In this document: positions 1 through 44,378 of the stretch, piece by piece
How positions within the stretch are numbered: position 1 is the first letter of the stretch
How the letters are laid out: every line of letters starts with the position of its first letter
Source: a virus
Direction: 5' to 3' (one strand)
Virus record (IMG/VR): IMGVR_UViG_3300032236_001599
Span: 1-44,378 of that record
DNA length: 44,378 nucleotides
Program-made: the position numbers and the translations under genes
The notes under the pieces: generated by a model
Database searches by the model: none
Told to the model about the DNA's origin: nothing
Seen by the model: the letters and a program-made list of their open reading frames with translations, nothing else

Positions 1-73
1 GAGGGTCAACGATGACCCAGCGTGCGAAGATTTTGGAAGCATCGACGATGCTGTATTCCTTCGGCTCGCTCAC
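1..73 (-). CDS. Partial copy of the 118-residue coiled-coil gene (5' end only)
   Basis: This is the first 24 codons of the gene that is complete at 43972-44328, repeated here because of the terminal redundancy. It starts with GTG at 73-71 and reads MSEPKEYSIVDASK before running off the left edge. Its start codon overlaps the stop codon of the upstream gene (70-423) as GTGA. An SD-like AAGGAGGAG lies just upstream, inside the end of that gene. It is not a separate gene. Confidence 0.9.
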   Translation of the reverse strand, partial: MSEPKEYSIVDASKIFARWVIVDP

Positions 74-123
74 GACGCTCCTCCTTCCTTGGCCGGCCCG
101 CCGTCGGACTTCTGCCGGCGCCA
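1..123. repeat. Terminal direct repeat, left copy (circular closure)
   Basis: These 123 bases are identical to the last 123 bases of the window (44256-44378). The repeat lies inside coding sequence: it covers the 5' part of one small gene and the 3' end of the next, and the reading frames continue correctly when the ends are joined. This fits an assembly overlap of a circular or circularly permuted molecule. The non-redundant unit is therefore 44,255 bp. A true packaged terminal repeat of this length is possible but less likely, because it would interrupt genes. Confidence 0.95.
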
Positions 124-423
124 CTCCTGCCACTCGGCGAAGTCGGCCTGGATGCCGGTCCATTTGAGATACTCCTTGAACTCGTCGACTTCGGCCATGG
201 CGATCTGAAGGGACTTCTGCCAATTGTCGGACCGGAGTTTCCAAAGTTCGGCCGTGGCGCCATCGACGGTCCTAGGGGTGGCGGCTTCCTTGATGACGAC
301 CATGACGGCCTTGCTCAGCGCCGCCTCGAAGGAGTCTCTCTGCATCTCGGCGTGCGACAGGGCGAGGCGAAGCCGAGTGACTTCGCTTTCCGGTCCGCCG
401 TAGGGCGTAGGGTCTTCGCTCAT
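70..423 (-). CDS. Small coiled-coil protein, unknown function
   Basis: This encodes 117 residues of a soluble, highly charged, mostly helical protein with a leucine-rich heptad stretch (VTRLRLALSHAEM) near residues 15-30. No catalytic motif is recognised. It starts with ATG in an ATGA overlap with the upstream gene and ends in a GTGA overlap with the next one, so it is translationally coupled on both sides. Its C-terminus (PAKEGGAS) is encoded by the AAGGAGGAG that acts as ribosome binding site for the next gene. It shares an MSE start and an AKEG tail with the genes at 43694 and 43972, which suggests a small paralogous group or convergent ends. The function is unknown. Confidence 0.75.
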   Translation of the reverse strand: MSEDPTPYGGPESEVTRLRLALSHAEMQRDSFEAALSKAVMVVIKEAATPRTVDGATAELWKLRSDNWQKSLQIAMAEVDEFKEYLKWTGIQADFAEWQEWRRQKSDGGPAKEGGAS

Positions 424-1190
424 TTGGCGCCTCCCTTCTTCTTCGCCTTCGCCGGCTTGGCCTTGGCCTTCGGAATCTTGTCCGACGGCCAGATGGCTGC
501 CGCAACAAGTTCGGAAGACTTGGCCTTGGCCAGCCTGACCTGCCGCTTGAGGCGCTGGATCTGGCTAAAGCAGTTTTCGTGAATGGCTCGCTCGCGGTCC
601 AGGTCGAAGATGGTCTGAGACAGCCTGTCCTTCAGGTCTTCGTTGGCCTTTGCATGTTCGGCCAGCTTCCGGGCGTTGTCGTCCCGGTCGTTGCGGGCGT
701 AGTAGAGCTGCTGGTCGGCTTCGGCCAGCTCCTTGCGGTAGTTGTCGCGTTCGGCTTCGGTTTTGGATAGTTCAGCAAACAGGCGGTTGTTGGCTTTCAG
801 GTTGTCGTCGGCCCGCTTCTTCTGTTCGTCACGTTCCTTAAGGGCTGCGAACTGCTCGCCAAGGGCGATGTCTCGTTCGGCGCGAGCGGCGTCGAGGCGC
901 TTGCCCATGGCGTCCAAGCCGGCCTTGGCGACCTCAAGCTGCTTCTCGGCCCTGTTGCGTTCCTGCATGGCTTCGCCGGCGACCCGTTCGACGGCGATGC
1001 GACTGGCCTGCTCGCCCCGGCTGGTCGATTTGAGATGGTCGACGGTTTGGGCCAGGGCGGTGACGACCGGCCAAGGGCAGAACCACCACATGGGCGGAAG
1101 CGAGTCCTTGATGGTCGGCGGTTCGTAGAACCTCGGTGTGTAGTCGGCCGGCAACTTCATGTCGTCGGCGTGGGTGTTGGGATCGGGCAT
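420..1190 (-). CDS. Long coiled-coil protein with N-terminal Trp-rich patch
   Basis: This encodes 256 residues. After a polar N-terminus there is a striking aromatic patch, PPMWWFCPWPVVTAL, at about residues 32-46. A long charged coiled coil follows at about residues 55-215 (repeats such as AERDIALGEQ and RDNYRKELAEAD), and then a lysine/alanine-rich tail (KAKAKPAKAKKKGG). The next gene upstream (1207-1434) has a similar aromatic patch, RWWWLNPW, followed by a helix, so the two look related. The patch could insert into a membrane interface or pack a coiled-coil oligomer; both are inference. The gene ends in ATGA coupling with the downstream gene, and its KKKGG tail encodes the SD AAGGGAGG. 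No enzymatic motif is seen. Confidence 0.75.
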   Translation of the reverse strand: MPDPNTHADDMKLPADYTPRFYEPPTIKDSLPPMWWFCPWPVVTALAQTVDHLKSTSRGEQASRIAVERVAGEAMQERNRAEKQLEVAKAGLDAMGKRLDAARAERDIALGEQFAALKERDEQKKRADDNLKANNRLFAELSKTEAERDNYRKELAEADQQLYYARNDRDDNARKLAEHAKANEDLKDRLSQTIFDLDRERAIHENCFSQIQRLKRQVRLAKAKSSELVAAAIWPSDKIPKAKAKPAKAKKKGGAK

Positions 1191-1206
1191 GGTATTGGGT
1201 GGGAAA

Positions 1207-1434
1207 TCATTCGCCCCGCTCGCGCCGGGCGTCGCGGTATTCGCGGACCTGGCTGGTCAGGCTGTTGGTCAGTTCGCGGAGGCGCCGGTTGTCGCGCCTG
1301 AGTATCTTGAGCAGGTCGTCCTGCTGGCAGGTCTTGCCGGCGAGGGCGACGACGGCCTGATGCAGGGTCTTGGCGTGGCGCCAGGGGTTGAGCCACCACC
1401 AGCGGGGGAGGCGTTCGTTGGTGTAGACGATCAT
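1207..1434 (-). CDS. Small Trp-rich coiled-coil protein
   Basis: This encodes 75 residues. The start ATG at 1434 forms an ATGA overlap with the stop of the small-terminase gene, which decides the start. An N-terminal aromatic patch (LPRWWWLNPW, residues 9-18) is followed by a basic, coiled-coil-prone helix (residues 35-75). The patch resembles WWFCPW of the neighbouring 256-residue gene downstream, so the two are probably diverged relatives or partners. There is no signal peptide and no known domain. The function is unknown; membrane-interface association is only an inference from the aromatic content. Confidence 0.7.
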   Translation of the reverse strand: MIVYTNERLPRWWWLNPWRHAKTLHQAVVALAGKTCQQDDLLKILRRDNRRLRELTNSLTSQVREYRDARRERGE

Positions 1435-1979
1435 GGTTGGGAGGAATTGGGTTTGATCTCGATGGCGTCCTCGACGGACTTCATCTCGTTGACGACCTGC
1501 TTCATGGATTCGAGCTGCTTGCGTCCGCGTTCGACGATCTCGGTCAGTTCGGAGACGGTCATCTCGCCCGGGTCTTTCTTGCCTTTCTGGCCCATGTGGA
1601 TGGCGGCGGCGATGGCGGACAGGCCATGGCCGGAGGCTTCGAGCGTCCAGCGGGCGGCTTGGAAGCGGACCTGAGCCGGGGCGGCCGGGTCGGACAGCAG
1701 GGACTGCATGACGCGCCACGCTTCGGAGGCGCCTTGGGTCTTTATCTCGGTGTCTCGCTTCTGCTCGATGGCGACGCGAATGCGATGGTCGGCGATGAGA
1801 TTGCCGCCGTTGCCATCGAAGCCGGCGGCCTTGGCGGCGGCCAGGCCGTTGCCACCGTTGCGGACGTATTCGTCGACGAACTTCTCCTGGCGTTCGTTCA
1901 AGGCCGGGGCGTCGCCGTCGTTGCGGATGATGACTCCGCCCTTCCACTGGTCCGGGTCTGTCTTATTTCGTTTCGACAT
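1431..1979 (-). CDS. terS: Terminase small subunit (Terminase_2-like)
   Basis: This encodes 182 residues. The N-terminal LNERQEKFVDEYVRNG followed by GLAAAKAAGF (about residues 27-55) is the typical DNA-binding helix-turn-helix opening of phage small terminases. A central helical oligomerisation region and a C-terminal charged helix follow. The protein recognises the packaging site and loads the large subunit. It is encoded about 12 kb from the large terminase across the circle (34105-35709), within the early-type operon rather than next to terL, which is unusual. The start overlaps the end of the upstream HTH gene by 17 bp, and the stop is in ATGA overlap with the 75-residue gene. The family call is by sequence pattern only. 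Confidence 0.85.
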   Translation of the reverse strand: MSKRNKTDPDQWKGGVIIRNDGDAPALNERQEKFVDEYVRNGGNGLAAAKAAGFDGNGGNLIADHRIRVAIEQKRDTEIKTQGASEAWRVMQSLLSDPAAPAQVRFQAARWTLEASGHGLSAIAAAIHMGQKGKKDPGEMTVSELTEIVERGRKQLESMKQVVNEMKSVEDAIEIKPNSSQP

Positions 1980-2403
1980 TGGCTATTCTCGTCTGATGTT
2001 TGAGGGCTTTGTAGTCGATGCCGTTGTCCTGGCACCAACGGCAGACATGGACGAGCGGGACGCCCATGCCTTGCGCTATCTTGGCCTGAGTCAGGCCGGC
2101 TGCGATGCCCTCCGTGATGGGCTTTCGCCAGTTGGAGCGGTCGTGTTTGTGGCGGCGCTTGCCGCCGTATTGGACGTAGGGGATGGACATGAGTCGGGTG
2201 AGTTTGCGGGCGGTGACGCGGGTGACGCCGGTCCGCTTGGAGATTTCGGTCAGGGAGATGCCGGCCTCGGCGTGCTTGCGGATGTCAGGACGCATCTCGA
2301 CATACTTCACGGCGGTCGACGGACGCATCAGCAGGCCGCGAAAGGCGACCCGACCCTTGGGCAGGGCGGGCGACTCGATGATCTCGAAGCGGGATTCGGT
2401 CAT
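1963..2403 (-). CDS. Double helix-turn-helix DNA-binding protein
   Basis: This encodes 146 residues from an ATG at 2403 that forms an ATGA overlap with the lysozyme-like gene upstream. Two HTH-like segments are visible: AGISLTEISKRTGVTRVTAR at about residues 47-66, and GLTQAKIAQGMGVPLVHVCR in the C-terminal half. A basic linker with several lysines and arginines (KRRHKHDRSNWRK) joins them. Such proteins are sequence-specific DNA binders: regulators, recombination directionality factors or terminase helpers. Its position directly before terS, with a 17-bp overlap, suggests a packaging or late-switch role, but that is inference. Confidence 0.7.
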   Translation of the reverse strand: MTESRFEIIESPALPKGRVAFRGLLMRPSTAVKYVEMRPDIRKHAEAGISLTEISKRTGVTRVTARKLTRLMSIPYVQYGGKRRHKHDRSNWRKPITEGIAAGLTQAKIAQGMGVPLVHVCRWCQDNGIDYKALKHQTRIANVETK

Positions 2404-2843
2404 TGGACTGCGATGTTGAGTTTGGCGGCCTTGATGAACTTGGCTTCCGGCGCAAGGGACAGCTGGAAACCGATGTCGGCGAAGCCTTGGTATCCCAGAT
2501 TCCAAGCAAGCCAGACCTCGCCGAGGAACGGCGTGCGGCCGATGTCCTTGCGGAGACGCTCGCGCAGGTAGGTCAGCCAGGTGGTGGCGTATTCGCGGGC
2601 GACGACCGGATCAGTCGCCTTGGAGTAAGGGTGGGTCGGCAGGCCGGCGGCCTTGCGCAGCTTGGTGCAGTCGGCCCAAGCCTCCTTGTGGAATTGGAAA
2701 CGTCCCTTCGCGCGTCTGCCGTCGCCGACGGCGGCGTCAGGGTTGCGCTGTCCGCCCGTCTCGACCTGTTGAACGGCGTCGACCCAGCAGCCAGGGACTG
2801 GGGTGGCGGTGGCTATGGCTATGGTGGCGAGTATGGTGGTCAT
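2400..2843 (-). CDS. Secreted lysozyme/transglycosylase-like protein
   Basis: This encodes 147 residues with an N-terminal hydrophobic segment (residues 3-16) resembling a signal peptide. A lysozyme-like fold signature follows: VDAVQQVETGG with a candidate catalytic Glu28, GRFQF at about 48-52, and a C-terminal LAWNLGYQGF. This pattern matches small GH23/SLT-type muramidases. It would act on peptidoglycan in the periplasm or as a virion-associated enzyme. It sits inside the early-type operon beside the HTH and terS genes, away from the holin cassette at 12.8-14.6 kb. A palindromic operator-like element (2857-2871) lies just upstream, and the ATG follows a GTCATCCCAAC leader without an SD. The enzyme class is moderately certain; biological timing is unknown. 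Confidence 0.65.
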   Translation of the reverse strand: MTTILATIAIATATPVPGCWVDAVQQVETGGQRNPDAAVGDGRRAKGRFQFHKEAWADCTKLRKAAGLPTHPYSKATDPVVAREYATTWLTYLRERLRKDIGRTPFLGEVWLAWNLGYQGFADIGFQLSLAPEAKFIKAAKLNIAVQ

Positions 2844-2856
2844 GTTGGGATGACGC

Positions 2857-2871
2857 CCTACAACCTTTAGG
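2857..2871 (-). promoter_or_regulatory. Candidate phage operator, site 3
   Basis: The minus strand reads CCTAAAGGTTGTAGG, an imperfect palindrome matching the CCT-N7-GTAGG pattern also found at 11074, 39374 and (minus) 38906. It overlaps the stop codon of the 63-residue gene and precedes the start of the lysozyme-like gene by 13 bp. On the plus strand the CCCTA/TAGGG arms followed by six T look like a weak terminator, but no plus-strand gene leads into it. Confidence 0.45.
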
Positions 2872-3058
2872 GTTTTTTCTTACGAGCAATCTTTTTCTCA
2901 GGCTTTTTTCGTCTCGCCTTGCCGATGCCGGAAATGGGCAGTCCGCCGGCGTCGCCGTATTTCTTCACGCCAGCCTGCACGATGAGCCGGCACCGCTCCC
3001 AGAGCGAGAGGTTGTCCCGACCATCGTCGGCGACACGGATGAGCGGGCGGTGGCTCAT
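2867..3058 (-). CDS. Small basic protein
   Basis: This encodes 63 residues ending in a strongly cationic tail (GKARRKKPEKKIARKKKP). The ATG at 3058 overlaps the primase-helicase stop as ATGA, so the gene is translationally coupled to it. The N-terminal half contains a short helix (SLWERCRLIVQAGVKKYG). The basic tail suggests nucleic-acid binding, perhaps as a helper of the replication protein upstream. No family is recognised. Confidence 0.65.
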   Translation of the reverse strand: MSHRPLIRVADDGRDNLSLWERCRLIVQAGVKKYGDAGGLPISGIGKARRKKPEKKIARKKKP

Positions 3059-5328
3059 GCTTTTATGACTTGGTGAAGGTCATGGTCATACCTGTATGTC
3101 GACCATTCTGGGGGGTCATACGCCCCGGACGCAAGTTCGGCGCCGGCGTCGTCCGTGGCGATTGGGCCGTTGGGCAAGTCGAGCCACTTCTTGTCCCTGC
3201 CTCCCTTGGCGGCGGCGGCGACGAGCTTCTTGGTCAGCATCAGTTCGTCGACCATGTGGGAAAACTCGCCCGGGCCGACGGATCGCAGGGTTTCGGGAAG
3301 CTCCGACCGTCGGCGGTAGAGGCCTGACTTGGCGTTCTTGCCCTCGATGGAATAGGGATGACCGGCCCGGGCGGCCAGCGTGACGGCGGCCAGCAGCCAG
3401 GCGTGGCGTTCGAGGAAGTTGACCTCGTTGAACTTGTCGCGGGCCGTGACGTCGACCAGCATCCCGCTCTGGGTGCGGAGCAAGGTCCGCTCGCCGTCAA
3501 ACATCTCGGGGTTGTTGGCCTTGCAAACCCCCATCTTCCAGAGGTGCTTCTTCTTCGGGACAAGGTCCATCGCCTTCATGCGACGGTCGTAGTCGGAGGC
3601 GTGCCAGATGCCGATGGTGGCGCGGAAGGCCGACGGCATGGCGGACGAGCCACGGACGGCCGACAGCATCTGCTCGGCGTTGCGGATCGGTTCGTCGCCC
3701 TGCTTGCGGATATGGTGCAGGACTACAAGCGCCGCCCCAAGCTCGCCGCAGACCTGCGAGGCTACGCGGATGAACTCATTGGTGATGGTGGCGGAGTTTT
3801 CCTCGCCGTGAAGAACGCTGTTGAGGGTGTCGATAACCACCAGCTGAAGGTTGGGTATCTGACGCAGCAGGGCGAAAAACTCCAGCCACTTGCGGGAGGG
3901 TCGTGACTCCTGCGTGCGGGGATCCTTCTCGACCAGGGCGAACGCCCCGCCGGAGTTGATGGTCGGGAAGACGATGAAGTCGTCGCCGGCTTCCTCGCGT
4001 CGGGAGCGGTCCGGGTCGATGGCGTCCAGACGGATGTGCAATTCCTCCTTGTCGTCCTCGGTGGTCAGCACGACGGCGGCGCCTCGGCGCAGGACCGGCA
4101 AACCGCACCAAGTGTCGCCCTCGCGGCGGCTGGCAATCTTCAGTCCCAGATCCAGCATGAGGAAGGTCTTGCCGGCGCCGCCCTCGGCGACGAACAGGGT
4201 GTGCTTCGAGGCGAGGACCAGCTTGTCGATGAGGAACTGACGGGTCGGAGTCTCGCCCTTGGCCCAGCGGTTGGCCGCCCAGACGGCCAGCCCCTTGCCT
4301 TCCTCAAGGATGGGCTTCTCCGGCTCGGGCATCGGGCCGTGGGTGGATAGGTCGTTGCGCAGCAGGCCAAGCCACTCGGTGTTGAACCGGGCTTCAGGCC
4401 AGGGCGGATTCATGTGGGCCTGCATCCAGCCGAAGGTGGCTAGGCGGGCCGCGTCGAGGGTCATCTTGCCAACGCGGGCGGTGTGGATGTAATGCCCGGC
4501 GACTCCGTTGAAGGCGGACCATCGGGTAATGGCTCCCTCGGCGCCGGCCTTGACGTCCTCGGTCAGCAGGTCGACGGCGGCCGGGCCTTCGGGGGTGGTG
4601 AGAGGGTCGGCGGGCTTCTCGACCAAGGCCCACGGAGAGGGCGGCATGCTCTCCGCCTTCTCGAACCAAGTCATGTTTGGCTGCCTGACGATGTCCACGC
4701 CCACACGCTCGATGACGACCGGGCGGCGGACGCCGTTCTTGCCATGCACCGATCCGGCGAGACGGATGGGCTGATGCGCGCGGCCGTAGGGGTTGCCGTC
4801 GACGCCGAGGCCGAACTGGATGTCGGCGCCTACCTTGCGGGCGATGGCGTCGCGGGCCTTGACGACTGAGGCGACGTCGCTAGTCGGGGCGATGAACCAA
4901 TAGGCGTGGCGCTTGGCCTTGCCTTCGTCGGTGGTTCCTCCGGACAGGACTACCATCGACGGCTCTCCGAAATGCTCGTCGGCGTATGCGAGTTTCGCAT
5001 CGGTGTCGCCGGTGTCGAAGTCGGCGCAGATCGTGCGAAAGACGTCACAATTCTCGGCGGTTCCTCTGTCCTCCTTCAGGGTGCAGGGGATGATGAAGGT
5101 CGCGACGTCATGCTGCCCCCAGCGGGTGGCGTGGAAGACGACGGAAGCGACGAACCTTTCCCAGCCAAGGGCGGCCGGCTCAAGGAAGATGTCTTCTCGG
5201 AAGACGCCCTCGCGGGCGGTTCCTTTCTCTCCGATTCCTCGGAGGTTGACGAAGCCGGTCGCCTCCCTGCCGAACAGCAGGTCGAGGTGACGGTAGACGT
5301 CGTGATGGTTGACGGTGGGGTTGGACAT
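3055..5328 (-). CDS. Bifunctional primase-helicase (AEP/RepB-like primase + RepA-like ATPase)
   Basis: This encodes 757 residues. The N-terminal half has the three motifs of an archaeo-eukaryotic-type primase: ADFDTGD with metal ligands D103 and D105, SGG...RHAYWF with H141, and IRLAGSVHGK around R189. The C-terminal half is a RecA-like AAA_25/RepA helicase domain: Walker A GGAGKT at 383-388, Walker B LQLVVID ending at D500, and the sensor strand ALVVLHHIRK near 533-542. It would open the replication origin and prime synthesis. As no phage DNA polymerase is seen, elongation must rely on the host. The ATG at 5328 follows a CCCAACA leader without an SD. The call is strong for both domains. Confidence 0.92.
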   Translation of the reverse strand: MSNPTVNHHDVYRHLDLLFGREATGFVNLRGIGEKGTAREGVFREDIFLEPAALGWERFVASVVFHATRWGQHDVATFIIPCTLKEDRGTAENCDVFRTICADFDTGDTDAKLAYADEHFGEPSMVVLSGGTTDEGKAKRHAYWFIAPTSDVASVVKARDAIARKVGADIQFGLGVDGNPYGRAHQPIRLAGSVHGKNGVRRPVVIERVGVDIVRQPNMTWFEKAESMPPSPWALVEKPADPLTTPEGPAAVDLLTEDVKAGAEGAITRWSAFNGVAGHYIHTARVGKMTLDAARLATFGWMQAHMNPPWPEARFNTEWLGLLRNDLSTHGPMPEPEKPILEEGKGLAVWAANRWAKGETPTRQFLIDKLVLASKHTLFVAEGGAGKTFLMLDLGLKIASRREGDTWCGLPVLRRGAAVVLTTEDDKEELHIRLDAIDPDRSRREEAGDDFIVFPTINSGGAFALVEKDPRTQESRPSRKWLEFFALLRQIPNLQLVVIDTLNSVLHGEENSATITNEFIRVASQVCGELGAALVVLHHIRKQGDEPIRNAEQMLSAVRGSSAMPSAFRATIGIWHASDYDRRMKAMDLVPKKKHLWKMGVCKANNPEMFDGERTLLRTQSGMLVDVTARDKFNEVNFLERHAWLLAAVTLAARAGHPYSIEGKNAKSGLYRRRSELPETLRSVGPGEFSHMVDELMLTKKLVAAAAKGGRDKKWLDLPNGPIATDDAGAELASGAYDPPEWSTYRYDHDLHQVIKA

Positions 5329-5350
5329 TGTTGGGAAATGTCGGTTTGCC

Positions 5351-5929
5351 TCATTCGACCGATTCGGTCAAACAAACTCGGTGGCCTTTGGCCTTGGCGG
5401 CGGCGACCAGCCAGGTTGCGGTGACGTCGTCGAGCTGATGGAGGGCTTCCTGCGGCAGGACGAACGACTGGCGCGAGGATCCTTTGAAGTAGTCCAGGCG
5501 TTCGGGGATGATGAGTTCCTCGCGGGAAGCCCAGCCGGCGAATGTGATGGTCCTGTTGGTCAGGTCGACCAACATGAGGACGTAGGCGTGGCAGTATTCC
5601 TTCGTCCCGGGCTTGCCGTCGAAGAAGTAGGCCGGGACGAGCAGGTGGGCGTTGCGATGCTTGCTGGACTTGACCTCGACGGCCTGTCCGTTGGACGTGA
5701 AGTCGATGGAGCCGGACCTTGCCCGGATGTCCTTGTCCCGTTCGGCGTCGAAGATCTGGCTGAACGCCACCTCCCCCAGCAGGCCGATGAAGTCGGCCGA
5801 CACGGCGTTGCCCATGTCGCCGATCCTCTGGTCGGGATGGCCAGCGAGGCGGGAAACCTGATGGCGCTTGGCCGCCTCGTCGTGGATGTCTTCCATTTCC
5901 TTTTCCGTGAAAGTGACGCTGATGCGCAT
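5351..5929 (-). CDS. PD-(D/E)XK-type nuclease-like protein
   Basis: This encodes 192 residues. I chose ATG 5929 (MRISVTFTEKEME) because it lies 5 bp after the preceding stop; an earlier in-frame start would overlap the upstream gene by about 90 bp. The middle carries a restriction-endonuclease-like core: LLGEVAFSQIF, then GSIDF, then AVEVKSS, i.e. E...D...EVK. The N-terminal helix resembles a small DNA-binding module. It lies between the Cas4/RecB-like nuclease and the primase-helicase, so a role in recombination or in cleaving host or replication DNA is likely. No exact family is recognised. Confidence 0.75.
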   Translation of the reverse strand: MRISVTFTEKEMEDIHDEAAKRHQVSRLAGHPDQRIGDMGNAVSADFIGLLGEVAFSQIFDAERDKDIRARSGSIDFTSNGQAVEVKSSKHRNAHLLVPAYFFDGKPGTKEYCHAYVLMLVDLTNRTITFAGWASREELIIPERLDYFKGSSRQSFVLPQEALHQLDDVTATWLVAAAKAKGHRVCLTESVE

Positions 5930-5934
5930 AAACC

Positions 5935-6702
5935 TCAGTTGCTGCGCCAGTCCCAATTCTGCTGCTGCTCGGGTTGGATGGTGGCGGATACCTGATGGCA
6001 GCGGAGGCGGTAGTCGCAGAACTTGCAACGGAAGTCGGAGCGGTCCTTGAAGGGCTTCGGCACTTCCTCGGCGTTGGCCGTGGAGACGACGCGGACGGCC
6101 CGGTCGACGTAGTATTGTGCGTCGACGGCGTTGAAGGCGACGACCTCGACATGGATCTCGCCGGTGTCTCGGTTCAGCGCGGTGAAGATGCAGACCGGGA
6201 TTTCCTTGTAGGCCATGTAGACCTGAACCTGCGCGTAGTAGACCGGCTTGGACTTCTTCAGACCCTGCTTGACGAAGTCGTTCCAGCTCTTGTCGCCCAG
6301 CGCCTTGTTCTCCCAGACGGCCGGGTAGGTCAGGCCGGCGATGACCGGCCCGCCTAGGATGATGCCGTCCAGGTGTCCCTTGAAGCGGTCGCCGGCGTCG
6401 GAGATGCCGAACTGCCTGCCGTCCTCGCCGTGCGTCCGCAGGTCGAAGCCGGCGAGCCGCATGTATTCGGCCATGCGTTCCTCGCCGTCATGGCCCATGT
6501 CGAAGATGCGGAGGGTCTTGCCCTTGAACTCGGCGCCTTCGTCCTTGGGGGTCTGGTGGTAGGAGTAGGCGAGCTGACGCTCGCACTCGGCGCCGATGGC
6601 GGAGGCGCCAAGGTATCGGCGAGGCGGCTGCTCGCCGCGTTTCTTTTTCAATGCCTCGTCGATATGGGCGACGATGGTTTCTGGGATGGTCGGTTGGAAC
6701 AT
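5935..6702 (-). CDS. Cas4/RecB-like PD-(D/E)XK exonuclease with Fe-S cysteines
   Basis: This encodes 255 residues. The start at ATG 6702 follows a GAATACCAAC leader after the helicase stop. RecB-family nuclease motifs are clear: GHLDG (metal Asp), VWENKAL (E-x-K) and YYAQVQVYM (motif IV Q/Y). One cysteine near the N-terminus (GAECERQLAY) and three at the C-terminus (CKFCDYRLRCH) form the four-cysteine pattern that holds a 4Fe-4S cluster in Cas4 and AddB. The enzyme probably resects DNA ends for the recombination system encoded next to it (SSB, Sak4-like ATPase, SF2 helicase). No CRISPR array or cas1/cas2 is present, so it is a phage recombination nuclease rather than a CRISPR adaptation protein. 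Confidence 0.87.
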   Translation of the reverse strand: MFQPTIPETIVAHIDEALKKKRGEQPPRRYLGASAIGAECERQLAYSYHQTPKDEGAEFKGKTLRIFDMGHDGEERMAEYMRLAGFDLRTHGEDGRQFGISDAGDRFKGHLDGIILGGPVIAGLTYPAVWENKALGDKSWNDFVKQGLKKSKPVYYAQVQVYMAYKEIPVCIFTALNRDTGEIHVEVVAFNAVDAQYYVDRAVRVVSTANAEEVPKPFKDRSDFRCKFCDYRLRCHQVSATIQPEQQQNWDWRSN

Positions 6703-6710
6703 GTTGGTAT

Positions 6711-8381
6711 TCAGATTGATAGGATGCGGGAGCGGATGGCTTTTTCTTTGAACTTCCAAGTCAGCTCGCATGATGCCCGATACTTGGTGACTCCTATGGC
6801 CGACATGGCGTCGTATCCCAGGAGCTGCATCTGTTTCTCGGAGGGCGGCTCCATGATCCAGCGCTTGGACTTACGGGCGGAGTCCTTGTCGCCATGCTCG
6901 CGGAGGAAGTCGTCGGCGGACGACATGGCCTGAAGCCGGTCGGTCGTGACGGCGATGAGCTGCGCCTTGGCGCCTGGCTCGTCCTTGGAGCCGACGACCC
7001 ATTCCTTGCCGTCGTGGCGGACGACGACGGCCCATGCGGTCATGGCGTTGGCGATGGTGACGATGCCGTTCCAGAAGACCTCCCAGCGGAAGGGGGACAT
7101 CTCGATGATCTCGACCTCGGTCAGTTGGAAGTCTTCGAGCAGGCCGCGTTCCTCGGCCTCCTTCTGGCGGCGTTCGACGCCATCGAAGACGTGTTCGCAG
7201 ACCGGGCAGGCGCGGACGGCGGCCGGCACCTTGAAGCCGCAGGATGGACAGTTTTTCTGTTTACCTTGGCCGGCCTGCTTCGGTTCGAGGCAGATTTCGG
7301 TGTCTATTCCACCGTGGGTCAAAATAGAATAGCCGAAATCCAAGACAATACAGTCCGACTTGACGACGCCGGGATGCTTCTCTGGGTCGACCTTGCGCAG
7401 GCCTCGCCCGATCATCTGGATCATTGTCGACTTGTAGGAGCAGGGCCGGAGCAGGACGACGCAGGAGACGGTCTGGCAGTCCCACCCCTCGGTCAGGACG
7501 GCGACGTTGACGATGACCTGGAAGCGGTCCTTCTCGAAATCGTGGAGGGTCTTGCGGCGGGCCGTGTCGGACAGGCCGCCATGCACGATGTCGGCCTTCA
7601 CGCCGGCGTCGAAGAAAGCCTGGGTGACGTGCTGGGCGTGTTCGACGGTGGAGCAGAAGACGACGGTCTTCCGGTCGCCGGCCTTGGCCTTCCATTCGGC
7701 GATGACCTTGGAGGTGACGGCGTCCTTGTCCATGATGGCCTCGACGGCGGCCATGTCGAAATCGGCGACGGTGCGGCGGACGCCGGCGAGCTGCTCGCGC
7801 AGGCCGCAGTCGATGACGAAGACGCGAGGCCTGACAAGGAAGCCAGGTTCGATGAGTTCCTTGATAAAGATGGCGTCGCCGACGTTGCTGAAAAACTTCT
7901 TCAGCGCCTTGCCGTCGGCACGCTCAGGGGTGGCGGTGACGCCCAGGACCAGCAGGTCCGGGTTGAGTTCCTTGGCCTTGTCGAGGATCCGTCCGTAGGA
8001 TTCGGCGGCGACGTGGTGGGCCTCGTCGACGACCAGCAGGTCGAGGCGGGGCATGGTGGCGAGGTTGTCCTCGCGGGCCAGCGTCTGGACCATGCCGAAG
8101 GTGACGCCGCCCTCGGCCCAGCGCTTCATGTCAGCGGCGTAGGTGGCGACCGATACCTCCGGGTCGACGCGGCGGTAGGTCGCTTTGTTCTGGGCGACCA
8201 GTTCGTCCCGGTGTTGCAGGACAAGGGTGGATTGGCCGGTCTTGGCGATGGCCTTGATGCAGGCCGAAAGCATGACCGTCTTGCCCGCCCCGGTCGGGGC
8301 GATGCCAAGGGTGTTGCGCTGCTCCTTGATCGCGGAGAGGCAACGGGCGACGAAGTCCGCCTGTCTGGGTCGGAGCTTCAT
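6711..8381 (-). CDS. SF2 DEAH-type helicase with zinc ribbon
   Basis: This encodes 556 residues from ATG 8381, which overlaps the small zinc-finger gene as ATGA. Superfamily 2 motifs appear in order: Walker A APTGAGKT at 28-35, DEAH at 119-122, VTATPER (motif III), and QMIGRGLRK (motif VI). A four-cysteine zinc ribbon follows (CPSCGFKV...CPVCEHVF). About 150 C-terminal residues are of unknown role. The layout resembles RadD/type III restriction-like helicases common in phage recombination cassettes. It probably unwinds branched or duplex DNA in concert with the nuclease downstream and the SSB upstream. Confidence 0.92.
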   Translation of the reverse strand: MKLRPRQADFVARCLSAIKEQRNTLGIAPTGAGKTVMLSACIKAIAKTGQSTLVLQHRDELVAQNKATYRRVDPEVSVATYAADMKRWAEGGVTFGMVQTLAREDNLATMPRLDLLVVDEAHHVAAESYGRILDKAKELNPDLLVLGVTATPERADGKALKKFFSNVGDAIFIKELIEPGFLVRPRVFVIDCGLREQLAGVRRTVADFDMAAVEAIMDKDAVTSKVIAEWKAKAGDRKTVVFCSTVEHAQHVTQAFFDAGVKADIVHGGLSDTARRKTLHDFEKDRFQVIVNVAVLTEGWDCQTVSCVVLLRPCSYKSTMIQMIGRGLRKVDPEKHPGVVKSDCIVLDFGYSILTHGGIDTEICLEPKQAGQGKQKNCPSCGFKVPAAVRACPVCEHVFDGVERRQKEAEERGLLEDFQLTEVEIIEMSPFRWEVFWNGIVTIANAMTAWAVVVRHDGKEWVVGSKDEPGAKAQLIAVTTDRLQAMSSADDFLREHGDKDSARKSKRWIMEPPSEKQMQLLGYDAMSAIGVTKYRASCELTWKFKEKAIRSRILSI

Positions 8382-8500
8382 ACGGATCGCATGCAGGAGT
8401 AGCAGTAGTCGCCGTCGACGTAGTCGTCGCACCAACGGCAGAACTTGCTATGGGAAAGTGAGGGGGGCGGGGAGAGAGGCAACCCCAACAGTCGCGTCAT
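8378..8500 (-). CDS. Forty-residue zinc-finger microprotein
   Basis: This short ORF encodes about 40 residues. Its C-terminal half is CRWCDDYVDGDYCYSC, two CxxC pairs separated by 8 residues, a compact zinc-binding knuckle. The stop codon is in ATGA overlap with the SF2 helicase start, which supports real translation. The start chosen is ATG 8500, preceded by CGCAGGG; an in-frame longer version exists but would run into the neighbouring gene. It may regulate or assist the helicase, or bind nucleic acid. The function is unknown. Confidence 0.6.
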   Translation of the reverse strand: MTRLLGLPLSPPPSLSHSKFCRWCDDYVDGDYCYSCMRSV

Positions 8501-8567
8501 CCCTGCGAGCGTAGACGGAAGGACATGGACCGACGGCCAGCTTGTCGTCTCGCTCTCGCCCTGTGTT

Positions 8568-8753
8568 TTAAAAAGAACGGATTGACCGCACGTCCGTGTT
8601 GAAGCGTCGGCGCAGGATGGTCCTGGCTTTCGCGGCAACGGCCGGCTGTCCCTTGAGACTGATGGTGATGAGCATCTGGAAAATGTCAGCAACATTCGCA
8701 TCGGGACAGCCGGTGTTGAGCAGGTGCAGTATCCGGAACAGATCGCTCTCCAA
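8568..8753 (-). CDS. Small helical protein, TTG start
   Basis: This encodes 61 residues. The start is TTG at 8753, 11 bp after the SSB stop and preceded by a good SD (GGGAGG, 5 bp away), which supports it despite the rare codon. The protein is helical, with a basic C-terminus (KARTILRRRFNTDVRSIRSF), and shows no known domain. It lies between the SSB and the helicase genes in the recombination operon. Confidence 0.55.
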   Translation of the reverse strand: MESDLFRILHLLNTGCPDANVADIFQMLITISLKGQPAVAAKARTILRRRFNTDVRSIRSF

Positions 8754-8764
8754 TGACGCCTCCC

Positions 8765-9370
8765 TTAGAAGGGGGCGTCAGAGGAAGGAGACGGCTGCGG
8801 CGTGGGAGTCTTCACCCAGCCAGGCGTGCCGGAGGCAGGCGCCGGCGCGGTAGCGGCGAAGACGCCGGCACGGGCGGCCTGGACGGCCTGCTGTCCGCCG
8901 ATGAGCTTGACGTAGTCGCGGTAGCCCTTGCTCGCCGGATTGGACGAGAGGTATTCGGCGACCTTGTTGCGGTCGGCGTAGGCCGGGTCGGGGTTCTTCT
9001 CGATGCTGATCTTGACGGCGACGCGGTTGCCGTCGAGGCGGGTCATCGCCGAGACGAAGTCCTTGAACTGGCGGTAGGTGTCGGGTTCCGACGGCTTGAA
9101 GAAGCCGATGGTCTCGAACATATGCACGATCTTGGCCTTGCCCATTTTGATGAAGCCTTCCGAGTTGCGGGTGTCGGTGACGTCGGGGAGCAGGTCGAAG
9201 ACCTTGCGGCCTTCGTACTGCCCGCCGATGAGGGTCAGCTCGATGTTGAACATCGTGCCGCCGGTCGCCTTGCTCTGGCGCTTCTCGCCGACCTTGACCA
9301 TCGCGTAGGAGATGGTGCCGGCCGGGATGAGTTCGGGTGCGGTGGATTTGCTGTCTTCTTGGTCGAACAT
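8765..9370 (-). CDS. ssb: Single-stranded DNA-binding protein (DUF669-like)
   Basis: This encodes 201 residues. The N-terminal two-thirds has a beta-rich OB-like pattern (AMVKVGEKRQSKATGG...FNIELTLIGGQYEGRKVFD) as in phage DUF669-type SSBs. A proline/serine/alanine-rich flexible linker follows and ends in SSDAPF. That acidic-aromatic tip corresponds to the DD(I)PF end of bacterial SSBs, which recruits helicases, nucleases and recombinases. It lies directly between the Sak4-like ATPase and the helicase/nuclease genes. The ATG follows a leader with CCAACCC and ACACCAAC and no SD. The fold is inferred; the tip is seen directly. Confidence 0.85.
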   Translation of the reverse strand: MFDQEDSKSTAPELIPAGTISYAMVKVGEKRQSKATGGTMFNIELTLIGGQYEGRKVFDLLPDVTDTRNSEGFIKMGKAKIVHMFETIGFFKPSEPDTYRQFKDFVSAMTRLDGNRVAVKISIEKNPDPAYADRNKVAEYLSSNPASKGYRDYVKLIGGQQAVQAARAGVFAATAPAPASGTPGWVKTPTPQPSPSSDAPF

Positions 9371-9400
9371 GTTGGTGTGTTTCTGGGTTGGTGGGGGAGA

Positions 9401-10252
9401 TTACTTGGCGGCCGGCAGCGTGGTGACGATGGCGGAGTCGAGGCGCTTGCCCTCGCGGATCTTCTTCAGGAGCAGGCCGAGGTCCGGGGCTTCGATGAGG
9501 GAGAGGCGGCCGGAGCGGTCCTTGGCGGGGTAGCCCCACTCGTTCTGCTGCTGGCAGACCAAGGCGCGGTACATCGTGCCGTCTTCCTGTTTGAAGTTCT
9601 GGAGGGTGATGACCTGGTCGAAGATGCCGGGCAGCTCGCGGCCGGTCTTGGAGCCTTCGACCTGCGGCGTCCAGGTGATGCGCTTGAGGTCATCGACTTC
9701 CTGGTCGAGGATGCCGACGACGATGACGGAGATGGGGCTGTGCTGGAGGTGGGTCAGCCAGCGGATCATCTCCTGCCCGAGCAGCCCGTAGGCGCCTCGC
9801 GTGTCGGCCTTGCCTTCCTTGTTGAACGTCTCCGGCTGGACCTTTGCCCACTTGAAGCACTCGCGGGAGGCGACCGTGATGGAGTCGACGAAGACGGTCT
9901 TGTACTTCGTCAGGTCGACGTCGGCGAAGGCCTTGGCGACGGCGTCGTAGACGGGCTTGGAGTAGGCGCCGTTGGCGTCGCTCGGGTCATGGCCGCCGAT
10001 GTAGAGGGCCAAGGCGCGGGCGATTTCCCACGGGTACTTGTTGAACTGCTGGGCGATGGCGCGGACGTCGAGGACGTCGCCGGCCCAGTCCTGGATGGCC
10101 AGCGTGCCGCCTTCGAGGTCGACGAACAGGGTCGTCGCCGGGTCGAGCGTGCGGGCGAGGGTGGTCTTGCCGACGCCGCTCGGACCGAACAGCGCGATGT
10201 TGACCTTGGGTACGACCTTGAGGCGGTCGTCAGCCTTGATGATTTTGATCAT
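9401..10252 (-). CDS. Sak4-like RecA-type ATPase (AAA_24)
   Basis: This encodes 283 residues from ATG 10252. It has Walker A GPSGVGKT at residues 23-30, a following acidic strand (LFVDLEGG), and Walker B YKTVFVDS. Later strands (SVIVVGILDQEV) and a DNA-contact-like region also match RecA-core phage proteins of the AAA_24/Sak4 group, which anneal or pair single strands with SSB. It is upstream of ssb, as is usual for such cassettes. The start follows a CTCCCCCAACACACAC leader with no SD. In-frame upstream starts would overlap the next gene and are rejected. Confidence 0.87.
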   Translation of the reverse strand: MIKIIKADDRLKVVPKVNIALFGPSGVGKTTLARTLDPATTLFVDLEGGTLAIQDWAGDVLDVRAIAQQFNKYPWEIARALALYIGGHDPSDANGAYSKPVYDAVAKAFADVDLTKYKTVFVDSITVASRECFKWAKVQPETFNKEGKADTRGAYGLLGQEMIRWLTHLQHSPISVIVVGILDQEVDDLKRITWTPQVEGSKTGRELPGIFDQVITLQNFKQEDGTMYRALVCQQQNEWGYPAKDRSGRLSLIEAPDLGLLLKKIREGKRLDSAIVTTLPAAK

Positions 10253-10272
10253 GTGTGTGTTGGGGGAGAGGG

Positions 10273-10719
10273 TTATTCGGCGAAGGAGATTTTCGGGTCG
10301 GAGTATTTGACCGTGCGGGCGGAGTCGAGGCGGTCGAGCAGCGGCTGGTCCGTGATGGACTTGTAGTTCTTCTCGGGGATGGAAAACTCGATCTTGAACA
10401 GACGTTCGACGGTCTGGTGCGGCATGGTGCGGGCGACCTTTTCGAGGGCGGCGGAGTCCCACTTGTAGGTGGCCTTGACCTCGCCGGTCAGCTTGAAGCC
10501 ATCCACCTCGAAGGTGTGCTGGCCGGAGAGCTTGTCCTGCTGTTCGAGAGACGTCCGCAGGACGGCCTCGAAACGGCGGCGCAGTTCCGTGTTGATGCCA
10601 TCGAGCTTCTCCTTGGCGGAGTCGATGATGGCGTTCTGGGCGGCAACGGCTTCGCGGAGATCCGCGAGCGTCATGGCTTCCGGGGCTTCAGCCGCCGGCT
10701 TGGCTTTGTTCTTTTTCAT
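10273..10719 (-). CDS. Conserved recombination-cassette protein, unknown
   Basis: This encodes 148 residues. The N-terminus is lysine/alanine-rich, followed by a helix (residues 18-60) and a mixed region with KWDSAALEKV and KIEFSIPEKNYKSI. This architecture is common directly beside Sak4-like ATPases in phages, but I know no established function. The ATG follows CACCCCCAAACCGAC, an SD-less leader. It overlaps the end of the upstream HTH gene by 32 bp, which indicates co-translation. Confidence 0.75.
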   Translation of the reverse strand: MKKNKAKPAAEAPEAMTLADLREAVAAQNAIIDSAKEKLDGINTELRRRFEAVLRTSLEQQDKLSGQHTFEVDGFKLTGEVKATYKWDSAALEKVARTMPHQTVERLFKIEFSIPEKNYKSITDQPLLDRLDSARTVKYSDPKISFAE

Positions 10720-10981
10720 GTCGGTTTGGGGGTGAGAGTTCCTTGCTCGTGTTGGGCTTCGAGCGGGTGACGAAAGAGTTCAGGTCGAGCGGGCGGCGTT
10801 CGTGCTGGGCCAGCTCCAGGAGCTGCGCGATGCGGACTGCGGGGATGTTGTCCCGCTCAAGCCACTTCTCGATTGTCTTGATCGAGAGCTTGAATCCACG
10901 CGCTTCGAGGCGACGATGCAATTCAGCACGCCCGCCGAAGTGGGCGACCAATTTGCGAATGTCGATACGGGTGAAAAGCAC
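10688..10981 (-). CDS. Cro-like helix-turn-helix regulator
   Basis: This encodes 97 residues if started at GTG 10981, preceded by GGAACCCAACGCC, which matches the C/A-rich leaders of this phage. A further-upstream TTG at 11050 is open but unlikely. Residues about 12-60 form an HTH: GGRAELHRRLEARGFKLSIK, then TIEKWLERDNIPAVRIAQLL, resembling small Cro/YdaS-type proteins. It is the first gene of the leftward early operon and is divergent from the repressor at 11132, the classical Cro position. A polar tail follows the domain. It probably binds the operator(s) between the two genes. Confidence 0.75.
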   Translation of the reverse strand: MLFTRIDIRKLVAHFGGRAELHRRLEARGFKLSIKTIEKWLERDNIPAVRIAQLLELAQHERRPLDLNSFVTRSKPNTSKELSPPNRHEKEQSQAGG

Positions 10982-11131
10982 GGCGTTGGGTTCCTGTGTT
11001 TCGACAACTTGGAGGTGTTCGTGTAGGTCGTCAATCAGCAAAACAAACAATCTTACTCAGGCCTTGACGAACACCTACAAGGCGTAGGATAGTGGCCTTG
11101 CGGCACCCAACTGCCGAAAGGAGGAAAACCG
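10982..11131. promoter_or_regulatory. Divergent lysogeny control region
   Basis: This spacer separates the Cro-like gene (leftward) from the repressor (rightward). On the plus strand TTGACG at 11064-11069 and GATAGT at 11088-11093, 18 bp apart, form a reasonable sigma70-like promoter for the repressor. A second TTGACG faces left at 11034-11029, though its -10 is weak; an alternative leftward -10 is TAAGAT at 11055-11050. Both TTGACG boxes are followed at once by a CCTACA half-site. The full palindrome 11074-11088 lies between the rightward -35 and -10, where a bound repressor would block RNA polymerase. Confidence 0.6.
11074..11088 (+). promoter_or_regulatory. Candidate phage operator, site 1
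   Basis: CCTACAAGGCGTAGG is an imperfect inverted repeat (CCTAC/GTAGG) located in the spacer of the putative repressor promoter. The same pattern recurs at 39374-39388 (plus) and on the minus strand at 2857-2871 and 38906-38920. Its location between divergent regulator genes makes it the reference operator; binding by the XRE or Cro-like protein is inference. Confidence 0.6.
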
Positions 11132-11509
11132 ATGACTAAAACGCAGCCCATGGCAACGCCTGGCTCGTCGACCAAACAGGAGTTTGGCCGCCGGCTTCTA
11201 TCGCTCATGCAAAGCAGGAATTGGAACCAAGCCGACCTTGCCCGGGCCGCAGGCCTCGGGCGGGACAGCATCTCGACCTACGTCAAGGGTTCCGTCTTTC
11301 CCGACCCTAAGAACCTAAAGAAGATAGCGGATGCGTTCGGGACTACCCCGCAGGCGCTTATGCCGGACGGCATGGCGCAGACGAACGACGCCCCGATGTT
11401 GGAGATCCGCCAGTCGGCGACCGACTCCGACAAGGTCCATATCCGCATCAACCGGACCGTCACCTTCGAGCAGGCGACCAAGATTTTTTCCATCATCAAC
11501 CAAGGATAA
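11132..11509 (+). CDS. XRE-family HTH repressor
   Basis: This encodes 125 residues. The HTH spans about residues 18-75, with FGRRLLSLMQSRNWNQADLA, AAGLGRDSISTYVKG and KKIADAFG as the core helices. The remaining about 45 residues form a short strand/helix tail and not a self-cleaving peptidase domain, so induction would not follow the LexA/CI autocleavage route. A strong SD (AAGGAGG, 8 bp before ATG) distinguishes it from the SD-less genes around it. It precedes the integrase by 9 bp, suggesting one transcript. It is the likely lysogeny repressor. Confidence 0.85.
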   Translation: MTKTQPMATPGSSTKQEFGRRLLSLMQSRNWNQADLARAAGLGRDSISTYVKGSVFPDPKNLKKIADAFGTTPQALMPDGMAQTNDAPMLEIRQSATDSDKVHIRINRTVTFEQATKIFSIINQG

Positions 11510-11518
11510 TTCCCCCCT

Positions 11519-12637
11519 ATGCCAAAACCCAACAAAGGCCCGCAGCTCGCCGTCAACGACGCGGGCATCTACGAGATACGCTGGACTGAAGGACGACGTT
11601 CTATGCGTCGTTCCACCCACACAAAGGACAGGACTCACGCCCAGGCGGCCCTCGGCCGCTTCCTGATCGGCAAGTCCGAACAAGAGAAGGAACGGCCGGT
11701 GACAATCGGCGACCTGCTCGACACCTACGCCCGCGAACATGTCCAGCGCCTGTGCGTCGACAAGACCCGACAGGTCTGCTGCATCGAGGTACTCAAACCC
11801 TACTTCGGCCATCTCTGCCCATCCGACATCACCCCGCAGGTCATCGCCTGCTACGAACGCGACAGACGCGCCGGGAAGATAAACGGACGAACCGCCGGCA
11901 ACGGCACGATGCGTCGGGAGCTAAACTGCCTGAAGGCCGCAATCAACTACGGCGTCCGACACCGGACAATCACGGCGGCCGACAAGCCACACATCGACCT
12001 ACCCGACGCCCCTCCGCCCAAGGATCTATGGCTTTCGACCGAGCAGTTGAATCGGTTTGTTGACCTGGCTCAGACCATGTTTGCTGGGGATAAGTTGTCC
12101 CGCCTTTACAGGTTTGTCATGATTGCAGCCGAGACGGCGTCGAGAAAGTCCGCCGTCGTCACGCTGAAATGGAATCAGGTCGACCTTAAGAACCGGCTGA
12201 TTCACTTCCAGAACGACGGCCTAGCCCGCACCAACAAGCGCCGCGTGCCTGTCCCTATCTCCGACGCCCTGTATGCCGTCCTAAAGCGGGCCTATGCCGA
12301 ACGGACTACCGAGTACGTCTTGGACAATCCGCACTCCATCCAGCGCCACTTCGAGATGCTGACGGCCCGCGCCGGCGAAGGCTTCGAGAAGGTGACACCC
12401 CACACCCTACGCCACACCTGGGCGACGCAGGCGGCTCAGGCCGGCGTCCCTCTGTTCGAGATCGCCGGCGTGCTTGGCGATACGGTTCAAACGGTGATGA
12501 AGGTCTACGCCCACCATTGCCCCGACCACCTGCGGGGGGCCGTGAACTTCCGCGCGCAACCTGCGCGCAACGCCCCTGAAATGCCACCTACGACGACCAA
12601 CACGCCCAGCCAAGTCATTGTATTCAAAGCAGGTTGA
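11519..12637 (+). CDS. int: Tyrosine recombinase (phage integrase)
   Basis: This encodes 372 residues. It has an N-terminal arm-binding region, a SAM-like core-binding domain at about 60-160, and the catalytic domain at about 170-345. Catalytic residues visible are R209 (ETASRKSAV), K240 (TNKRRVPV), H295 and R298 (TPHTLRHTW), and the nucleophile Y330 (MKVYAHH). The usual second His/Trp before the tyrosine is Asp321 (VLGDTVQT), a substitution seen in some family members. It inserts and excises the phage genome at an att site. It is transcribed with the repressor and convergent with the late genes. A 40-residue polar tail follows the catalytic domain. Confidence 0.95.
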   Translation: MPKPNKGPQLAVNDAGIYEIRWTEGRRSMRRSTHTKDRTHAQAALGRFLIGKSEQEKERPVTIGDLLDTYAREHVQRLCVDKTRQVCCIEVLKPYFGHLCPSDITPQVIACYERDRRAGKINGRTAGNGTMRRELNCLKAAINYGVRHRTITAADKPHIDLPDAPPPKDLWLSTEQLNRFVDLAQTMFAGDKLSRLYRFVMIAAETASRKSAVVTLKWNQVDLKNRLIHFQNDGLARTNKRRVPVPISDALYAVLKRAYAERTTEYVLDNPHSIQRHFEMLTARAGEGFEKVTPHTLRHTWATQAAQAGVPLFEIAGVLGDTVQTVMKVYAHHCPDHLRGAVNFRAQPARNAPEMPPTTTNTPSQVIVFKAG

Positions 12638-12777
12638 TGTAGGGTGCAAGCCGACGCCGCCCCGTCGCGGCAATAACTGGCATCATGTCACCCTACGGAA
12701 AACGCCAGCAGGGCCAATGCCTTGACTGGCGTTTCTGTTTTGTCTGTTGGCTGGACGTTCCGTGAATCTTGCGCGCA
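12638..12777. other. Intergenic region after integrase; candidate attP
   Basis: No gene is seen here. The segment opens with GTAGGGTG (12639-12646), mirrored by CACCCTAC (12689-12696), an 8-bp inverted repeat around a 42-bp centre. Being next to int, it is the most likely attP location. The core cannot be identified without a bacterial attB. The terminator annotated separately occupies 12700-12734. Confidence 0.4.
12700..12734. terminator. Bidirectional terminator between integrase and late operon
   Basis: A perfect 9-bp stem AAACGCCAG (12700-12708) / CTGGCGTTT (12726-12734) encloses a 17-base loop. T-rich stretches follow on both strands (TTTCTGTTTTG to the right, TTTTCC to the left). It sits between convergent transcription units and would stop the integrase transcript and the end of the late transcript. 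Confidence 0.7.
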
Positions 12778-13080
12778 TCAGAGCCTCTTGATCTCTGACT
12801 TGCCCTTCTTTCGCACGGCGATGATGGCAAGCGCCAGGATCTCCGGAGCGGTGTAAGACGCCAGCGCCACGATGCCAAGCCACAGGCCCACCGAGTTGAC
12901 GTAGTCCTTGGTCGCCAGCCCCACCGCCACGCCGGCGAAGGTGGCTGTCGCGGCCGATACCGCGTACGCCAGGAACGATGCCTTCTCGCCGAGGGCCAGC
13001 CTGCGGACGATGCCGCCGGCGGCCGAGATGGAGGCCAGCGTCACGACATCGCTCCAGATTGAGTTTCCTGCGTCGTTCAT
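12778..13080 (-). CDS. Holin-like membrane protein
   Basis: This encodes 100 residues from ATG 13080 (ATGA overlap with the upstream gene). Two to three hydrophobic segments are present at about residues 12-27, 35-56 and 64-90, with a short charged C-terminus (RKKGKSEIKRL). Size, helices and cationic tail are typical of phage holins, which form inner-membrane lesions that time lysis. It is the last gene of the late operon, following a lipoprotein and a small membrane protein, so the lysis-cassette role is well supported by context. Confidence 0.8.
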   Translation of the reverse strand: MNDAGNSIWSDVVTLASISAAGGIVRRLALGEKASFLAYAVSAATATFAGVAVGLATKDYVNSVGLWLGIVALASYTAPEILALAIIAVRKKGKSEIKRL

Positions 13081-13340
13081 TTTCTGCGGTATCCCATCTT
13101 CCATAGTGCGTCTGCGATGATCGTCGCCGTCCGGTGGACCTTGGTTTCTGCCATGTAAGGGCAAGCTACGTGGAGAAACTCATGGATAGCCGAATCCAGA
13201 AGTTCGTTTTCGGACTGCCGTGGGTCGAGAGTCACCTCCCCGGTCCGCTTGTCCGCTTCCCCGAAGTTGGTTCCGTTCTTGCCGTTCGGAGCCGCGTCGC
13301 CGAGTTCGTCAAACGCCACTTTTATCTTGGGGATTTTCAT
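13077..13340 (-). CDS. Mini zinc-metallopeptidase-like protein (HExxH)
   Basis: This encodes 87 residues from ATG 13340. The centre contains LLDSAIHEFLHVA, an HExxH zinc-peptidase motif at residues 53-57, preceded by a strand-like region (EVTLDP) as in small M48/SprT-like proteins. No signal peptide is seen. Upstream in-frame codons are rejected because they would lie deep inside the lipoprotein gene; even so it overlaps that gene's end by 32 bp. It ends in ATGA overlap with the holin. A small metalloprotease-like protein between a lipoprotein and a holin is unusual, and its substrate is unknown. Confidence 0.75.
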   Translation of the reverse strand: MKIPKIKVAFDELGDAAPNGKNGTNFGEADKRTGEVTLDPRQSENELLDSAIHEFLHVACPYMAETKVHRTATIIADALWKMGYRRK

Positions 13341-14064
13341 CGGCCTTGAACAGGTAGCGCCAGGTCTTGATGCCGACGAAGACAAGCACGTCGGTCGCAA
13401 GGAAGGCGGCGAGGAAAGTGATCACCCACTTCAGCTCCGCCAGGTCGACGAGCCAAGGTGCGGCGACGGTGATGCCGATGCCGGCGGAGATGACCAAGCC
13501 TGCGGTGAGTTTGGAGATGTTGACCCAGCTGCCGAACAGCAGGGCAAGGACGCCGACGCCGGCGGCGATGGCGCCGACGGTTGTCAGCTTGGAGACAGAT
13601 TCCGCCTTGCGGGCTTGGATGGCCGACTTGATTGCGGCTTCGTCTGAAGCCTTTGCCCTGGCTTCGGCTTCGGCGCGGGCTTTCTTCTCGGCGGCGACGG
13701 CTTTCTCCAAGTCATCCGTCTTCTTGTCCAGCGCCTCCTTCTCAGCCCGGATGGCGTCCAAGACCTTCTTGTCGTTCTTGGCGATGATGTCCTGATACTT
13801 CTTTACCTCGACGGCCGTGGGCTGGCCGGCGACGGAGATAAGGCCTTGGGTGGCTGAGTCATACAGGCTGAGGGCGGGAGGCGGGCCGCTCAGGGTCGGG
13901 CGTACGGCCGTCAGTATGGTGGCGTCCGTAAGCATCTCCGCGTAGATCAGGTCCATCAGGACGTCCGACGACTGGGTCTTCTGGGGAACGACGACCGGTT
14001 CGGGCGTCGCCGTAGGGACGCACCCGCAAAGCAGGCAGGCTGCTATGGCAGCCCAAAGCCTCAC
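13309..14064 (-). CDS. Lipoprotein with coiled coil and C-terminal membrane segments (spanin-like?)
   Basis: This encodes 251 residues from GTG 14064, in GTGA overlap with the small membrane protein upstream. The N-terminus AAIACLLCGC is a lipoprotein signal with a lipobox before Cys. A helical coiled coil spans about residues 85-150 (KKTDDLEKAVAAEKKARAEA). Three hydrophobic segments follow near residues 162-178, 185-202 and 213-232. A lipid anchor plus coiled coil plus C-terminal membrane helices would allow it to bridge the outer and inner membranes like a unimolecular spanin; this fits the lysis cassette and a Gram-negative host but is inference. Confidence 0.7.
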   Translation of the reverse strand: MRLWAAIAACLLCGCVPTATPEPVVVPQKTQSSDVLMDLIYAEMLTDATILTAVRPTLSGPPPALSLYDSATQGLISVAGQPTAVEVKKYQDIIAKNDKKVLDAIRAEKEALDKKTDDLEKAVAAEKKARAEAEARAKASDEAAIKSAIQARKAESVSKLTTVGAIAAGVGVLALLFGSWVNISKLTAGLVISAGIGITVAAPWLVDLAELKWVITFLAAFLATDVLVFVGIKTWRYLFKADENPQDKSGV

Positions 14065-14198
14065 TTCTTGATGTCTTCCACAACCTTGCCGACCTTGGCC
14101 TCGATGGCCGAAATCTTGGAGGCGTTGTTGCGGTAGGCCAGGATGCCGCCGATGGCGCCGGCCAATGCGCCGACGAGGAACGAGATGAGGATGCTCAT
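14061..14198 (-). CDS. 45-residue membrane microprotein
   Basis: This short ORF encodes 45 residues: a glycine/alanine-rich transmembrane helix (ISFLVGALAGAIGGILAY, residues 4-21) followed by a short amphipathic helix (SKISAIEAKVGKVVEDIKK). ATG 14198 is preceded by GAAGACACACCC, an SD-less leader, and the stop overlaps the lipoprotein start as GTGA. The shape (one TM plus a short coiled coil, like YtxH-type or antiholin peptides) and the lysis-cassette position suggest a holin partner. Function is inferred only from context. Confidence 0.7.
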   Translation of the reverse strand: MSILISFLVGALAGAIGGILAYRNNASKISAIEAKVGKVVEDIKK

Positions 14199-14234
14199 GG
14201 GTGTGTCTTCATTCTGGGGGTAGTTTGGGGAAGG

Positions 14235-14654
14235 TCAACCAGCGCGGGCGAGGGCGATGGCCGCCGGGAACAGGAAGTCCGGGTAGGGGTTTTTGCCGTT
14301 TTCCATGGTTATGACCGCCTTGAGGAAGGCTATCAGCCGGTCGTCGTCGGCCAGATCCAGCTCGAAGTCGGGGTTGACCCCCATCCGGTGGCAGACGAAA
14401 CCGATGTAGGAATCCGTGTCATTCTCGCTGGGGGGCGACCAGCGCTGGATGATGCCGGCGATGGTCTTCAGGCCGTACTTGGACTCATAAACGCCGAGCA
14501 GCCGGACCATGGCCGCTATGCCGTAAAGCGGCGACGTGAAGGAGACATTCACGTCGTCCGGCTGCTCTGGCGTCATCCCCGCCCAGCGTACGGCGGAGTG
14601 TTTGATGTTGCCGGGGTTGTTGGTCCTTATTCCCCTTGGTACCGTCTCAACCAC
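14235..14654 (-). CDS. Peptidoglycan-hydrolase/virion P5-like protein
   Basis: This encodes about 139 residues from GTG 14654, preceded by AGAAGGTAGCCAG. The opening RGIRTNNPGNIK and the later GLKTIAGIIQRWSPPSENDT and YIGFVCHRMG are hallmarks of a widespread phage family annotated as structural protein P5 or lysozyme-like virion protein. It overlaps the end of the HNH-like gene by 28 bp. With the neighbouring lipoprotein, HExxH protein and holin it forms the likely lysis cassette, so it may be the endolysin. The catalytic residue is not identified. Confidence 0.7.
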   Translation of the reverse strand: MVETVPRGIRTNNPGNIKHSAVRWAGMTPEQPDDVNVSFTSPLYGIAAMVRLLGVYESKYGLKTIAGIIQRWSPPSENDTDSYIGFVCHRMGVNPDFELDLADDDRLIAFLKAVITMENGKNPYPDFLFPAAIALARAG

Positions 14655-14962
14655 CTGGCTACCTTCTCGATCTGCTTCGCGTTGGCCGTCGTCTTGATCC
14701 TGTTGGCCAGGGACGAGATGACGACGACGTTGCCCCTGACGTAGCCCTTCTTCGGGCATATCCTGTCGAGGGTCGGTGACGTCTCCGCTGGTCGCTTGTC
14801 CTTGCCTGTCTTGTACCGTAGGCCAAGCACCGGACATCTCACACCCACCTTGATGTCGGCTTCCGTGATGTCGAACGGGAGGTTGTTCTGCTTCGCTCTT
14901 TGCTTGGCCGCGCAGAGAAGAATCCTCTCAGGATGGCGTTCGCGATACCAACGCATCCACAC
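14627..14962 (-). CDS. HNH-like small endonuclease
   Basis: This encodes 111 residues from GTG 14962 (ATG 14956 is an alternative with a better-spaced AAGAAGG). The order ...RCPVLGLRY..., SPTLDRICPKKGYVRGNV and VVISSLANRIKTTA is typical of a phage HNH-type nuclease family (consensus CPVLG...LDRI.P..GYV.GNV..IS..AN.IK). Upstream in the same frame the codons PRTKEQKKV look like the usual start of this family but offer only CTG at 14989 as start, 4 bases after the in-frame TGA of the Nmad1-like gene. The true start may therefore be non-canonical. It may nick DNA at packaging or act as a free-standing homing nuclease. Confidence 0.75.
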   Translation of the reverse strand: MWMRWYRERHPERILLCAAKQRAKQNNLPFDITEADIKVGVRCPVLGLRYKTGKDKRPAETSPTLDRICPKKGYVRGNVVVISSLANRIKTTANAKQIEKVARWLRRYQGE

Positions 14963-14995
14963 CTTCTTCTGCTCTTTCGTGCGAGGCAGACAACG

Positions 14996-15331
14996 TCAGC
15001 GCCACTTGCCGGTCCGCAGCAGAAGACCGATGACGCCGTAGTTGGCAAGGTCAGCCCAAGAGTCGAGAATCGGCTCATTGTTGGCTGCCGCCTCACCCTT
15101 CATCTCCTTCTTCAGGAGATTGTTGATGCGGCTGACCTTGTCTTGGGTGCGGACCATGACACCCAATTCTCCATTGAGACTGATGTTGCTGCTTCCGTAG
15201 TCCTGCTGCTTGCGGTCCATGAGCAGGGCGAGCGGAAGGATGGCACGCAGGTATTCGCGTCCCATCTCAGTCTGAAGGCCGAGTTCAGAATGGAGTTTGT
15301 CGGCCAGGGCGTCGGTATCAATGTTGGGCAT
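14996..15331 (-). CDS. Nmad1 (DUF1599)-like nucleotide-modification-associated protein
   Basis: This encodes 111 residues. QQDYGSSNISLNGELGVMVR, TQDKVSRINNLL and ILDSWADLANYGVIGLLL match the DUF1599/Nmad1 pattern (DYG...G...R..DK..R...L......E...D...DLANY...). In phages such domains are linked with base modification or nucleotide handling. No other modification enzyme is recognised here. The ATG at 15331 is preceded by GTCCTACG. The TGA stop is in frame with the HNH-like gene that follows, which makes a readthrough product conceivable. Confidence 0.75.
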   Translation of the reverse strand: MPNIDTDALADKLHSELGLQTEMGREYLRAILPLALLMDRKQQDYGSSNISLNGELGVMVRTQDKVSRINNLLKKEMKGEAAANNEPILDSWADLANYGVIGLLLRTGKWR

Positions 15332-15365
15332 CGTAGGACGATAATCCCACGACGCCCTACATCGG

Positions 15366-18300
15366 TCAATGCCGTTTCTTCGGGGTAGGTTCGCCTGCGA
15401 TGGTGTCGGCGACTTCCTTCTCCGTCTGAGGATTGGCGACGATCTGGGCGGCGCCGGCGGCGATAGGTCCGCCGACAGCCCCGAGGGCCATGTTGGCCGC
15501 CGGCACGGCGACCGAGCGGTAGGCCGCCCGGACCGCGTTGCGTTCGGCCGCGTTGGAGTCGGGGTTGGCGGCGAGTTCCTTGACCGCCTTGAAGGTCTTG
15601 CCAGCCCAATCGCCCATGACGCCGGCAGGCATCTGGCCGCGATGGATGGCCTTCCACGCCATCTCGCCAGGGCCGGTGACGCCGGTGAACATGAGGGCGT
15701 CCGAGGCGTCCTTGACCCATTCGGGCAGGATGTCGTCGGGGTTTTCCTTCTTGTCCGAGGCGCCGTTGATGAGCTTCCGCAGCTCGCCGAGGCCGTAGTA
15801 GGCGGCCGTCAGGACGGCCATGGCGCCGTAGGAGCCGGTCGCCGCGAGGCGTTCGGTGGCGCTGTATCCGTTCTTGCCCGTCACCTTCTTGGCGATTTCG
15901 GCCATGTTGCGGGTGTGCTGCATGGACCATTCGTAGGGGTAGGTCGTCAACTGGAACAGGATCTTGCCGAGGGGGGAGTCGTTGGCCGCGATGGTCTTGG
16001 ACGAGCGGTTGGCCTGCACCATGGCCTGCTTGGAGAAGACCTGGACGGCGTTGCGGTAGGCTGCCGCCTGCGGGTCGTTCGGGTCGAGGATGCGGCTGAG
16101 CTGTTCCTCCGGGGCCTGCTTGCGCATGTCCTTCACCCAGTCGGCAAAGCCGTTCTGAGCGTCGGGCTTGACGCCGAGTTCGGCCAGGCGGTCCTTGGCG
16201 AGGTTGTCCATGCGGACGTCGAAGCCGGCGTCCCGCAGCACCTTCACGAGGCCGGTGGAGTTGTCGAGATGGCCGATGATCTTGTCGATGTAGTCGGAGC
16301 CGACGCGGAGCGAGGATTCGCGCTTGGCCGTCTCCGTGGCGCTGATACCGTAGAGACGGTGGACGTTGTCGGCCTGCTTGCGCCAGAAGCCTTCGGAGCC
16401 TCCCTCGTCGGAGTGGAAGCCTTCGGACATGGAATCAAGGCCGCGATGGAGGTGGTTGATGCCCATCTCCAACGCCAGGGCGGAGTAGAGGTCATGGCCC
16501 TTGCCGTAGGCCGCCTCGATGCCCTTGCTGAGGGCTTCGGGGTTGTAGGCGTCCTTGCGGGTCATGAGGATGTTCCGCACGCGGTTGAGGTTCGTCAGGA
16601 TGGTGGTGCCGGCGTCGATGGGGTTGCCGGTGCGGATGCCCATGCTTCCCGGCTCCACAAGGTTGAGCAGGCCGGTTCCCTTGAGGAAGGCGGTGGTGAC
16701 GAAGGCGTTGTTGGCGTTCAGCAGGGCAGTCTCCGCCTTATTCAGGCGGGCTGAGGTGACGCCGAGATACGACTGCAAGGCGGTCTGCATCTCGTTGATA
16801 TGGTCGGCGCTGACGCCCTCGTTGTACATCTTGCGCTTGGATTCCGCCCAGCCAGATCCGTCGGCGCCGAAGCGCTTGGCGATTTCGGCACGGCGGGCCA
16901 GCGAGCCGGAGTATCCGGCCAGCAACTTGCCGACGTCCTTCTCGCGGAAGTCGTCGAACATGGCCGCTTCTTCCGTGGTGAATTGGCGGGCCTTTTGGAA
17001 GTCCTCCTTGGAGCCGGGGCTGCCCTCCTGGAAGATGTTACGCTCGAAGTCCAGACCCTCGCGTCCGAGCAGGACGGCGTCGCGCCAGGCTTCGGCCTTT
17101 TTGACCGACGCATCCGCGATGAGCTTCCGCTTGCCTCCGCTGCCGGCGCCGGCGTACTGCTCGCCGAACTCCTTCTGAAGGTCTTCGGGGGACATCCGCT
17201 CATATCGGGCCTTGTAGGCCTTGGATGCCGCCTCGACGAAACCCTTCGGGTCTGCCGCGACGGATTCCTCGTTGATGCTGCGGGGGAAGTAATCCTTGAT
17301 TTCTCCCATCTCCAAGCCGGCGTCGATGCCGTACTGACGCATCTCTGCCAGAACCTTCTTCACACGCTCGACGGCCTTGCCAGTTTCGCCGCCGATGTTG
17401 GTAAGCCGGCCTTCGACGGCCTTGACGAACAGATCGTTGTACCTTGCCCGCTGTTCGGGCGTCATCTTCTGGACGTCCTTCAGCACCGGGCCGAGGGCCA
17501 AGCCGAGTTTGTTGCGGAAGGCGGTAGCCTGGTTCGAGACGGCCGTGCCGTAGTCCCGCTGGTTTTCGGAGTCGGGACGACCCGGAGCCAGGGAGAAGTC
17601 GTCGGCGACCTTGCGGGCCGTGGGCGACTGCGGGTTGATGTCGGCGACCGTGCGGATGCGCGTGCCGACGGACTTGAAGAACTTGACGACCGGGAAATCG
17701 GAGACGGAGCGGTAGGCGGAACCGCCGACCTTGACGGTCGGCTCCTTGCCGTCGGCGGCCGCCTCAAGGTCCGAGGCGTCGTCCTTATGGGCCGACTCCT
17801 GACCTGCGGCGACAGGGTCGCGGCGGGATTCCATGACATCGTGGCCGGTGTCGTGGATGTTGTTGGACCCGTATTCCTCTGCGGAATAACGTCCCTTGGC
17901 GAAGTTGGACAGAATCTTGGCCGCCTGATCCTTGCCGAACATCTGGCGGAAGTTGGTCTTGATGCCTTCCCAGAGCTGGACGAGCTTGTCCTTCCAGGTC
18001 CTGGGGCTTTCCGTGTAGACGGGGTCGCTGTTCAGGCGCTTGCGGACGACGTCCTTGAACGTCTCGGCGAACCATTCGTTGGCGTTGAACAGGCGGTAGG
18101 CTTCCTCGGAGGCGCGGACGCGGTACATCGGTTCGCCCTTGCCCGGAATCTGGGTGAAGCGGAGATCTTTGGTCAGTTCGGGGTATTCCTGGGAGACGCG
18201 CTGGATGTCCGTTCCCTTGACGCGGACCTTGTTCCAGTCCGCATCCTCGGCGCCGACTAGCTTGGCGAAGCCGGGGTTCTTCTTGAGGAAGTCACGGCGG

Positions 18301-21300
18301 GCGTCCAGCCATTCGGCACGCAGGGCGGCACGGTCGGATTCTGGGAGGAATTGGGCTAGGTGGTGGGCGACCTCATGGGCGGCCGTATCCTCGAAGCGGC
18401 CTTCGCGGATGGCGTCGCGGAAGATGGTGACGATGCGGTTGGCCGACTCGTACTGACCCTGCTGGCCTTCCTGGCCTTCACGGACGGACAGTTTCACGCC
18501 GTCGAAGAAACGGTTTCCGACCATGTTGAGGATGCGGGTAAGACCCTCGACCTCCTTGTCGGAAAGCTCGCCATTCTTGCGGGCCTCGAAGACGGCACGA
18601 TCCACGATGCCCTGGTAGCCACGGCGAGCGGGGTTGTCGTTGGCTCGGTTTTCGGCGTTCTGGTTGATGCGCCGGTCCAGCTCGTCGGCCTTGCGGGCGT
18701 CCGTGGCAGGGTTGCGTTCGACGTTCGGCTCGACGGACGGGGTAGTCTGATCAGGAGATTCTGCGGTCGCCGTACGCTTGACGTCACCTTCATCGCGAAG
18801 GGACTTGAAGTCGTTCCCGACAAAGGACGGGATTTCGTGGGCGTAAGACTTCCCGTCGCCCACCATGTCGACCGTCTGGAGGTTTCCGGTGGCCGACGAA
18901 AGTTTGGAGAGGTTTTCTCCGATGGCCTTGCGCTGGGCGACATCCATACCGTCGCCGACATAGGCGATCATGTTGACGGCGTTCGAGCGTTCGATGGCAG
19001 GAAGCAGGGTGTCGAGGCCGCCTTTCTGGCGCAGCTTCGTCATCTTGTCCGGCGTCATCTCTATGGAGCCGACAGGTTCGAGGTTGTTGTTGAGCAGCAG
19101 GACTCCGGTCTTGTCTCCGAATACGCTCTTGGCGAATGGAATGGCGTCGGACGGCTGTTTGAGTTGAGAGCCGATGGTGTCGTTCTGTGTGAAGACACGC
19201 TCGGTGATCGGTATGGTCTTGGTGCGGGCGAACTGCGGGATGGCAGCGCCTTCGGTCACGGCACCCTTGGTGTCGACAAAACTGTATTTGTCCTTCGCGA
19301 TGGCGAACAGGCCGCCATACTCGATGCCGGACTTCTTGAGAATGTTGGTCGTTCCGCTGTTGGTGCTTATGTCAGCAGGGGAAAGTTGGGTCCGACCAGA
19401 CGGGTGATTGTGGACGGCCCACACCTTGGCGGCTCCAGGGGTACCCAACGCGGCGCCGGTGATGATGCCCTGCGGAACCATGGCGGCCGTATGCGTGCCG
19501 GTGGTGATGCGGGCGATGTTGATGATCTTGCCGTTTTTGTCGGCGACGACGACGGCGAAGACTTCCTGCGGACGCTGGGCGAACCATTCTCCCGTGACGT
19601 GGGCGACGTCGGCAGGGGTCTGGACGGTGTCGAGGCCTGAGCGGAGGGAGCCAGCCTCGGCGTGTTCGACGACGGCGCCGAACTTGCCGCCAGGAAGGTC
19701 GACGCGATGGATGCGGTCCAAGGCCGGCTCCTGCCCCTTGGCTGGCTCGGCCTGATTGGCGGCAATCTTCTGGGCTTGCTGGATGACCCTGCGCTTGCGG
19801 GCCTGCTGGGCTTCGGTGGGCTGGGCGTTGGCTTCCGGGGCTGGCTTGACTGACTTGACGTTGCCGTTGGAGTCGAGCTGGAACTCCACCTGCTTGGGGC
19901 CGAACAGGCTTTGTTCTTCGGCTTCGTTGACCTGATCGCGGCGAGACGCAAACATGTCGCCCGTGGCGGTGTCGTTGTCCCTGAGATACTGCTTCTGCTC
20001 GTCGGGCGTCATCTCGTCGAACGACTTGGCGACGGGTTCGGCCGGCTTGGCGACAGGGTTGCCGCCGTTGGCGGCCGCTTCTTCTTCCTTGCTGACGCCG
20101 GCCTCGGCGTAGATCTGGTCGCGAAGCTCCGGGTTGGTTCGCCAGGTGCTGAGTTCCTCGCGCTGACGCTTGAGGTCGTCGATGTACTTCTTGGTCTTCT
20201 CGACGTTCTTGACCTTCACGCCGCCGGCGACGGCCTTGTCGGGACGCTTGGCGGCACCCTGCACGGCACGGAGCTGGTCGTCGATGGCGGAGCGTTTCTC
20301 CGCGACTTTCATGGCCAGCTTCTCGGCGATCTCCTGGAGCTTGGCGTCGTCCATGCCAAGGGCGTCCCACATGGTTCCTTGGCTCTCGGCGTCAGACTTG
20401 GCCTTAACACGCTCGCCCAGCAGATCCTTGATGGTGTTCATCACATCGACGACGGCCTCGGGGTGCATCCCCTTGGCGGCCGCCTTGGCGCCGGCGTTCT
20501 GCACGACCTCGTTGCCGGGGGCGTTCAGGGCGATGGCATGGGCCTGCCTGCTGTCGATGCGGTCGTTGATGAAAAGGTCGAGGGCGTCGCCCGTGAGGTT
20601 CTTCGCGATTTCGACGTTGCGACGCGCGCCTTCGGTGGACGATACGCGCTTGGCGGCCGACTCCATGGCGGCGTCGCCGCTCTTTTCACGGACTGCCCGG
20701 AGATACTTGACCGCGTCCTGCGGCGAACCCTTGCCGTCGGCGATGTTGATTTCGGCCGCCTGCATGCGGGCGTCGAGGGCCGACCATCCGTCCGCTTCCT
20801 TCAGGACGTGGACGTTCAGATCCTTGCGGCCGGCACGCTGGGCGAACTCAAGGCGGTGGTGGCCGTTGGCGACGATGTACTTCTGACCAGGTGCGAGGCC
20901 ATGGGCCGCCGGGTCGTTAGGCTGCCAGACGGTGACGATGCCGGCCTTGGTTTCATCCCATTGGCCGGAAAGCTTGTCGCGCTGATTGACGCCCGTGTCG
21001 ACCTCGTCGGTCGCTTTGTACTGCATGAGCTTCGGGTCGGCCTTGATTTCGGATGAGGCGACACGCTCGACGGGCAGGTTGTCCGTGGAACGCAGGGCGG
21101 CGCCTTCGCCCTCCACGTTGCGGGGCTGGGCTACACGCGGAGTCTGGACCTGCGGACTCGGAGCGGGGGCGGCTTCCTTGGGAGTTTCCGTGGGGGCTTC
21201 CACGGGGGCGACATCTGCGGCGGCCGGCTCAGGCTTGGCGGCTTCGGTTTGCGGGGCAACGGTCGGCTCCTTCGGCTGGACTTGCGGAGATTCAGGGGGG

Positions 21301-22334
21301 CTAATCTCCGCAGATTTGCGGGGAATAGTCGGCTCGGCGGCGGGAGCCACGAACTTGGCTTCTGCGGCGGGTTTGACCTGCGGGGCAGGGGTTGCCTCGG
21401 GCTGGACCGCAACAGGGGCAGGCGTGGCAGGCTTGGGGGCGGGAACAGGCTGCTGGACGGCAGGGGCCGGGGCGGGAGCAGGTTGAGCCGCCTGCGCTTG
21501 GGCCGCTTGCTCGGCGGCGATAAGGTCGGCGAGGGTGGAAGGAGCGGCAGCCTGAGCAGGCTGGGCAGGCTGGGCTTTAGCCGCCTGTTCAGCGGCGGTA
21601 AGGTCGGCCAGCGTGGCGTTTTTGCCGAACCGCGAACGGATGTCTTTAACTGGAATACGGCCGGCGACGTCGAGGGTGTGGCTGACGGGGTTGCCAGGCA
21701 GGAACAGGCCTTCGCCGATGGAGCCAGGAAGATGGGACAAGGCTTCCGTGAAGGGCGTTCCGGTTGCCAACTCCGTGCCAAAACCAAGGCCGCCGGCGAC
21801 AGCGCCGCCCTGCAAGGACTGACGGATCGCGTTGGCGTCGCCGCTCAGCGCGTTGACGGTGGTGGTAGGATTCGCCATGGCGGCGACGGATGGAAGCATC
21901 GCGCCGTACTTGGCGGCGTTAGGGCTGTTGATTGCCCCGACGATCTGCTGAGGGGAAGGCGGGACGACCTTGTTCTGAAGCCAATCGAACGCGGCGCCTC
22001 CGCCGGCAGCGCCTACGCCAGCGCCTAGCAATTCAATGCCAGCGGCGACGGGAGGGGCTTCGGCGAAGAAGCCAGCAAGCGGAGACACGGCTTCGGCTCC
22101 AAGGCCGGCACCGACCAAGCCGCCGCCGGTCGGAAGGACGCCACGCAGGGCCGACGTGCCGAATACCTTGGCGGCGGAATCGACCTGACTAGGGTCAAGC
22201 GCGATGACGTTGGACGGGTCAATTTCGTCGCCCGTTACGTCGTTGAGTTTCTGTCCTTGCGTTGGAGCTGAAACGACAGGCTTCTGAGGCGCTGCGCTTT
22301 GAACAAGAACGTCTTTAGGGTCAAACTCGGCCAT
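15366..22334 (-). CDS. Giant polyvalent ejection protein: ParB-like, RadC/JAMM-like and HExxH domains
   Basis: This encodes 2322 residues, the largest gene. Visible layout: alanine-rich N-terminus (1-220); Pro/Ala-rich linker (about 240-410); ParB/sulfiredoxin-like domain around VANGHHRLEFA (488-498); coiled-coil region (about 600-870); RadC-like MPN domain with JAMM motif H975-x-H977...S985..D988 (HNHPSGRTQLSPAD); zincin-like domain with HEVAH at 1320-1324; a long helical region; and a C-terminal part (about 2100-2322) with LFQLTTYPYEWSMQHTRN and a hydrophobic segment. Position after the ejection-type genes and size match podovirus internal core proteins (T7 gp16 place), and the mixed enzymatic domains match polyvalent proteins that enter the cell with the DNA. 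Individual activities are inferred from motifs. Confidence 0.88.
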   Translation of the reverse strand: MAEFDPKDVLVQSAAPQKPVVSAPTQGQKLNDVTGDEIDPSNVIALDPSQVDSAAKVFGTSALRGVLPTGGGLVGAGLGAEAVSPLAGFFAEAPPVAAGIELLGAGVGAAGGGAAFDWLQNKVVPPSPQQIVGAINSPNAAKYGAMLPSVAAMANPTTTVNALSGDANAIRQSLQGGAVAGGLGFGTELATGTPFTEALSHLPGSIGEGLFLPGNPVSHTLDVAGRIPVKDIRSRFGKNATLADLTAAEQAAKAQPAQPAQAAAPSTLADLIAAEQAAQAQAAQPAPAPAPAVQQPVPAPKPATPAPVAVQPEATPAPQVKPAAEAKFVAPAAEPTIPRKSAEISPPESPQVQPKEPTVAPQTEAAKPEPAAADVAPVEAPTETPKEAAPAPSPQVQTPRVAQPRNVEGEGAALRSTDNLPVERVASSEIKADPKLMQYKATDEVDTGVNQRDKLSGQWDETKAGIVTVWQPNDPAAHGLAPGQKYIVANGHHRLEFAQRAGRKDLNVHVLKEADGWSALDARMQAAEINIADGKGSPQDAVKYLRAVREKSGDAAMESAAKRVSSTEGARRNVEIAKNLTGDALDLFINDRIDSRQAHAIALNAPGNEVVQNAGAKAAAKGMHPEAVVDVMNTIKDLLGERVKAKSDAESQGTMWDALGMDDAKLQEIAEKLAMKVAEKRSAIDDQLRAVQGAAKRPDKAVAGGVKVKNVEKTKKYIDDLKRQREELSTWRTNPELRDQIYAEAGVSKEEEAAANGGNPVAKPAEPVAKSFDEMTPDEQKQYLRDNDTATGDMFASRRDQVNEAEEQSLFGPKQVEFQLDSNGNVKSVKPAPEANAQPTEAQQARKRRVIQQAQKIAANQAEPAKGQEPALDRIHRVDLPGGKFGAVVEHAEAGSLRSGLDTVQTPADVAHVTGEWFAQRPQEVFAVVVADKNGKIINIARITTGTHTAAMVPQGIITGAALGTPGAAKVWAVHNHPSGRTQLSPADISTNSGTTNILKKSGIEYGGLFAIAKDKYSFVDTKGAVTEGAAIPQFARTKTIPITERVFTQNDTIGSQLKQPSDAIPFAKSVFGDKTGVLLLNNNLEPVGSIEMTPDKMTKLRQKGGLDTLLPAIERSNAVNMIAYVGDGMDVAQRKAIGENLSKLSSATGNLQTVDMVGDGKSYAHEIPSFVGNDFKSLRDEGDVKRTATAESPDQTTPSVEPNVERNPATDARKADELDRRINQNAENRANDNPARRGYQGIVDRAVFEARKNGELSDKEVEGLTRILNMVGNRFFDGVKLSVREGQEGQQGQYESANRIVTIFRDAIREGRFEDTAAHEVAHHLAQFLPESDRAALRAEWLDARRDFLKKNPGFAKLVGAEDADWNKVRVKGTDIQRVSQEYPELTKDLRFTQIPGKGEPMYRVRASEEAYRLFNANEWFAETFKDVVRKRLNSDPVYTESPRTWKDKLVQLWEGIKTNFRQMFGKDQAAKILSNFAKGRYSAEEYGSNNIHDTGHDVMESRRDPVAAGQESAHKDDASDLEAAADGKEPTVKVGGSAYRSVSDFPVVKFFKSVGTRIRTVADINPQSPTARKVADDFSLAPGRPDSENQRDYGTAVSNQATAFRNKLGLALGPVLKDVQKMTPEQRARYNDLFVKAVEGRLTNIGGETGKAVERVKKVLAEMRQYGIDAGLEMGEIKDYFPRSINEESVAADPKGFVEAASKAYKARYERMSPEDLQKEFGEQYAGAGSGGKRKLIADASVKKAEAWRDAVLLGREGLDFERNIFQEGSPGSKEDFQKARQFTTEEAAMFDDFREKDVGKLLAGYSGSLARRAEIAKRFGADGSGWAESKRKMYNEGVSADHINEMQTALQSYLGVTSARLNKAETALLNANNAFVTTAFLKGTGLLNLVEPGSMGIRTGNPIDAGTTILTNLNRVRNILMTRKDAYNPEALSKGIEAAYGKGHDLYSALALEMGINHLHRGLDSMSEGFHSDEGGSEGFWRKQADNVHRLYGISATETAKRESSLRVGSDYIDKIIGHLDNSTGLVKVLRDAGFDVRMDNLAKDRLAELGVKPDAQNGFADWVKDMRKQAPEEQLSRILDPNDPQAAAYRNAVQVFSKQAMVQANRSSKTIAANDSPLGKILFQLTTYPYEWSMQHTRNMAEIAKKVTGKNGYSATERLAATGSYGAMAVLTAAYYGLGELRKLINGASDKKENPDDILPEWVKDASDALMFTGVTGPGEMAWKAIHRGQMPAGVMGDWAGKTFKAVKELAANPDSNAAERNAVRAAYRSVAVPAANMALGAVGGPIAAGAAQIVANPQTEKEVADTIAGEPTPKKRH

Positions 22335-22379
22335 GACCTTATGCTTTCCCCGGTAGGGAATTAGGCAACCGAATACCGA

Positions 22380-24251
22380 TTACCTGCGGGCGATGAGGGG
22401 AGGCACTTGAGGTGCCGGAGCGGGAGTGACGGTAAGCGTGCGAGGGTCGAACCGACCGTCACGGACGGCTTGGAAGAAGGCCGGCAGGGACGCCTGCATC
22501 GCGTCACGCGCTTCGCCGTATCCCCAAGGGGTGAATGCTTCTACGCCGAGCGGTCCGGCTTCAGGGATGCCGTACTGCTTGCGATTGATACCAATCTGCT
22601 GGGCAAGGGCCATGGCGTCAGACGGCATGCCGGCGCTATTAGCGGTGCCAAAGTTTCCGGAGGCATACTGAGCGATGCGAGGGTCGCTCATGGCCTTCTG
22701 GCGCTGGGCCAGCACAATCTTGTCCTGAGCGTCGAGAAGAAGCTTTTGGACGGTAGGGCCATATCCGGGATTAACCTGATTGCCGGCGTTTCCACCGTCG
22801 GCTGCCTGAGCGGCGGCCAACTGCTCGGGTGTGATGACTCCAAGGGCCAAGGCCTGCTTGGCTACGTCGCCTGCGGCACGGGAAGCGTCCTTGGCAGGGA
22901 TGACTCCAAGCCAGTTGTTTTCGCCCTTCATCGACTTGAAGTCGCCGAGGTCTTCGTTGCCTTGGAAGACAGGCTTGGTCTGGTACTTGCCCGTGTTGGC
23001 GTTCCAGTAGGCGACGGTATCCTGTCCGGTACGCTTGTCGATGATGTGCGTAGCCTGCCCATGACGCATGGACGCGGCGACCTGATCGCCGGGGTTGTAG
23101 TCGACGCCCTTGATGCTCAGGCCGCCCTGCTTGTTCGGGAGGATGTCGCCGGCGGGGGCGGCAGGCGCCGCCTGCGGAGAGGCGGGAGCCGTAGCCGGAG
23201 CGGGCTGGGAAGGGGCGGCAGGCGCTTGGTCAATCGGAGCCGACGGGTCGAGCTTCGGAATGACCGACTGACCCTGCTGGGGGGCTGGGAATTGGTCGGC
23301 AGGGGTAGACGGATGGGGGGCGGCAAGGACGCCACCGCCGGGAGCCATGAAGCCCTTAAACCTCTTGCCGACGGTCTTGCCTCCGCCGTGGAAGAAGTCG
23401 CTGATGGAGCCGGTGACTCCGGGGCGAGCCTGGGTGACGTCTTCGTACTGGATGTTGTTCGGGTCGATGCCGAACTTCTGCAACGCGGCGCCGTAGTCGC
23501 CGTGGTTTGCGGCCAGCTCCTGGGCGATGGCGGTAGACTGGGCAGGGTCGAGCGTAAGTCCGCCGAGGCGAGGATCCTGATTGAGGATACGCTGGCCGCG
23601 CTGGACGTCGCTGAGTTTCGGGCCGGCGCCAGGCGCGTTGGCCTTGGCGTCGAGGGCGTTCTGCTGGCGGGTATTCTTGCCTTCTTCGCGCGTGGCGGTG
23701 TCGGCTGATCGGCCTGCGATGGTTGCGGCGGCGCGGGAGTTGCTGAAGACAGGGGCTGCGAAACCGCCTTGGATTCCGTAGACTTCAGCGGGTGTGAAGA
23801 TGTCGCTGAGGTGAGGGTCGAGGCGGGTTTTGTATTCCAAGCCCGACAAGTTGGCCTTGTTCGTAGCCTCGTCGGCCTGCGAGCCGGTCAACCTTGCTTT
23901 CTGCTGGGCTTCATCGACGAGATAGGGCGTCTGCTTCTGAAGGGTCAGCATATGCTGAGCCTCGTAGGGATTCCTCGTACGAGTCATCAGCAGGAACTGC
24001 CGAGCAATCGGATCAGAGACGCCGGCACGCTGAAGCGCCTCGTCCGTGTAAGCCGCGTTGCGGGCGGCTTCATCGTCCGCCTGCAATCCAGCCTTGCGTG
24101 CTTCGGCTTCGTAAAGCGCCTGATGGGCCTGCTGAAGTCGGGCGGCTGCCATGGCGGCAGGGCTGAACTTATCGGCGATGTTGCCAAGGCCGTTTATGTA
24201 GCTGTTGTCAGGTCCGTAGACTGCGGTTCCAAATGCGGATCGTTCGGCCAT
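22380..24251 (-). CDS. Putative internal virion/ejection protein
   Basis: This encodes 623 residues: helical and alanine/glutamine-rich in the first 230 residues, then a proline-rich low-complexity linker (about 300-375, PAPATAPASPQAAPA) and a mixed C-terminal half. No enzymatic motif is seen. Its place between a gp14-like protein and the giant protein corresponds to the T7 gp15 slot. It is probably a component of the ejectosome; there is no sequence-level proof. It starts 4 bp after the upstream stop. Confidence 0.75.
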   Translation of the reverse strand: MAERSAFGTAVYGPDNSYINGLGNIADKFSPAAMAAARLQQAHQALYEAEARKAGLQADDEAARNAAYTDEALQRAGVSDPIARQFLLMTRTRNPYEAQHMLTLQKQTPYLVDEAQQKARLTGSQADEATNKANLSGLEYKTRLDPHLSDIFTPAEVYGIQGGFAAPVFSNSRAAATIAGRSADTATREEGKNTRQQNALDAKANAPGAGPKLSDVQRGQRILNQDPRLGGLTLDPAQSTAIAQELAANHGDYGAALQKFGIDPNNIQYEDVTQARPGVTGSISDFFHGGGKTVGKRFKGFMAPGGGVLAAPHPSTPADQFPAPQQGQSVIPKLDPSAPIDQAPAAPSQPAPATAPASPQAAPAAPAGDILPNKQGGLSIKGVDYNPGDQVAASMRHGQATHIIDKRTGQDTVAYWNANTGKYQTKPVFQGNEDLGDFKSMKGENNWLGVIPAKDASRAAGDVAKQALALGVITPEQLAAAQAADGGNAGNQVNPGYGPTVQKLLLDAQDKIVLAQRQKAMSDPRIAQYASGNFGTANSAGMPSDAMALAQQIGINRKQYGIPEAGPLGVEAFTPWGYGEARDAMQASLPAFFQAVRDGRFDPRTLTVTPAPAPQVPPLIARR

Positions 24252-24255
24252 TGTT

Positions 24256-25068
24256 TTACTTGAAGCTGAACATCGCCGGGCGGATTGCGGAACTGAACGG
24301 ATTCGGAACCGCAGGAGGGGCGACGTAGAAAGGATTGTTCGGAAGAAGCGACTTGTTGTAGTTGGAGAAGTTGTCGCTGATGGTCGTCATGGTCGACGGA
24401 TTCGACAGATTCAACGCGGCGTTATTCTTGGCCAAGACGCTGCCAATCGAAGGCTTGTCCCACCATCCTGCTCCGGCTCCCATTCCGACGACGGAACCGC
24501 CGAGAGAAAGAAGGTCGCCGACGTTCTTAAACTGATCGCCTTTGTGCGAGGCGGCTTCCACTTCGAACGGAAGAACTCCGGCGGAACCCTGCATGAAGTT
24601 GCCGAGCTGCGCTTGCCGCTGGAGCATCCGCTTGTTGTAGATGTCGTTGGCAGCCTGCTGGTCGCCGAAGCCCTGGAGAGCTGCGGCGGCGTTGCCGGCA
24701 AGAGACGCCGTATTCAGCGCCTTGGCCGATTCCTTCGCCGTGTCGGTTGAGACTATCGTGTTGGCGTTCTGGTCGCCGGCCTGAGACTTGTTCGAGACGT
24801 CGACCGGGGCGACGGCCGCGGTGGCGGTGTCATAAGCAGACTTGCGGTCAGCCTGATGGCCTGCCTGCTGGCCTGCCTGCGTGCCGGCCGATGCGTTCGA
24901 CAGGGACTGCGAGAAGAAGTCGTTGGCCTGATTCTGGAAGCCGTGCTGACGCTCGCGTTCAGCGGCCTGAGCGGCGGCGATGGCAGAGCGGGCCTTGGAC
25001 TGTCCATAGGCCTGCGCGGCGGTGCCGGAAGCGGTTAGGGCGATGGAGGCTGAGACGGGATCGCACAT
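24256..25068 (-). CDS. Internal virion protein, T7 gp14-like
   Basis: This encodes 270 residues. The N-terminus MCDPVSASIALTASGTAAQA with a glycine/alanine helix, followed by a long alanine/glutamine helical region (ERERQHGFQNQANDFFSQSL), is characteristic of podovirus ejection protein B. The C-terminus is asparagine/proline-rich (LLPNNPFYVAPPAVPNPF). Such proteins form a channel across the outer membrane during DNA entry. It is 3 bp from the preceding stop, in the late operon. Confidence 0.75.
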   Translation of the reverse strand: MCDPVSASIALTASGTAAQAYGQSKARSAIAAAQAAERERQHGFQNQANDFFSQSLSNASAGTQAGQQAGHQADRKSAYDTATAAVAPVDVSNKSQAGDQNANTIVSTDTAKESAKALNTASLAGNAAAALQGFGDQQAANDIYNKRMLQRQAQLGNFMQGSAGVLPFEVEAASHKGDQFKNVGDLLSLGGSVVGMGAGAGWWDKPSIGSVLAKNNAALNLSNPSTMTTISDNFSNYNKSLLPNNPFYVAPPAVPNPFSSAIRPAMFSFK

Positions 25069-25071
25069 GGC

Positions 25072-25710
25072 TTAGGTGGTTTTGATGACCCTGTTGCTGG
25101 GGCCGCCGCCGTTGGCTCCGTTGTTGTTGCCGAAGCCGAAATAGTTCGAGTAGGCGCTTAGGCCAGGGCCTCCGTACAAGCCGCCCTGATAGGCGCTGCC
25201 AATCATAGAGGTCGTATTCTGGAACAAGTTGCCGAGCGGCGAGTAGGCCGGTTGCATGCCGAGCTGAGCGGCCTGACGCTGGGATGCGGCGGCAGCCATG
25301 GAAGGGTCGCTGGTGGCGTTCAGCTGTGCGACGAGGTCGCTTCGGTTCTGCTCGACCTGCTGGCGAGCCTTCTGGTCTTCGCCGATGGCCTGCGATGCGA
25401 CCTGCTGGCGGGCGGCCGCGTTATCGCCCTCAAGGACGCCGGACTGGCGGGCGGCTTCGCTGGAATTGGACAGTCCGTTTCGAGCCAGGCTGTAAGCCAA
25501 TCCTCGTGCGTTCTGACCGTACTGCTGGCCGACCTGCGGCTGGGCGAAATTGGTGTAGGCCGTGCGTCGACCGTTGAAGAAGTCGTTGTTGAACTGGCTG
25601 AAGTTGGAATCGATGTTGGCCGTACCTTGCTTGATACGCGCCTGACGAGCGGCTTCGTCAGCCCTCGCCTGTCCAGCTCCTCCGTCGCCTGGTGATCCGA
25701 ATACGCACAT
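25072..25710 (-). CDS. Second gp14-like virion protein
   Basis: This encodes 212 residues from ATG 25710 (MCVFGSPGDGGAGQARADEA). It has a small Cys/Gly-rich start, a helical glutamine/alanine-rich middle (EDQKARQQVEQNRSDL), and a glycine/tyrosine/asparagine-rich C-terminus. Its MC start and composition parallel the following gene, so the two may be diverged duplicates. The role in the ejection apparatus is inferred from position. ATG was preferred over upstream in-frame codons, which run into the previous gene. Confidence 0.7.
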   Translation of the reverse strand: MCVFGSPGDGGAGQARADEAARQARIKQGTANIDSNFSQFNNDFFNGRRTAYTNFAQPQVGQQYGQNARGLAYSLARNGLSNSSEAARQSGVLEGDNAAARQQVASQAIGEDQKARQQVEQNRSDLVAQLNATSDPSMAAAASQRQAAQLGMQPAYSPLGNLFQNTTSMIGSAYQGGLYGGPGLSAYSNYFGFGNNNGANGGGPSNRVIKTT

Positions 25711-25724
25711 TTTCGTTGAGGCGA

Positions 25725-26201
25725 TTATGTCCCTGCTGGTTTCTTTGTCCAGCAATACACGAAGAACGACTCCCCGTGTCGGCCGTAGTTGGTCGCCTCC
25801 GACTCCTTGTAGGCCCCAAGACGTTCCAGCCAACGATGGGCCGTCTCATGGGTCGACAGGCTCCGGCACTCAAGGCGATGCCAGCCGGCGGCGTCCAAGG
25901 ACGGGAAGAAGACCCGCTTGGCGAACCGATGGGCGGACAAAGCCACCTCGTCGAAACGGTCGGTAGCAAGCATCCAGACCGACCAGACGCCGTCCCACAT
26001 CGGCACGGCGCCGGCGATGACCACCGGCTCCCCGTCATCCGCATGGCCGACGAAGCCGTATTCGCCGGCCCGCAGGATCATGTTGGCGAACGCCCAAGGG
26101 TCGTCCGTCCATTGTGTGGCGTAGACTTCCTCGCGGTCCTTGGCCCGCATGTTATGCACGACGTGATGTACCCCCTCCGGGTACAGCTCAGTCGGCTTCA
26201 T
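25725..26201 (-). CDS. T7 gp13-like / GNAT-fold internal protein
   Basis: This encodes 158 residues. The sequence runs as a GNAT-like fold: helix, WAFANMILRAGEYGFVGHAD, then strands VVIAGAVPMWDGVWSVWMLA, RLECRSLSTHETAHRWLERL and GAYKE. T7-type internal virion protein A and related DUF2833 proteins have this pattern and this place directly after the tail nozzle gene. It overlaps the nozzle gene by 14 bp. Acetyltransferase activity is not expected from the family and is not claimed. Confidence 0.75.
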   Translation of the reverse strand: MKPTELYPEGVHHVVHNMRAKDREEVYATQWTDDPWAFANMILRAGEYGFVGHADDGEPVVIAGAVPMWDGVWSVWMLATDRFDEVALSAHRFAKRVFFPSLDAAGWHRLECRSLSTHETAHRWLERLGAYKESEATNYGRHGESFFVYCWTKKPAGT

Positions 26202-28725
26202 TGAGGTCGAAATGGACGACGATGTTGGCGACGCGGGCGTAGCCGGCCGCAGAGCAGGTCAGGCGGACGCCGACGTGCGTACCCATGCCGGCGGCGCCGA
26301 CGCGGCCGAAGCCGAAGGTCGGAGCCGATACGGTCGCGATGGGATCCCTTGAGGTCGGGGCGGTCGGGTCGAAACCAGCCTGGAACAACCAGGTGTTGTC
26401 GACCGTCATGTCGATGCCGTTGAACCGCTTCATGTGGGCGGGCTTGCCGCCGTCTAGGTAGGGCAGGATGACCTCGACAGGGCTTGAGTCGTAGGTGGCG
26501 TTGTCCGTGCCTCCGTAAAGGTAGATCACGTTTCCGGAGCGGGCGTAGATGCGGGCGTCCTTCACCGTGAACTTGGAGATGGAGAAGCCGGGGGAGTAGG
26601 TCGACCAAGCGGTGACTTGGCTGTTCGGGAAGTACGAGTAGACGTAGACCTTGTCGCCGATGGCGATCCAGTAGCGGCCGTCGATAGGCTCGATGACGGC
26701 AGGGCAAGCCGACTTCTGGGCGTCGGTCATCCCGGAGAGGGAAGACAGGATAAGAGAGTCGACGGGCGTGCCGACGTCGTTGACGACGGCCGCGTTCGAG
26801 GCGTCACGCGCGCGGACGCTGCGGATGCCGGAGTCGGACAGATAAAAGACGTCCATCTCGCCGACCGAGACGATGGACATCGGTCCAAGCGCGCCGGTGT
26901 TGCTGATGACCTGGCCCTGCTTGTTGTTGGCAGGGTCGGTGTCGATGCCCCACACCTGCACGGTGCGGCGGGCGAAGACGGCGACATAGCCCTGATACAG
27001 GGCTAGGCCGGTCAGAACTTCGTTGCCGGCGAAGTTGTTCGACATGTTGATGAAGCCGGAGCCGGCTCCCTTGGTGGCGCCGTCGCGATCCCATTGGGTC
27101 GGAGTGTTGACGCCCGAGAAGAAAAGGCTGGAACCGCTGGTCAGATGGACCTTGGTCTTGAACGTCAGCGCCGCGTAAGGCGTGGTGTTGGCGACGCGGG
27201 TGGCACCCCAGTAGAACGGATTGTCAGGGTCGAGGTTGGCGGTGGCGACAAGCGTCACCTTCTTGCCGGCCGAAATGGTGCCGCCGACCGTGTAGGTCGA
27301 CACCTGGGCTACGGCAGCCACGCCGTTCTTGCCGCCGGACATCACGACGACGTTGCCGATGACGGGCGAGCCTTCGACGGAGACGGTGATGACCCGGCCG
27401 TTGCAGGACGTACCGGTTCCGGAAAGCCCCGTGATGACGACCTTTCCGTCAGCAACAGACGCCGTGTATTCGACGGTGGAGGTGTAGGAGTTGATGGCCG
27501 TCGCGATGAGCGACATCGTGTTGGTGTTTGACGTCGTCCATTGGACGCGGCTGCCCATCACCTCGACGCCGTCGACCTTGACCGAAGTGATGGCCGAATT
27601 GGCTCCGCCGGTCAGCGAGCCGAACTGGGCGACGTAGCGGCCGGCGTTGTACGGAGACGCGACGATGGTCGTCGTGTCGATAAGCTCCGAGATTGAGCTG
27701 ACGGAAGTCGGGTTGGCTAGGAACTCGACCTCGATGACTTGGCCGTTGTAGTTTGCCGGGTCTGCCGTTGGAGAGTTGATGGCGACGGCGCCGTTGTCAT
27801 TCCCAGACAGATAAGCGCCTTGCGTGTAGACGCCGGTGTATCCGCCGTTGGAGGCGGTGTTGAGATTGATGTTGTACGCGATGGCGTACGCCAGGCGCTG
27901 GCCGACGTCGTAATGGTCAGCCCCGCTAGCCGTGTAAGGCATGGCGGAAGACAGGCTGAACATCGCCACGCCGTTGACGTAGACGGCGCTGATCTGCGGG
28001 TCGGTCGTCCCGATGTTGCGGAGCGTGCGGGACTTGGCTGCTTTGACCGGGTCTGTTCCGCCGGCGACGGCGAACGAGCCGACGGCAGGAGTGTCGGCGA
28101 CGGCCGTCTTGGCAGGGACTGAGGTGGCGACGGTGACGGTCAGGGGAGAGTCCGCCGTGGCGCTGGGCGTGAAGACGGTGCCGGCCGGGCCGGTGACGGT
28201 GACGGTGTTTCCGGAAGCCGTGGCGGTGTATCCGTCGGCCGCCGCGTTGACGTTGGCAGCCAGGCTGGCGACCAACTGGGCGATGGTCATTCCGTTGCGG
28301 GCGACGCCGTTGACGAAGTCAGGGATGATGGCGCCGTCGAAGAACGGATAGGTCGAACCGTCGCTGTACTTGGCGACGACGAAGGTCTTGCCGCCGTAGA
28401 GCGTCGAGTAGACGACGCCGGTCATGGACAAGCCGTCCGGATGGTCGAGGCGCTGATAGGTGACTCCGGCCGGCAAGGGCGGGTAGGACGGCTGATAGTC
28501 AGACCCGAAGACGACGATGCTGGTGGAGGTAGCCTCCATACCATACGTCGTCATCCCGATGCCGGAGAGGTCGGCGAACGAGACGAACGCCTTGCGCTTC
28601 TCAATCTCTCCGCCTCGGGAGACGTGGGCGTTGTCCAGCTTCTGGAGAGTCCCTGCCTTGGCGGTCAGGGGATGGCGACGAGTATCAAGTCCCGCCGAAA
28701 AGTTGTCGACGACGACGTATGACAT
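26188..28725 (-). CDS. Tail nozzle / tail tubular protein B-like
   Basis: This encodes 845 residues. The opening VVDNFSAGLDTRRHPLTA and then GTLQKLDNAHVSRGGEIEKR is a signature of podovirus tail-tube B/stabilisation proteins. The central part holds two inserted Thr/Val-rich beta segments (for example ATASGNTVTVTGPAGTVFTP), probably decoration domains that enlarge it. The C-terminal half returns to a beta-propeller-like pattern (LALYQGYVAVFARRTVQVWG). It forms the nozzle through which DNA leaves the capsid. Confidence 0.85.
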   Translation of the reverse strand: MSYVVVDNFSAGLDTRRHPLTAKAGTLQKLDNAHVSRGGEIEKRKAFVSFADLSGIGMTTYGMEATSTSIVVFGSDYQPSYPPLPAGVTYQRLDHPDGLSMTGVVYSTLYGGKTFVVAKYSDGSTYPFFDGAIIPDFVNGVARNGMTIAQLVASLAANVNAAADGYTATASGNTVTVTGPAGTVFTPSATADSPLTVTVATSVPAKTAVADTPAVGSFAVAGGTDPVKAAKSRTLRNIGTTDPQISAVYVNGVAMFSLSSAMPYTASGADHYDVGQRLAYAIAYNINLNTASNGGYTGVYTQGAYLSGNDNGAVAINSPTADPANYNGQVIEVEFLANPTSVSSISELIDTTTIVASPYNAGRYVAQFGSLTGGANSAITSVKVDGVEVMGSRVQWTTSNTNTMSLIATAINSYTSTVEYTASVADGKVVITGLSGTGTSCNGRVITVSVEGSPVIGNVVVMSGGKNGVAAVAQVSTYTVGGTISAGKKVTLVATANLDPDNPFYWGATRVANTTPYAALTFKTKVHLTSGSSLFFSGVNTPTQWDRDGATKGAGSGFINMSNNFAGNEVLTGLALYQGYVAVFARRTVQVWGIDTDPANNKQGQVISNTGALGPMSIVSVGEMDVFYLSDSGIRSVRARDASNAAVVNDVGTPVDSLILSSLSGMTDAQKSACPAVIEPIDGRYWIAIGDKVYVYSYFPNSQVTAWSTYSPGFSISKFTVKDARIYARSGNVIYLYGGTDNATYDSSPVEVILPYLDGGKPAHMKRFNGIDMTVDNTWLFQAGFDPTAPTSRDPIATVSAPTFGFGRVGAAGMGTHVGVRLTCSAAGYARVANIVVHFDLNEAD

Positions 28726-28726
28726 G

Positions 28727-29431
28727 TCAGTTTCCGACCCGGTCGGAAGGCAGGATCATGGCTCCGCGAAGGAACCATTGACGCTCGGTAGGCAGGCCGC
28801 CGCCCATGACGATCATAGGCGACTTCATCATGTTGCCCTTGAGCTTGTTGAAGTAGTCCTGGGCGGCCTGCAACTTGTACGAGGCGTCCTGAGACTTGGC
28901 CCGGGCGAGCATCTCGGCGGCCGCGAACAGCACGATGAGGTTGTCGTCCAGCTCGGCGGTGTCGCTGTCGGAGATGAGAGGGTTCAGCTTCTTGATAGCC
29001 TTGAAACGAATCTTGGTCGTCGAGGACGACGGCACGGGCCAGACCTCGAACTGATTGCCTTCCCAATGGCGCCAGCGCTGGATGGGGTCCTGCTTCATCC
29101 CCAGGTCGGGATTCGACAGGTTGTAATTCGCCGGCGTGATGCCGTACTCGATGCCGCGCCAGACGTTGCCGTAATAGAGCGAGGCCACGCGGATGCGGTC
29201 GAAGTCGATGTCGTTGTCGAATGTGTAGTAGCGCTGGCCGTCCAGCAACTGCTCGTCACGCTCGATCCATGCGAACGGCCAGTCGAAGTCGGCCCACAGG
29301 CGTTCCTGCGTCCGCTTCAAGACCTGCTTGAGGATGGGCAGCATGTTGACGCCCATCGCCACGTTTGTGGACGCGCCGATCTCAGCCCTTAGCTGGTCGA
29401 CCAGCGCGGACAGCTGAGTGCCGCGTGCCAT
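28727..29431 (-). CDS. Tail tubular protein A-like adaptor
   Basis: This encodes 234 residues. LVDQLRAEIGASTNVAMGVN, LWADFDWPFAWIERDEQLLD and a later FEVWPVPSSSTTKIRFKAIK fit the tail tubular A (T7 gp11)/connector adaptor fold. A helical end (NLIVLFAAAEMLARAKSQDA) follows. It joins the portal to the nozzle; its position just before the nozzle gene is canonical. Confidence 0.83.
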   Translation of the reverse strand: MARGTQLSALVDQLRAEIGASTNVAMGVNMLPILKQVLKRTQERLWADFDWPFAWIERDEQLLDGQRYYTFDNDIDFDRIRVASLYYGNVWRGIEYGITPANYNLSNPDLGMKQDPIQRWRHWEGNQFEVWPVPSSSTTKIRFKAIKKLNPLISDSDTAELDDNLIVLFAAAEMLARAKSQDASYKLQAAQDYFNKLKGNMMKSPMIVMGGGLPTERQWFLRGAMILPSDRVGN

Positions 29432-29434
29432 GTC

Positions 29435-29734
29435 TTACTTGCCCTTCTTCAAGGCAGGAACTTCGGCTTCGATGCCGACGGCCGCGAGGGTCGTCGGAAG
29501 GACGCCGGTGACGCCGGGGAACAGCTTCTCGACGATTTCGGCGCCGTAGGTGTCAACGAGGCGCTTGCGTTCTTCGGCGGACGACACTTCGCCCACGCGG
29601 GAGAACTTCGGCGAGACGATGGCGTCGAGGCCGTGGATCGCGCGGTAGACGGCGATCTCGGGTGCGGAGGCTTCCTTGATGACGGTGTTGTCGCGGGAGC
29701 CGGAGAGTCGGATTTCGATGTTGGCGTATTCCAT
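29435..29734 (-). CDS. Small late structural protein
   Basis: This encodes 99 residues from ATG 29734 (ATG 29752 is an alternative). ANIEIRLSGSRDNTVIKEAS, APEIAVYRAIHG and a basic end (VPALKKGK) are visible, with no known domain. It stands between the capsid terminator and the tail adaptor, where podoviruses often encode a head-completion or minor capsid protein. The function is unknown. Confidence 0.7.
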   Translation of the reverse strand: MEYANIEIRLSGSRDNTVIKEASAPEIAVYRAIHGLDAIVSPKFSRVGEVSSAEERKRLVDTYGAEIVEKLFPGVTGVLPTTLAAVGIEAEVPALKKGK

Positions 29735-29778
29735 GTCTTGAATCCTGCCCATGGAGTCGGGCGTTGCAAGCAAAAGAA

Positions 29779-29806
29779 GGGGGCGGTCCTTTCGGAACCG
29801 CCCCCC
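29779..29806 (-). terminator. Strong terminator after the capsid gene
   Basis: On the minus strand, GGGGGCGGT pairs with ACCGCCCCC's partner strand across a short A-rich loop, and TTCTTTT follows. It lies between the major capsid gene and the tail genes in the late operon, as the terminator after gene 10 does in T7. Partial readthrough would give much more capsid mRNA than tail mRNA. Confidence 0.8.
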
Positions 29807-29825
29807 GGAGGCTATGGACTGACGC

Positions 29826-30872
29826 TTAGGCGACTTCGTACACGCCGCAGCCGTTGAGCTGCTTGGCGGCCAGGCCGCCGGTCCACGTCATCGCGCGGTA
29901 CAGGACGTACTGGTTGTACGGACGGGCCGGGCTGTGCGTCTTCTTGTCTTCGCCGTCCATCACGTAGAGGTTGATGTTCGAGCGGTCGATGAAGTACGCA
30001 CGGTTGGTCAGACCGAGGTCGTCGAGGGTCGGGTCGTACTGGAACTCACCGACGCCGAGCATGGCCATCTTGGCGATGCCGATGTCCGTGGTGCCGTTCT
30101 TGATGAAGCCCTGCTGGGTGTACAAGCCCTTCTCAGCGATCTCAGCTTCGAGCTTCTGGAGGAAGCCGGAGCCGGCGAGGATGAGGTCGGGCTTGCCGCC
30201 GAAGCGGTTCAGCTGACGGACTTCCGTGCGGAGGGCCTTCGAGATGACCTGGGATCCGGAGACGTAGGTCAGCTTGTTGGCTCCGACGAGGGAACGGTTG
30301 CGCCAGAAGGCGGTCGTGGCACGGTCGATGCCGCCGACGGTACCCGTGGTGGGGTCGTCGGTGATCATCGAGAGCAGACCGGGGACCTGCTTGGCGTCCT
30401 GGGTGCCGTCCTTCCAGAGCATCTGGTTGAACGAGCGGTTCCAGCCTTCGGTCATGTCGGCGAGCTTCATGTCGAGAAGGCCGGTCAGGACCGTGAGGTC
30501 GCGTTCGGAGTGCTTGGACACGGAGTCGCCGTTGAGGGAATCGGTGACGCTGAGGCCGTCAGTCTTCAGCTCGGTGAGCGTCAGGCTGATGCCGGCGTGG
30601 ATTTCCTTCCACGGATAGACCACGCGCTTCGTGTTCGCCGGGTTGGCGTACGAGACGGTGTCATTGTGGGTGAAGCCAGCGATAGCGGTCGTGTAGTCGA
30701 AGACGACCGGGATGCTGATGTTACCCTTGCCGCCCGGGAAGGTCTTCTGCTTCTTGGTGAGGGCCGCGAGCAGAGGCTTTTCCTGGATGGACTGGGCGAA
30801 CGCCTCGCCCTTGATGTAGAAATCGAGGGCGGACGCGGTGATGTTGTTCAGTTCCTGAGTGGTGAAGGCCAT
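29826..30872 (-). CDS. Major capsid protein
   Basis: This encodes 348 residues. FTTQELNNITASALDFYIKG at the N-terminus and the middle ISIPVVFDYTTAIAGF, VVYPWKEIHAGISLTLTELK (E-loop/spine-like) and PDLILAGSGFLQKLEAEIAE fit an HK97-fold coat protein of a podovirus. It is preceded by a scaffold gene and followed by a strong terminator, which is standard for coat genes. The ATG follows AAAAACCCTAAGAACCAGA, with no SD although expression must be very high. Confidence 0.88.
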   Translation of the reverse strand: MAFTTQELNNITASALDFYIKGEAFAQSIQEKPLLAALTKKQKTFPGGKGNISIPVVFDYTTAIAGFTHNDTVSYANPANTKRVVYPWKEIHAGISLTLTELKTDGLSVTDSLNGDSVSKHSERDLTVLTGLLDMKLADMTEGWNRSFNQMLWKDGTQDAKQVPGLLSMITDDPTTGTVGGIDRATTAFWRNRSLVGANKLTYVSGSQVISKALRTEVRQLNRFGGKPDLILAGSGFLQKLEAEIAEKGLYTQQGFIKNGTTDIGIAKMAMLGVGEFQYDPTLDDLGLTNRAYFIDRSNINLYVMDGEDKKTHSPARPYNQYVLYRAMTWTGGLAAKQLNGCGVYEVA

Positions 30873-30893
30873 GGGATCTGGTTCTTAGGGTTT

Positions 30894-31925
30894 TTAGCGG
30901 GATGCCATCACTCCGTTCCGGACCGCTTCGAGAAGGGTCTTGGGCTGGGTGACGGCGCTTGCGGACGACGTGGAACTCGGGACATGCGTCACAGGCTTGC
31001 GCTGAGGCGCGAAACGAGACATCCGTTCCCTTGTGATGGAGTAGGCTCGCTCAACGAGCGAAAGCGCCTGCTCCGGGGTCGACGGTTGCTCGGCCGCCAG
31101 CATCAGTTTGACCTGGTCAGTCACGAACTCCTGTTTTGCGGACCAATCGGCATCCGTTGCCTTCATCTTCTGTTCCCAATTCACCACGGCCGAATGGATG
31201 GCCCGCTGCCTTTCGGCGACGGCCGCTTCACTGGCCTGCTGCTGGCGCTGCTCGTACAAGGCTTTCTCCGCACGGAGTCGCGCGTTCTCCTGTGCCGTCT
31301 CCTTGTCGGTGAAACCTTCCTCGACCTTCTTGCTGAGGTCTTCCGGAAGTTTCTCGCCGACGAGGGCGTCGAGTTTCGCCTTGTACTCGCTGATCCGCTT
31401 GTGGGCCTCCATCGGGTTCGTCTTCATCAGGGCCATTACCTGGAACCCTTCGATGACTTCCTGATTGGAGAGACCGTTCGCGGCCATGTAGGACGTGATC
31501 TTCTCGAACTGCTCGGCCTTGGGTTTCAAGGCGTCGCGTTCGGTGATCATCTCCTTCCAGCGGGGATGATTGTGGAACGGAAGCTTCTCGGCTGCGTCAG
31601 ACTTGGGCTTATCCTTGGCGCTGTCGTCCAGAGCTTTGGGGTCTGCCTCAGTATCTTCGGCGGTTTTGCCGTCGCTCCCCACGGTGGACGATGCCGCGTC
31701 AGCCTTCTTCGTCACGGCGCTTTTTACGGCGTCGAGCAGAGAAGATGGCTTCTTGTTAGCGTCCTTGTCGCCCGCCTCCGACGAGATCGGCGTGCTGTCT
31801 TGTTTAGCGTCGGCCTTCGCCGGCTCAGCCGGCGAGGAAATGGGTTCAGCCGCTTGCGTAAGCGGCTGGTTGTCGGTGGTTTCGGTGGCGTTAGCCAGCG
31901 TGTCGGTTTTGTCGGTTTGGTCCAT
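30894..31925 (-). CDS. Scaffolding protein
   Basis: This encodes 343 residues. The first 115 residues are disordered and acidic, rich in Asp, Ala, Ser and Thr. A helical, coiled-coil region covers about 120-320 (EMITERDALKPKAEQFEKIT, ENARLRAEKALYEQRQQQAS). The C-terminal basic segment (RKPVTHVP, TLLEAVRNGV) would bind the coat protein. Composition, size and place between portal and capsid genes all fit a podovirus scaffold. Confidence 0.83.
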   Translation of the reverse strand: MDQTDKTDTLANATETTDNQPLTQAAEPISSPAEPAKADAKQDSTPISSEAGDKDANKKPSSLLDAVKSAVTKKADAASSTVGSDGKTAEDTEADPKALDDSAKDKPKSDAAEKLPFHNHPRWKEMITERDALKPKAEQFEKITSYMAANGLSNQEVIEGFQVMALMKTNPMEAHKRISEYKAKLDALVGEKLPEDLSKKVEEGFTDKETAQENARLRAEKALYEQRQQQASEAAVAERQRAIHSAVVNWEQKMKATDADWSAKQEFVTDQVKLMLAAEQPSTPEQALSLVERAYSITRERMSRFAPQRKPVTHVPSSTSSASAVTQPKTLLEAVRNGVMASR

Positions 31926-31970
31926 TGGTAGAATCAGTATGCTGTCGTTGGCCTACAAAATCAACAGATT

Positions 31971-34088
31971 TCAAGGCGTGGGGACATGGCCTGCCCGGAT
32001 CTGGCCGGGGCTGGGAGGCGGCTGAGGGCCGTCGTTGCCGGCGGCCTGCATGGGAGACTGGGCGTTCAGGCTGCCGGCCATGCCTTGGGAAGCAGGGTCG
32101 GTGGCGGGGTTTCCGGTGGGAGGCTGGGCCTGCGGGCCGAGGGTCTTGGCCGAGTTCATCGCGATGATGGACGGCAGGGCCGCACGGATGGCTTCCGTCG
32201 GGTCGAGGTTGTCGTCCAGGCGCTTGATGGTTTCCTTCAGCATCCATTCGGGGTTCATTCCAGGAACCTGGAGCATGATAGGGGCGAGACGCTCCCAGTT
32301 GCTGATCTGGACGGCCTTGTTCGGGCGGCCGTTGGAACCGGCTTCGACGTCGAGCAGGAGTTCCTGGGCGATGTCCTGGGCGGTGAGCTGCGGCCAGACG
32401 GCGCCGGGGCCGGCAATCTTCTTCACCGTCGTCTCGTCCATCTGCATGAGCAGCACCTGTCCCGTTGCGCGGGCAAGGTCGGACAGGAAGTCCTCAAGGT
32501 CGTCGATGTTCGAACCGAGGGAGGACATGCGGCTGCCTTCGGCGACGGAGACTTCCGTGGCGGTGGAATTGCCGGTGGCGCCGAGGTTCGCTTCCTGCGT
32601 GCCGACCGTACGCATCATGTCGTCCAGCAGGGGCGTGGTGTCGTAGAGGGCAGGGTCGAGAGGCGTATGCTGGATGGGCTGGAGGATTTCGCTGACCGAC
32701 TTGCCCGGCACCAGATTGTTCATCTGGATGATGGCGTTGGCCGGATGGTCCTTCAGCCTGTTCTGGTCTTCCTCCGACAACGCACCCATGTAGGTGGCGT
32801 AGGCCGGGCGGTTGGCGTGGCGATGTTCGCGCAAGGCCTGACGCGAGCGGTTGTATTCCTTCTGGATGGGCATCAGCATCCGCACGTCGGAGACGGGGAA
32901 GATGTGCTTGTCCGATTCGACTTCGTTGAAGGCCAGCGTGAAGAACGGCCAGAAACGCTCAAGGTCCAGCACAGGGCCGTCCGGCTCCTTGAGGAAGTCG
33001 GGATAGCCGTCGGCGATGACGTAGCAGAGCTTGTCCTTCTTCGAGTAGATCTCCCAGACCAGGGCTTTCTTCTCGGTGCCGTCGGGCGACACGCCGTTCG
33101 GGTTTTCCTCGTAGGCCGTGTAGTTGCTGCCAAGGTCGACCTTGTACAGTTCCTTCACGTCGTCGCACGACAAGATGTATTCCTGGGCGACCCATTCGGC
33201 GCCGATGAAGCCGTTCAACTGACGGCACTTCGGGTCGGGGATGATGCTGGTGGAAAGGGGGAAATCGAAGACGATGCCCTCGCGGACGATGATGTCCTCG
33301 CGTTCGGACAATTCCTTGAGCAGTTGCTTGAGCTGCTCCATCTTGGCGCTGGTGCTTTCAAACTCGCCGTCCTTCATGTCGGCCGTCAGGCGCTGGAGCG
33401 TGGCGATCTGGTCGGTGATGTCGTTGATGCGTTCGACGTCGCCCGGTTCCTTCTCCATGACGCGGTGGTAGCCCAGCTTCAGGTAGGAGACGCCGGTGAC
33501 GCAGGCGCGGCGGACAAGCGCCTTGAACTGCGACTTTGACGACGGCTGCTGTTCGTTGATCTCATGCTCGGCGACGATTTCCATCGTCTTGGCGATGCGT
33601 TCGACCATGCGCTGTTTCTGGAAGCCCTGCTGGACTTCCTGCAAGGTCTGCATCATCACCGGGTCGATAGGCTGGCCGGTGGCCATTGCGTTCTGCATGG
33701 CGACCTGGATGGACTGCAAGGACGCCATGTCGCCGTCCCATGTGGCGAAGTCCATCGTCTGCCGGCGACGGGCGACGAACTTGGGGTTCTTGGCGTAGAG
33801 GGCGGAAACGCGCTGGGAGACGTGGCGCTGGATGAGATTGGCGACGTAGCGGTCGTCCTTCTCGTAGGAGTCGGGCCATTGGCGGCCCATGAAGAAATCC
33901 ATGTCCTCCTTCATGCGGTCGAAGGACGGACGCCAATGCTTCTTGCCGCGCATCACCTTGTCCTGCCACTCCTTGACGAGGGCGGCTCGGGCAGGATCCG
34001 GGTCAGGCTTGTCCCTGACGATGCCGTTCTGCGGGAGGGCTTCGGCGCTTTCGTCGTGCGGTTCCGACGGCTGGGTCATGTTTTCCAT
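31971..34088 (-). CDS. Portal protein
   Basis: This encodes 705 residues. KHWRPSFDRMKEDMDFFMGR, DDRYVANLIQRHVSQRVSAL, the central wing (IIPDPKCRQLNGFIGAEWVA) and the helical stem/crown region (MMRTVGTQEANLGATGNSTA) match the long-portal type of podoviruses. A proline/glutamine-rich tail closes it. It forms the dodecameric DNA gate on the capsid and lies 16 bp after terL. Confidence 0.9.
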   Translation of the reverse strand: MENMTQPSEPHDESAEALPQNGIVRDKPDPDPARAALVKEWQDKVMRGKKHWRPSFDRMKEDMDFFMGRQWPDSYEKDDRYVANLIQRHVSQRVSALYAKNPKFVARRRQTMDFATWDGDMASLQSIQVAMQNAMATGQPIDPVMMQTLQEVQQGFQKQRMVERIAKTMEIVAEHEINEQQPSSKSQFKALVRRACVTGVSYLKLGYHRVMEKEPGDVERINDITDQIATLQRLTADMKDGEFESTSAKMEQLKQLLKELSEREDIIVREGIVFDFPLSTSIIPDPKCRQLNGFIGAEWVAQEYILSCDDVKELYKVDLGSNYTAYEENPNGVSPDGTEKKALVWEIYSKKDKLCYVIADGYPDFLKEPDGPVLDLERFWPFFTLAFNEVESDKHIFPVSDVRMLMPIQKEYNRSRQALREHRHANRPAYATYMGALSEEDQNRLKDHPANAIIQMNNLVPGKSVSEILQPIQHTPLDPALYDTTPLLDDMMRTVGTQEANLGATGNSTATEVSVAEGSRMSSLGSNIDDLEDFLSDLARATGQVLLMQMDETTVKKIAGPGAVWPQLTAQDIAQELLLDVEAGSNGRPNKAVQISNWERLAPIMLQVPGMNPEWMLKETIKRLDDNLDPTEAIRAALPSIIAMNSAKTLGPQAQPPTGNPATDPASQGMAGSLNAQSPMQAAGNDGPQPPPSPGQIRAGHVPTP

Positions 34089-34104
34089 TTGCTATCGTTG
34101 ATGT

Positions 34105-35709
34105 TCAAAAACCGCCCATTCGCAAGAACATGCGTCGGGCATCCTCGGCCTTGGTCGCCCATTTGACCCATGCCAGCGTGCCTGGCTTGGGCTGGTCCGG
34201 CACCTTGACCACAGGTCCGTTGGCCGCCACCTGGCGGGACAGACCCATGCCGATGTGGGCCAGAGCGTCGACGAAGTCGTCGTGACGGGCGGAGGGGAAC
34301 TTCAGCAGCTCGTCCTGGGCGTCCTGCCACCAAGGGGAGAACTTGGGGAAGTAGACCTTGCCCATCGCCATGCGGCCACGGATGGCCTGCGCGCGGGTCT
34401 GCTTGTCCTTGGCCGGGGTGACTTCCTCGACGACCGTGTAGACGCCCCGCTCCTGCTGGATCTTGCGAAGGAACGGGCCGATGGACTTGGAGATATGCCC
34501 TTTTTCCGCCCACCAGATTGATGGGTTATGCCTTTGCATCAAGTCGACCATCGCGTCGACGACGTCGTCCGTGTCGGCCCGGCGCCACCAGACATCGGGA
34601 AGAATCCAGATGTTGTCTTCCTCGTCGACGCCGACCGGGATGAGGCAGGTCTTGTCGGCCGTCTGGGCCGTCGAGACGGCATGGTCGGACGCCACGTAGA
34701 CCCGCAGGTTCTTCGGCAGCATCTCGGGCGAGTAGGTTTTCAGCCACTTACGCTCGAAGAAGTCGCCGTCGTCGGGCGTCGGCTTGCCCTGATACAGGGC
34801 GGAGAAGCCCTTGCCGTTGAGCCGGCGAATCTCGTTGAGGTATTCGAGCGGGTATCGCTCAGGCCATAGCGCCTCGCCCTTGGCACGGCCCATCGGGTCG
34901 TTGTCGTCAGCGATGGCCGGAAGGCTGAGGATGCGCCATTGTTGGGCGACCTCGTCGTCGTAGCAGGGATTGCGAGGATCGGTCAGCCGGCCGACCAGGT
35001 CGTCTTCGTGCCAGCGGGTCATGATGATGACCACCCGTGCGGCGGTCATAAGTCGGGTCATGGCGACGTTCGTGAACCAGTCCCAGAGCTTGTCCCGCTC
35101 CCGCTTGGACTCGGCTTCCTGGACGCCCTTGATTGGGTCGTCGATGACCAGCAAGTCGGCGCCTCGGCCGGTCAGGCCGCCGCCCACGCCTACGAAGTTA
35201 GCCACCCCTCCCTCGTCCGTCTTGATGCGTTCTGCCGACTGCTCGCCTTGGCGCAGCTTGCACCCCGGGAAGACCTGCTTGAAAGACGGCGACCGCATGA
35301 TCTCGCGGACCGAACGACCGAAGTCCATCGCCAGGTCTTCGTTGTAGGTCGCGAAGATGACTTGCCGATACGGATCCTTGCCAAGGAACCATGCCGGGAA
35401 ACGGCGGGACGCCAGCTCGCTCTTACCGTGGCGTGGAGGCATGGAAATAATGAGACGCTGCCAAGCCCCCTTCTCGACCTGTTCGAGGGCGGCGCAGATA
35501 GTCTCGTGATGCCTGACGGGCTGATACCGCGATTTCTCGGCGTCGTCGGGGAACTCAGGGTCGGGCATGGTCATCGCCGTGAAGTCCAGCAACGTCTCAC
35601 GCGCCTTCTTCACGCGGATGAGCCGCTGCGCGGCAAGCATCTGCGCCTCGACCTCAGCGATCTCGGCGAGCCGTCTCTTTTCCTCGGCGTTGGGAGCCTT
35701 CCGCGTCAT
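34105..35709 (-). CDS. terL: Terminase large subunit
   Basis: This encodes 534 residues. ATPase: Walker A SMPPRHGKS (89-97), ATYNED and Walker B GADLLVIDDP (183-192, catalytic acid following), then the coupling motif VVIIMTRWHEDD. The nuclease domain has VASDHAVS (D342), WAEKG, and ARHDDFVDALAH near the C-terminus: the three acidic sites of the RNase H-like nuclease. It drives DNA packaging and cuts the concatemer. The start is in ATGA overlap with the 59-residue gene upstream. The small subunit is unusually remote at 1431-1979. Confidence 0.97.
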   Translation of the reverse strand: MTRKAPNAEEKRRLAEIAEVEAQMLAAQRLIRVKKARETLLDFTAMTMPDPEFPDDAEKSRYQPVRHHETICAALEQVEKGAWQRLIISMPPRHGKSELASRRFPAWFLGKDPYRQVIFATYNEDLAMDFGRSVREIMRSPSFKQVFPGCKLRQGEQSAERIKTDEGGVANFVGVGGGLTGRGADLLVIDDPIKGVQEAESKRERDKLWDWFTNVAMTRLMTAARVVIIMTRWHEDDLVGRLTDPRNPCYDDEVAQQWRILSLPAIADDNDPMGRAKGEALWPERYPLEYLNEIRRLNGKGFSALYQGKPTPDDGDFFERKWLKTYSPEMLPKNLRVYVASDHAVSTAQTADKTCLIPVGVDEEDNIWILPDVWWRRADTDDVVDAMVDLMQRHNPSIWWAEKGHISKSIGPFLRKIQQERGVYTVVEEVTPAKDKQTRAQAIRGRMAMGKVYFPKFSPWWQDAQDELLKFPSARHDDFVDALAHIGMGLSRQVAANGPVVKVPDQPKPGTLAWVKWATKAEDARRMFLRMGGF

Positions 35710-35885
35710 TCGGCGGGATAGGGAGGCGGAGGCGTCCAGTTAGCCCCGTCGAACCGCCAATGCTGCTCGACGCCTTCCGGCGCCTCGACGAACATGGCCG
35801 TCACTTCGGGGGTGAACTCGGGAAGCTCGTCGGCGACGATGACTTCCCTGACCCAGCCGTCTTGGATGCGTGCGAATGTCTTCAT
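35706..35885 (-). CDS. Small protein between tail fibre and terL
   Basis: This encodes 59 residues from ATG 35885. The sequence reads FARIQDGWVREVIVADE, MFVEAPEGVEQHWRFDGANW and TPPPPYPAE. This short Trp-containing pattern is common beside phage tail-fibre genes, where such proteins are annotated as fibre-assembly or attachment proteins. It is in ATGA overlap with terL and separated from the fibre stop by 2 bp. The role is inferred by position only. Confidence 0.7.
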   Translation of the reverse strand: MKTFARIQDGWVREVIVADELPEFTPEVTAMFVEAPEGVEQHWRFDGANWTPPPPYPAE

Positions 35886-35887
35886 GA

Positions 35888-38857
35888 TCAGCAATATTCC
35901 CTAACGATGACGATGCCCTGCGTGCCGGACGTGCCGGCGACGCCGGACGCACCTGCCGTGAGACGGCAACCTCCGCCGCCTCCGGCTCCGTATCCGAAGC
36001 CGGCCTGACCAGATCCGTAGAGCGTGGCGTTAGTGACGCCACCGCAACCGCCCTTTCCGAAACCGAAGGCGGAACTTCCTCCGCAGGCTCCGGTGGAATT
36101 ACCGGTAAATGACGCAAGGCCGGCCTGGCCGTCGACGTTCAGGTCGCCGCCCGTGGCGGTGCCGCCGGAGCCGCCCGTGGAATTGCCGGAGCTGACGGTC
36201 GAGCCACCGGCGTTGCCGCCCGTGCAGGAAACCAAAGCGCCGAACGAGGAAGTGCCGCCGTTCGTGGCGCCGGTCAGGGCCGAACCGCTCGCCGCTCCAG
36301 CCGCGCCGACCGTGACGGTGACGCCGGAGAATCCTGAGGTGATTTTCTTGCTGGCGTAGGCGCCGGCACCTCCGGCACCGGAATAAGCAGTCTGGTTGAC
36401 CGTGCCGACGCCGTTGGTTCCTCCGCCACCGCCGACGACTTCGACTTCGACGAACTGCGTGCCTGTCGTCGGCGTGTAGGTCGAGGAACCAGCCGTGGTG
36501 AAGTAGCGGACGTTGAGAAGACGGCCGCCCTGCTTGACGAGGGCCGTGGTGGCGAGCGTGGTGGAGCTGTCCGTGATAACGGCAGTCGGCGCCGCAGGCG
36601 TGCCGGTGAAGGTCGGGCTGTTGACGAAAGCGACCTGCTGGGTGGTGGCTCCAACACGGATGAACAGACCGTTGCTGAGATGCCAGATGTCACCGCTGGT
36701 CGGGGAAGTCGGCGGGCCTGAACCCTGAGGCAGGCGGAGCGTGGCGCCGGACGAGGAAGCACCGGGAAGCTGGAGGAACTGCGCGTCGACGGTGCCGAGG
36801 GCCTTGATGCCGCCGTTGACCTCGACCTTGTAGCCGTAGGCCTGGGCGGTGGAACCGATCAGCACGTTGCCGTACTGGTCGATGATGAACGGACTGCTGT
36901 CAGGCGATGCGGCGTCTTCGACGACCAAGGCGTTGCCCGTGCCTGTCTGCGTGATCTTGACGGCAGGATTGGCGCCGGCGTTCGTCACCGTCAACGAGCT
37001 GCCCGTTCCGGTGGCGTCGATGGCGAGCGAGGCGTCGGACGTGTTGTTGGTGATGCTGACGTATTTCTGGAATACCGTATTCGGGGAGAAGTACGTGGCG
37101 TTCGAGCCGCTGACGTACATCCCGTTGTACGAGTAGAACTGTCCGCCGCTGGTAAGCGTCCCGGAGAAGCTGGCGTTGGCCGAAGGCGCGTAGATGCCAC
37201 CGAGGTTGAAGAACGTCACGACGCCGTTCTGGTAGCCGAGGGCGACGGCGTTGCCGCTGCCCGGCTCGAAGGCGCCATTACTGCGGGCGAAGTCTGTCAG
37301 GGCCGACAGCAAGGCGTTGTTGTTGGCGAGAAGGAACTTGTCGCCCGAAGCCAGCGACGTCGTTCCGATGGTCGTGCTGAAGGTGTTGATCGTGGTATCC
37401 AGCGCGTCGCAATTGTACGAAGACCCGGTTCCGCTGTACGAAGCAACCGCCCCGACACCCGCACCGTTGATGAAAGTCACCAGGTCGGCGATGGAAGCCG
37501 GCGGATTGCCGGTCAGATAGCTCTGCGGATAACGGATCTGCCAGTCGCCGGTGCTGACGCTGACACGCGTGATCGAGAAAGCCGTGTCGCTGATGAACTG
37601 GACGTTGCCCTCGTAGGCGCCTGGAAGGGACAGGGAGAAAGTCCCGTCGCCGTAGCTGAACGAACCCTGAGGGGATACGGTGCCGTACGCCTTGAACGAG
37701 GCGTTGCCGACGGCGTTGACATGGTCGGCGTCAAGGGCGTCAGCGGGGGAAGGCGAAGACGGAGTCACGACGCTCCAGCCCGAAGACTGGCGGGCGTACT
37801 GCTGGCCATCCGTCGGAGCCTCGGCGATCTTGCCGTCCAACGCCGACTGCAACCCAGTCACCTGTGCGATGGAGTGCGTGTGGGAAATCGGGGCGAAATT
37901 TGCTGGGTTGAACGTAGCGGCGGCGGCAGCCGAAGAAGCTGCGGCGGTGGCGGAGGAAGAAGCCGAGGAAGCGGATGATGCGGCGGCGCCAGCCGAACCG
38001 GCTGCGGCGTTCTTGGACGTCAGCGCCTGCGAGGCGTAGGTGTTGGACGAACTCGCCGAATTGGCGGAAGCGGTAGCCGAAGCAGCCGCCTCATCCACCA
38101 GATTCTGCACGTCGCCGATGATGATCGCACCGGCGTTGTTGACGGCGTTGGTCGCCTGAGCTGCGGCGGCTTGCGCCTGAGCCTTGGCATCCAAAGCTCC
38201 AAGTTTGGATTGCTCGGCGTCGTTCGCGTAGCCGGAAGCATGCGCCGAAGAAAGAGCCGCCTGCGAGGCGGATGCGGAGGCAGACGCGGCGGAGTTGGCG
38301 GCATCCTGAGCCAAGGCCAGGGCGTTGACGTGAGACACTTCGGCGGCGGCTGCCGAAGCCGAAGCGTTGGCCATCTCCGTGTAGGCCGTGGCGGCGGAAG
38401 CAGCTGCGGCGTTCTTCGAGGCAAGAGCGGCGGCGGCAGAGTTGGAGGCGTTGGTCGCCGCGTTGACAGCCGTGGTGGCGTTGGTCGAGTTGATCGCGGC
38501 GTTGAGCGAAGCAAGGTTGCTAGCACCGGCCGAGTTGACGGCCGCAATCTGGGTCGTACCAGCCGAGTTGACCGCACCGACCTGCGTCGCACCAGCCGCG
38601 TTGACGGCCTGCGTGGCGGCGATGCTGACCTGTCCCGACACCGCCGAGGCGATGGTGTCCAGGTTAAGCGCCGAATCCCGCACCTTGCCGTCGTCACGCT
38701 GGACTTCGCCTAGGCGGCTGATGGCTTGGTTCAGCGAAGTCCGGACGTTGTTCAGCTCTTGGTCGACCTTGTTGCCCGGCAACGGCGTCGTCGGGTTGGT
38801 CGTCTGGAAGTCCGTGAAGTTGTACGACCGGTCGTACGGCGTAGGAGGCTGGCTCAT
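35888..38857 (-). CDS. Tail fibre / receptor-binding protein
   Basis: This encodes 989 residues. The N-terminus YNFTDFQTTNPTTPLPGNKV then DQELNNVRTSLNQAISRLGE is typical of the tail-attachment end of podovirus fibres. A very long alanine/serine/asparagine-rich helical repeat region follows (about 65-330, AAATQAV..., NSAAAALASKN..., SASASQAALSS), the trimeric shaft. Beta-rich middle domains follow, and a C-terminal glycine-rich tip (about 800-985, VVGGGGGTNGVGT, GGSGGTATGG) probably contacts the receptor and is the part most likely to vary with host. It is the first gene of the late operon. Confidence 0.87.
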   Translation of the reverse strand: MSQPPTPYDRSYNFTDFQTTNPTTPLPGNKVDQELNNVRTSLNQAISRLGEVQRDDGKVRDSALNLDTIASAVSGQVSIAATQAVNAAGATQVGAVNSAGTTQIAAVNSAGASNLASLNAAINSTNATTAVNAATNASNSAAAALASKNAAAASAATAYTEMANASASAAAAEVSHVNALALAQDAANSAASASASASQAALSSAHASGYANDAEQSKLGALDAKAQAQAAAAQATNAVNNAGAIIIGDVQNLVDEAAASATASANSASSSNTYASQALTSKNAAAGSAGAAASSASSASSSATAAASSAAAAATFNPANFAPISHTHSIAQVTGLQSALDGKIAEAPTDGQQYARQSSGWSVVTPSSPSPADALDADHVNAVGNASFKAYGTVSPQGSFSYGDGTFSLSLPGAYEGNVQFISDTAFSITRVSVSTGDWQIRYPQSYLTGNPPASIADLVTFINGAGVGAVASYSGTGSSYNCDALDTTINTFSTTIGTTSLASGDKFLLANNNALLSALTDFARSNGAFEPGSGNAVALGYQNGVVTFFNLGGIYAPSANASFSGTLTSGGQFYSYNGMYVSGSNATYFSPNTVFQKYVSITNNTSDASLAIDATGTGSSLTVTNAGANPAVKITQTGTGNALVVEDAASPDSSPFIIDQYGNVLIGSTAQAYGYKVEVNGGIKALGTVDAQFLQLPGASSSGATLRLPQGSGPPTSPTSGDIWHLSNGLFIRVGATTQQVAFVNSPTFTGTPAAPTAVITDSSTTLATTALVKQGGRLLNVRYFTTAGSSTYTPTTGTQFVEVEVVGGGGGTNGVGTVNQTAYSGAGGAGAYASKKITSGFSGVTVTVGAAGAASGSALTGATNGGTSSFGALVSCTGGNAGGSTVSSGNSTGGSGGTATGGDLNVDGQAGLASFTGNSTGACGGSSAFGFGKGGCGGVTNATLYGSGQAGFGYGAGGGGGCRLTAGASGVAGTSGTQGIVIVREYC

Positions 38858-38905
38858 GTCGGAGGATGTTGGCCGACAAAAGCGGCGGAAGCAAGCAGAC
38901 GTCAG

Positions 38906-38920
38906 ACTACGGCGTGTAGG
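38906..38920 (-). promoter_or_regulatory. Candidate phage operator, site 4 (late operon)
   Basis: The minus strand reads CCTACACGCCGTAGT, an imperfect CCTAC/GTAG palindrome 50 bp upstream of the tail-fibre start, matching the sites at 11074, 39374 and 2857. It could control the late operon. No clear sigma70 -35/-10 pair is seen next to it, so the late promoter may be phage-specific. Confidence 0.5.
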
Positions 38921-38955
38921 GAAAAGTTTTTAGGATACGCGGATTTTCCCGAAGG

Positions 38956-38990
38956 GCGGGGGATTGAATCCCCCCGCGTGCGGCGGGGGG
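38956..38990. other. Two alternative GC hairpins
   Basis: GCGGGGGAT (38956-38964) can pair with ATCCCCCCGC (38968-38977), while CCCCCCGC (38970-38977) can instead pair with GCGGGGGG (38983-38990). Both cannot form at once, the arrangement of a switch or attenuator. The first half resembles a tRNA T-arm, but no cloverleaf is found. Confidence 0.5.
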
Positions 38991-39326
38991 GTGGCGGGGG
39001 GTAGGCCGGTGGTGGCAGGCGGTCGGCGGGCGGTGGGACGGTCGGCGGCCTGCGGCGGGCGGTCGGCAGGCTATCGCCCTCCGTAGGCAGTAACACCCCA
39101 CGATTGGCGGGGCCTCTCTCAAGGGTTGCGTGCAACGTCACGCGCAACGGTCGCCGAGAGTCGCAGGCCGCCAGCCGAAGCGAGACGCGGCGAGCCGCAG
39201 GCCGCCGTTTAGATCCGAACCGAGGCGAGCCAGGAGCGAGGCCAAGCGCAGCGCCTGGCACGCTCGAACCCCTAACGAGGTTGCGGGCGTGCGTGTGCTT
39301 TTTCACGCTGTCAGAACGTCCGTTTT

Positions 39327-39355
39327 TTGCCTATCCACTCGCAAAAAAATAATGT
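39327..39355 (+). promoter_or_regulatory. Sigma70-like promoter for the small-gene operon
   Basis: TTGCCT (39327-39332) and TAATGT (39350-39355) are separated by exactly 17 bp in a locally AT-rich patch of an otherwise GC-rich genome. Transcription would start near 39362, just before the operator palindrome at 39374-39388. It reads into the seven-gene rightward operon. Confidence 0.7.
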
Positions 39356-39373
39356 TGCATCGCAGGCCAACAC

Positions 39374-39388
39374 CCTCCAAGGTGTAGG
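39374..39388 (+). promoter_or_regulatory. Candidate phage operator, site 2
   Basis: CCTCCAAGGTGTAGG lies about 12-26 bases downstream of the predicted start of the rightward promoter. It shares CAAGG-x-GTAGG with site 1 at 11074-11088. Bound protein here would act as a roadblock. Confidence 0.55.
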
Positions 39389-39438
39389 TGTCGCAAGACA
39401 ACCAAACACCAACAAAACCCAATAACCACCGAACTCAA

Positions 39439-39810
39439 ATGCACACGCCCGCCCACCGCACCGATGGCAAGCCCCGCCGCCTTGCCCGCCTCATCGCCTT
39501 TGTCGAGGCGAACCACGCCGCCACGAAGGAGAGCGGCAACGCCCTCGTCAGCGCCGCCGACCTCAAGGCCTTGCTCGGCCTGCTCAAGGCCGCCGCGAAG
39601 GAAGTCCCTGCCGCCGTCACCGTTCCCGAATGGGACAACCACCTAGACGACAACGGCGAGCCTGTCGGCCTTGGCGACGCCTGCGCCACTTACGCCGCTT
39701 GGGTTGAGGACGCAGAAGTTGACCATGACGGCGCATGCCAAGTCGCCAGCGTTGCCGAGTCCCTGCGCCTGACCCTTAACGCCCTCGACCGCATCTCTGA
39801 CGCCAACTAA
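39439..39810 (+). CDS. Small-gene operon protein 1, unknown
   Basis: This encodes 123 residues from ATG 39439 after ATAACCACCGAACTCAA, an SD-less leader; a GTG at 39388 is open but sits in the operator. It is helical and acidic. RRLARLIAFVEANHAATKES and LVSAADLKALLGLLKAAAKE form two leucine-rich helices, and DNHLDDNGEPVGLGDA forms an acidic loop. No known domain is recognised. It is the first of seven rightward genes. Confidence 0.75.
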   Translation: MHTPAHRTDGKPRRLARLIAFVEANHAATKESGNALVSAADLKALLGLLKAAAKEVPAAVTVPEWDNHLDDNGEPVGLGDACATYAAWVEDAEVDHDGACQVASVAESLRLTLNALDRISDAN

Positions 39811-39845
39811 CTCCAGACCTAACTCTCCAACCCAACCCAAACACC

Positions 39846-40262
39846 ATGAGCAAACCCGACACCCACGCCAGCCTGATGCTGGCAATCCTCTCCCTCGACC
39901 CGTCCGACATCGCCGCCGACCTTGTGCAGGCGGCGGACGGGCATGACGGACGCATGGATCTAGTCAGAAGCCTTCTCGACCTTGCCGCCGCCGTTGCGTC
40001 CGAGGTGGGAGATGACATGGAGGCCATGGCGGACGGCTACGATGTCGACCGCGAGACGGGCGAGACGCATCGCGGCAACGGCCCTGAGGAAGAAGCCCGG
40101 GCCTACGCCCTGCACCTTTACGCCTGCGGCGAAGTCGCCAACGATGCCGCCCGCGCTTGCTGGAAGGCTTCCGAGGCCTTCACCGCCGCCGAGGCCAAGG
40201 CTGACGCCCTGCCGTCCGAGTTCACCGCCGAAGAGTTCGTTGCCACCCTGAAGACCCTCTAA
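39846..40262 (+). CDS. Small-gene operon protein 2, unknown
   Basis: This encodes 138 residues. It starts after TCCAACCCAACCCAAACACC with no SD. It is mostly helical and acidic (MLAILSLDPSDIAADLVQAA, DVDRETGETHRGNGPEEEAR, AEEFVATLKTL) and resembles its neighbours in composition rather than in motifs. Its stop codon (TAA, 40260-40262) directly abuts the hammerhead ribozyme, so its mRNA would acquire a 3' end 22 bases after the stop. Function is unknown. Confidence 0.78.
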   Translation: MSKPDTHASLMLAILSLDPSDIAADLVQAADGHDGRMDLVRSLLDLAAAVASEVGDDMEAMADGYDVDRETGETHRGNGPEEEARAYALHLYACGEVANDAARACWKASEAFTAAEAKADALPSEFTAEEFVATLKTL

Positions 40263-40312
40263 GGCCGAAACGCCGCAAGGCGTCCGCTGGTCATGCCAGC
40301 GCTGACGAGGCC
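40263..40312 (+). ncRNA. Type II hammerhead self-cleaving ribozyme
   Basis: This is a complete hammerhead core in permuted order. The open stem II is GGCC (40263-40266) pairing with GGCC (40309-40312). Next comes GAA (40267-40269). Stem III is ACGCC (40270-40274) / GGCGT (40279-40283) with a GCAA loop. C40284 is the H17 cleavage base, giving the GUC triplet. Stem I is CGCTGG (40285-40290) / CCAGCG (40296-40301) with loop TCATG, followed by the invariant CTGACGA (40302-40308). All invariant nucleotides and the A15.1-U16.1 pair are present, and every stem pairs perfectly. Cleavage would fall between 40284 and 40285. Open stem II with closed I and III defines type II. It sits between two cistrons of a small phage operon, beginning at the first base after a stop codon. 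Confidence 0.93.
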
Positions 40313-40342
40313 AACGCCACCAGATCCAATTTCCCCCCAACC

Positions 40343-40738
40343 ATGAAAACCACAAACACCGCCCACGAAGTCACCGCCCGTCTCGCCGCCCTGCTGGTCG
40401 AGATTAACACCCACGCCCAGAAGGCCGACATCCTTCAGGACGCCGCCCAGCAGGCCCACAACGAGATTGGATGCGAGGCAACGCACAGCGGCGACCTCGT
40501 CACCCTGATTGCAATCCTCGGACGTCACGCCGCCGATGCCGCGGAGGCCGATGCTGTCGAACTGTGCGGCTTCTACGAAGACGAGGCCCGCTTCCCTTCC
40601 TCCGATCACAAGCCCGGCGATTGCCGCCGCTACTCGGCGGAATACAGCGAGGCCTCGGCCGCTTACGAGCGGGCTGGCATCACGTTCACGAACCTTGCCA
40701 ACGCGCTTGACGATGAACTGCGGGCGTCTGGCATCTGA
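40343..40738 (+). CDS. Small-gene operon protein 3, unknown
   Basis: This encodes 131 residues. ATG follows AATTTCCCCCCAACC (no SD). It is helical (ARLAALLVEINTHAQKADIL, LVTLIAILGRHAADAAEADA) with three cysteines and an acidic character; no family is recognised. It is the first gene downstream of the ribozyme cut, so its mRNA would begin with the 5' stem I hairpin and a 5' hydroxyl if cleavage occurs. Confidence 0.76.
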   Translation: MKTTNTAHEVTARLAALLVEINTHAQKADILQDAAQQAHNEIGCEATHSGDLVTLIAILGRHAADAAEADAVELCGFYEDEARFPSSDHKPGDCRRYSAEYSEASAAYERAGITFTNLANALDDELRASGI

Positions 40739-40750
40739 ACCTTTCCCACC

Positions 40751-40770
40751 AACCCAACCCAACCCAACCC
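40751..40770 (+). repeat. Four tandem AACCC repeats in a leader
   Basis: Four perfect copies of AACCC run directly into AAACC-ATG of the 27-residue gene. A two-copy version precedes the gene at 39846. This is the extreme form of the C/A-rich, SD-less leader used throughout this phage. Confidence 0.85.
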
Positions 40771-40775
40771 AAACC

Positions 40776-40859
40776 ATGCAAACCCTGAAAGAAGGCCTTA
40801 TCTCCCTGCTGATCGCCGCAGTCGCCTACGTGCTGACCGTCCTTGCGTTCTGCCTCTAA
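40776..40859 (+). CDS. 27-residue single-pass membrane peptide
   Basis: This encodes only 27 residues: a charged start (MQTLKEG) followed by one transmembrane helix (LISLLIAAVAYVLTVLAFCL). The ATG is placed exactly after the AACCC leader repeats, and the next gene starts 19 bp after its stop, which supports translation. Possible roles are a small membrane regulator, a superinfection or holin-like peptide, or a toxin-like peptide; none is proven. Confidence 0.68.
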   Translation: MQTLKEGLISLLIAAVAYVLTVLAFCL

Positions 40860-40878
40860 TCTCCAACCCACCCAACAC

Positions 40879-41106
40879 ATGAAAACCGAAACCGTCCCGT
40901 TCCTGGCTGTCCGAGTCAGGCAGATTAACCTCAAGACCCACGCCACGCGCGAAGCCGTGTGGAGCGGTCGCTTCCGAGATTTGGAAGACGCCCGTGATTA
41001 CTACTTCCACGCCGTTTCCGTCGTCATCGATGAAGACGACAACACCGGCAAGGAAACCGTCTGGAAGATTGTCGGCGTCGAGCTGCTGGAAGGAGGCAAC
41101 CGATGA
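40879..41106 (+). CDS. Small-gene operon protein 5, unknown
   Basis: This encodes 75 residues from ATG 40879 after CTCCAACCCACCCAACAC. It has an alternating strand/helix pattern (VPFLAVRVRQINLKTH, GRFRDLEDARDYYFHAVSVV, VWKIVGVELLEGG) that suggests a small alpha/beta fold. It is in ATGA overlap with the next gene, and its LLEGGNR end encodes the SD (GGAGG) for it. Function is unknown. Confidence 0.75.
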   Translation: MKTETVPFLAVRVRQINLKTHATREAVWSGRFRDLEDARDYYFHAVSVVIDEDDNTGKETVWKIVGVELLEGGNR

Positions 41107-41357
41107 GCCACCCGATCACGCTCGAACAGCAGGCGGCCTACTACGCCGAGAAGCATCGCAAGGCCATCGCCGACCTGCCTGCGCTGATCGCGGAGCGGGA
41201 TGCGGCCGAAGCGGCTTGGTGCGAGAAGGGCGGTTCGGTTCGGATGTGGCTGGCCCGCGACGCGGTGACGGCGCAGTATCGCTTTATCGACAAGATGAAG
41301 CGGGAAGCCGACACGCACGCGCTGCTGCTGGACCTGTGCAAGGGGGTGAGGCGATGA
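41103..41357 (+). CDS. Small-gene operon protein 6, unknown
   Basis: This encodes 84 residues: a helical, charged protein (YYAEKHRKAIADLPALIAER, RFIDKMKREADTHALLLDLC). It is translationally coupled on both sides by ATGA overlaps. No known domain is seen; a coiled-coil hairpin is plausible. Confidence 0.72.
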   Translation: MSHPITLEQQAAYYAEKHRKAIADLPALIAERDAAEAAWCEKGGSVRMWLARDAVTAQYRFIDKMKREADTHALLLDLCKGVRR

Positions 41358-41491
41358 CCGACCCGAAGCAGACGGAGATTGCCGGCGCTGACGGGTTCAA
41401 TCTGATCGGCGAGGAAGTGCGGGATTGGCAGCCTCCCCCTCCTGCCGACGACAAGACCGGCGAACTGCCCGGAATGAACAAAACCCCCTGA
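41354..41491 (+). CDS. Small-gene operon protein 7, unknown
   Basis: This encodes 45 residues from ATG 41354 (ATGA overlap). It is acidic and proline-rich (EVRDWQPPPPADDKTGELPG) and probably unstructured. Its stop codon TGA (41489-41491) lies in the loop of the operon's terminator. It is supported by overlap spacing alone. Confidence 0.6.
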   Translation: MTDPKQTEIAGADGFNLIGEEVRDWQPPPPADDKTGELPGMNKTP

Positions 41492-41504
41492 ACGGGGGTT
41501 TTTT
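41480..41504 (+). terminator. Terminator of the small-gene operon
   Basis: A perfect 9-bp stem, AAAACCCCC (41480-41488) / GGGGGTTTT (41494-41502), encloses a TGAAC loop and is followed by further T residues. The last coding codon and stop of the operon fall inside the hairpin. Confidence 0.88.
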
Positions 41505-41588
41505 GTTTCCTGACCTTTTCGGACTGCCTCCGCATTTGCCCTGTAAGGCGTTTTGATTGTCCCGCCCTTACCCTGCTACCCCCGACCC

Positions 41589-42029
41589 TCACAACCAGTC
41601 GGGACGGTCATTCGGCGGGGCTGGAAGCAACACCCTGCGATCAGGCCCGAGGGTCATAGCCAAGCCTTCCTCGCCAACTCTGCCCCAGGTCTTGCGGATG
41701 GCGAGGCAGGAAACGGTTGCGTCGTCGGCGATCAGACCGGCTTTCATGGCGGCGTCCAGGACTAGCTTGGCCAGGTTGTCAGCGTCCGGGCGGTGAAGGT
41801 GGGGCAAGCCCCAGCGCTTGGCGTCCCGGGTCGGAAAGGTGAAGCCAAGGCAGACGGACAGCGGGCCTTCGGCCTTGCCCTTTACGCGGGCGGTTTCAGC
41901 TGCGACCCGGACGACGGACGAAATCCAGCGCCTTGCGTTCGCGTCGGCGGTCGAGACGACCCGGCCCTTGACGAACCTTGGGCGGGGTTGGGGGCGGGGT
42001 ATGCCAGGGACGTTGAGCAGGTAGATCAC
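41589..42029 (-). CDS. rusA: RusA-type Holliday junction resolvase
   Basis: This encodes 146 residues from GTG 42029. PRPQPRPRFVKGR at the N-terminus and RPDADNLAKLVLDA then LIADDATVSCLAIRK are RusA hallmarks. The catalytic set falls at D82, D84, K88 and D103, with the same spacing as D70, D72, K76 and D91 of E. coli RusA. It resolves four-way junctions during phage recombination or before packaging. It stands alone on the minus strand, convergent with the small-gene operon. Confidence 0.9.
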   Translation of the reverse strand: MIYLLNVPGIPRPQPRPRFVKGRVVSTADANARRWISSVVRVAAETARVKGKAEGPLSVCLGFTFPTRDAKRWGLPHLHRPDADNLAKLVLDAAMKAGLIADDATVSCLAIRKTWGRVGEEGLAMTLGPDRRVLLPAPPNDRPDWL

Positions 42030-42576
42030 CCCTCGACCATGGCGGACGGGGCGGACTACTCAAGCCAACAGGTCGGGGTGTTTGTTTGTTTGTTTGTTTG
42101 TTTGTTTCGGGGATGGGGTTGGCAGAGATAATCCCGGCGTCGGGTATGCCCGTGCCTTTAGGCACAACGGGCTTTGCCCGAGGAAGCCGTATCTATCTCT
42201 AAAGAGATACCCCCCCTTCCTCAACGGGGGGTAAAACGTGGTTAAGCCTTTGCTTTTCAACAGGTTGCGAGAGTATCCTCGAACGCTCCAAAAATGAAGC
42301 AACTGCGGGGAAGCGGGGTTAAGTCATTGATAATCAACGCAAACCCCCCCTTCCTCGAAGGGTTTGAGGAAGCGGGGAAACCCCCTTTTCAACCCCTTTC
42401 CTCGACGATGGTTTTTGACACAAAAACAGCAAGTTTGTGGGGTGGGAAAAGGGGGTGGCAAGCGGGCTTCGCCCGCTGAGTTTTACCCCTTGGCCTTGCC
42501 CTTCTCCCTGCCTGTCCCGCGTTAATAGCGCGGGGGGTTATTAACGCCAGGGGCGGTTTGCTTTCATAAACGAAAA
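42030..42576. other. Hairpin-rich non-coding region (origin or control candidate)
   Basis: No gene is convincing here. It holds a chain of structures: CCCGTGCC/GGCAC..GGG (42149-42171) overlapping CGGGC/GCCCG (42168-42180); the near-palindrome TATCTCT-AA-AGAGATA (42194-42209); CCCCCC/GGGGGG (42211-42231); repeated CCTTCCTC tracts (42200-42400); AGCGGGC/GCCCGCT (42461-42477); and CGTTAATA/TATTAACG (42520-42546) around an 11-base GC loop. AT-rich palindromes amid GC-rich DNA would suit a replication origin or multiple regulators. Confidence 0.6.
42080..42107. repeat. Seven-copy GTTT microsatellite
   Basis: Seven perfect GTTT units (AAAC on the minus strand) lie about 50 bp upstream of rusA. 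Tetranucleotide runs of this kind change length by slippage, and the AAAC strand would form part of the rusA leader. Confidence 0.92.
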
Positions 42577-42596
42577 GGCCGCCCCGTAGGGCGGCC
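42577..42596 (-). terminator. Terminator of the leftward early operon
   Basis: A perfect 8-bp stem GGCCGCCC/GGGCGGCC with loop CGTA is followed on the minus strand by TTTTCGTTT. It lies about 50 bp after the stop of the last gene of the long minus-strand operon (42645). Confidence 0.85.
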
Positions 42597-42644
42597 CGGC
42601 GGGGGTGCTATCGCATACCCCTATGCTCCCTTCCCCCGCCTAAA

Positions 42645-42911
42645 TCAGTCGTCGCAGTCCAACTCCGCGACCTTTTCCTCAATCGCCTCCTGCAAGCCCT
42701 CCGTCCAGCAGGGATCTTCATCCTGCCCTTCGGCGTCCGTGCAGCTGACGACCTGAAGGGTATCAATGTCGGCTTCCCAATGCCCGCACTCATGCGTGCC
42801 GGGCCGGCCGTTGATGTGGCAGTCGAACGAGTCATCCTCCCAGCGCCGGGAGAAGCAGACTTTCACCTGATAGGTGACGCCCTCGAACTTCATCTCGAAC
42901 TCTCGGGTCAT
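42645..42911 (-). CDS. Last early-operon protein, unknown
   Basis: This encodes 88 residues. EFEMKFEGVTYQVKVCFSRR suggests a beta hairpin, followed by a cysteine/histidine-bearing middle (FDCHINGRPGTHECGHW, a possible metal site) and an acidic helix at the end. It is in ATGA overlap with the upstream gene. It stops before the strong terminator at 42577. No family is recognised. Confidence 0.7.
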   Translation of the reverse strand: MTREFEMKFEGVTYQVKVCFSRRWEDDSFDCHINGRPGTHECGHWEADIDTLQVVSCTDAEGQDEDPCWTEGLQEAIEEKVAELDCDD

Positions 42912-43243
42912 CGGGCTTCATACCTCCCGATCAGGGGCGGATAAGCCGCCGTTGCCGGCGGGTCTCCCCAGACATTCTGGGGTAAAACGCCATCCTTGGC
43001 GCGTGCGGCGTCGCGTCGGGCTTCGCTGCTGCCGTTATCGTGGCTGGACCGGCACTCGGAAAAGGCGGCGTCCTTGTTCCAGTTGCCTTCGCCCAGCTCC
43101 AGATCGGTCAGGCGTTCGGTCTTGGCCCAAGACTCGGCCCAAGGGATGCCGGCCCGGCCGTCCTGCCATGAGGCGAACCACATGGCATAGCGCCAGATTT
43201 CGGCCTTGAACTGCGCCTCACTCAGCCAGGGCAGGCCGTTCAT
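42908..43243 (-). CDS. Early-operon protein, unknown
   Basis: This encodes 111 residues. It is tryptophan-rich in the N-terminal half (LPWLSEAQFKAEIWRYAMWF, WQDGRAGIPWAESW), with a polar loop (SSHDNGSSEARRDAARAK) and an extended C-terminus. It is in ATGA overlap on both sides. The helical Trp cluster suggests a compact domain, with no known match. Confidence 0.7.
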   Translation of the reverse strand: MNGLPWLSEAQFKAEIWRYAMWFASWQDGRAGIPWAESWAKTERLTDLELGEGNWNKDAAFSECRSSHDNGSSEARRDAARAKDGVLPQNVWGDPPATAAYPPLIGRYEAR

Positions 43244-43455
43244 GGCGCCTGCCTTTCGTTGAGGTTGCGGACGACCAGGTTCATCCAGGCGTTCGCGACG
43301 GGGTTGATGCCGTCCTTCTGCCGGCGGGTCAGGCGCTTGTAGACCTTGGGCGACAGGTCGAGCAGGCGACGGATCACCCGGTCGGACTTGCCATGCTCCC
43401 TCAGAAAGGCGATTGCTTCCTCGGTCGTCTTGATGGAGTCGACGATAGGCTTCAC
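43240..43455 (-). CDS. Small helical protein, possible HTH
   Basis: This encodes 71 residues from GTG 43455, in GTGA overlap with the upstream stop; upstream in-frame ATGs would run across two other genes and are rejected. TTEEAIAFLREHGKSDRVIR then RLLDLSPKVYKRLTRRQKDG looks like a small helix-turn-helix with a basic surface. A role in DNA binding is possible. An AGGCAGG SD for the next gene is encoded at its end. Confidence 0.65.
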   Translation of the reverse strand: MKPIVDSIKTTEEAIAFLREHGKSDRVIRRLLDLSPKVYKRLTRRQKDGINPVANAWMNLVVRNLNERQAP

Positions 43456-43697
43456 GGCCGGCCTCCCTTCAGGTGGATGACCCGGTCGTGGTAGAGCCAG
43501 CCCTTGCCCTCGACATAGGCTCGGACGGTGGCGGTGGCTTCCTTGCCGTCGGTGCGGATGAGCAAGGTCAGGTCGCCCTGTTCCAAGTCCAGCTCGACAG
43601 GCGAGCCGCCGGCCATGTCCTCCAGGGCGTTGACGATCAGGTTGTCGGCCCAAGCCTCGAAGCCGAGGCGCTGGATCTGTTCGGCGTCGGGCTTCAC
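43452..43697 (-). CDS. Early-operon protein, unknown
   Basis: This encodes 81 residues from GTG 43697 (GTGA overlap upstream). AEQIQRLGFEAWADNLIVNA forms a helix, then SPVELDLEQGDLTLLIRTDG and EATATVRAYVEGKGWLYHDR form strands, an alpha/beta pattern with no known match. The HLKGGRP end encodes the AAGGGAGG ribosome binding site of the next gene. Confidence 0.65.
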   Translation of the reverse strand: MKPDAEQIQRLGFEAWADNLIVNALEDMAGGSPVELDLEQGDLTLLIRTDGKEATATVRAYVEGKGWLYHDRVIHLKGGRP

Positions 43698-43975
43698 GAC
43701 TCCTTGCCCTCCTTGGCGGCTTCCCATTTTCTTGCCATCTTGCACCATTTGTCGGTGAGACATTCAGAGCGATAAACATCCATAATGATTTCATCACCGA
43801 TAAAGCGGAGCCGCTCGACCTCGGCCTTGAGTGCGTCCCGCTCGTCGAGAATGTCCATCACAGCGTCGCAATCGTCGTGAGATACAAGCCCGGACAAGAT
43901 GACCTTGCCGTCGTCTTCAATGCCCCAATTTCCGTTTGCATCGGAGCAAGTTCCATAGCGTTCAGGTTCGCTCAC
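43694..43975 (-). CDS. Coiled-coil protein related to its upstream neighbour
   Basis: This encodes 93 residues from GTG 43975. It starts MSEPERYG, contains the coiled-coil heptads DERDALKAEVERLRF, and ends KWEAAKEGKES. Start, coiled coil and tail all match the 118-residue gene at 43972-44328, so it is probably a duplicate that has diverged. GTGA overlaps bind it to both neighbours. Function is unknown. Confidence 0.72.
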   Translation of the reverse strand: MSEPERYGTCSDANGNWGIEDDGKVILSGLVSHDDCDAVMDILDERDALKAEVERLRFIGDEIIMDVYRSECLTDKWCKMARKWEAAKEGKES

Positions 43976-44172
43976 GGCTGCTTGCCCTCCTTTGCGGCAT
44001 GCCAGCCATCAGTTAGGCCGCCATAGTTGCCTTGATTATCCAGCCAATCAGCCATCACATCCCCTGCCTTGGTCAGCCGTTCGACCTCGGCCTTGTAGTA
44101 AGCAATATCGCTTTCTGCTCCTTTAATTAATCCGTTGCACTCTGCGTTAAGCCGCTCGACCTCGGCCTTGAG
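43811..44172 (-). repeat. Triplicated coiled-coil coding repeat
   Basis: Three copies of about 20 bp (CCGYTCGACCTCGGCCTTG on the plus strand) occur at 43811, 44077 and 44152. They encode KAEVERL in two adjacent genes, twice in one and once in the other. The near-identical DNA points to recent duplication or gene conversion within this small-gene block. Confidence 0.75.
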
Positions 44173-44328
44173 GCGGGCGTTTTCGTCGGTCAGTTCAAAC
44201 AGACGCAGGGCGAAGCCGTTGGCATCGTCCATCTCCATGCGGCGGGAAATGTCACGAGGGTCAACGATGACCCAGCGTGCGAAGATTTTGGAAGCATCGA
44301 CGATGCTGTATTCCTTCGGCTCGCTCAC
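43972..44328 (-). CDS. Coiled-coil protein of the MSE/KAEVERL group
   Basis: This encodes 118 residues from GTG 44328. MSEPKEYSIVDASKIFARWV opens it. Two coiled-coil repeats (ENARLKAEVERLNAE and AYYKAEVERLTKAG) follow, and it ends AAKEGKQP. It is translated after the gene at 70-423 through the circular joint (GTGA overlap there). The AAAGGAGGGCAAGC encoding KEGK is the SD for the next gene. Function is unknown. Confidence 0.75.
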   Translation of the reverse strand: MSEPKEYSIVDASKIFARWVIVDPRDISRRMEMDDANGFALRLFELTDENARLKAEVERLNAECNGLIKGAESDIAYYKAEVERLTKAGDVMADWLDNQGNYGGLTDGWHAAKEGKQP

Positions 44329-44378
44329 GACGCTCCTCCTTCCTTGGCCGGCCCGCCGTCGGACTTCTGCCGGCGCCA
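44256..44378. repeat. Terminal direct repeat, right copy
   Basis: This is identical to bases 1-123. See the left copy: together they show that the molecule closes on itself with a 44,255-bp unit. Confidence 0.95.

Follow-up and report, generated by a model that had tools for sequence, protein, structure and literature searches.

Previous work on polyvalent proteins, in which unrelated domains are joined in one large chain encoded among late genes, predicts that these proteins enter the cell together with the DNA and are split by a zincin of their own (Iyer et al. 2017, PMC5512222). In that account DdrB of phage P1 is packaged in processed form and the vRNAP of phage N4 unprocessed. Section 33 of the paper confines RadC to the polyvalent proteins of conjugative elements and DdrB-ParB to those of the phage type; section 16 mentions RadC in prophages. 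For ejection proteins, passages of a review (PMC8954989) describe the swapping of domains and, in T7 gp16, a cytoplasmic C-terminal part that binds DNA.

The window analysed here, a virus record of 44,378 bases, encodes a protein that resembles the class of Iyer et al. in being a large late-gene product with unrelated domains; zincin, ParB-like and RadC domains are all on the published list for that class. Unlike the proteins of section 33, this phage protein unites RadC with a ParB-like domain, and unlike the class, its zincin region and C-terminus are unmatched by the Pfam models tested. It can also be likened, by published description, to T7 gp16 and the podovirus ejection proteins, as a giant last member of an internal cluster with a putative DNA-binding role, although the enzymatic domains differ.

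The gene and its genomic setting

The polyvalent protein gene (15366..22334, minus strand) is a complete, intact ORF of 2,322 residues, read from an ATG at 22334 down to 15366, with AAGG just 5' of the start; on the plus strand the same interval has stops in the frame of the gene. An earlier note had placed three motifs in one 2322-residue protein here, and all three are found in it, on the minus strand: NGHHR at residues 490-494, HNHPSGRTQLSPAD at 975-988 and HEVAH at 1320-1324. When the residues of the protein were shuffled 2000 times, the JAMM pattern HxHPx6SxxD never arose (0/2000), NGxHR arose 9 times and HExxH 44 times. The note's further claim, that ParB-like, RadC/JAMM and HExxH parts are combined in a polyvalent protein of the virion region, is backed by profile, structure and synteny, and each motif is kept in homologues wherever its module is present. 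At least two biochemically unrelated domains thus share one chain, the ParB-like and RadC parts being recognised by fold and profile and the HExxH region by conservation. Ahead of them, residues 1-420 (21075..22334, minus strand) comprise hydrophobic stretches rich in small residues (73-114) and an Ala/Pro/Gln-rich linker (about 240-410); this part is not alignable, and profile scans gave no significant similarity to relatives.

The gene is the final one of a minus-strand virion cluster, behind head and packaging genes. The cluster includes the genes for the terminase large subunit (34105..35709), the portal (31971-34088) and the major head protein (phrog_9953; 29826..30872), one that weakly matches tail proteins (28727-29431) and one for a putative internal virion protein (phrog_308; 25725..26201). 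Between these and the giant gene lie a conserved neighbour (24256..25068, minus strand), kept in loci L008, L010 and L012, and the gene directly upstream (22380..24251, minus strand), which resembles the gene ahead of the giant in L010 and L014. Elsewhere in the window, an integrase (11519-12637, plus strand) indicates that the phage is probably temperate. The minus-strand genes for a ResIII/SNF2-type helicase (6711-8435), a Cas4-like exonuclease (5935-6771) and a primase/helicase (3055-5328) form the phage's own replication and recombination set. Neither of two plus-strand ORFs (6894-8402 and 8753-10366) matched PHROG or NCBIfam; both are probably shadows of genes on the minus strand.

Among annotated relatives, Microcystis phage Mae-Yong1326-1 (50.0%) comes closest by terminase, followed by Rhizobium phage RHph_N65 (46.6%), and both retain the gene order head, tail-tubular-like, stabilization, internal. 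The Microcystis phage has at the place of the polyvalent gene a 2,441-aa protein that matches Pfam LPD1 and is weakly similar to the polyvalent C-terminus; in the Rhizobium phage a protein of 708 aa follows a 'putative injection protein'. The Microcystis giant (L004, 23089-30414) was deposited as 'peptidoglycan transglycosylase'; Pfam finds LPD1 in it but, with E allowed up to 1, no match to a transglycosylase.

ParB-like and RadC modules

The segment noted earlier as ParB-like has a ParB fold and extends well beyond the reported motif. The module spans residues 421-765 (20040..21074, minus strand) and consists of a ParB N-domain and a helix-turn-helix (HTH) domain, followed by helices. An AlphaFold2 model from 33 sequences reached a pLDDT of 89.4, and all four Foldseek matches to the PDB at E < 0.001 are ParB. 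VIA-align superimposes the model on Caulobacter ParB 6t1f_D (Z 9.9, 183 residues, 4.7 Å), Noc (Z 9.8, 194 residues, 4.3 Å) and KorB (Z 9.4, 200 residues, 6.1 Å), the alignments covering model residues 1-219, which correspond to the N-domain and HTH domain. For models made up mainly of helices, Z values of less than about 13 can be commonplace, and we accept the identity, despite the modest scores, because the match list is consistently of the ParB family. For some of the highest-ranked ParB rows the rmsd exceeds 11 Å, so the two subdomains are arranged differently. In UniProt the structure matches go by the name 'Large polyvalent protein associated domain-containing protein'; a predicted viral protein, the best of them, is 82% identical over 201 columns.

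Comparisons at the level of profiles are fainter. The profile alignment with Caulobacter ParB through the HTH is weak (E 0.11), and HTH_ParB matches weakly in 3 of the 33 rows of the ParB alignment. Pfam ddrB-ParB (PF18763) finds nothing in the window record at E up to 10, and hhalign of the module profile with P1 DdrB gave nothing significant. DUF1015 and other weak Pfam matches on this segment were all under their cut-offs and were set aside.

Seven residues of the module, Gln438, Lys440, Gly491, Arg494, Asn530, Gly536 and Asp540, are invariant in all 33 rows. Residues 491-494, GHHR (20853..20864, minus strand), align with ParB box II, GxxR; the counts for Gly491 and Arg494 include the effect of one scan pattern that had selected for their motif, whereas Gln438, Lys440, Asn530 and Gly536 lie outside both scan patterns. 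The module thus shares with ParB, Noc and KorB the fold of the N-domain and HTH and the GxxR box, and differs from them in being embedded in a giant protein and in the loss of ENxQR. ENxQR is the third CTP motif of the CTP-switch ParB proteins. Its Asn is retained as Asn530, but neither the Glu nor the Gln-Arg is the commonest choice at its place, Ile, Gln and Ala being commonest at residue 529. A canonical CTP switch is therefore doubtful. With both an N-domain and an HTH predicted, the module probably binds DNA.

The module is found in other phages as well. Searching 50,697 phage records with tblastn matched 24, every one over the ParB segment, from Vibrio, Shewanella and Prochlorococcus phages and an uncultured Nohivirus phage, and an IMG/VR profile scan confirmed 240 loci. 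Eighty of these 240 supplied the ParB alignment (32 loci after a 75% identity filter); 19 of the same 80 have HExxH on the C-terminal side of ParB, and one has the JAMM pattern there. In that one (L021), ParB and HExxH occur together with a JAMM site at which the RadC match stays below threshold, at 18.9 bits; its protein shows a further, weak similarity to ParB (E 0.0018) at residues 1335-1375. The giant proteins behind the tail tubular genes of T7-like phages also carry the module. The giant of Vibrio phage 1.183.O (AUR93113) and its counterpart in Shewanella phage X14 share with the window protein a homologous ParB module, a late position and HExxH, but profile scans found no RadC in either; the Vibrio giant further differs in its methyltransferase-like domain and Pfam LPD38. 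The latter protein (L002, 13398-21518) was deposited as 'coil containing protein', with ParB, methyltransferase-like, HExxH and LPD38 parts inside it.

The RadC-like JAB domain occupies residues 890-1031 (19242..19667, minus strand), its extent being taken from the profile scan. Pfam RadC (PF04002) matches residues 905-1020 with an E-value of 2.8e-14 and 53.5 bits against a curated cut-off of 22.1; the full-length RadC models NF000642 and TIGR00608 stay under their cut-offs (45.3 against 180 bits and 34.9 against 133.85 bits). The first five Foldseek matches of the module are RadC 2qlc, with which VIA-align gives Z 14.5 over 122 residues at 2.6 Å. The JAMM site (975-988; 19371..19412, minus strand) is formed by His975, His977, Ser985 and Asp988, with Glu924 as the candidate glutamate, and these five residues are invariant in 4/4 and 6/6 alignment rows. 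BubCD scored Z 8.5, and the other JAMM chains among the matches listed scored below 8. The earlier suggestion of a deubiquitinase-like activity is weakened by this placement, since the JAMM part belongs with the RadC clade (Z 14.5 against 8.5 for BubCD), which a passage of Iyer et al. (2017, PMC5512222) argues to be devoid of the groove for a ubiquitin tail.

RadC was also used to search for further loci. A profile scan of genome_contigs gave five places, the best two of which were examined: phage tail, internal virion and lysis genes adjoin the RadC locus in L101, and an integrase and a terminase small subunit are close by in L102. The IMG/VR scan gave 13 loci, among which are the records of family members P0002 and P0009. 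Together with L101, L102, the plasmid locus L020 and L021 these make up 17 JAMM-bearing ORFs. The JAMM pattern is present in 17/17, the scan pattern having selected for its 'HN' part in 13 of them; RadC and the domain that follows it are each found in 16, and HExxH or HExxxH lies C-terminal of RadC in 15, the two exceptions (L101 and L112) being cut by a contig end. A ParB module precedes JAMM in two of the 17, and the full order ParB, RadC, post-RadC, HExxH is seen again in L111 (3,249 aa). The distance from the JAMM histidine to HExxH is near-constant, at 237-242 residues, in L110, L113-L117 and L119, which suggests a fixed RadC-zincin cassette in these loci.

The order recurs on a conjugative plasmid. 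In NZ_CP100552 (Pseudomonas sp. KHPS1) one 1,810-aa ORF holds the RadC and post-RadC unit, then HExxxH and HExxH, one zincin of this ORF being MPTase-PolyVal (E 5.2e-53); this protein differs from that of the window in lying among conjugation genes and in that profile scanning found no ParB module. Its CDS as annotated (8826-13232) seems too short at the 5' end, the ORF (L020, 7800-13229) being open from 7800, and the intact RadC unit sits 5' of the annotated start.

The post-RadC domain (residues 1032-1173; 18816..19241, minus strand) may itself derive from a JAB domain. Its profile aligns co-linearly with that of RadC in hhalign (E 0.012, score 21.7, against no more than 17.8 in 60 column shuffles), and with 17 sequences in each profile the result is similar (E 0.014, score 19.6, against no more than 16.6 in 100 shuffles), hhalign's own probability being only about 3%. 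L021 was omitted from this comparison because its post-RadC part had no match. Pfam RadC weakly matches one of six post-RadC members (E 0.025). The JAMM His pair is missing from the domain, and its profile found unconvincing matches only among PDB sequences. These alignments suggest a degenerate second JAB domain.

The probable zincin region, the C-terminus and exchange of modules

Residues 1211-1510 (17805..18704, minus strand) are probably a zincin-like metallopeptidase, as judged from the motif, its conservation and the pattern of the class. IMG/VR segment scans identified eight relatives with this region and the C-terminus (P0002, P0003, P0004 and P0007-P0011), which with the window protein make a family of nine; the complete relatives have 1,951 to 4,528 aa. 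His1320, Glu1321 and His1324 of HEVAH (18363..18377, minus strand) are invariant in 9/9, as are the adjacent His1325 and, in EWFAE at 1420-1424 (18063..18077, minus strand), Glu1420 and Glu1424, which provide a candidate third zinc ligand. Searches of the region against Pfam and NCBIfam found no match, and its profile matches in the PDB were unconvincing; the MPTase-PolyVal model (PF18818) has no hit in the window with E allowed up to 10. The region aligns weakly (E 0.007, probability 5%) with part of the Microcystis phage protein that is zincin-like and itself a weak Peptidase_M78 match (E 0.092), and profile-profile comparison with the Vibrio phage protein was not significant. The predicted model is poor here (pLDDT 59 overall), with helices and no sheet ahead of HExxH. 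Of the checks proposed in the earlier note, profile searches by segment succeeded for RadC and left the zincin region unmatched, and structure prediction gave a confident ParB model and a RadC fold match with a poor result around the zincin.

The note's ejection-type C-terminus corresponds to a conserved region (residues 1556-2322; 15369..17669, minus strand) that is LPD38-like in position only. Its conservation in 9/9 proteins stands, Pfam LPD38 is unmatched, and a role in ejection is suggested by its position. Pfam LPD38 (PF18857) finds nothing in the window and matches the Vibrio phage protein at 2.2e-51; since the family C-terminus showed no significant profile-profile similarity to either the Vibrio or the L021 protein, we do not name it LPD38. 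A weaker match to this region is present in the Microcystis phage protein and in L102.

Profile scans of the nine proteins show that the front half is exchanged while the rear half is kept. Both the zincin region and the C-terminal region of ~770 aa are found in 9/9 by profiles made from these same nine proteins, while RadC is present in three (P0001, P0002 and P0009) and the ParB module in one. P0003 and P0008 have a GNAT-like segment, under the Pfam cut-off, and P0007, 56% identical over residues 1182-2319, has neither ParB nor RadC. Two of the nine, P0004 and P0011, are fragments that lack their start, and modules may lie in the absent parts. We conclude that a constant rear half bears exchangeable front modules. 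A YRGQ stretch, ADP-ribosyltransferase-like by eye, lies between zincin and C-terminus in the relatives L006, L013 and L014 (4,050-4,528 residues). Other searches for relatives gave none: a whole-protein scan of viral_contigs had 9 pattern matches and the zincin profile 69 in genome_contigs, with no relative in either, and the C-terminus segment query of IMG/VR was unproductive, unlike those with RadC and zincin.

Probable entry with the DNA and alternative readings

Gene position, relatives and published models make co-entry with the DNA the most likely reading: we regard the protein, with a probability of about 0.7, as a phage polyvalent protein of the ejection type that is packaged in the capsid and enters the cell with the DNA. 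It would be produced late alongside the head proteins, and packaged and delivered as the last and largest of the internal (ejection) set. The shared C-terminus of ~770 residues would act as a packaging and translocation chassis, and the adjoining zincin would cut the chain and free the forward modules, as proposed for the polyvalent class. The ParB-like N-domain and HTH may then grip the incoming DNA, while the RadC-type JAMM, with the possibly inactive JAB copy, may act as an early metal enzyme on a nucleic-acid, nucleotide or isopeptide-type substrate.

A possible alternative, to which we give well below even odds, is a protein that is chiefly a gp16-like machine for DNA entry, in which ParB grips the DNA and the zincin and RadC are accessory or partly degenerate, with a role in assembly. 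The constancy of the C-terminus in all nine proteins while ParB and RadC vary agrees with it, as do the ParB module in the giants of T7-like phages and the binding of DNA by gp16 described in the review (PMC8954989), but the JAMM residues in 17/17 modules suggest a selected catalytic function. It seems rather unlikely that the HExxH region, with its conserved metal-like motif, is a structural domain made of helices and no peptidase: the unmatched Pfam, NCBIfam and PDB profile searches, and a low-confidence model with helices where a sheet is expected, would fit such a domain, whereas invariance of HExxHH and of Glu1420 and Glu1424 in 9/9, the weak alignment to the Microcystis stretch with its weak Peptidase_M78 match, and HExxH or HExxxH behind RadC in 15/17 ORFs point to an enzyme.

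We consider it improbable that the protein is not injected at all and either works where it was made, as a protease or scaffold for assembly, or acts in the lysogen. A zincin could process head proteins, and our literature search found no virion data for this polyvalent family, virion proteomics for the window phage or a relative included; the passages searched of the P-SCSP1u structure paper hold nothing on the giant protein. Against this stand the nearby internal virion protein, the size and linker-rich N-terminus of the protein, and the packaging of published members of the class, P1 DdrB and N4 vRNAP (PMC5512222). Far more speculative, and a long shot in our estimate, is that RadC/JAMM, dead JAB and zincin form a mobile, self-releasing cassette of phages and plasmids, in which the JAMM pair, released by the zincin inside the entered cell, removes a covalent mark, and the ParB N-domain and HTH keep the effector at the entering DNA. 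If so, the mark could be a ubiquitin-like conjugate of defence (CBASS, Bub) or a nucleic-acid modification.

The polyvalent class and its single domains are already known, having been predicted in 2017 (Iyer et al., PMC5512222), and RadC together with a ParB-like domain in one phage protein is a less usual combination. It also differs in the ParB module with its HTH, in the order RadC, post-RadC, HExxH recurring in phages and a plasmid, and in having a zincin and a C-terminus of families that the tested Pfam models do not match. Among the papers listed by our literature search on RadC in phage polyvalent proteins, none besides Iyer et al. was relevant, and we do not claim the order as unpublished. 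The presence of RadC in a phage protein revises the confinement to conjugative polyvalent proteins in section 33 of the 2017 account, section 16 of which mentions prophages. Nearly all functions of the class are predictions, and the protein supplies concrete modules that can be studied apart, their active-site residues being intact. The activity of RadC itself is disputed, and the recurring order RadC, post-RadC, HExxH makes a role for it at DNA entry testable.

What the first reader, a model, noticed from the sequence alone, without database searches (positions are those of the whole stretch)
40263..40312. Complete type II hammerhead ribozyme between two small phage genes
The 50 bases after a stop codon contain the entire hammerhead core: GAA, CTGACGA, a GUC cleavage triplet, and stems I (6 bp), II (4 bp) and III (5 bp), all perfectly paired with no core deviation. 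Stem II is open, so it is type II. Cleavage between 40284 and 40285 would split a polycistronic mRNA of unknown small proteins, leaving the upstream mRNA with a 2',3'-cyclic phosphate and the downstream message with a 5' hydroxyl hairpin leader. Hammerheads are known in phage-related and metagenomic DNA. Placement as an intercistronic processing site abutting a stop codon in a repressible small-gene operon is unusual and could set separate stabilities for the two halves.
Basis: partly seen in the sequence, partly recalled or inferred. Interest (0 to 1): 0.95.

Follow-up and report, generated by a model that had tools for sequence, protein, structure and literature searches.

The report
Phage type II hammerhead ribozyme
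A temperate-type phage carries a complete self-cutting RNA (a type II hammerhead ribozyme) starting directly after one small gene's stop codon and ending before the next gene, where it probably cuts the shared messenger in two; such ribozymes are already known in phages, and this study adds that about half of a sample of 269 sit directly against a stop codon in the same way.

Summary
Window 40263-40312 (+) is a perfect type II hammerhead: GGCC/GGCC stem II, GAA, ACGCC-GCAA-GGCGU stem III, C17, a 6-bp stem I, and CUGACGA. Cleavage would fall between 40284 and 40285, 22 nt after the TAA stop. Chance is excluded: 0 comparable hits in 300 surrogate windows. Rfam Hammerhead_II aligns full length but below its cut-off (25.4 against 37 bits). 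A covariance model built from 57 other phage and prophage hammerheads, without this one, gives 68.7 bits, E 5e-17. A relative with 77% identical terminase has its own hammerhead in the counterpart operon, overlapping a TAG stop, with all three stems changed compensatorily. All 40 loci with several copies have them on one strand. Cultured Streptomyces phage Yara has eight, seven 11-16 nt before annotated starts. Processing of phage polycistronic RNA by tandem hammerheads was proposed and partly shown in 2011 (PMC3088659). New member of a known kind; the stop-codon abutment and a possible 'anti-core' hairpin in relatives appear unreported in the papers searched.

The parts
39439..39810 (+). gene A of the small-gene operon, 123 aa, no family match
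39846..40262 (+). gene B, 138 aa, unknown function; its TAA stop (40260-40262) abuts the ribozyme. A distant homologue in relative L004 has no ribozyme after it
40262..40262 (+). A just 5' of stem II, shared with the TAA stop; A at this place in 125 of 132 compact-class hammerheads, so possibly a tertiary-contact base
40263..40312 (+). complete type II hammerhead ribozyme
40263..40266 (+). stem II 5' strand GGCC (pairs with 40309-40312)
40267..40269 (+). core GAA (G12 A13 A14; G12 is the general base)
   Evidence: role of G12: PMC2553840 abstract
40270..40283 (+). stem III hairpin ACGCC-GCAA-GGCGT; would become the 3'-terminal hairpin of the upstream mRNA
40284..40285 (+). predicted cleavage between C17 (40284) and C1.1 (40285)
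   Evidence: hammerhead rule, inference
40285..40301 (+). stem I hairpin CGCTGG-TCATG-CCAGCG (loop fits the U-N-A-N-G class consensus); would become the 5'-terminal hairpin of the downstream mRNA
40302..40308 (+). core CTGACGA (N7 = C)
40309..40312 (+). stem II 3' strand GGCC
40313..40342 (+). 30-nt C/A-rich leader between ribozyme and next start, no Shine-Dalgarno sequence visible
40343..40738 (+). gene C, 131 aa, unknown function, downstream of the ribozyme
40776..41491 (+). genes D-G (40776-40859, 40879-41106, 41103-41357, 41354-41491), rest of the operon
41480..41510 (+). intrinsic-terminator-like hairpin and T run closing the operon (overlaps the end of gene G)

Best explanation
It is a genuine, probably active type II hammerhead ribozyme serving as a cis-acting processing site in a phage operon. 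The RNA folds and cuts itself between 40284 and 40285. The upstream message (genes A-B) keeps its stop codon and ends 22 nt later in the stem III hairpin with a 2',3'-cyclic phosphate. The downstream message (genes C-G) begins with a 5'-OH directly at the stem I hairpin. Both new ends are therefore hairpin-capped, which should uncouple the decay of the two halves. Shown here: the motif, its significance, covariation, a counterpart in a relative, and the recurrent stop / ribozyme / start layout. Inferred: cleavage in the cell, co-transcription of the genes, and the effect on stability.
For: Perfect core and stems. Independent covariance model: 68.7 bits, E 5e-17 on the window. Hammerhead in relative L003 at the TAG stop of the third gene of the counterpart operon, with stems II, III and I all changed but paired (59.1 bits). 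Non-circular test: of 141 pattern matches fixing only the core and inner stem bases, 112 have stem I 5/5 paired (shuffled mean 5.4, maximum 12) and 123 have the next three stem III pairs (shuffled mean 26). Placement: sense-strand stop within 2 nt of the ribozyme start in 86/157, 46/85 and 13/27; next ATG a median 29 nt downstream; in all 40 multi-copy loci the copies share one strand, median spacing 566 nt. Streptomyces phage Yara: eight copies, seven of them 11-16 nt before annotated starts. Literature: A. tumefaciens tandem hammerheads cleave in vitro and in E. coli; the HF1/HF2 transcript 5' end maps within 3 nt of the cleavage site (PMC3088659).
Against: No RNA or cleavage data for this element. 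Rfam score is below the curated cut-off (25.4 against 37), though many compact relatives also fall below it. No loop I/3'-tail pseudoknot, so speed at low magnesium is uncertain. Folded together with gene B's bare 3' coding sequence, an alternative structure is 8.3 kcal/mol better (-41.6 against -33.3), so activity may need translation or co-transcriptional folding. The hammerhead is absent from the other, mostly partial, relatives searched.
Confidence: 0.77

Rival explanations
1. Translation-gated ribozyme: the ribosome terminating at the abutting stop occupies stem II's 5' strand and GAA, so heavy translation of gene B keeps the message intact and cutting happens in gaps between ribosomes or after translation ceases. 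Abutment to the stop would be the mechanism of control rather than mere compactness. (A refinement of the best explanation, not exclusive with it.)
For: Strong positional peak at the stop codon (145/269; most often overlapping stem II's first base as TAG or TAA). With UAA in the A site the usual ribosome leading edge (about +15/16 from the P site, own knowledge) would reach about 40272, covering GGCC, GAA and part of stem III. Gene B's 3' coding sequence offers a competing fold that a ribosome would remove.
Against: Compact phage genomes would give the same spacing without any gating. An A is needed just before stem II in any case (125/132) and stop codons supply it. About 46% of the ribozymes do not abut a detected long-frame stop.
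Confidence: 0.2
2. Functional cleavage, but the main purpose is to free the downstream leader for translation or to protect its 5' end (leader maturation), the upstream end being incidental.
For: In phage Yara seven of eight lie 11-16 nt before an annotated start, whether or not a stop is close upstream; next ATG a median 29 nt away elsewhere; HF1/HF2 case 13 nt before a start (PMC3088659).
Against: The tight stop-codon peak in the viral sample points equally to the upstream end; the window's leader is 30 nt and has no visible Shine-Dalgarno sequence.
Confidence: 0.3
3. Inactive relic or neutral passenger spread by recombination between phages.
For: Patchy presence: absent after the gene B homologue in L004 and from most relatives searched, many of which are fragments. 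Near-identical copies recur within some phages.
Against: Zero core deviation; all three stems changed yet paired in the counterpart; class-wide compensatory changes in 12 of 15 pairs.
Confidence: 0.07
4. Chance inverted repeats with a coincidental core.
For: GC-rich sequence makes hairpins common (fold z-score only -2.1).
Against: 0 comparable hits in 300 surrogates; E 5e-17 with an independent model; counterpart in a relative.
Confidence: 0.005

Closest known systems
Type II hammerhead ribozymes of bacteria and prophages (Perreault et al. 2011, PMC3088659; Rfam RF02276)
   Same: Core, three stems, open stem II, GUC cleavage triplet, intergenic phage location, flanking genes of varied identity
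   Different: No loop I/3'-tail pseudoknot; stem I is a 6-bp hairpin with a U-N-A-N-G loop and stem II is GGCC/GGCC; Rfam score below the curated cut-off; a single copy in this operon
Tandem hammerheads flanking ardA in Agrobacterium tumefaciens (PMC3088659)
   Same: Proposed to cut phage polycistronic RNA into gene-length messages; shown to cleave in vitro and in E. coli
   Different: Three copies around known genes; here one copy between two unknown genes, activity untested
HHphage hammerhead variant of haloviruses HF1/HF2 (PMC3088659)
   Same: Sits just upstream of a phage gene; transcript 5' end maps near the cleavage site
   Different: Core-variant ribozyme in archaeal viruses, 13 nt before a helicase start; here the core is canonical and the site abuts the upstream stop

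Membership tests
Type II hammerhead ribozyme (criteria of PMC3088659 methods) | Core nucleotides C3 U4 G5 A6 N7 G8 A9, G12 A13 A14, A15.1-U16.1, H17 | tested here: met
   All present at 40267-40308, aligned to RF02276 end to end
Type II hammerhead ribozyme (criteria of PMC3088659 methods) | No mispair next to the core; no multiple mispairs or bulges in stems | tested here: met
   Stems II 4/4, III 5/5, I 6/6 paired
Type II hammerhead ribozyme (criteria of PMC3088659 methods) | Stems I and III closed by loops, stem II open | tested here: met
   Order II-GAA-III-C-I-CUGACGA-II
Type II hammerhead ribozyme (criteria of PMC3088659 methods) | Covariation of stems among relatives | tested here: met
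   Counterpart in L003; 12 of 15 pairs with changes on both sides in 57 relatives (members were picked with paired stems); non-circular check
Type II hammerhead ribozyme (criteria of PMC3088659 methods) | Site-specific self-cleavage | not testable with these tools
   Needs in vitro transcription
Rfam RF02276 curated set (automatic annotation threshold, not a structural feature) | Score at or above the gathering cut-off of 37 bits | tested here: not met
   25.4 bits; many pattern-found compact hammerheads also score below it
Pseudoknotted majority form of type II hammerheads | Loop I pairs with 3' tail (4 bp or more) | tested here: not met
   Loop UCAUG has no 3-nt complement in the 14 nt after stem II (sequence); typical of the compact class, 51/83 with none
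Multi-ribozyme phage processing arrays | Several co-oriented hammerheads in one operon | tested here: not met
   Only one hammerhead in the window

The most novel reading that the evidence does not exclude
Phage type II hammerheads are placed exactly on stop codons because translation termination gates them: a terminating ribosome masks the 5' half of the catalytic core, so mRNA cutting reports, and responds to, ribosome traffic on the upstream gene. In a sub-branch an added N'UCAG sequence complementary to the core CUGAN7 adds a second off-switch or a post-cleavage 5' hairpin.
Probability: 0.18. Interest if true: 0.72.

Novelty: new member of a known kind. Interest (0 to 1): 0.4.

Why it matters
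What phage hammerheads do has been open since they were found in prophages in 2011. The recurrent stop / ribozyme / start arrangement, counted here on 269 examples, turns 'near genes' into a precise and testable layout. A cultured phage with eight such sites (Streptomyces phage Yara) gives a laboratory system. Annotation pipelines relying on the Rfam cut-off miss much of this compact form.

Tried and rejected
Other structured RNAs in the window: no Rfam family at its gathering score. tRNA genes: none. Homologues of genes B and C by viral-contig scan: none; only a distant B homologue in L004. Gene B against L003's upstream gene, and gene C against L003's two next genes: not significant, so the counterpart is by operon position, not by proven gene homology. 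Near-identical DNA in catalogued phages: none. Loop I/3'-tail pseudoknot: absent in the window. Alternative pairing of downstream AACGCC (and L003 AAACACC) with the stem III 3' strand: considered and set aside because the local GCAA-capped hairpin should win and such A/C-rich strings recur in these leaders. Anti-core hairpin for the window itself: no NTCAG downstream. Type III reading of L003 (RF00008): the downstream strand has A in place of G12, so rejected in favour of type II.

Full report
WHAT IS THERE. Window 40263-40312 (+) reads GGCC GAA ACGCC GCAA GGCGT C CGCTGG TCATG CCAGCG CTGACGA GGCC, directly after TAA 40260-40262. This is the order of a type II hammerhead: stem II open, stems I and III closed by loops. 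Every core position is canonical (N7 = C) and every pair of the three stems is standard. Predicted cleavage is after C17, between 40284 and 40285. The isolated RNA folds to exactly this structure. Rfam Hammerhead_II (RF02276) aligns over its full length with 25.4 bits (E 1.2e-4 for the genome), below the 37-bit gathering score, so default annotation misses it. In 300 first-order Markov surrogates of the window no hammerhead with stems this long occurred, and five loose ones did.

SURROUNDINGS. The window is a 44,378-base virus record with terminase, portal, major head protein, tail fibre, primase/helicase, Cas4-like exonuclease and an integrase, so a tailed, probably temperate phage. The ribozyme lies in a plus-strand operon of small unknown genes (A 39439-39810, B 39846-40262, ribozyme, C 40343-40738, D-G to 41491) that ends at a terminator-like hairpin at about 41,480-41,510. 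No sigma-70-like promoter was found, and nothing supports 'repressible'. No other hammerhead is present in the window.

RELATIVES. Terminase similarity brought 17 contigs. One, L003 (77% identity), has a hammerhead 5 kb upstream of terminase on the opposite strand, as in the window: GGAC GAA ACACCGC TTCG GCGGTGT C CGTGGG TATCG CCCACG CTGACGA GTCC. Its first base is the last base of a TAG stop. All three stems differ from the window's and remain paired. Flanking genes are not demonstrably homologous, and the other relatives, many only fragments, show none, so presence is patchy.

THE CLASS. Of 141 distinct matches, 112 have stem I 5/5 paired (shuffled mean 5.4, maximum 12) and 123 have the next three stem III pairs (shuffled mean 26), so most are real. 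Two forms appear: the known pseudoknotted form, and a compact form with a 6-bp stem I, a U-N-A-N-G loop, usually GGCC/GGCC or AGCC/GGCT stem II, and A just before stem II (125/132). The window belongs to the compact form. In 57 compact members, which were selected with paired stems, 12 of 15 pairs show changes on both sides. A covariance model from those 57, excluding the window and L003, scores the window 68.7 bits (E 5e-17) and L003 59.1 bits.

PLACEMENT. A sense-strand stop codon closing a frame of at least 80 codons lies within 2 nt of the ribozyme start in 86 of 157, 46 of 85 and 13 of 27 (three separate samples), together 145 of 269; the opposite-strand control in the first sample gives 7 of 157. 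The commonest case is TAG whose G is stem II's first base. The next ATG is a median 29 nt after stem II. In all 40 loci with several hammerheads the copies lie on one strand, median spacing 566 nt, about one small gene. Flanking proteins are varied (46 PHROG families among 133, nearly all seen once), mostly unknown, with DNA-metabolism and anti-restriction members. Streptomyces phage Yara, a cultured isolate, has eight unannotated copies. Seven lie 11-16 nt before annotated starts and four lie 7-10 nt after annotated stops.

HOW IT MOST LIKELY WORKS. Self-cleavage would leave genes A-B on a message that keeps its stop codon and ends in the stem III hairpin with a 2',3'-cyclic phosphate, and genes C-G on a message that begins with 5'-OH at the stem I hairpin. 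Both ends are structured, so the two halves can decay separately. The anatomy is shown; cleavage and effect are inferred. Support from the literature: tandem hammerheads from A. tumefaciens cleave in vitro and in E. coli, processing of phage polycistronic RNA was proposed, and the HF1/HF2 transcript 5' end maps within 3 nt of a hammerhead cleavage site (PMC3088659). A caveat: with gene B's untranslated 3' end included, a competing fold is 8.3 kcal/mol better; translation or co-transcriptional folding would be needed to avoid it. Conversely, a ribosome stopped at TAA should cover stem II's 5' strand and GAA (ribosome footprint from own knowledge). Whether this gating matters is open.

SIDE OBSERVATION. 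Part of the compact class has [N']TCAG just after stem II, complementary to the core CUGAN7: N7=C goes with GTCAG 20:0 and N7=T with ATCAG 7:1 (Fisher p 7e-6, not corrected for relatedness), and two N7=A members of L194 carry TTCAG. A CUGAN-GAGGCC-N'UCAG hairpin would destroy the core or, after cleavage, stack next to stem I. The window and L003 lack it.

NOVELTY. Type II hammerheads in phage operons and the processing hypothesis are published (PMC3088659). No paper found reports the stop-codon abutment or the anti-core motif (most were judged by title and abstract only); that library is incomplete (no subscription journals). The window element itself is a new member of a known kind.

Noticed in passing
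L035, L065, L091, L113, L116, L199, L233 and others, just 3' of stem II: N'TCAG complementary to the core CUGAN7 in part of the compact hammerheads (N7=C with GTCAG 20:0, N7=T with ATCAG 7:1): a possible anti-core hairpin acting as an off-state or as a post-cleavage 5' cap.
   Followed up: partly
L244 (Streptomyces phage Yara MH019215.1, 52146-57983, minus strand): Eight unannotated type II hammerheads between small genes of a cultured phage, seven of them 11-16 nt before an annotated start codon.
   Followed up: partly
L039, L049, L051, L024, L042, L083: Three to nine co-oriented hammerheads per locus, roughly one per gene, with stem I sequences that differ while stem III is nearly constant in L039.
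   Followed up: partly
L221, L226, L229, L240 (Micromonosporaceae MAG Dino_bin41): Four small contigs (3.0-8.8 kb, coverage 31-63) of one bin carry very similar hammerheads after ATGTGA; perhaps pieces of one phage or plasmid.
   Followed up: no
L237 (Singulisphaera sp. GP187 chromosome): At least six co-oriented hammerheads in 8 kb of an isolate's chromosome, some with U as H17; probably a prophage.
   Followed up: no
window 39400-41500 and L003: Small genes have C/A-rich leaders (CCAACCCAACACC-ATG) and no visible Shine-Dalgarno sequence in a GC-rich phage.
   Followed up: no
window 15366-22334 (-): A 2322-aa protein, about 16% of the record, with only a RadC-like JAB domain recognised at residues 905-1020.
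   Followed up: no
window about 42.1 kb: Short TTTG tandem run (TTTGTTTGTTTGTTTGTTTG) in a stretch without recognised genes.
   Followed up: no
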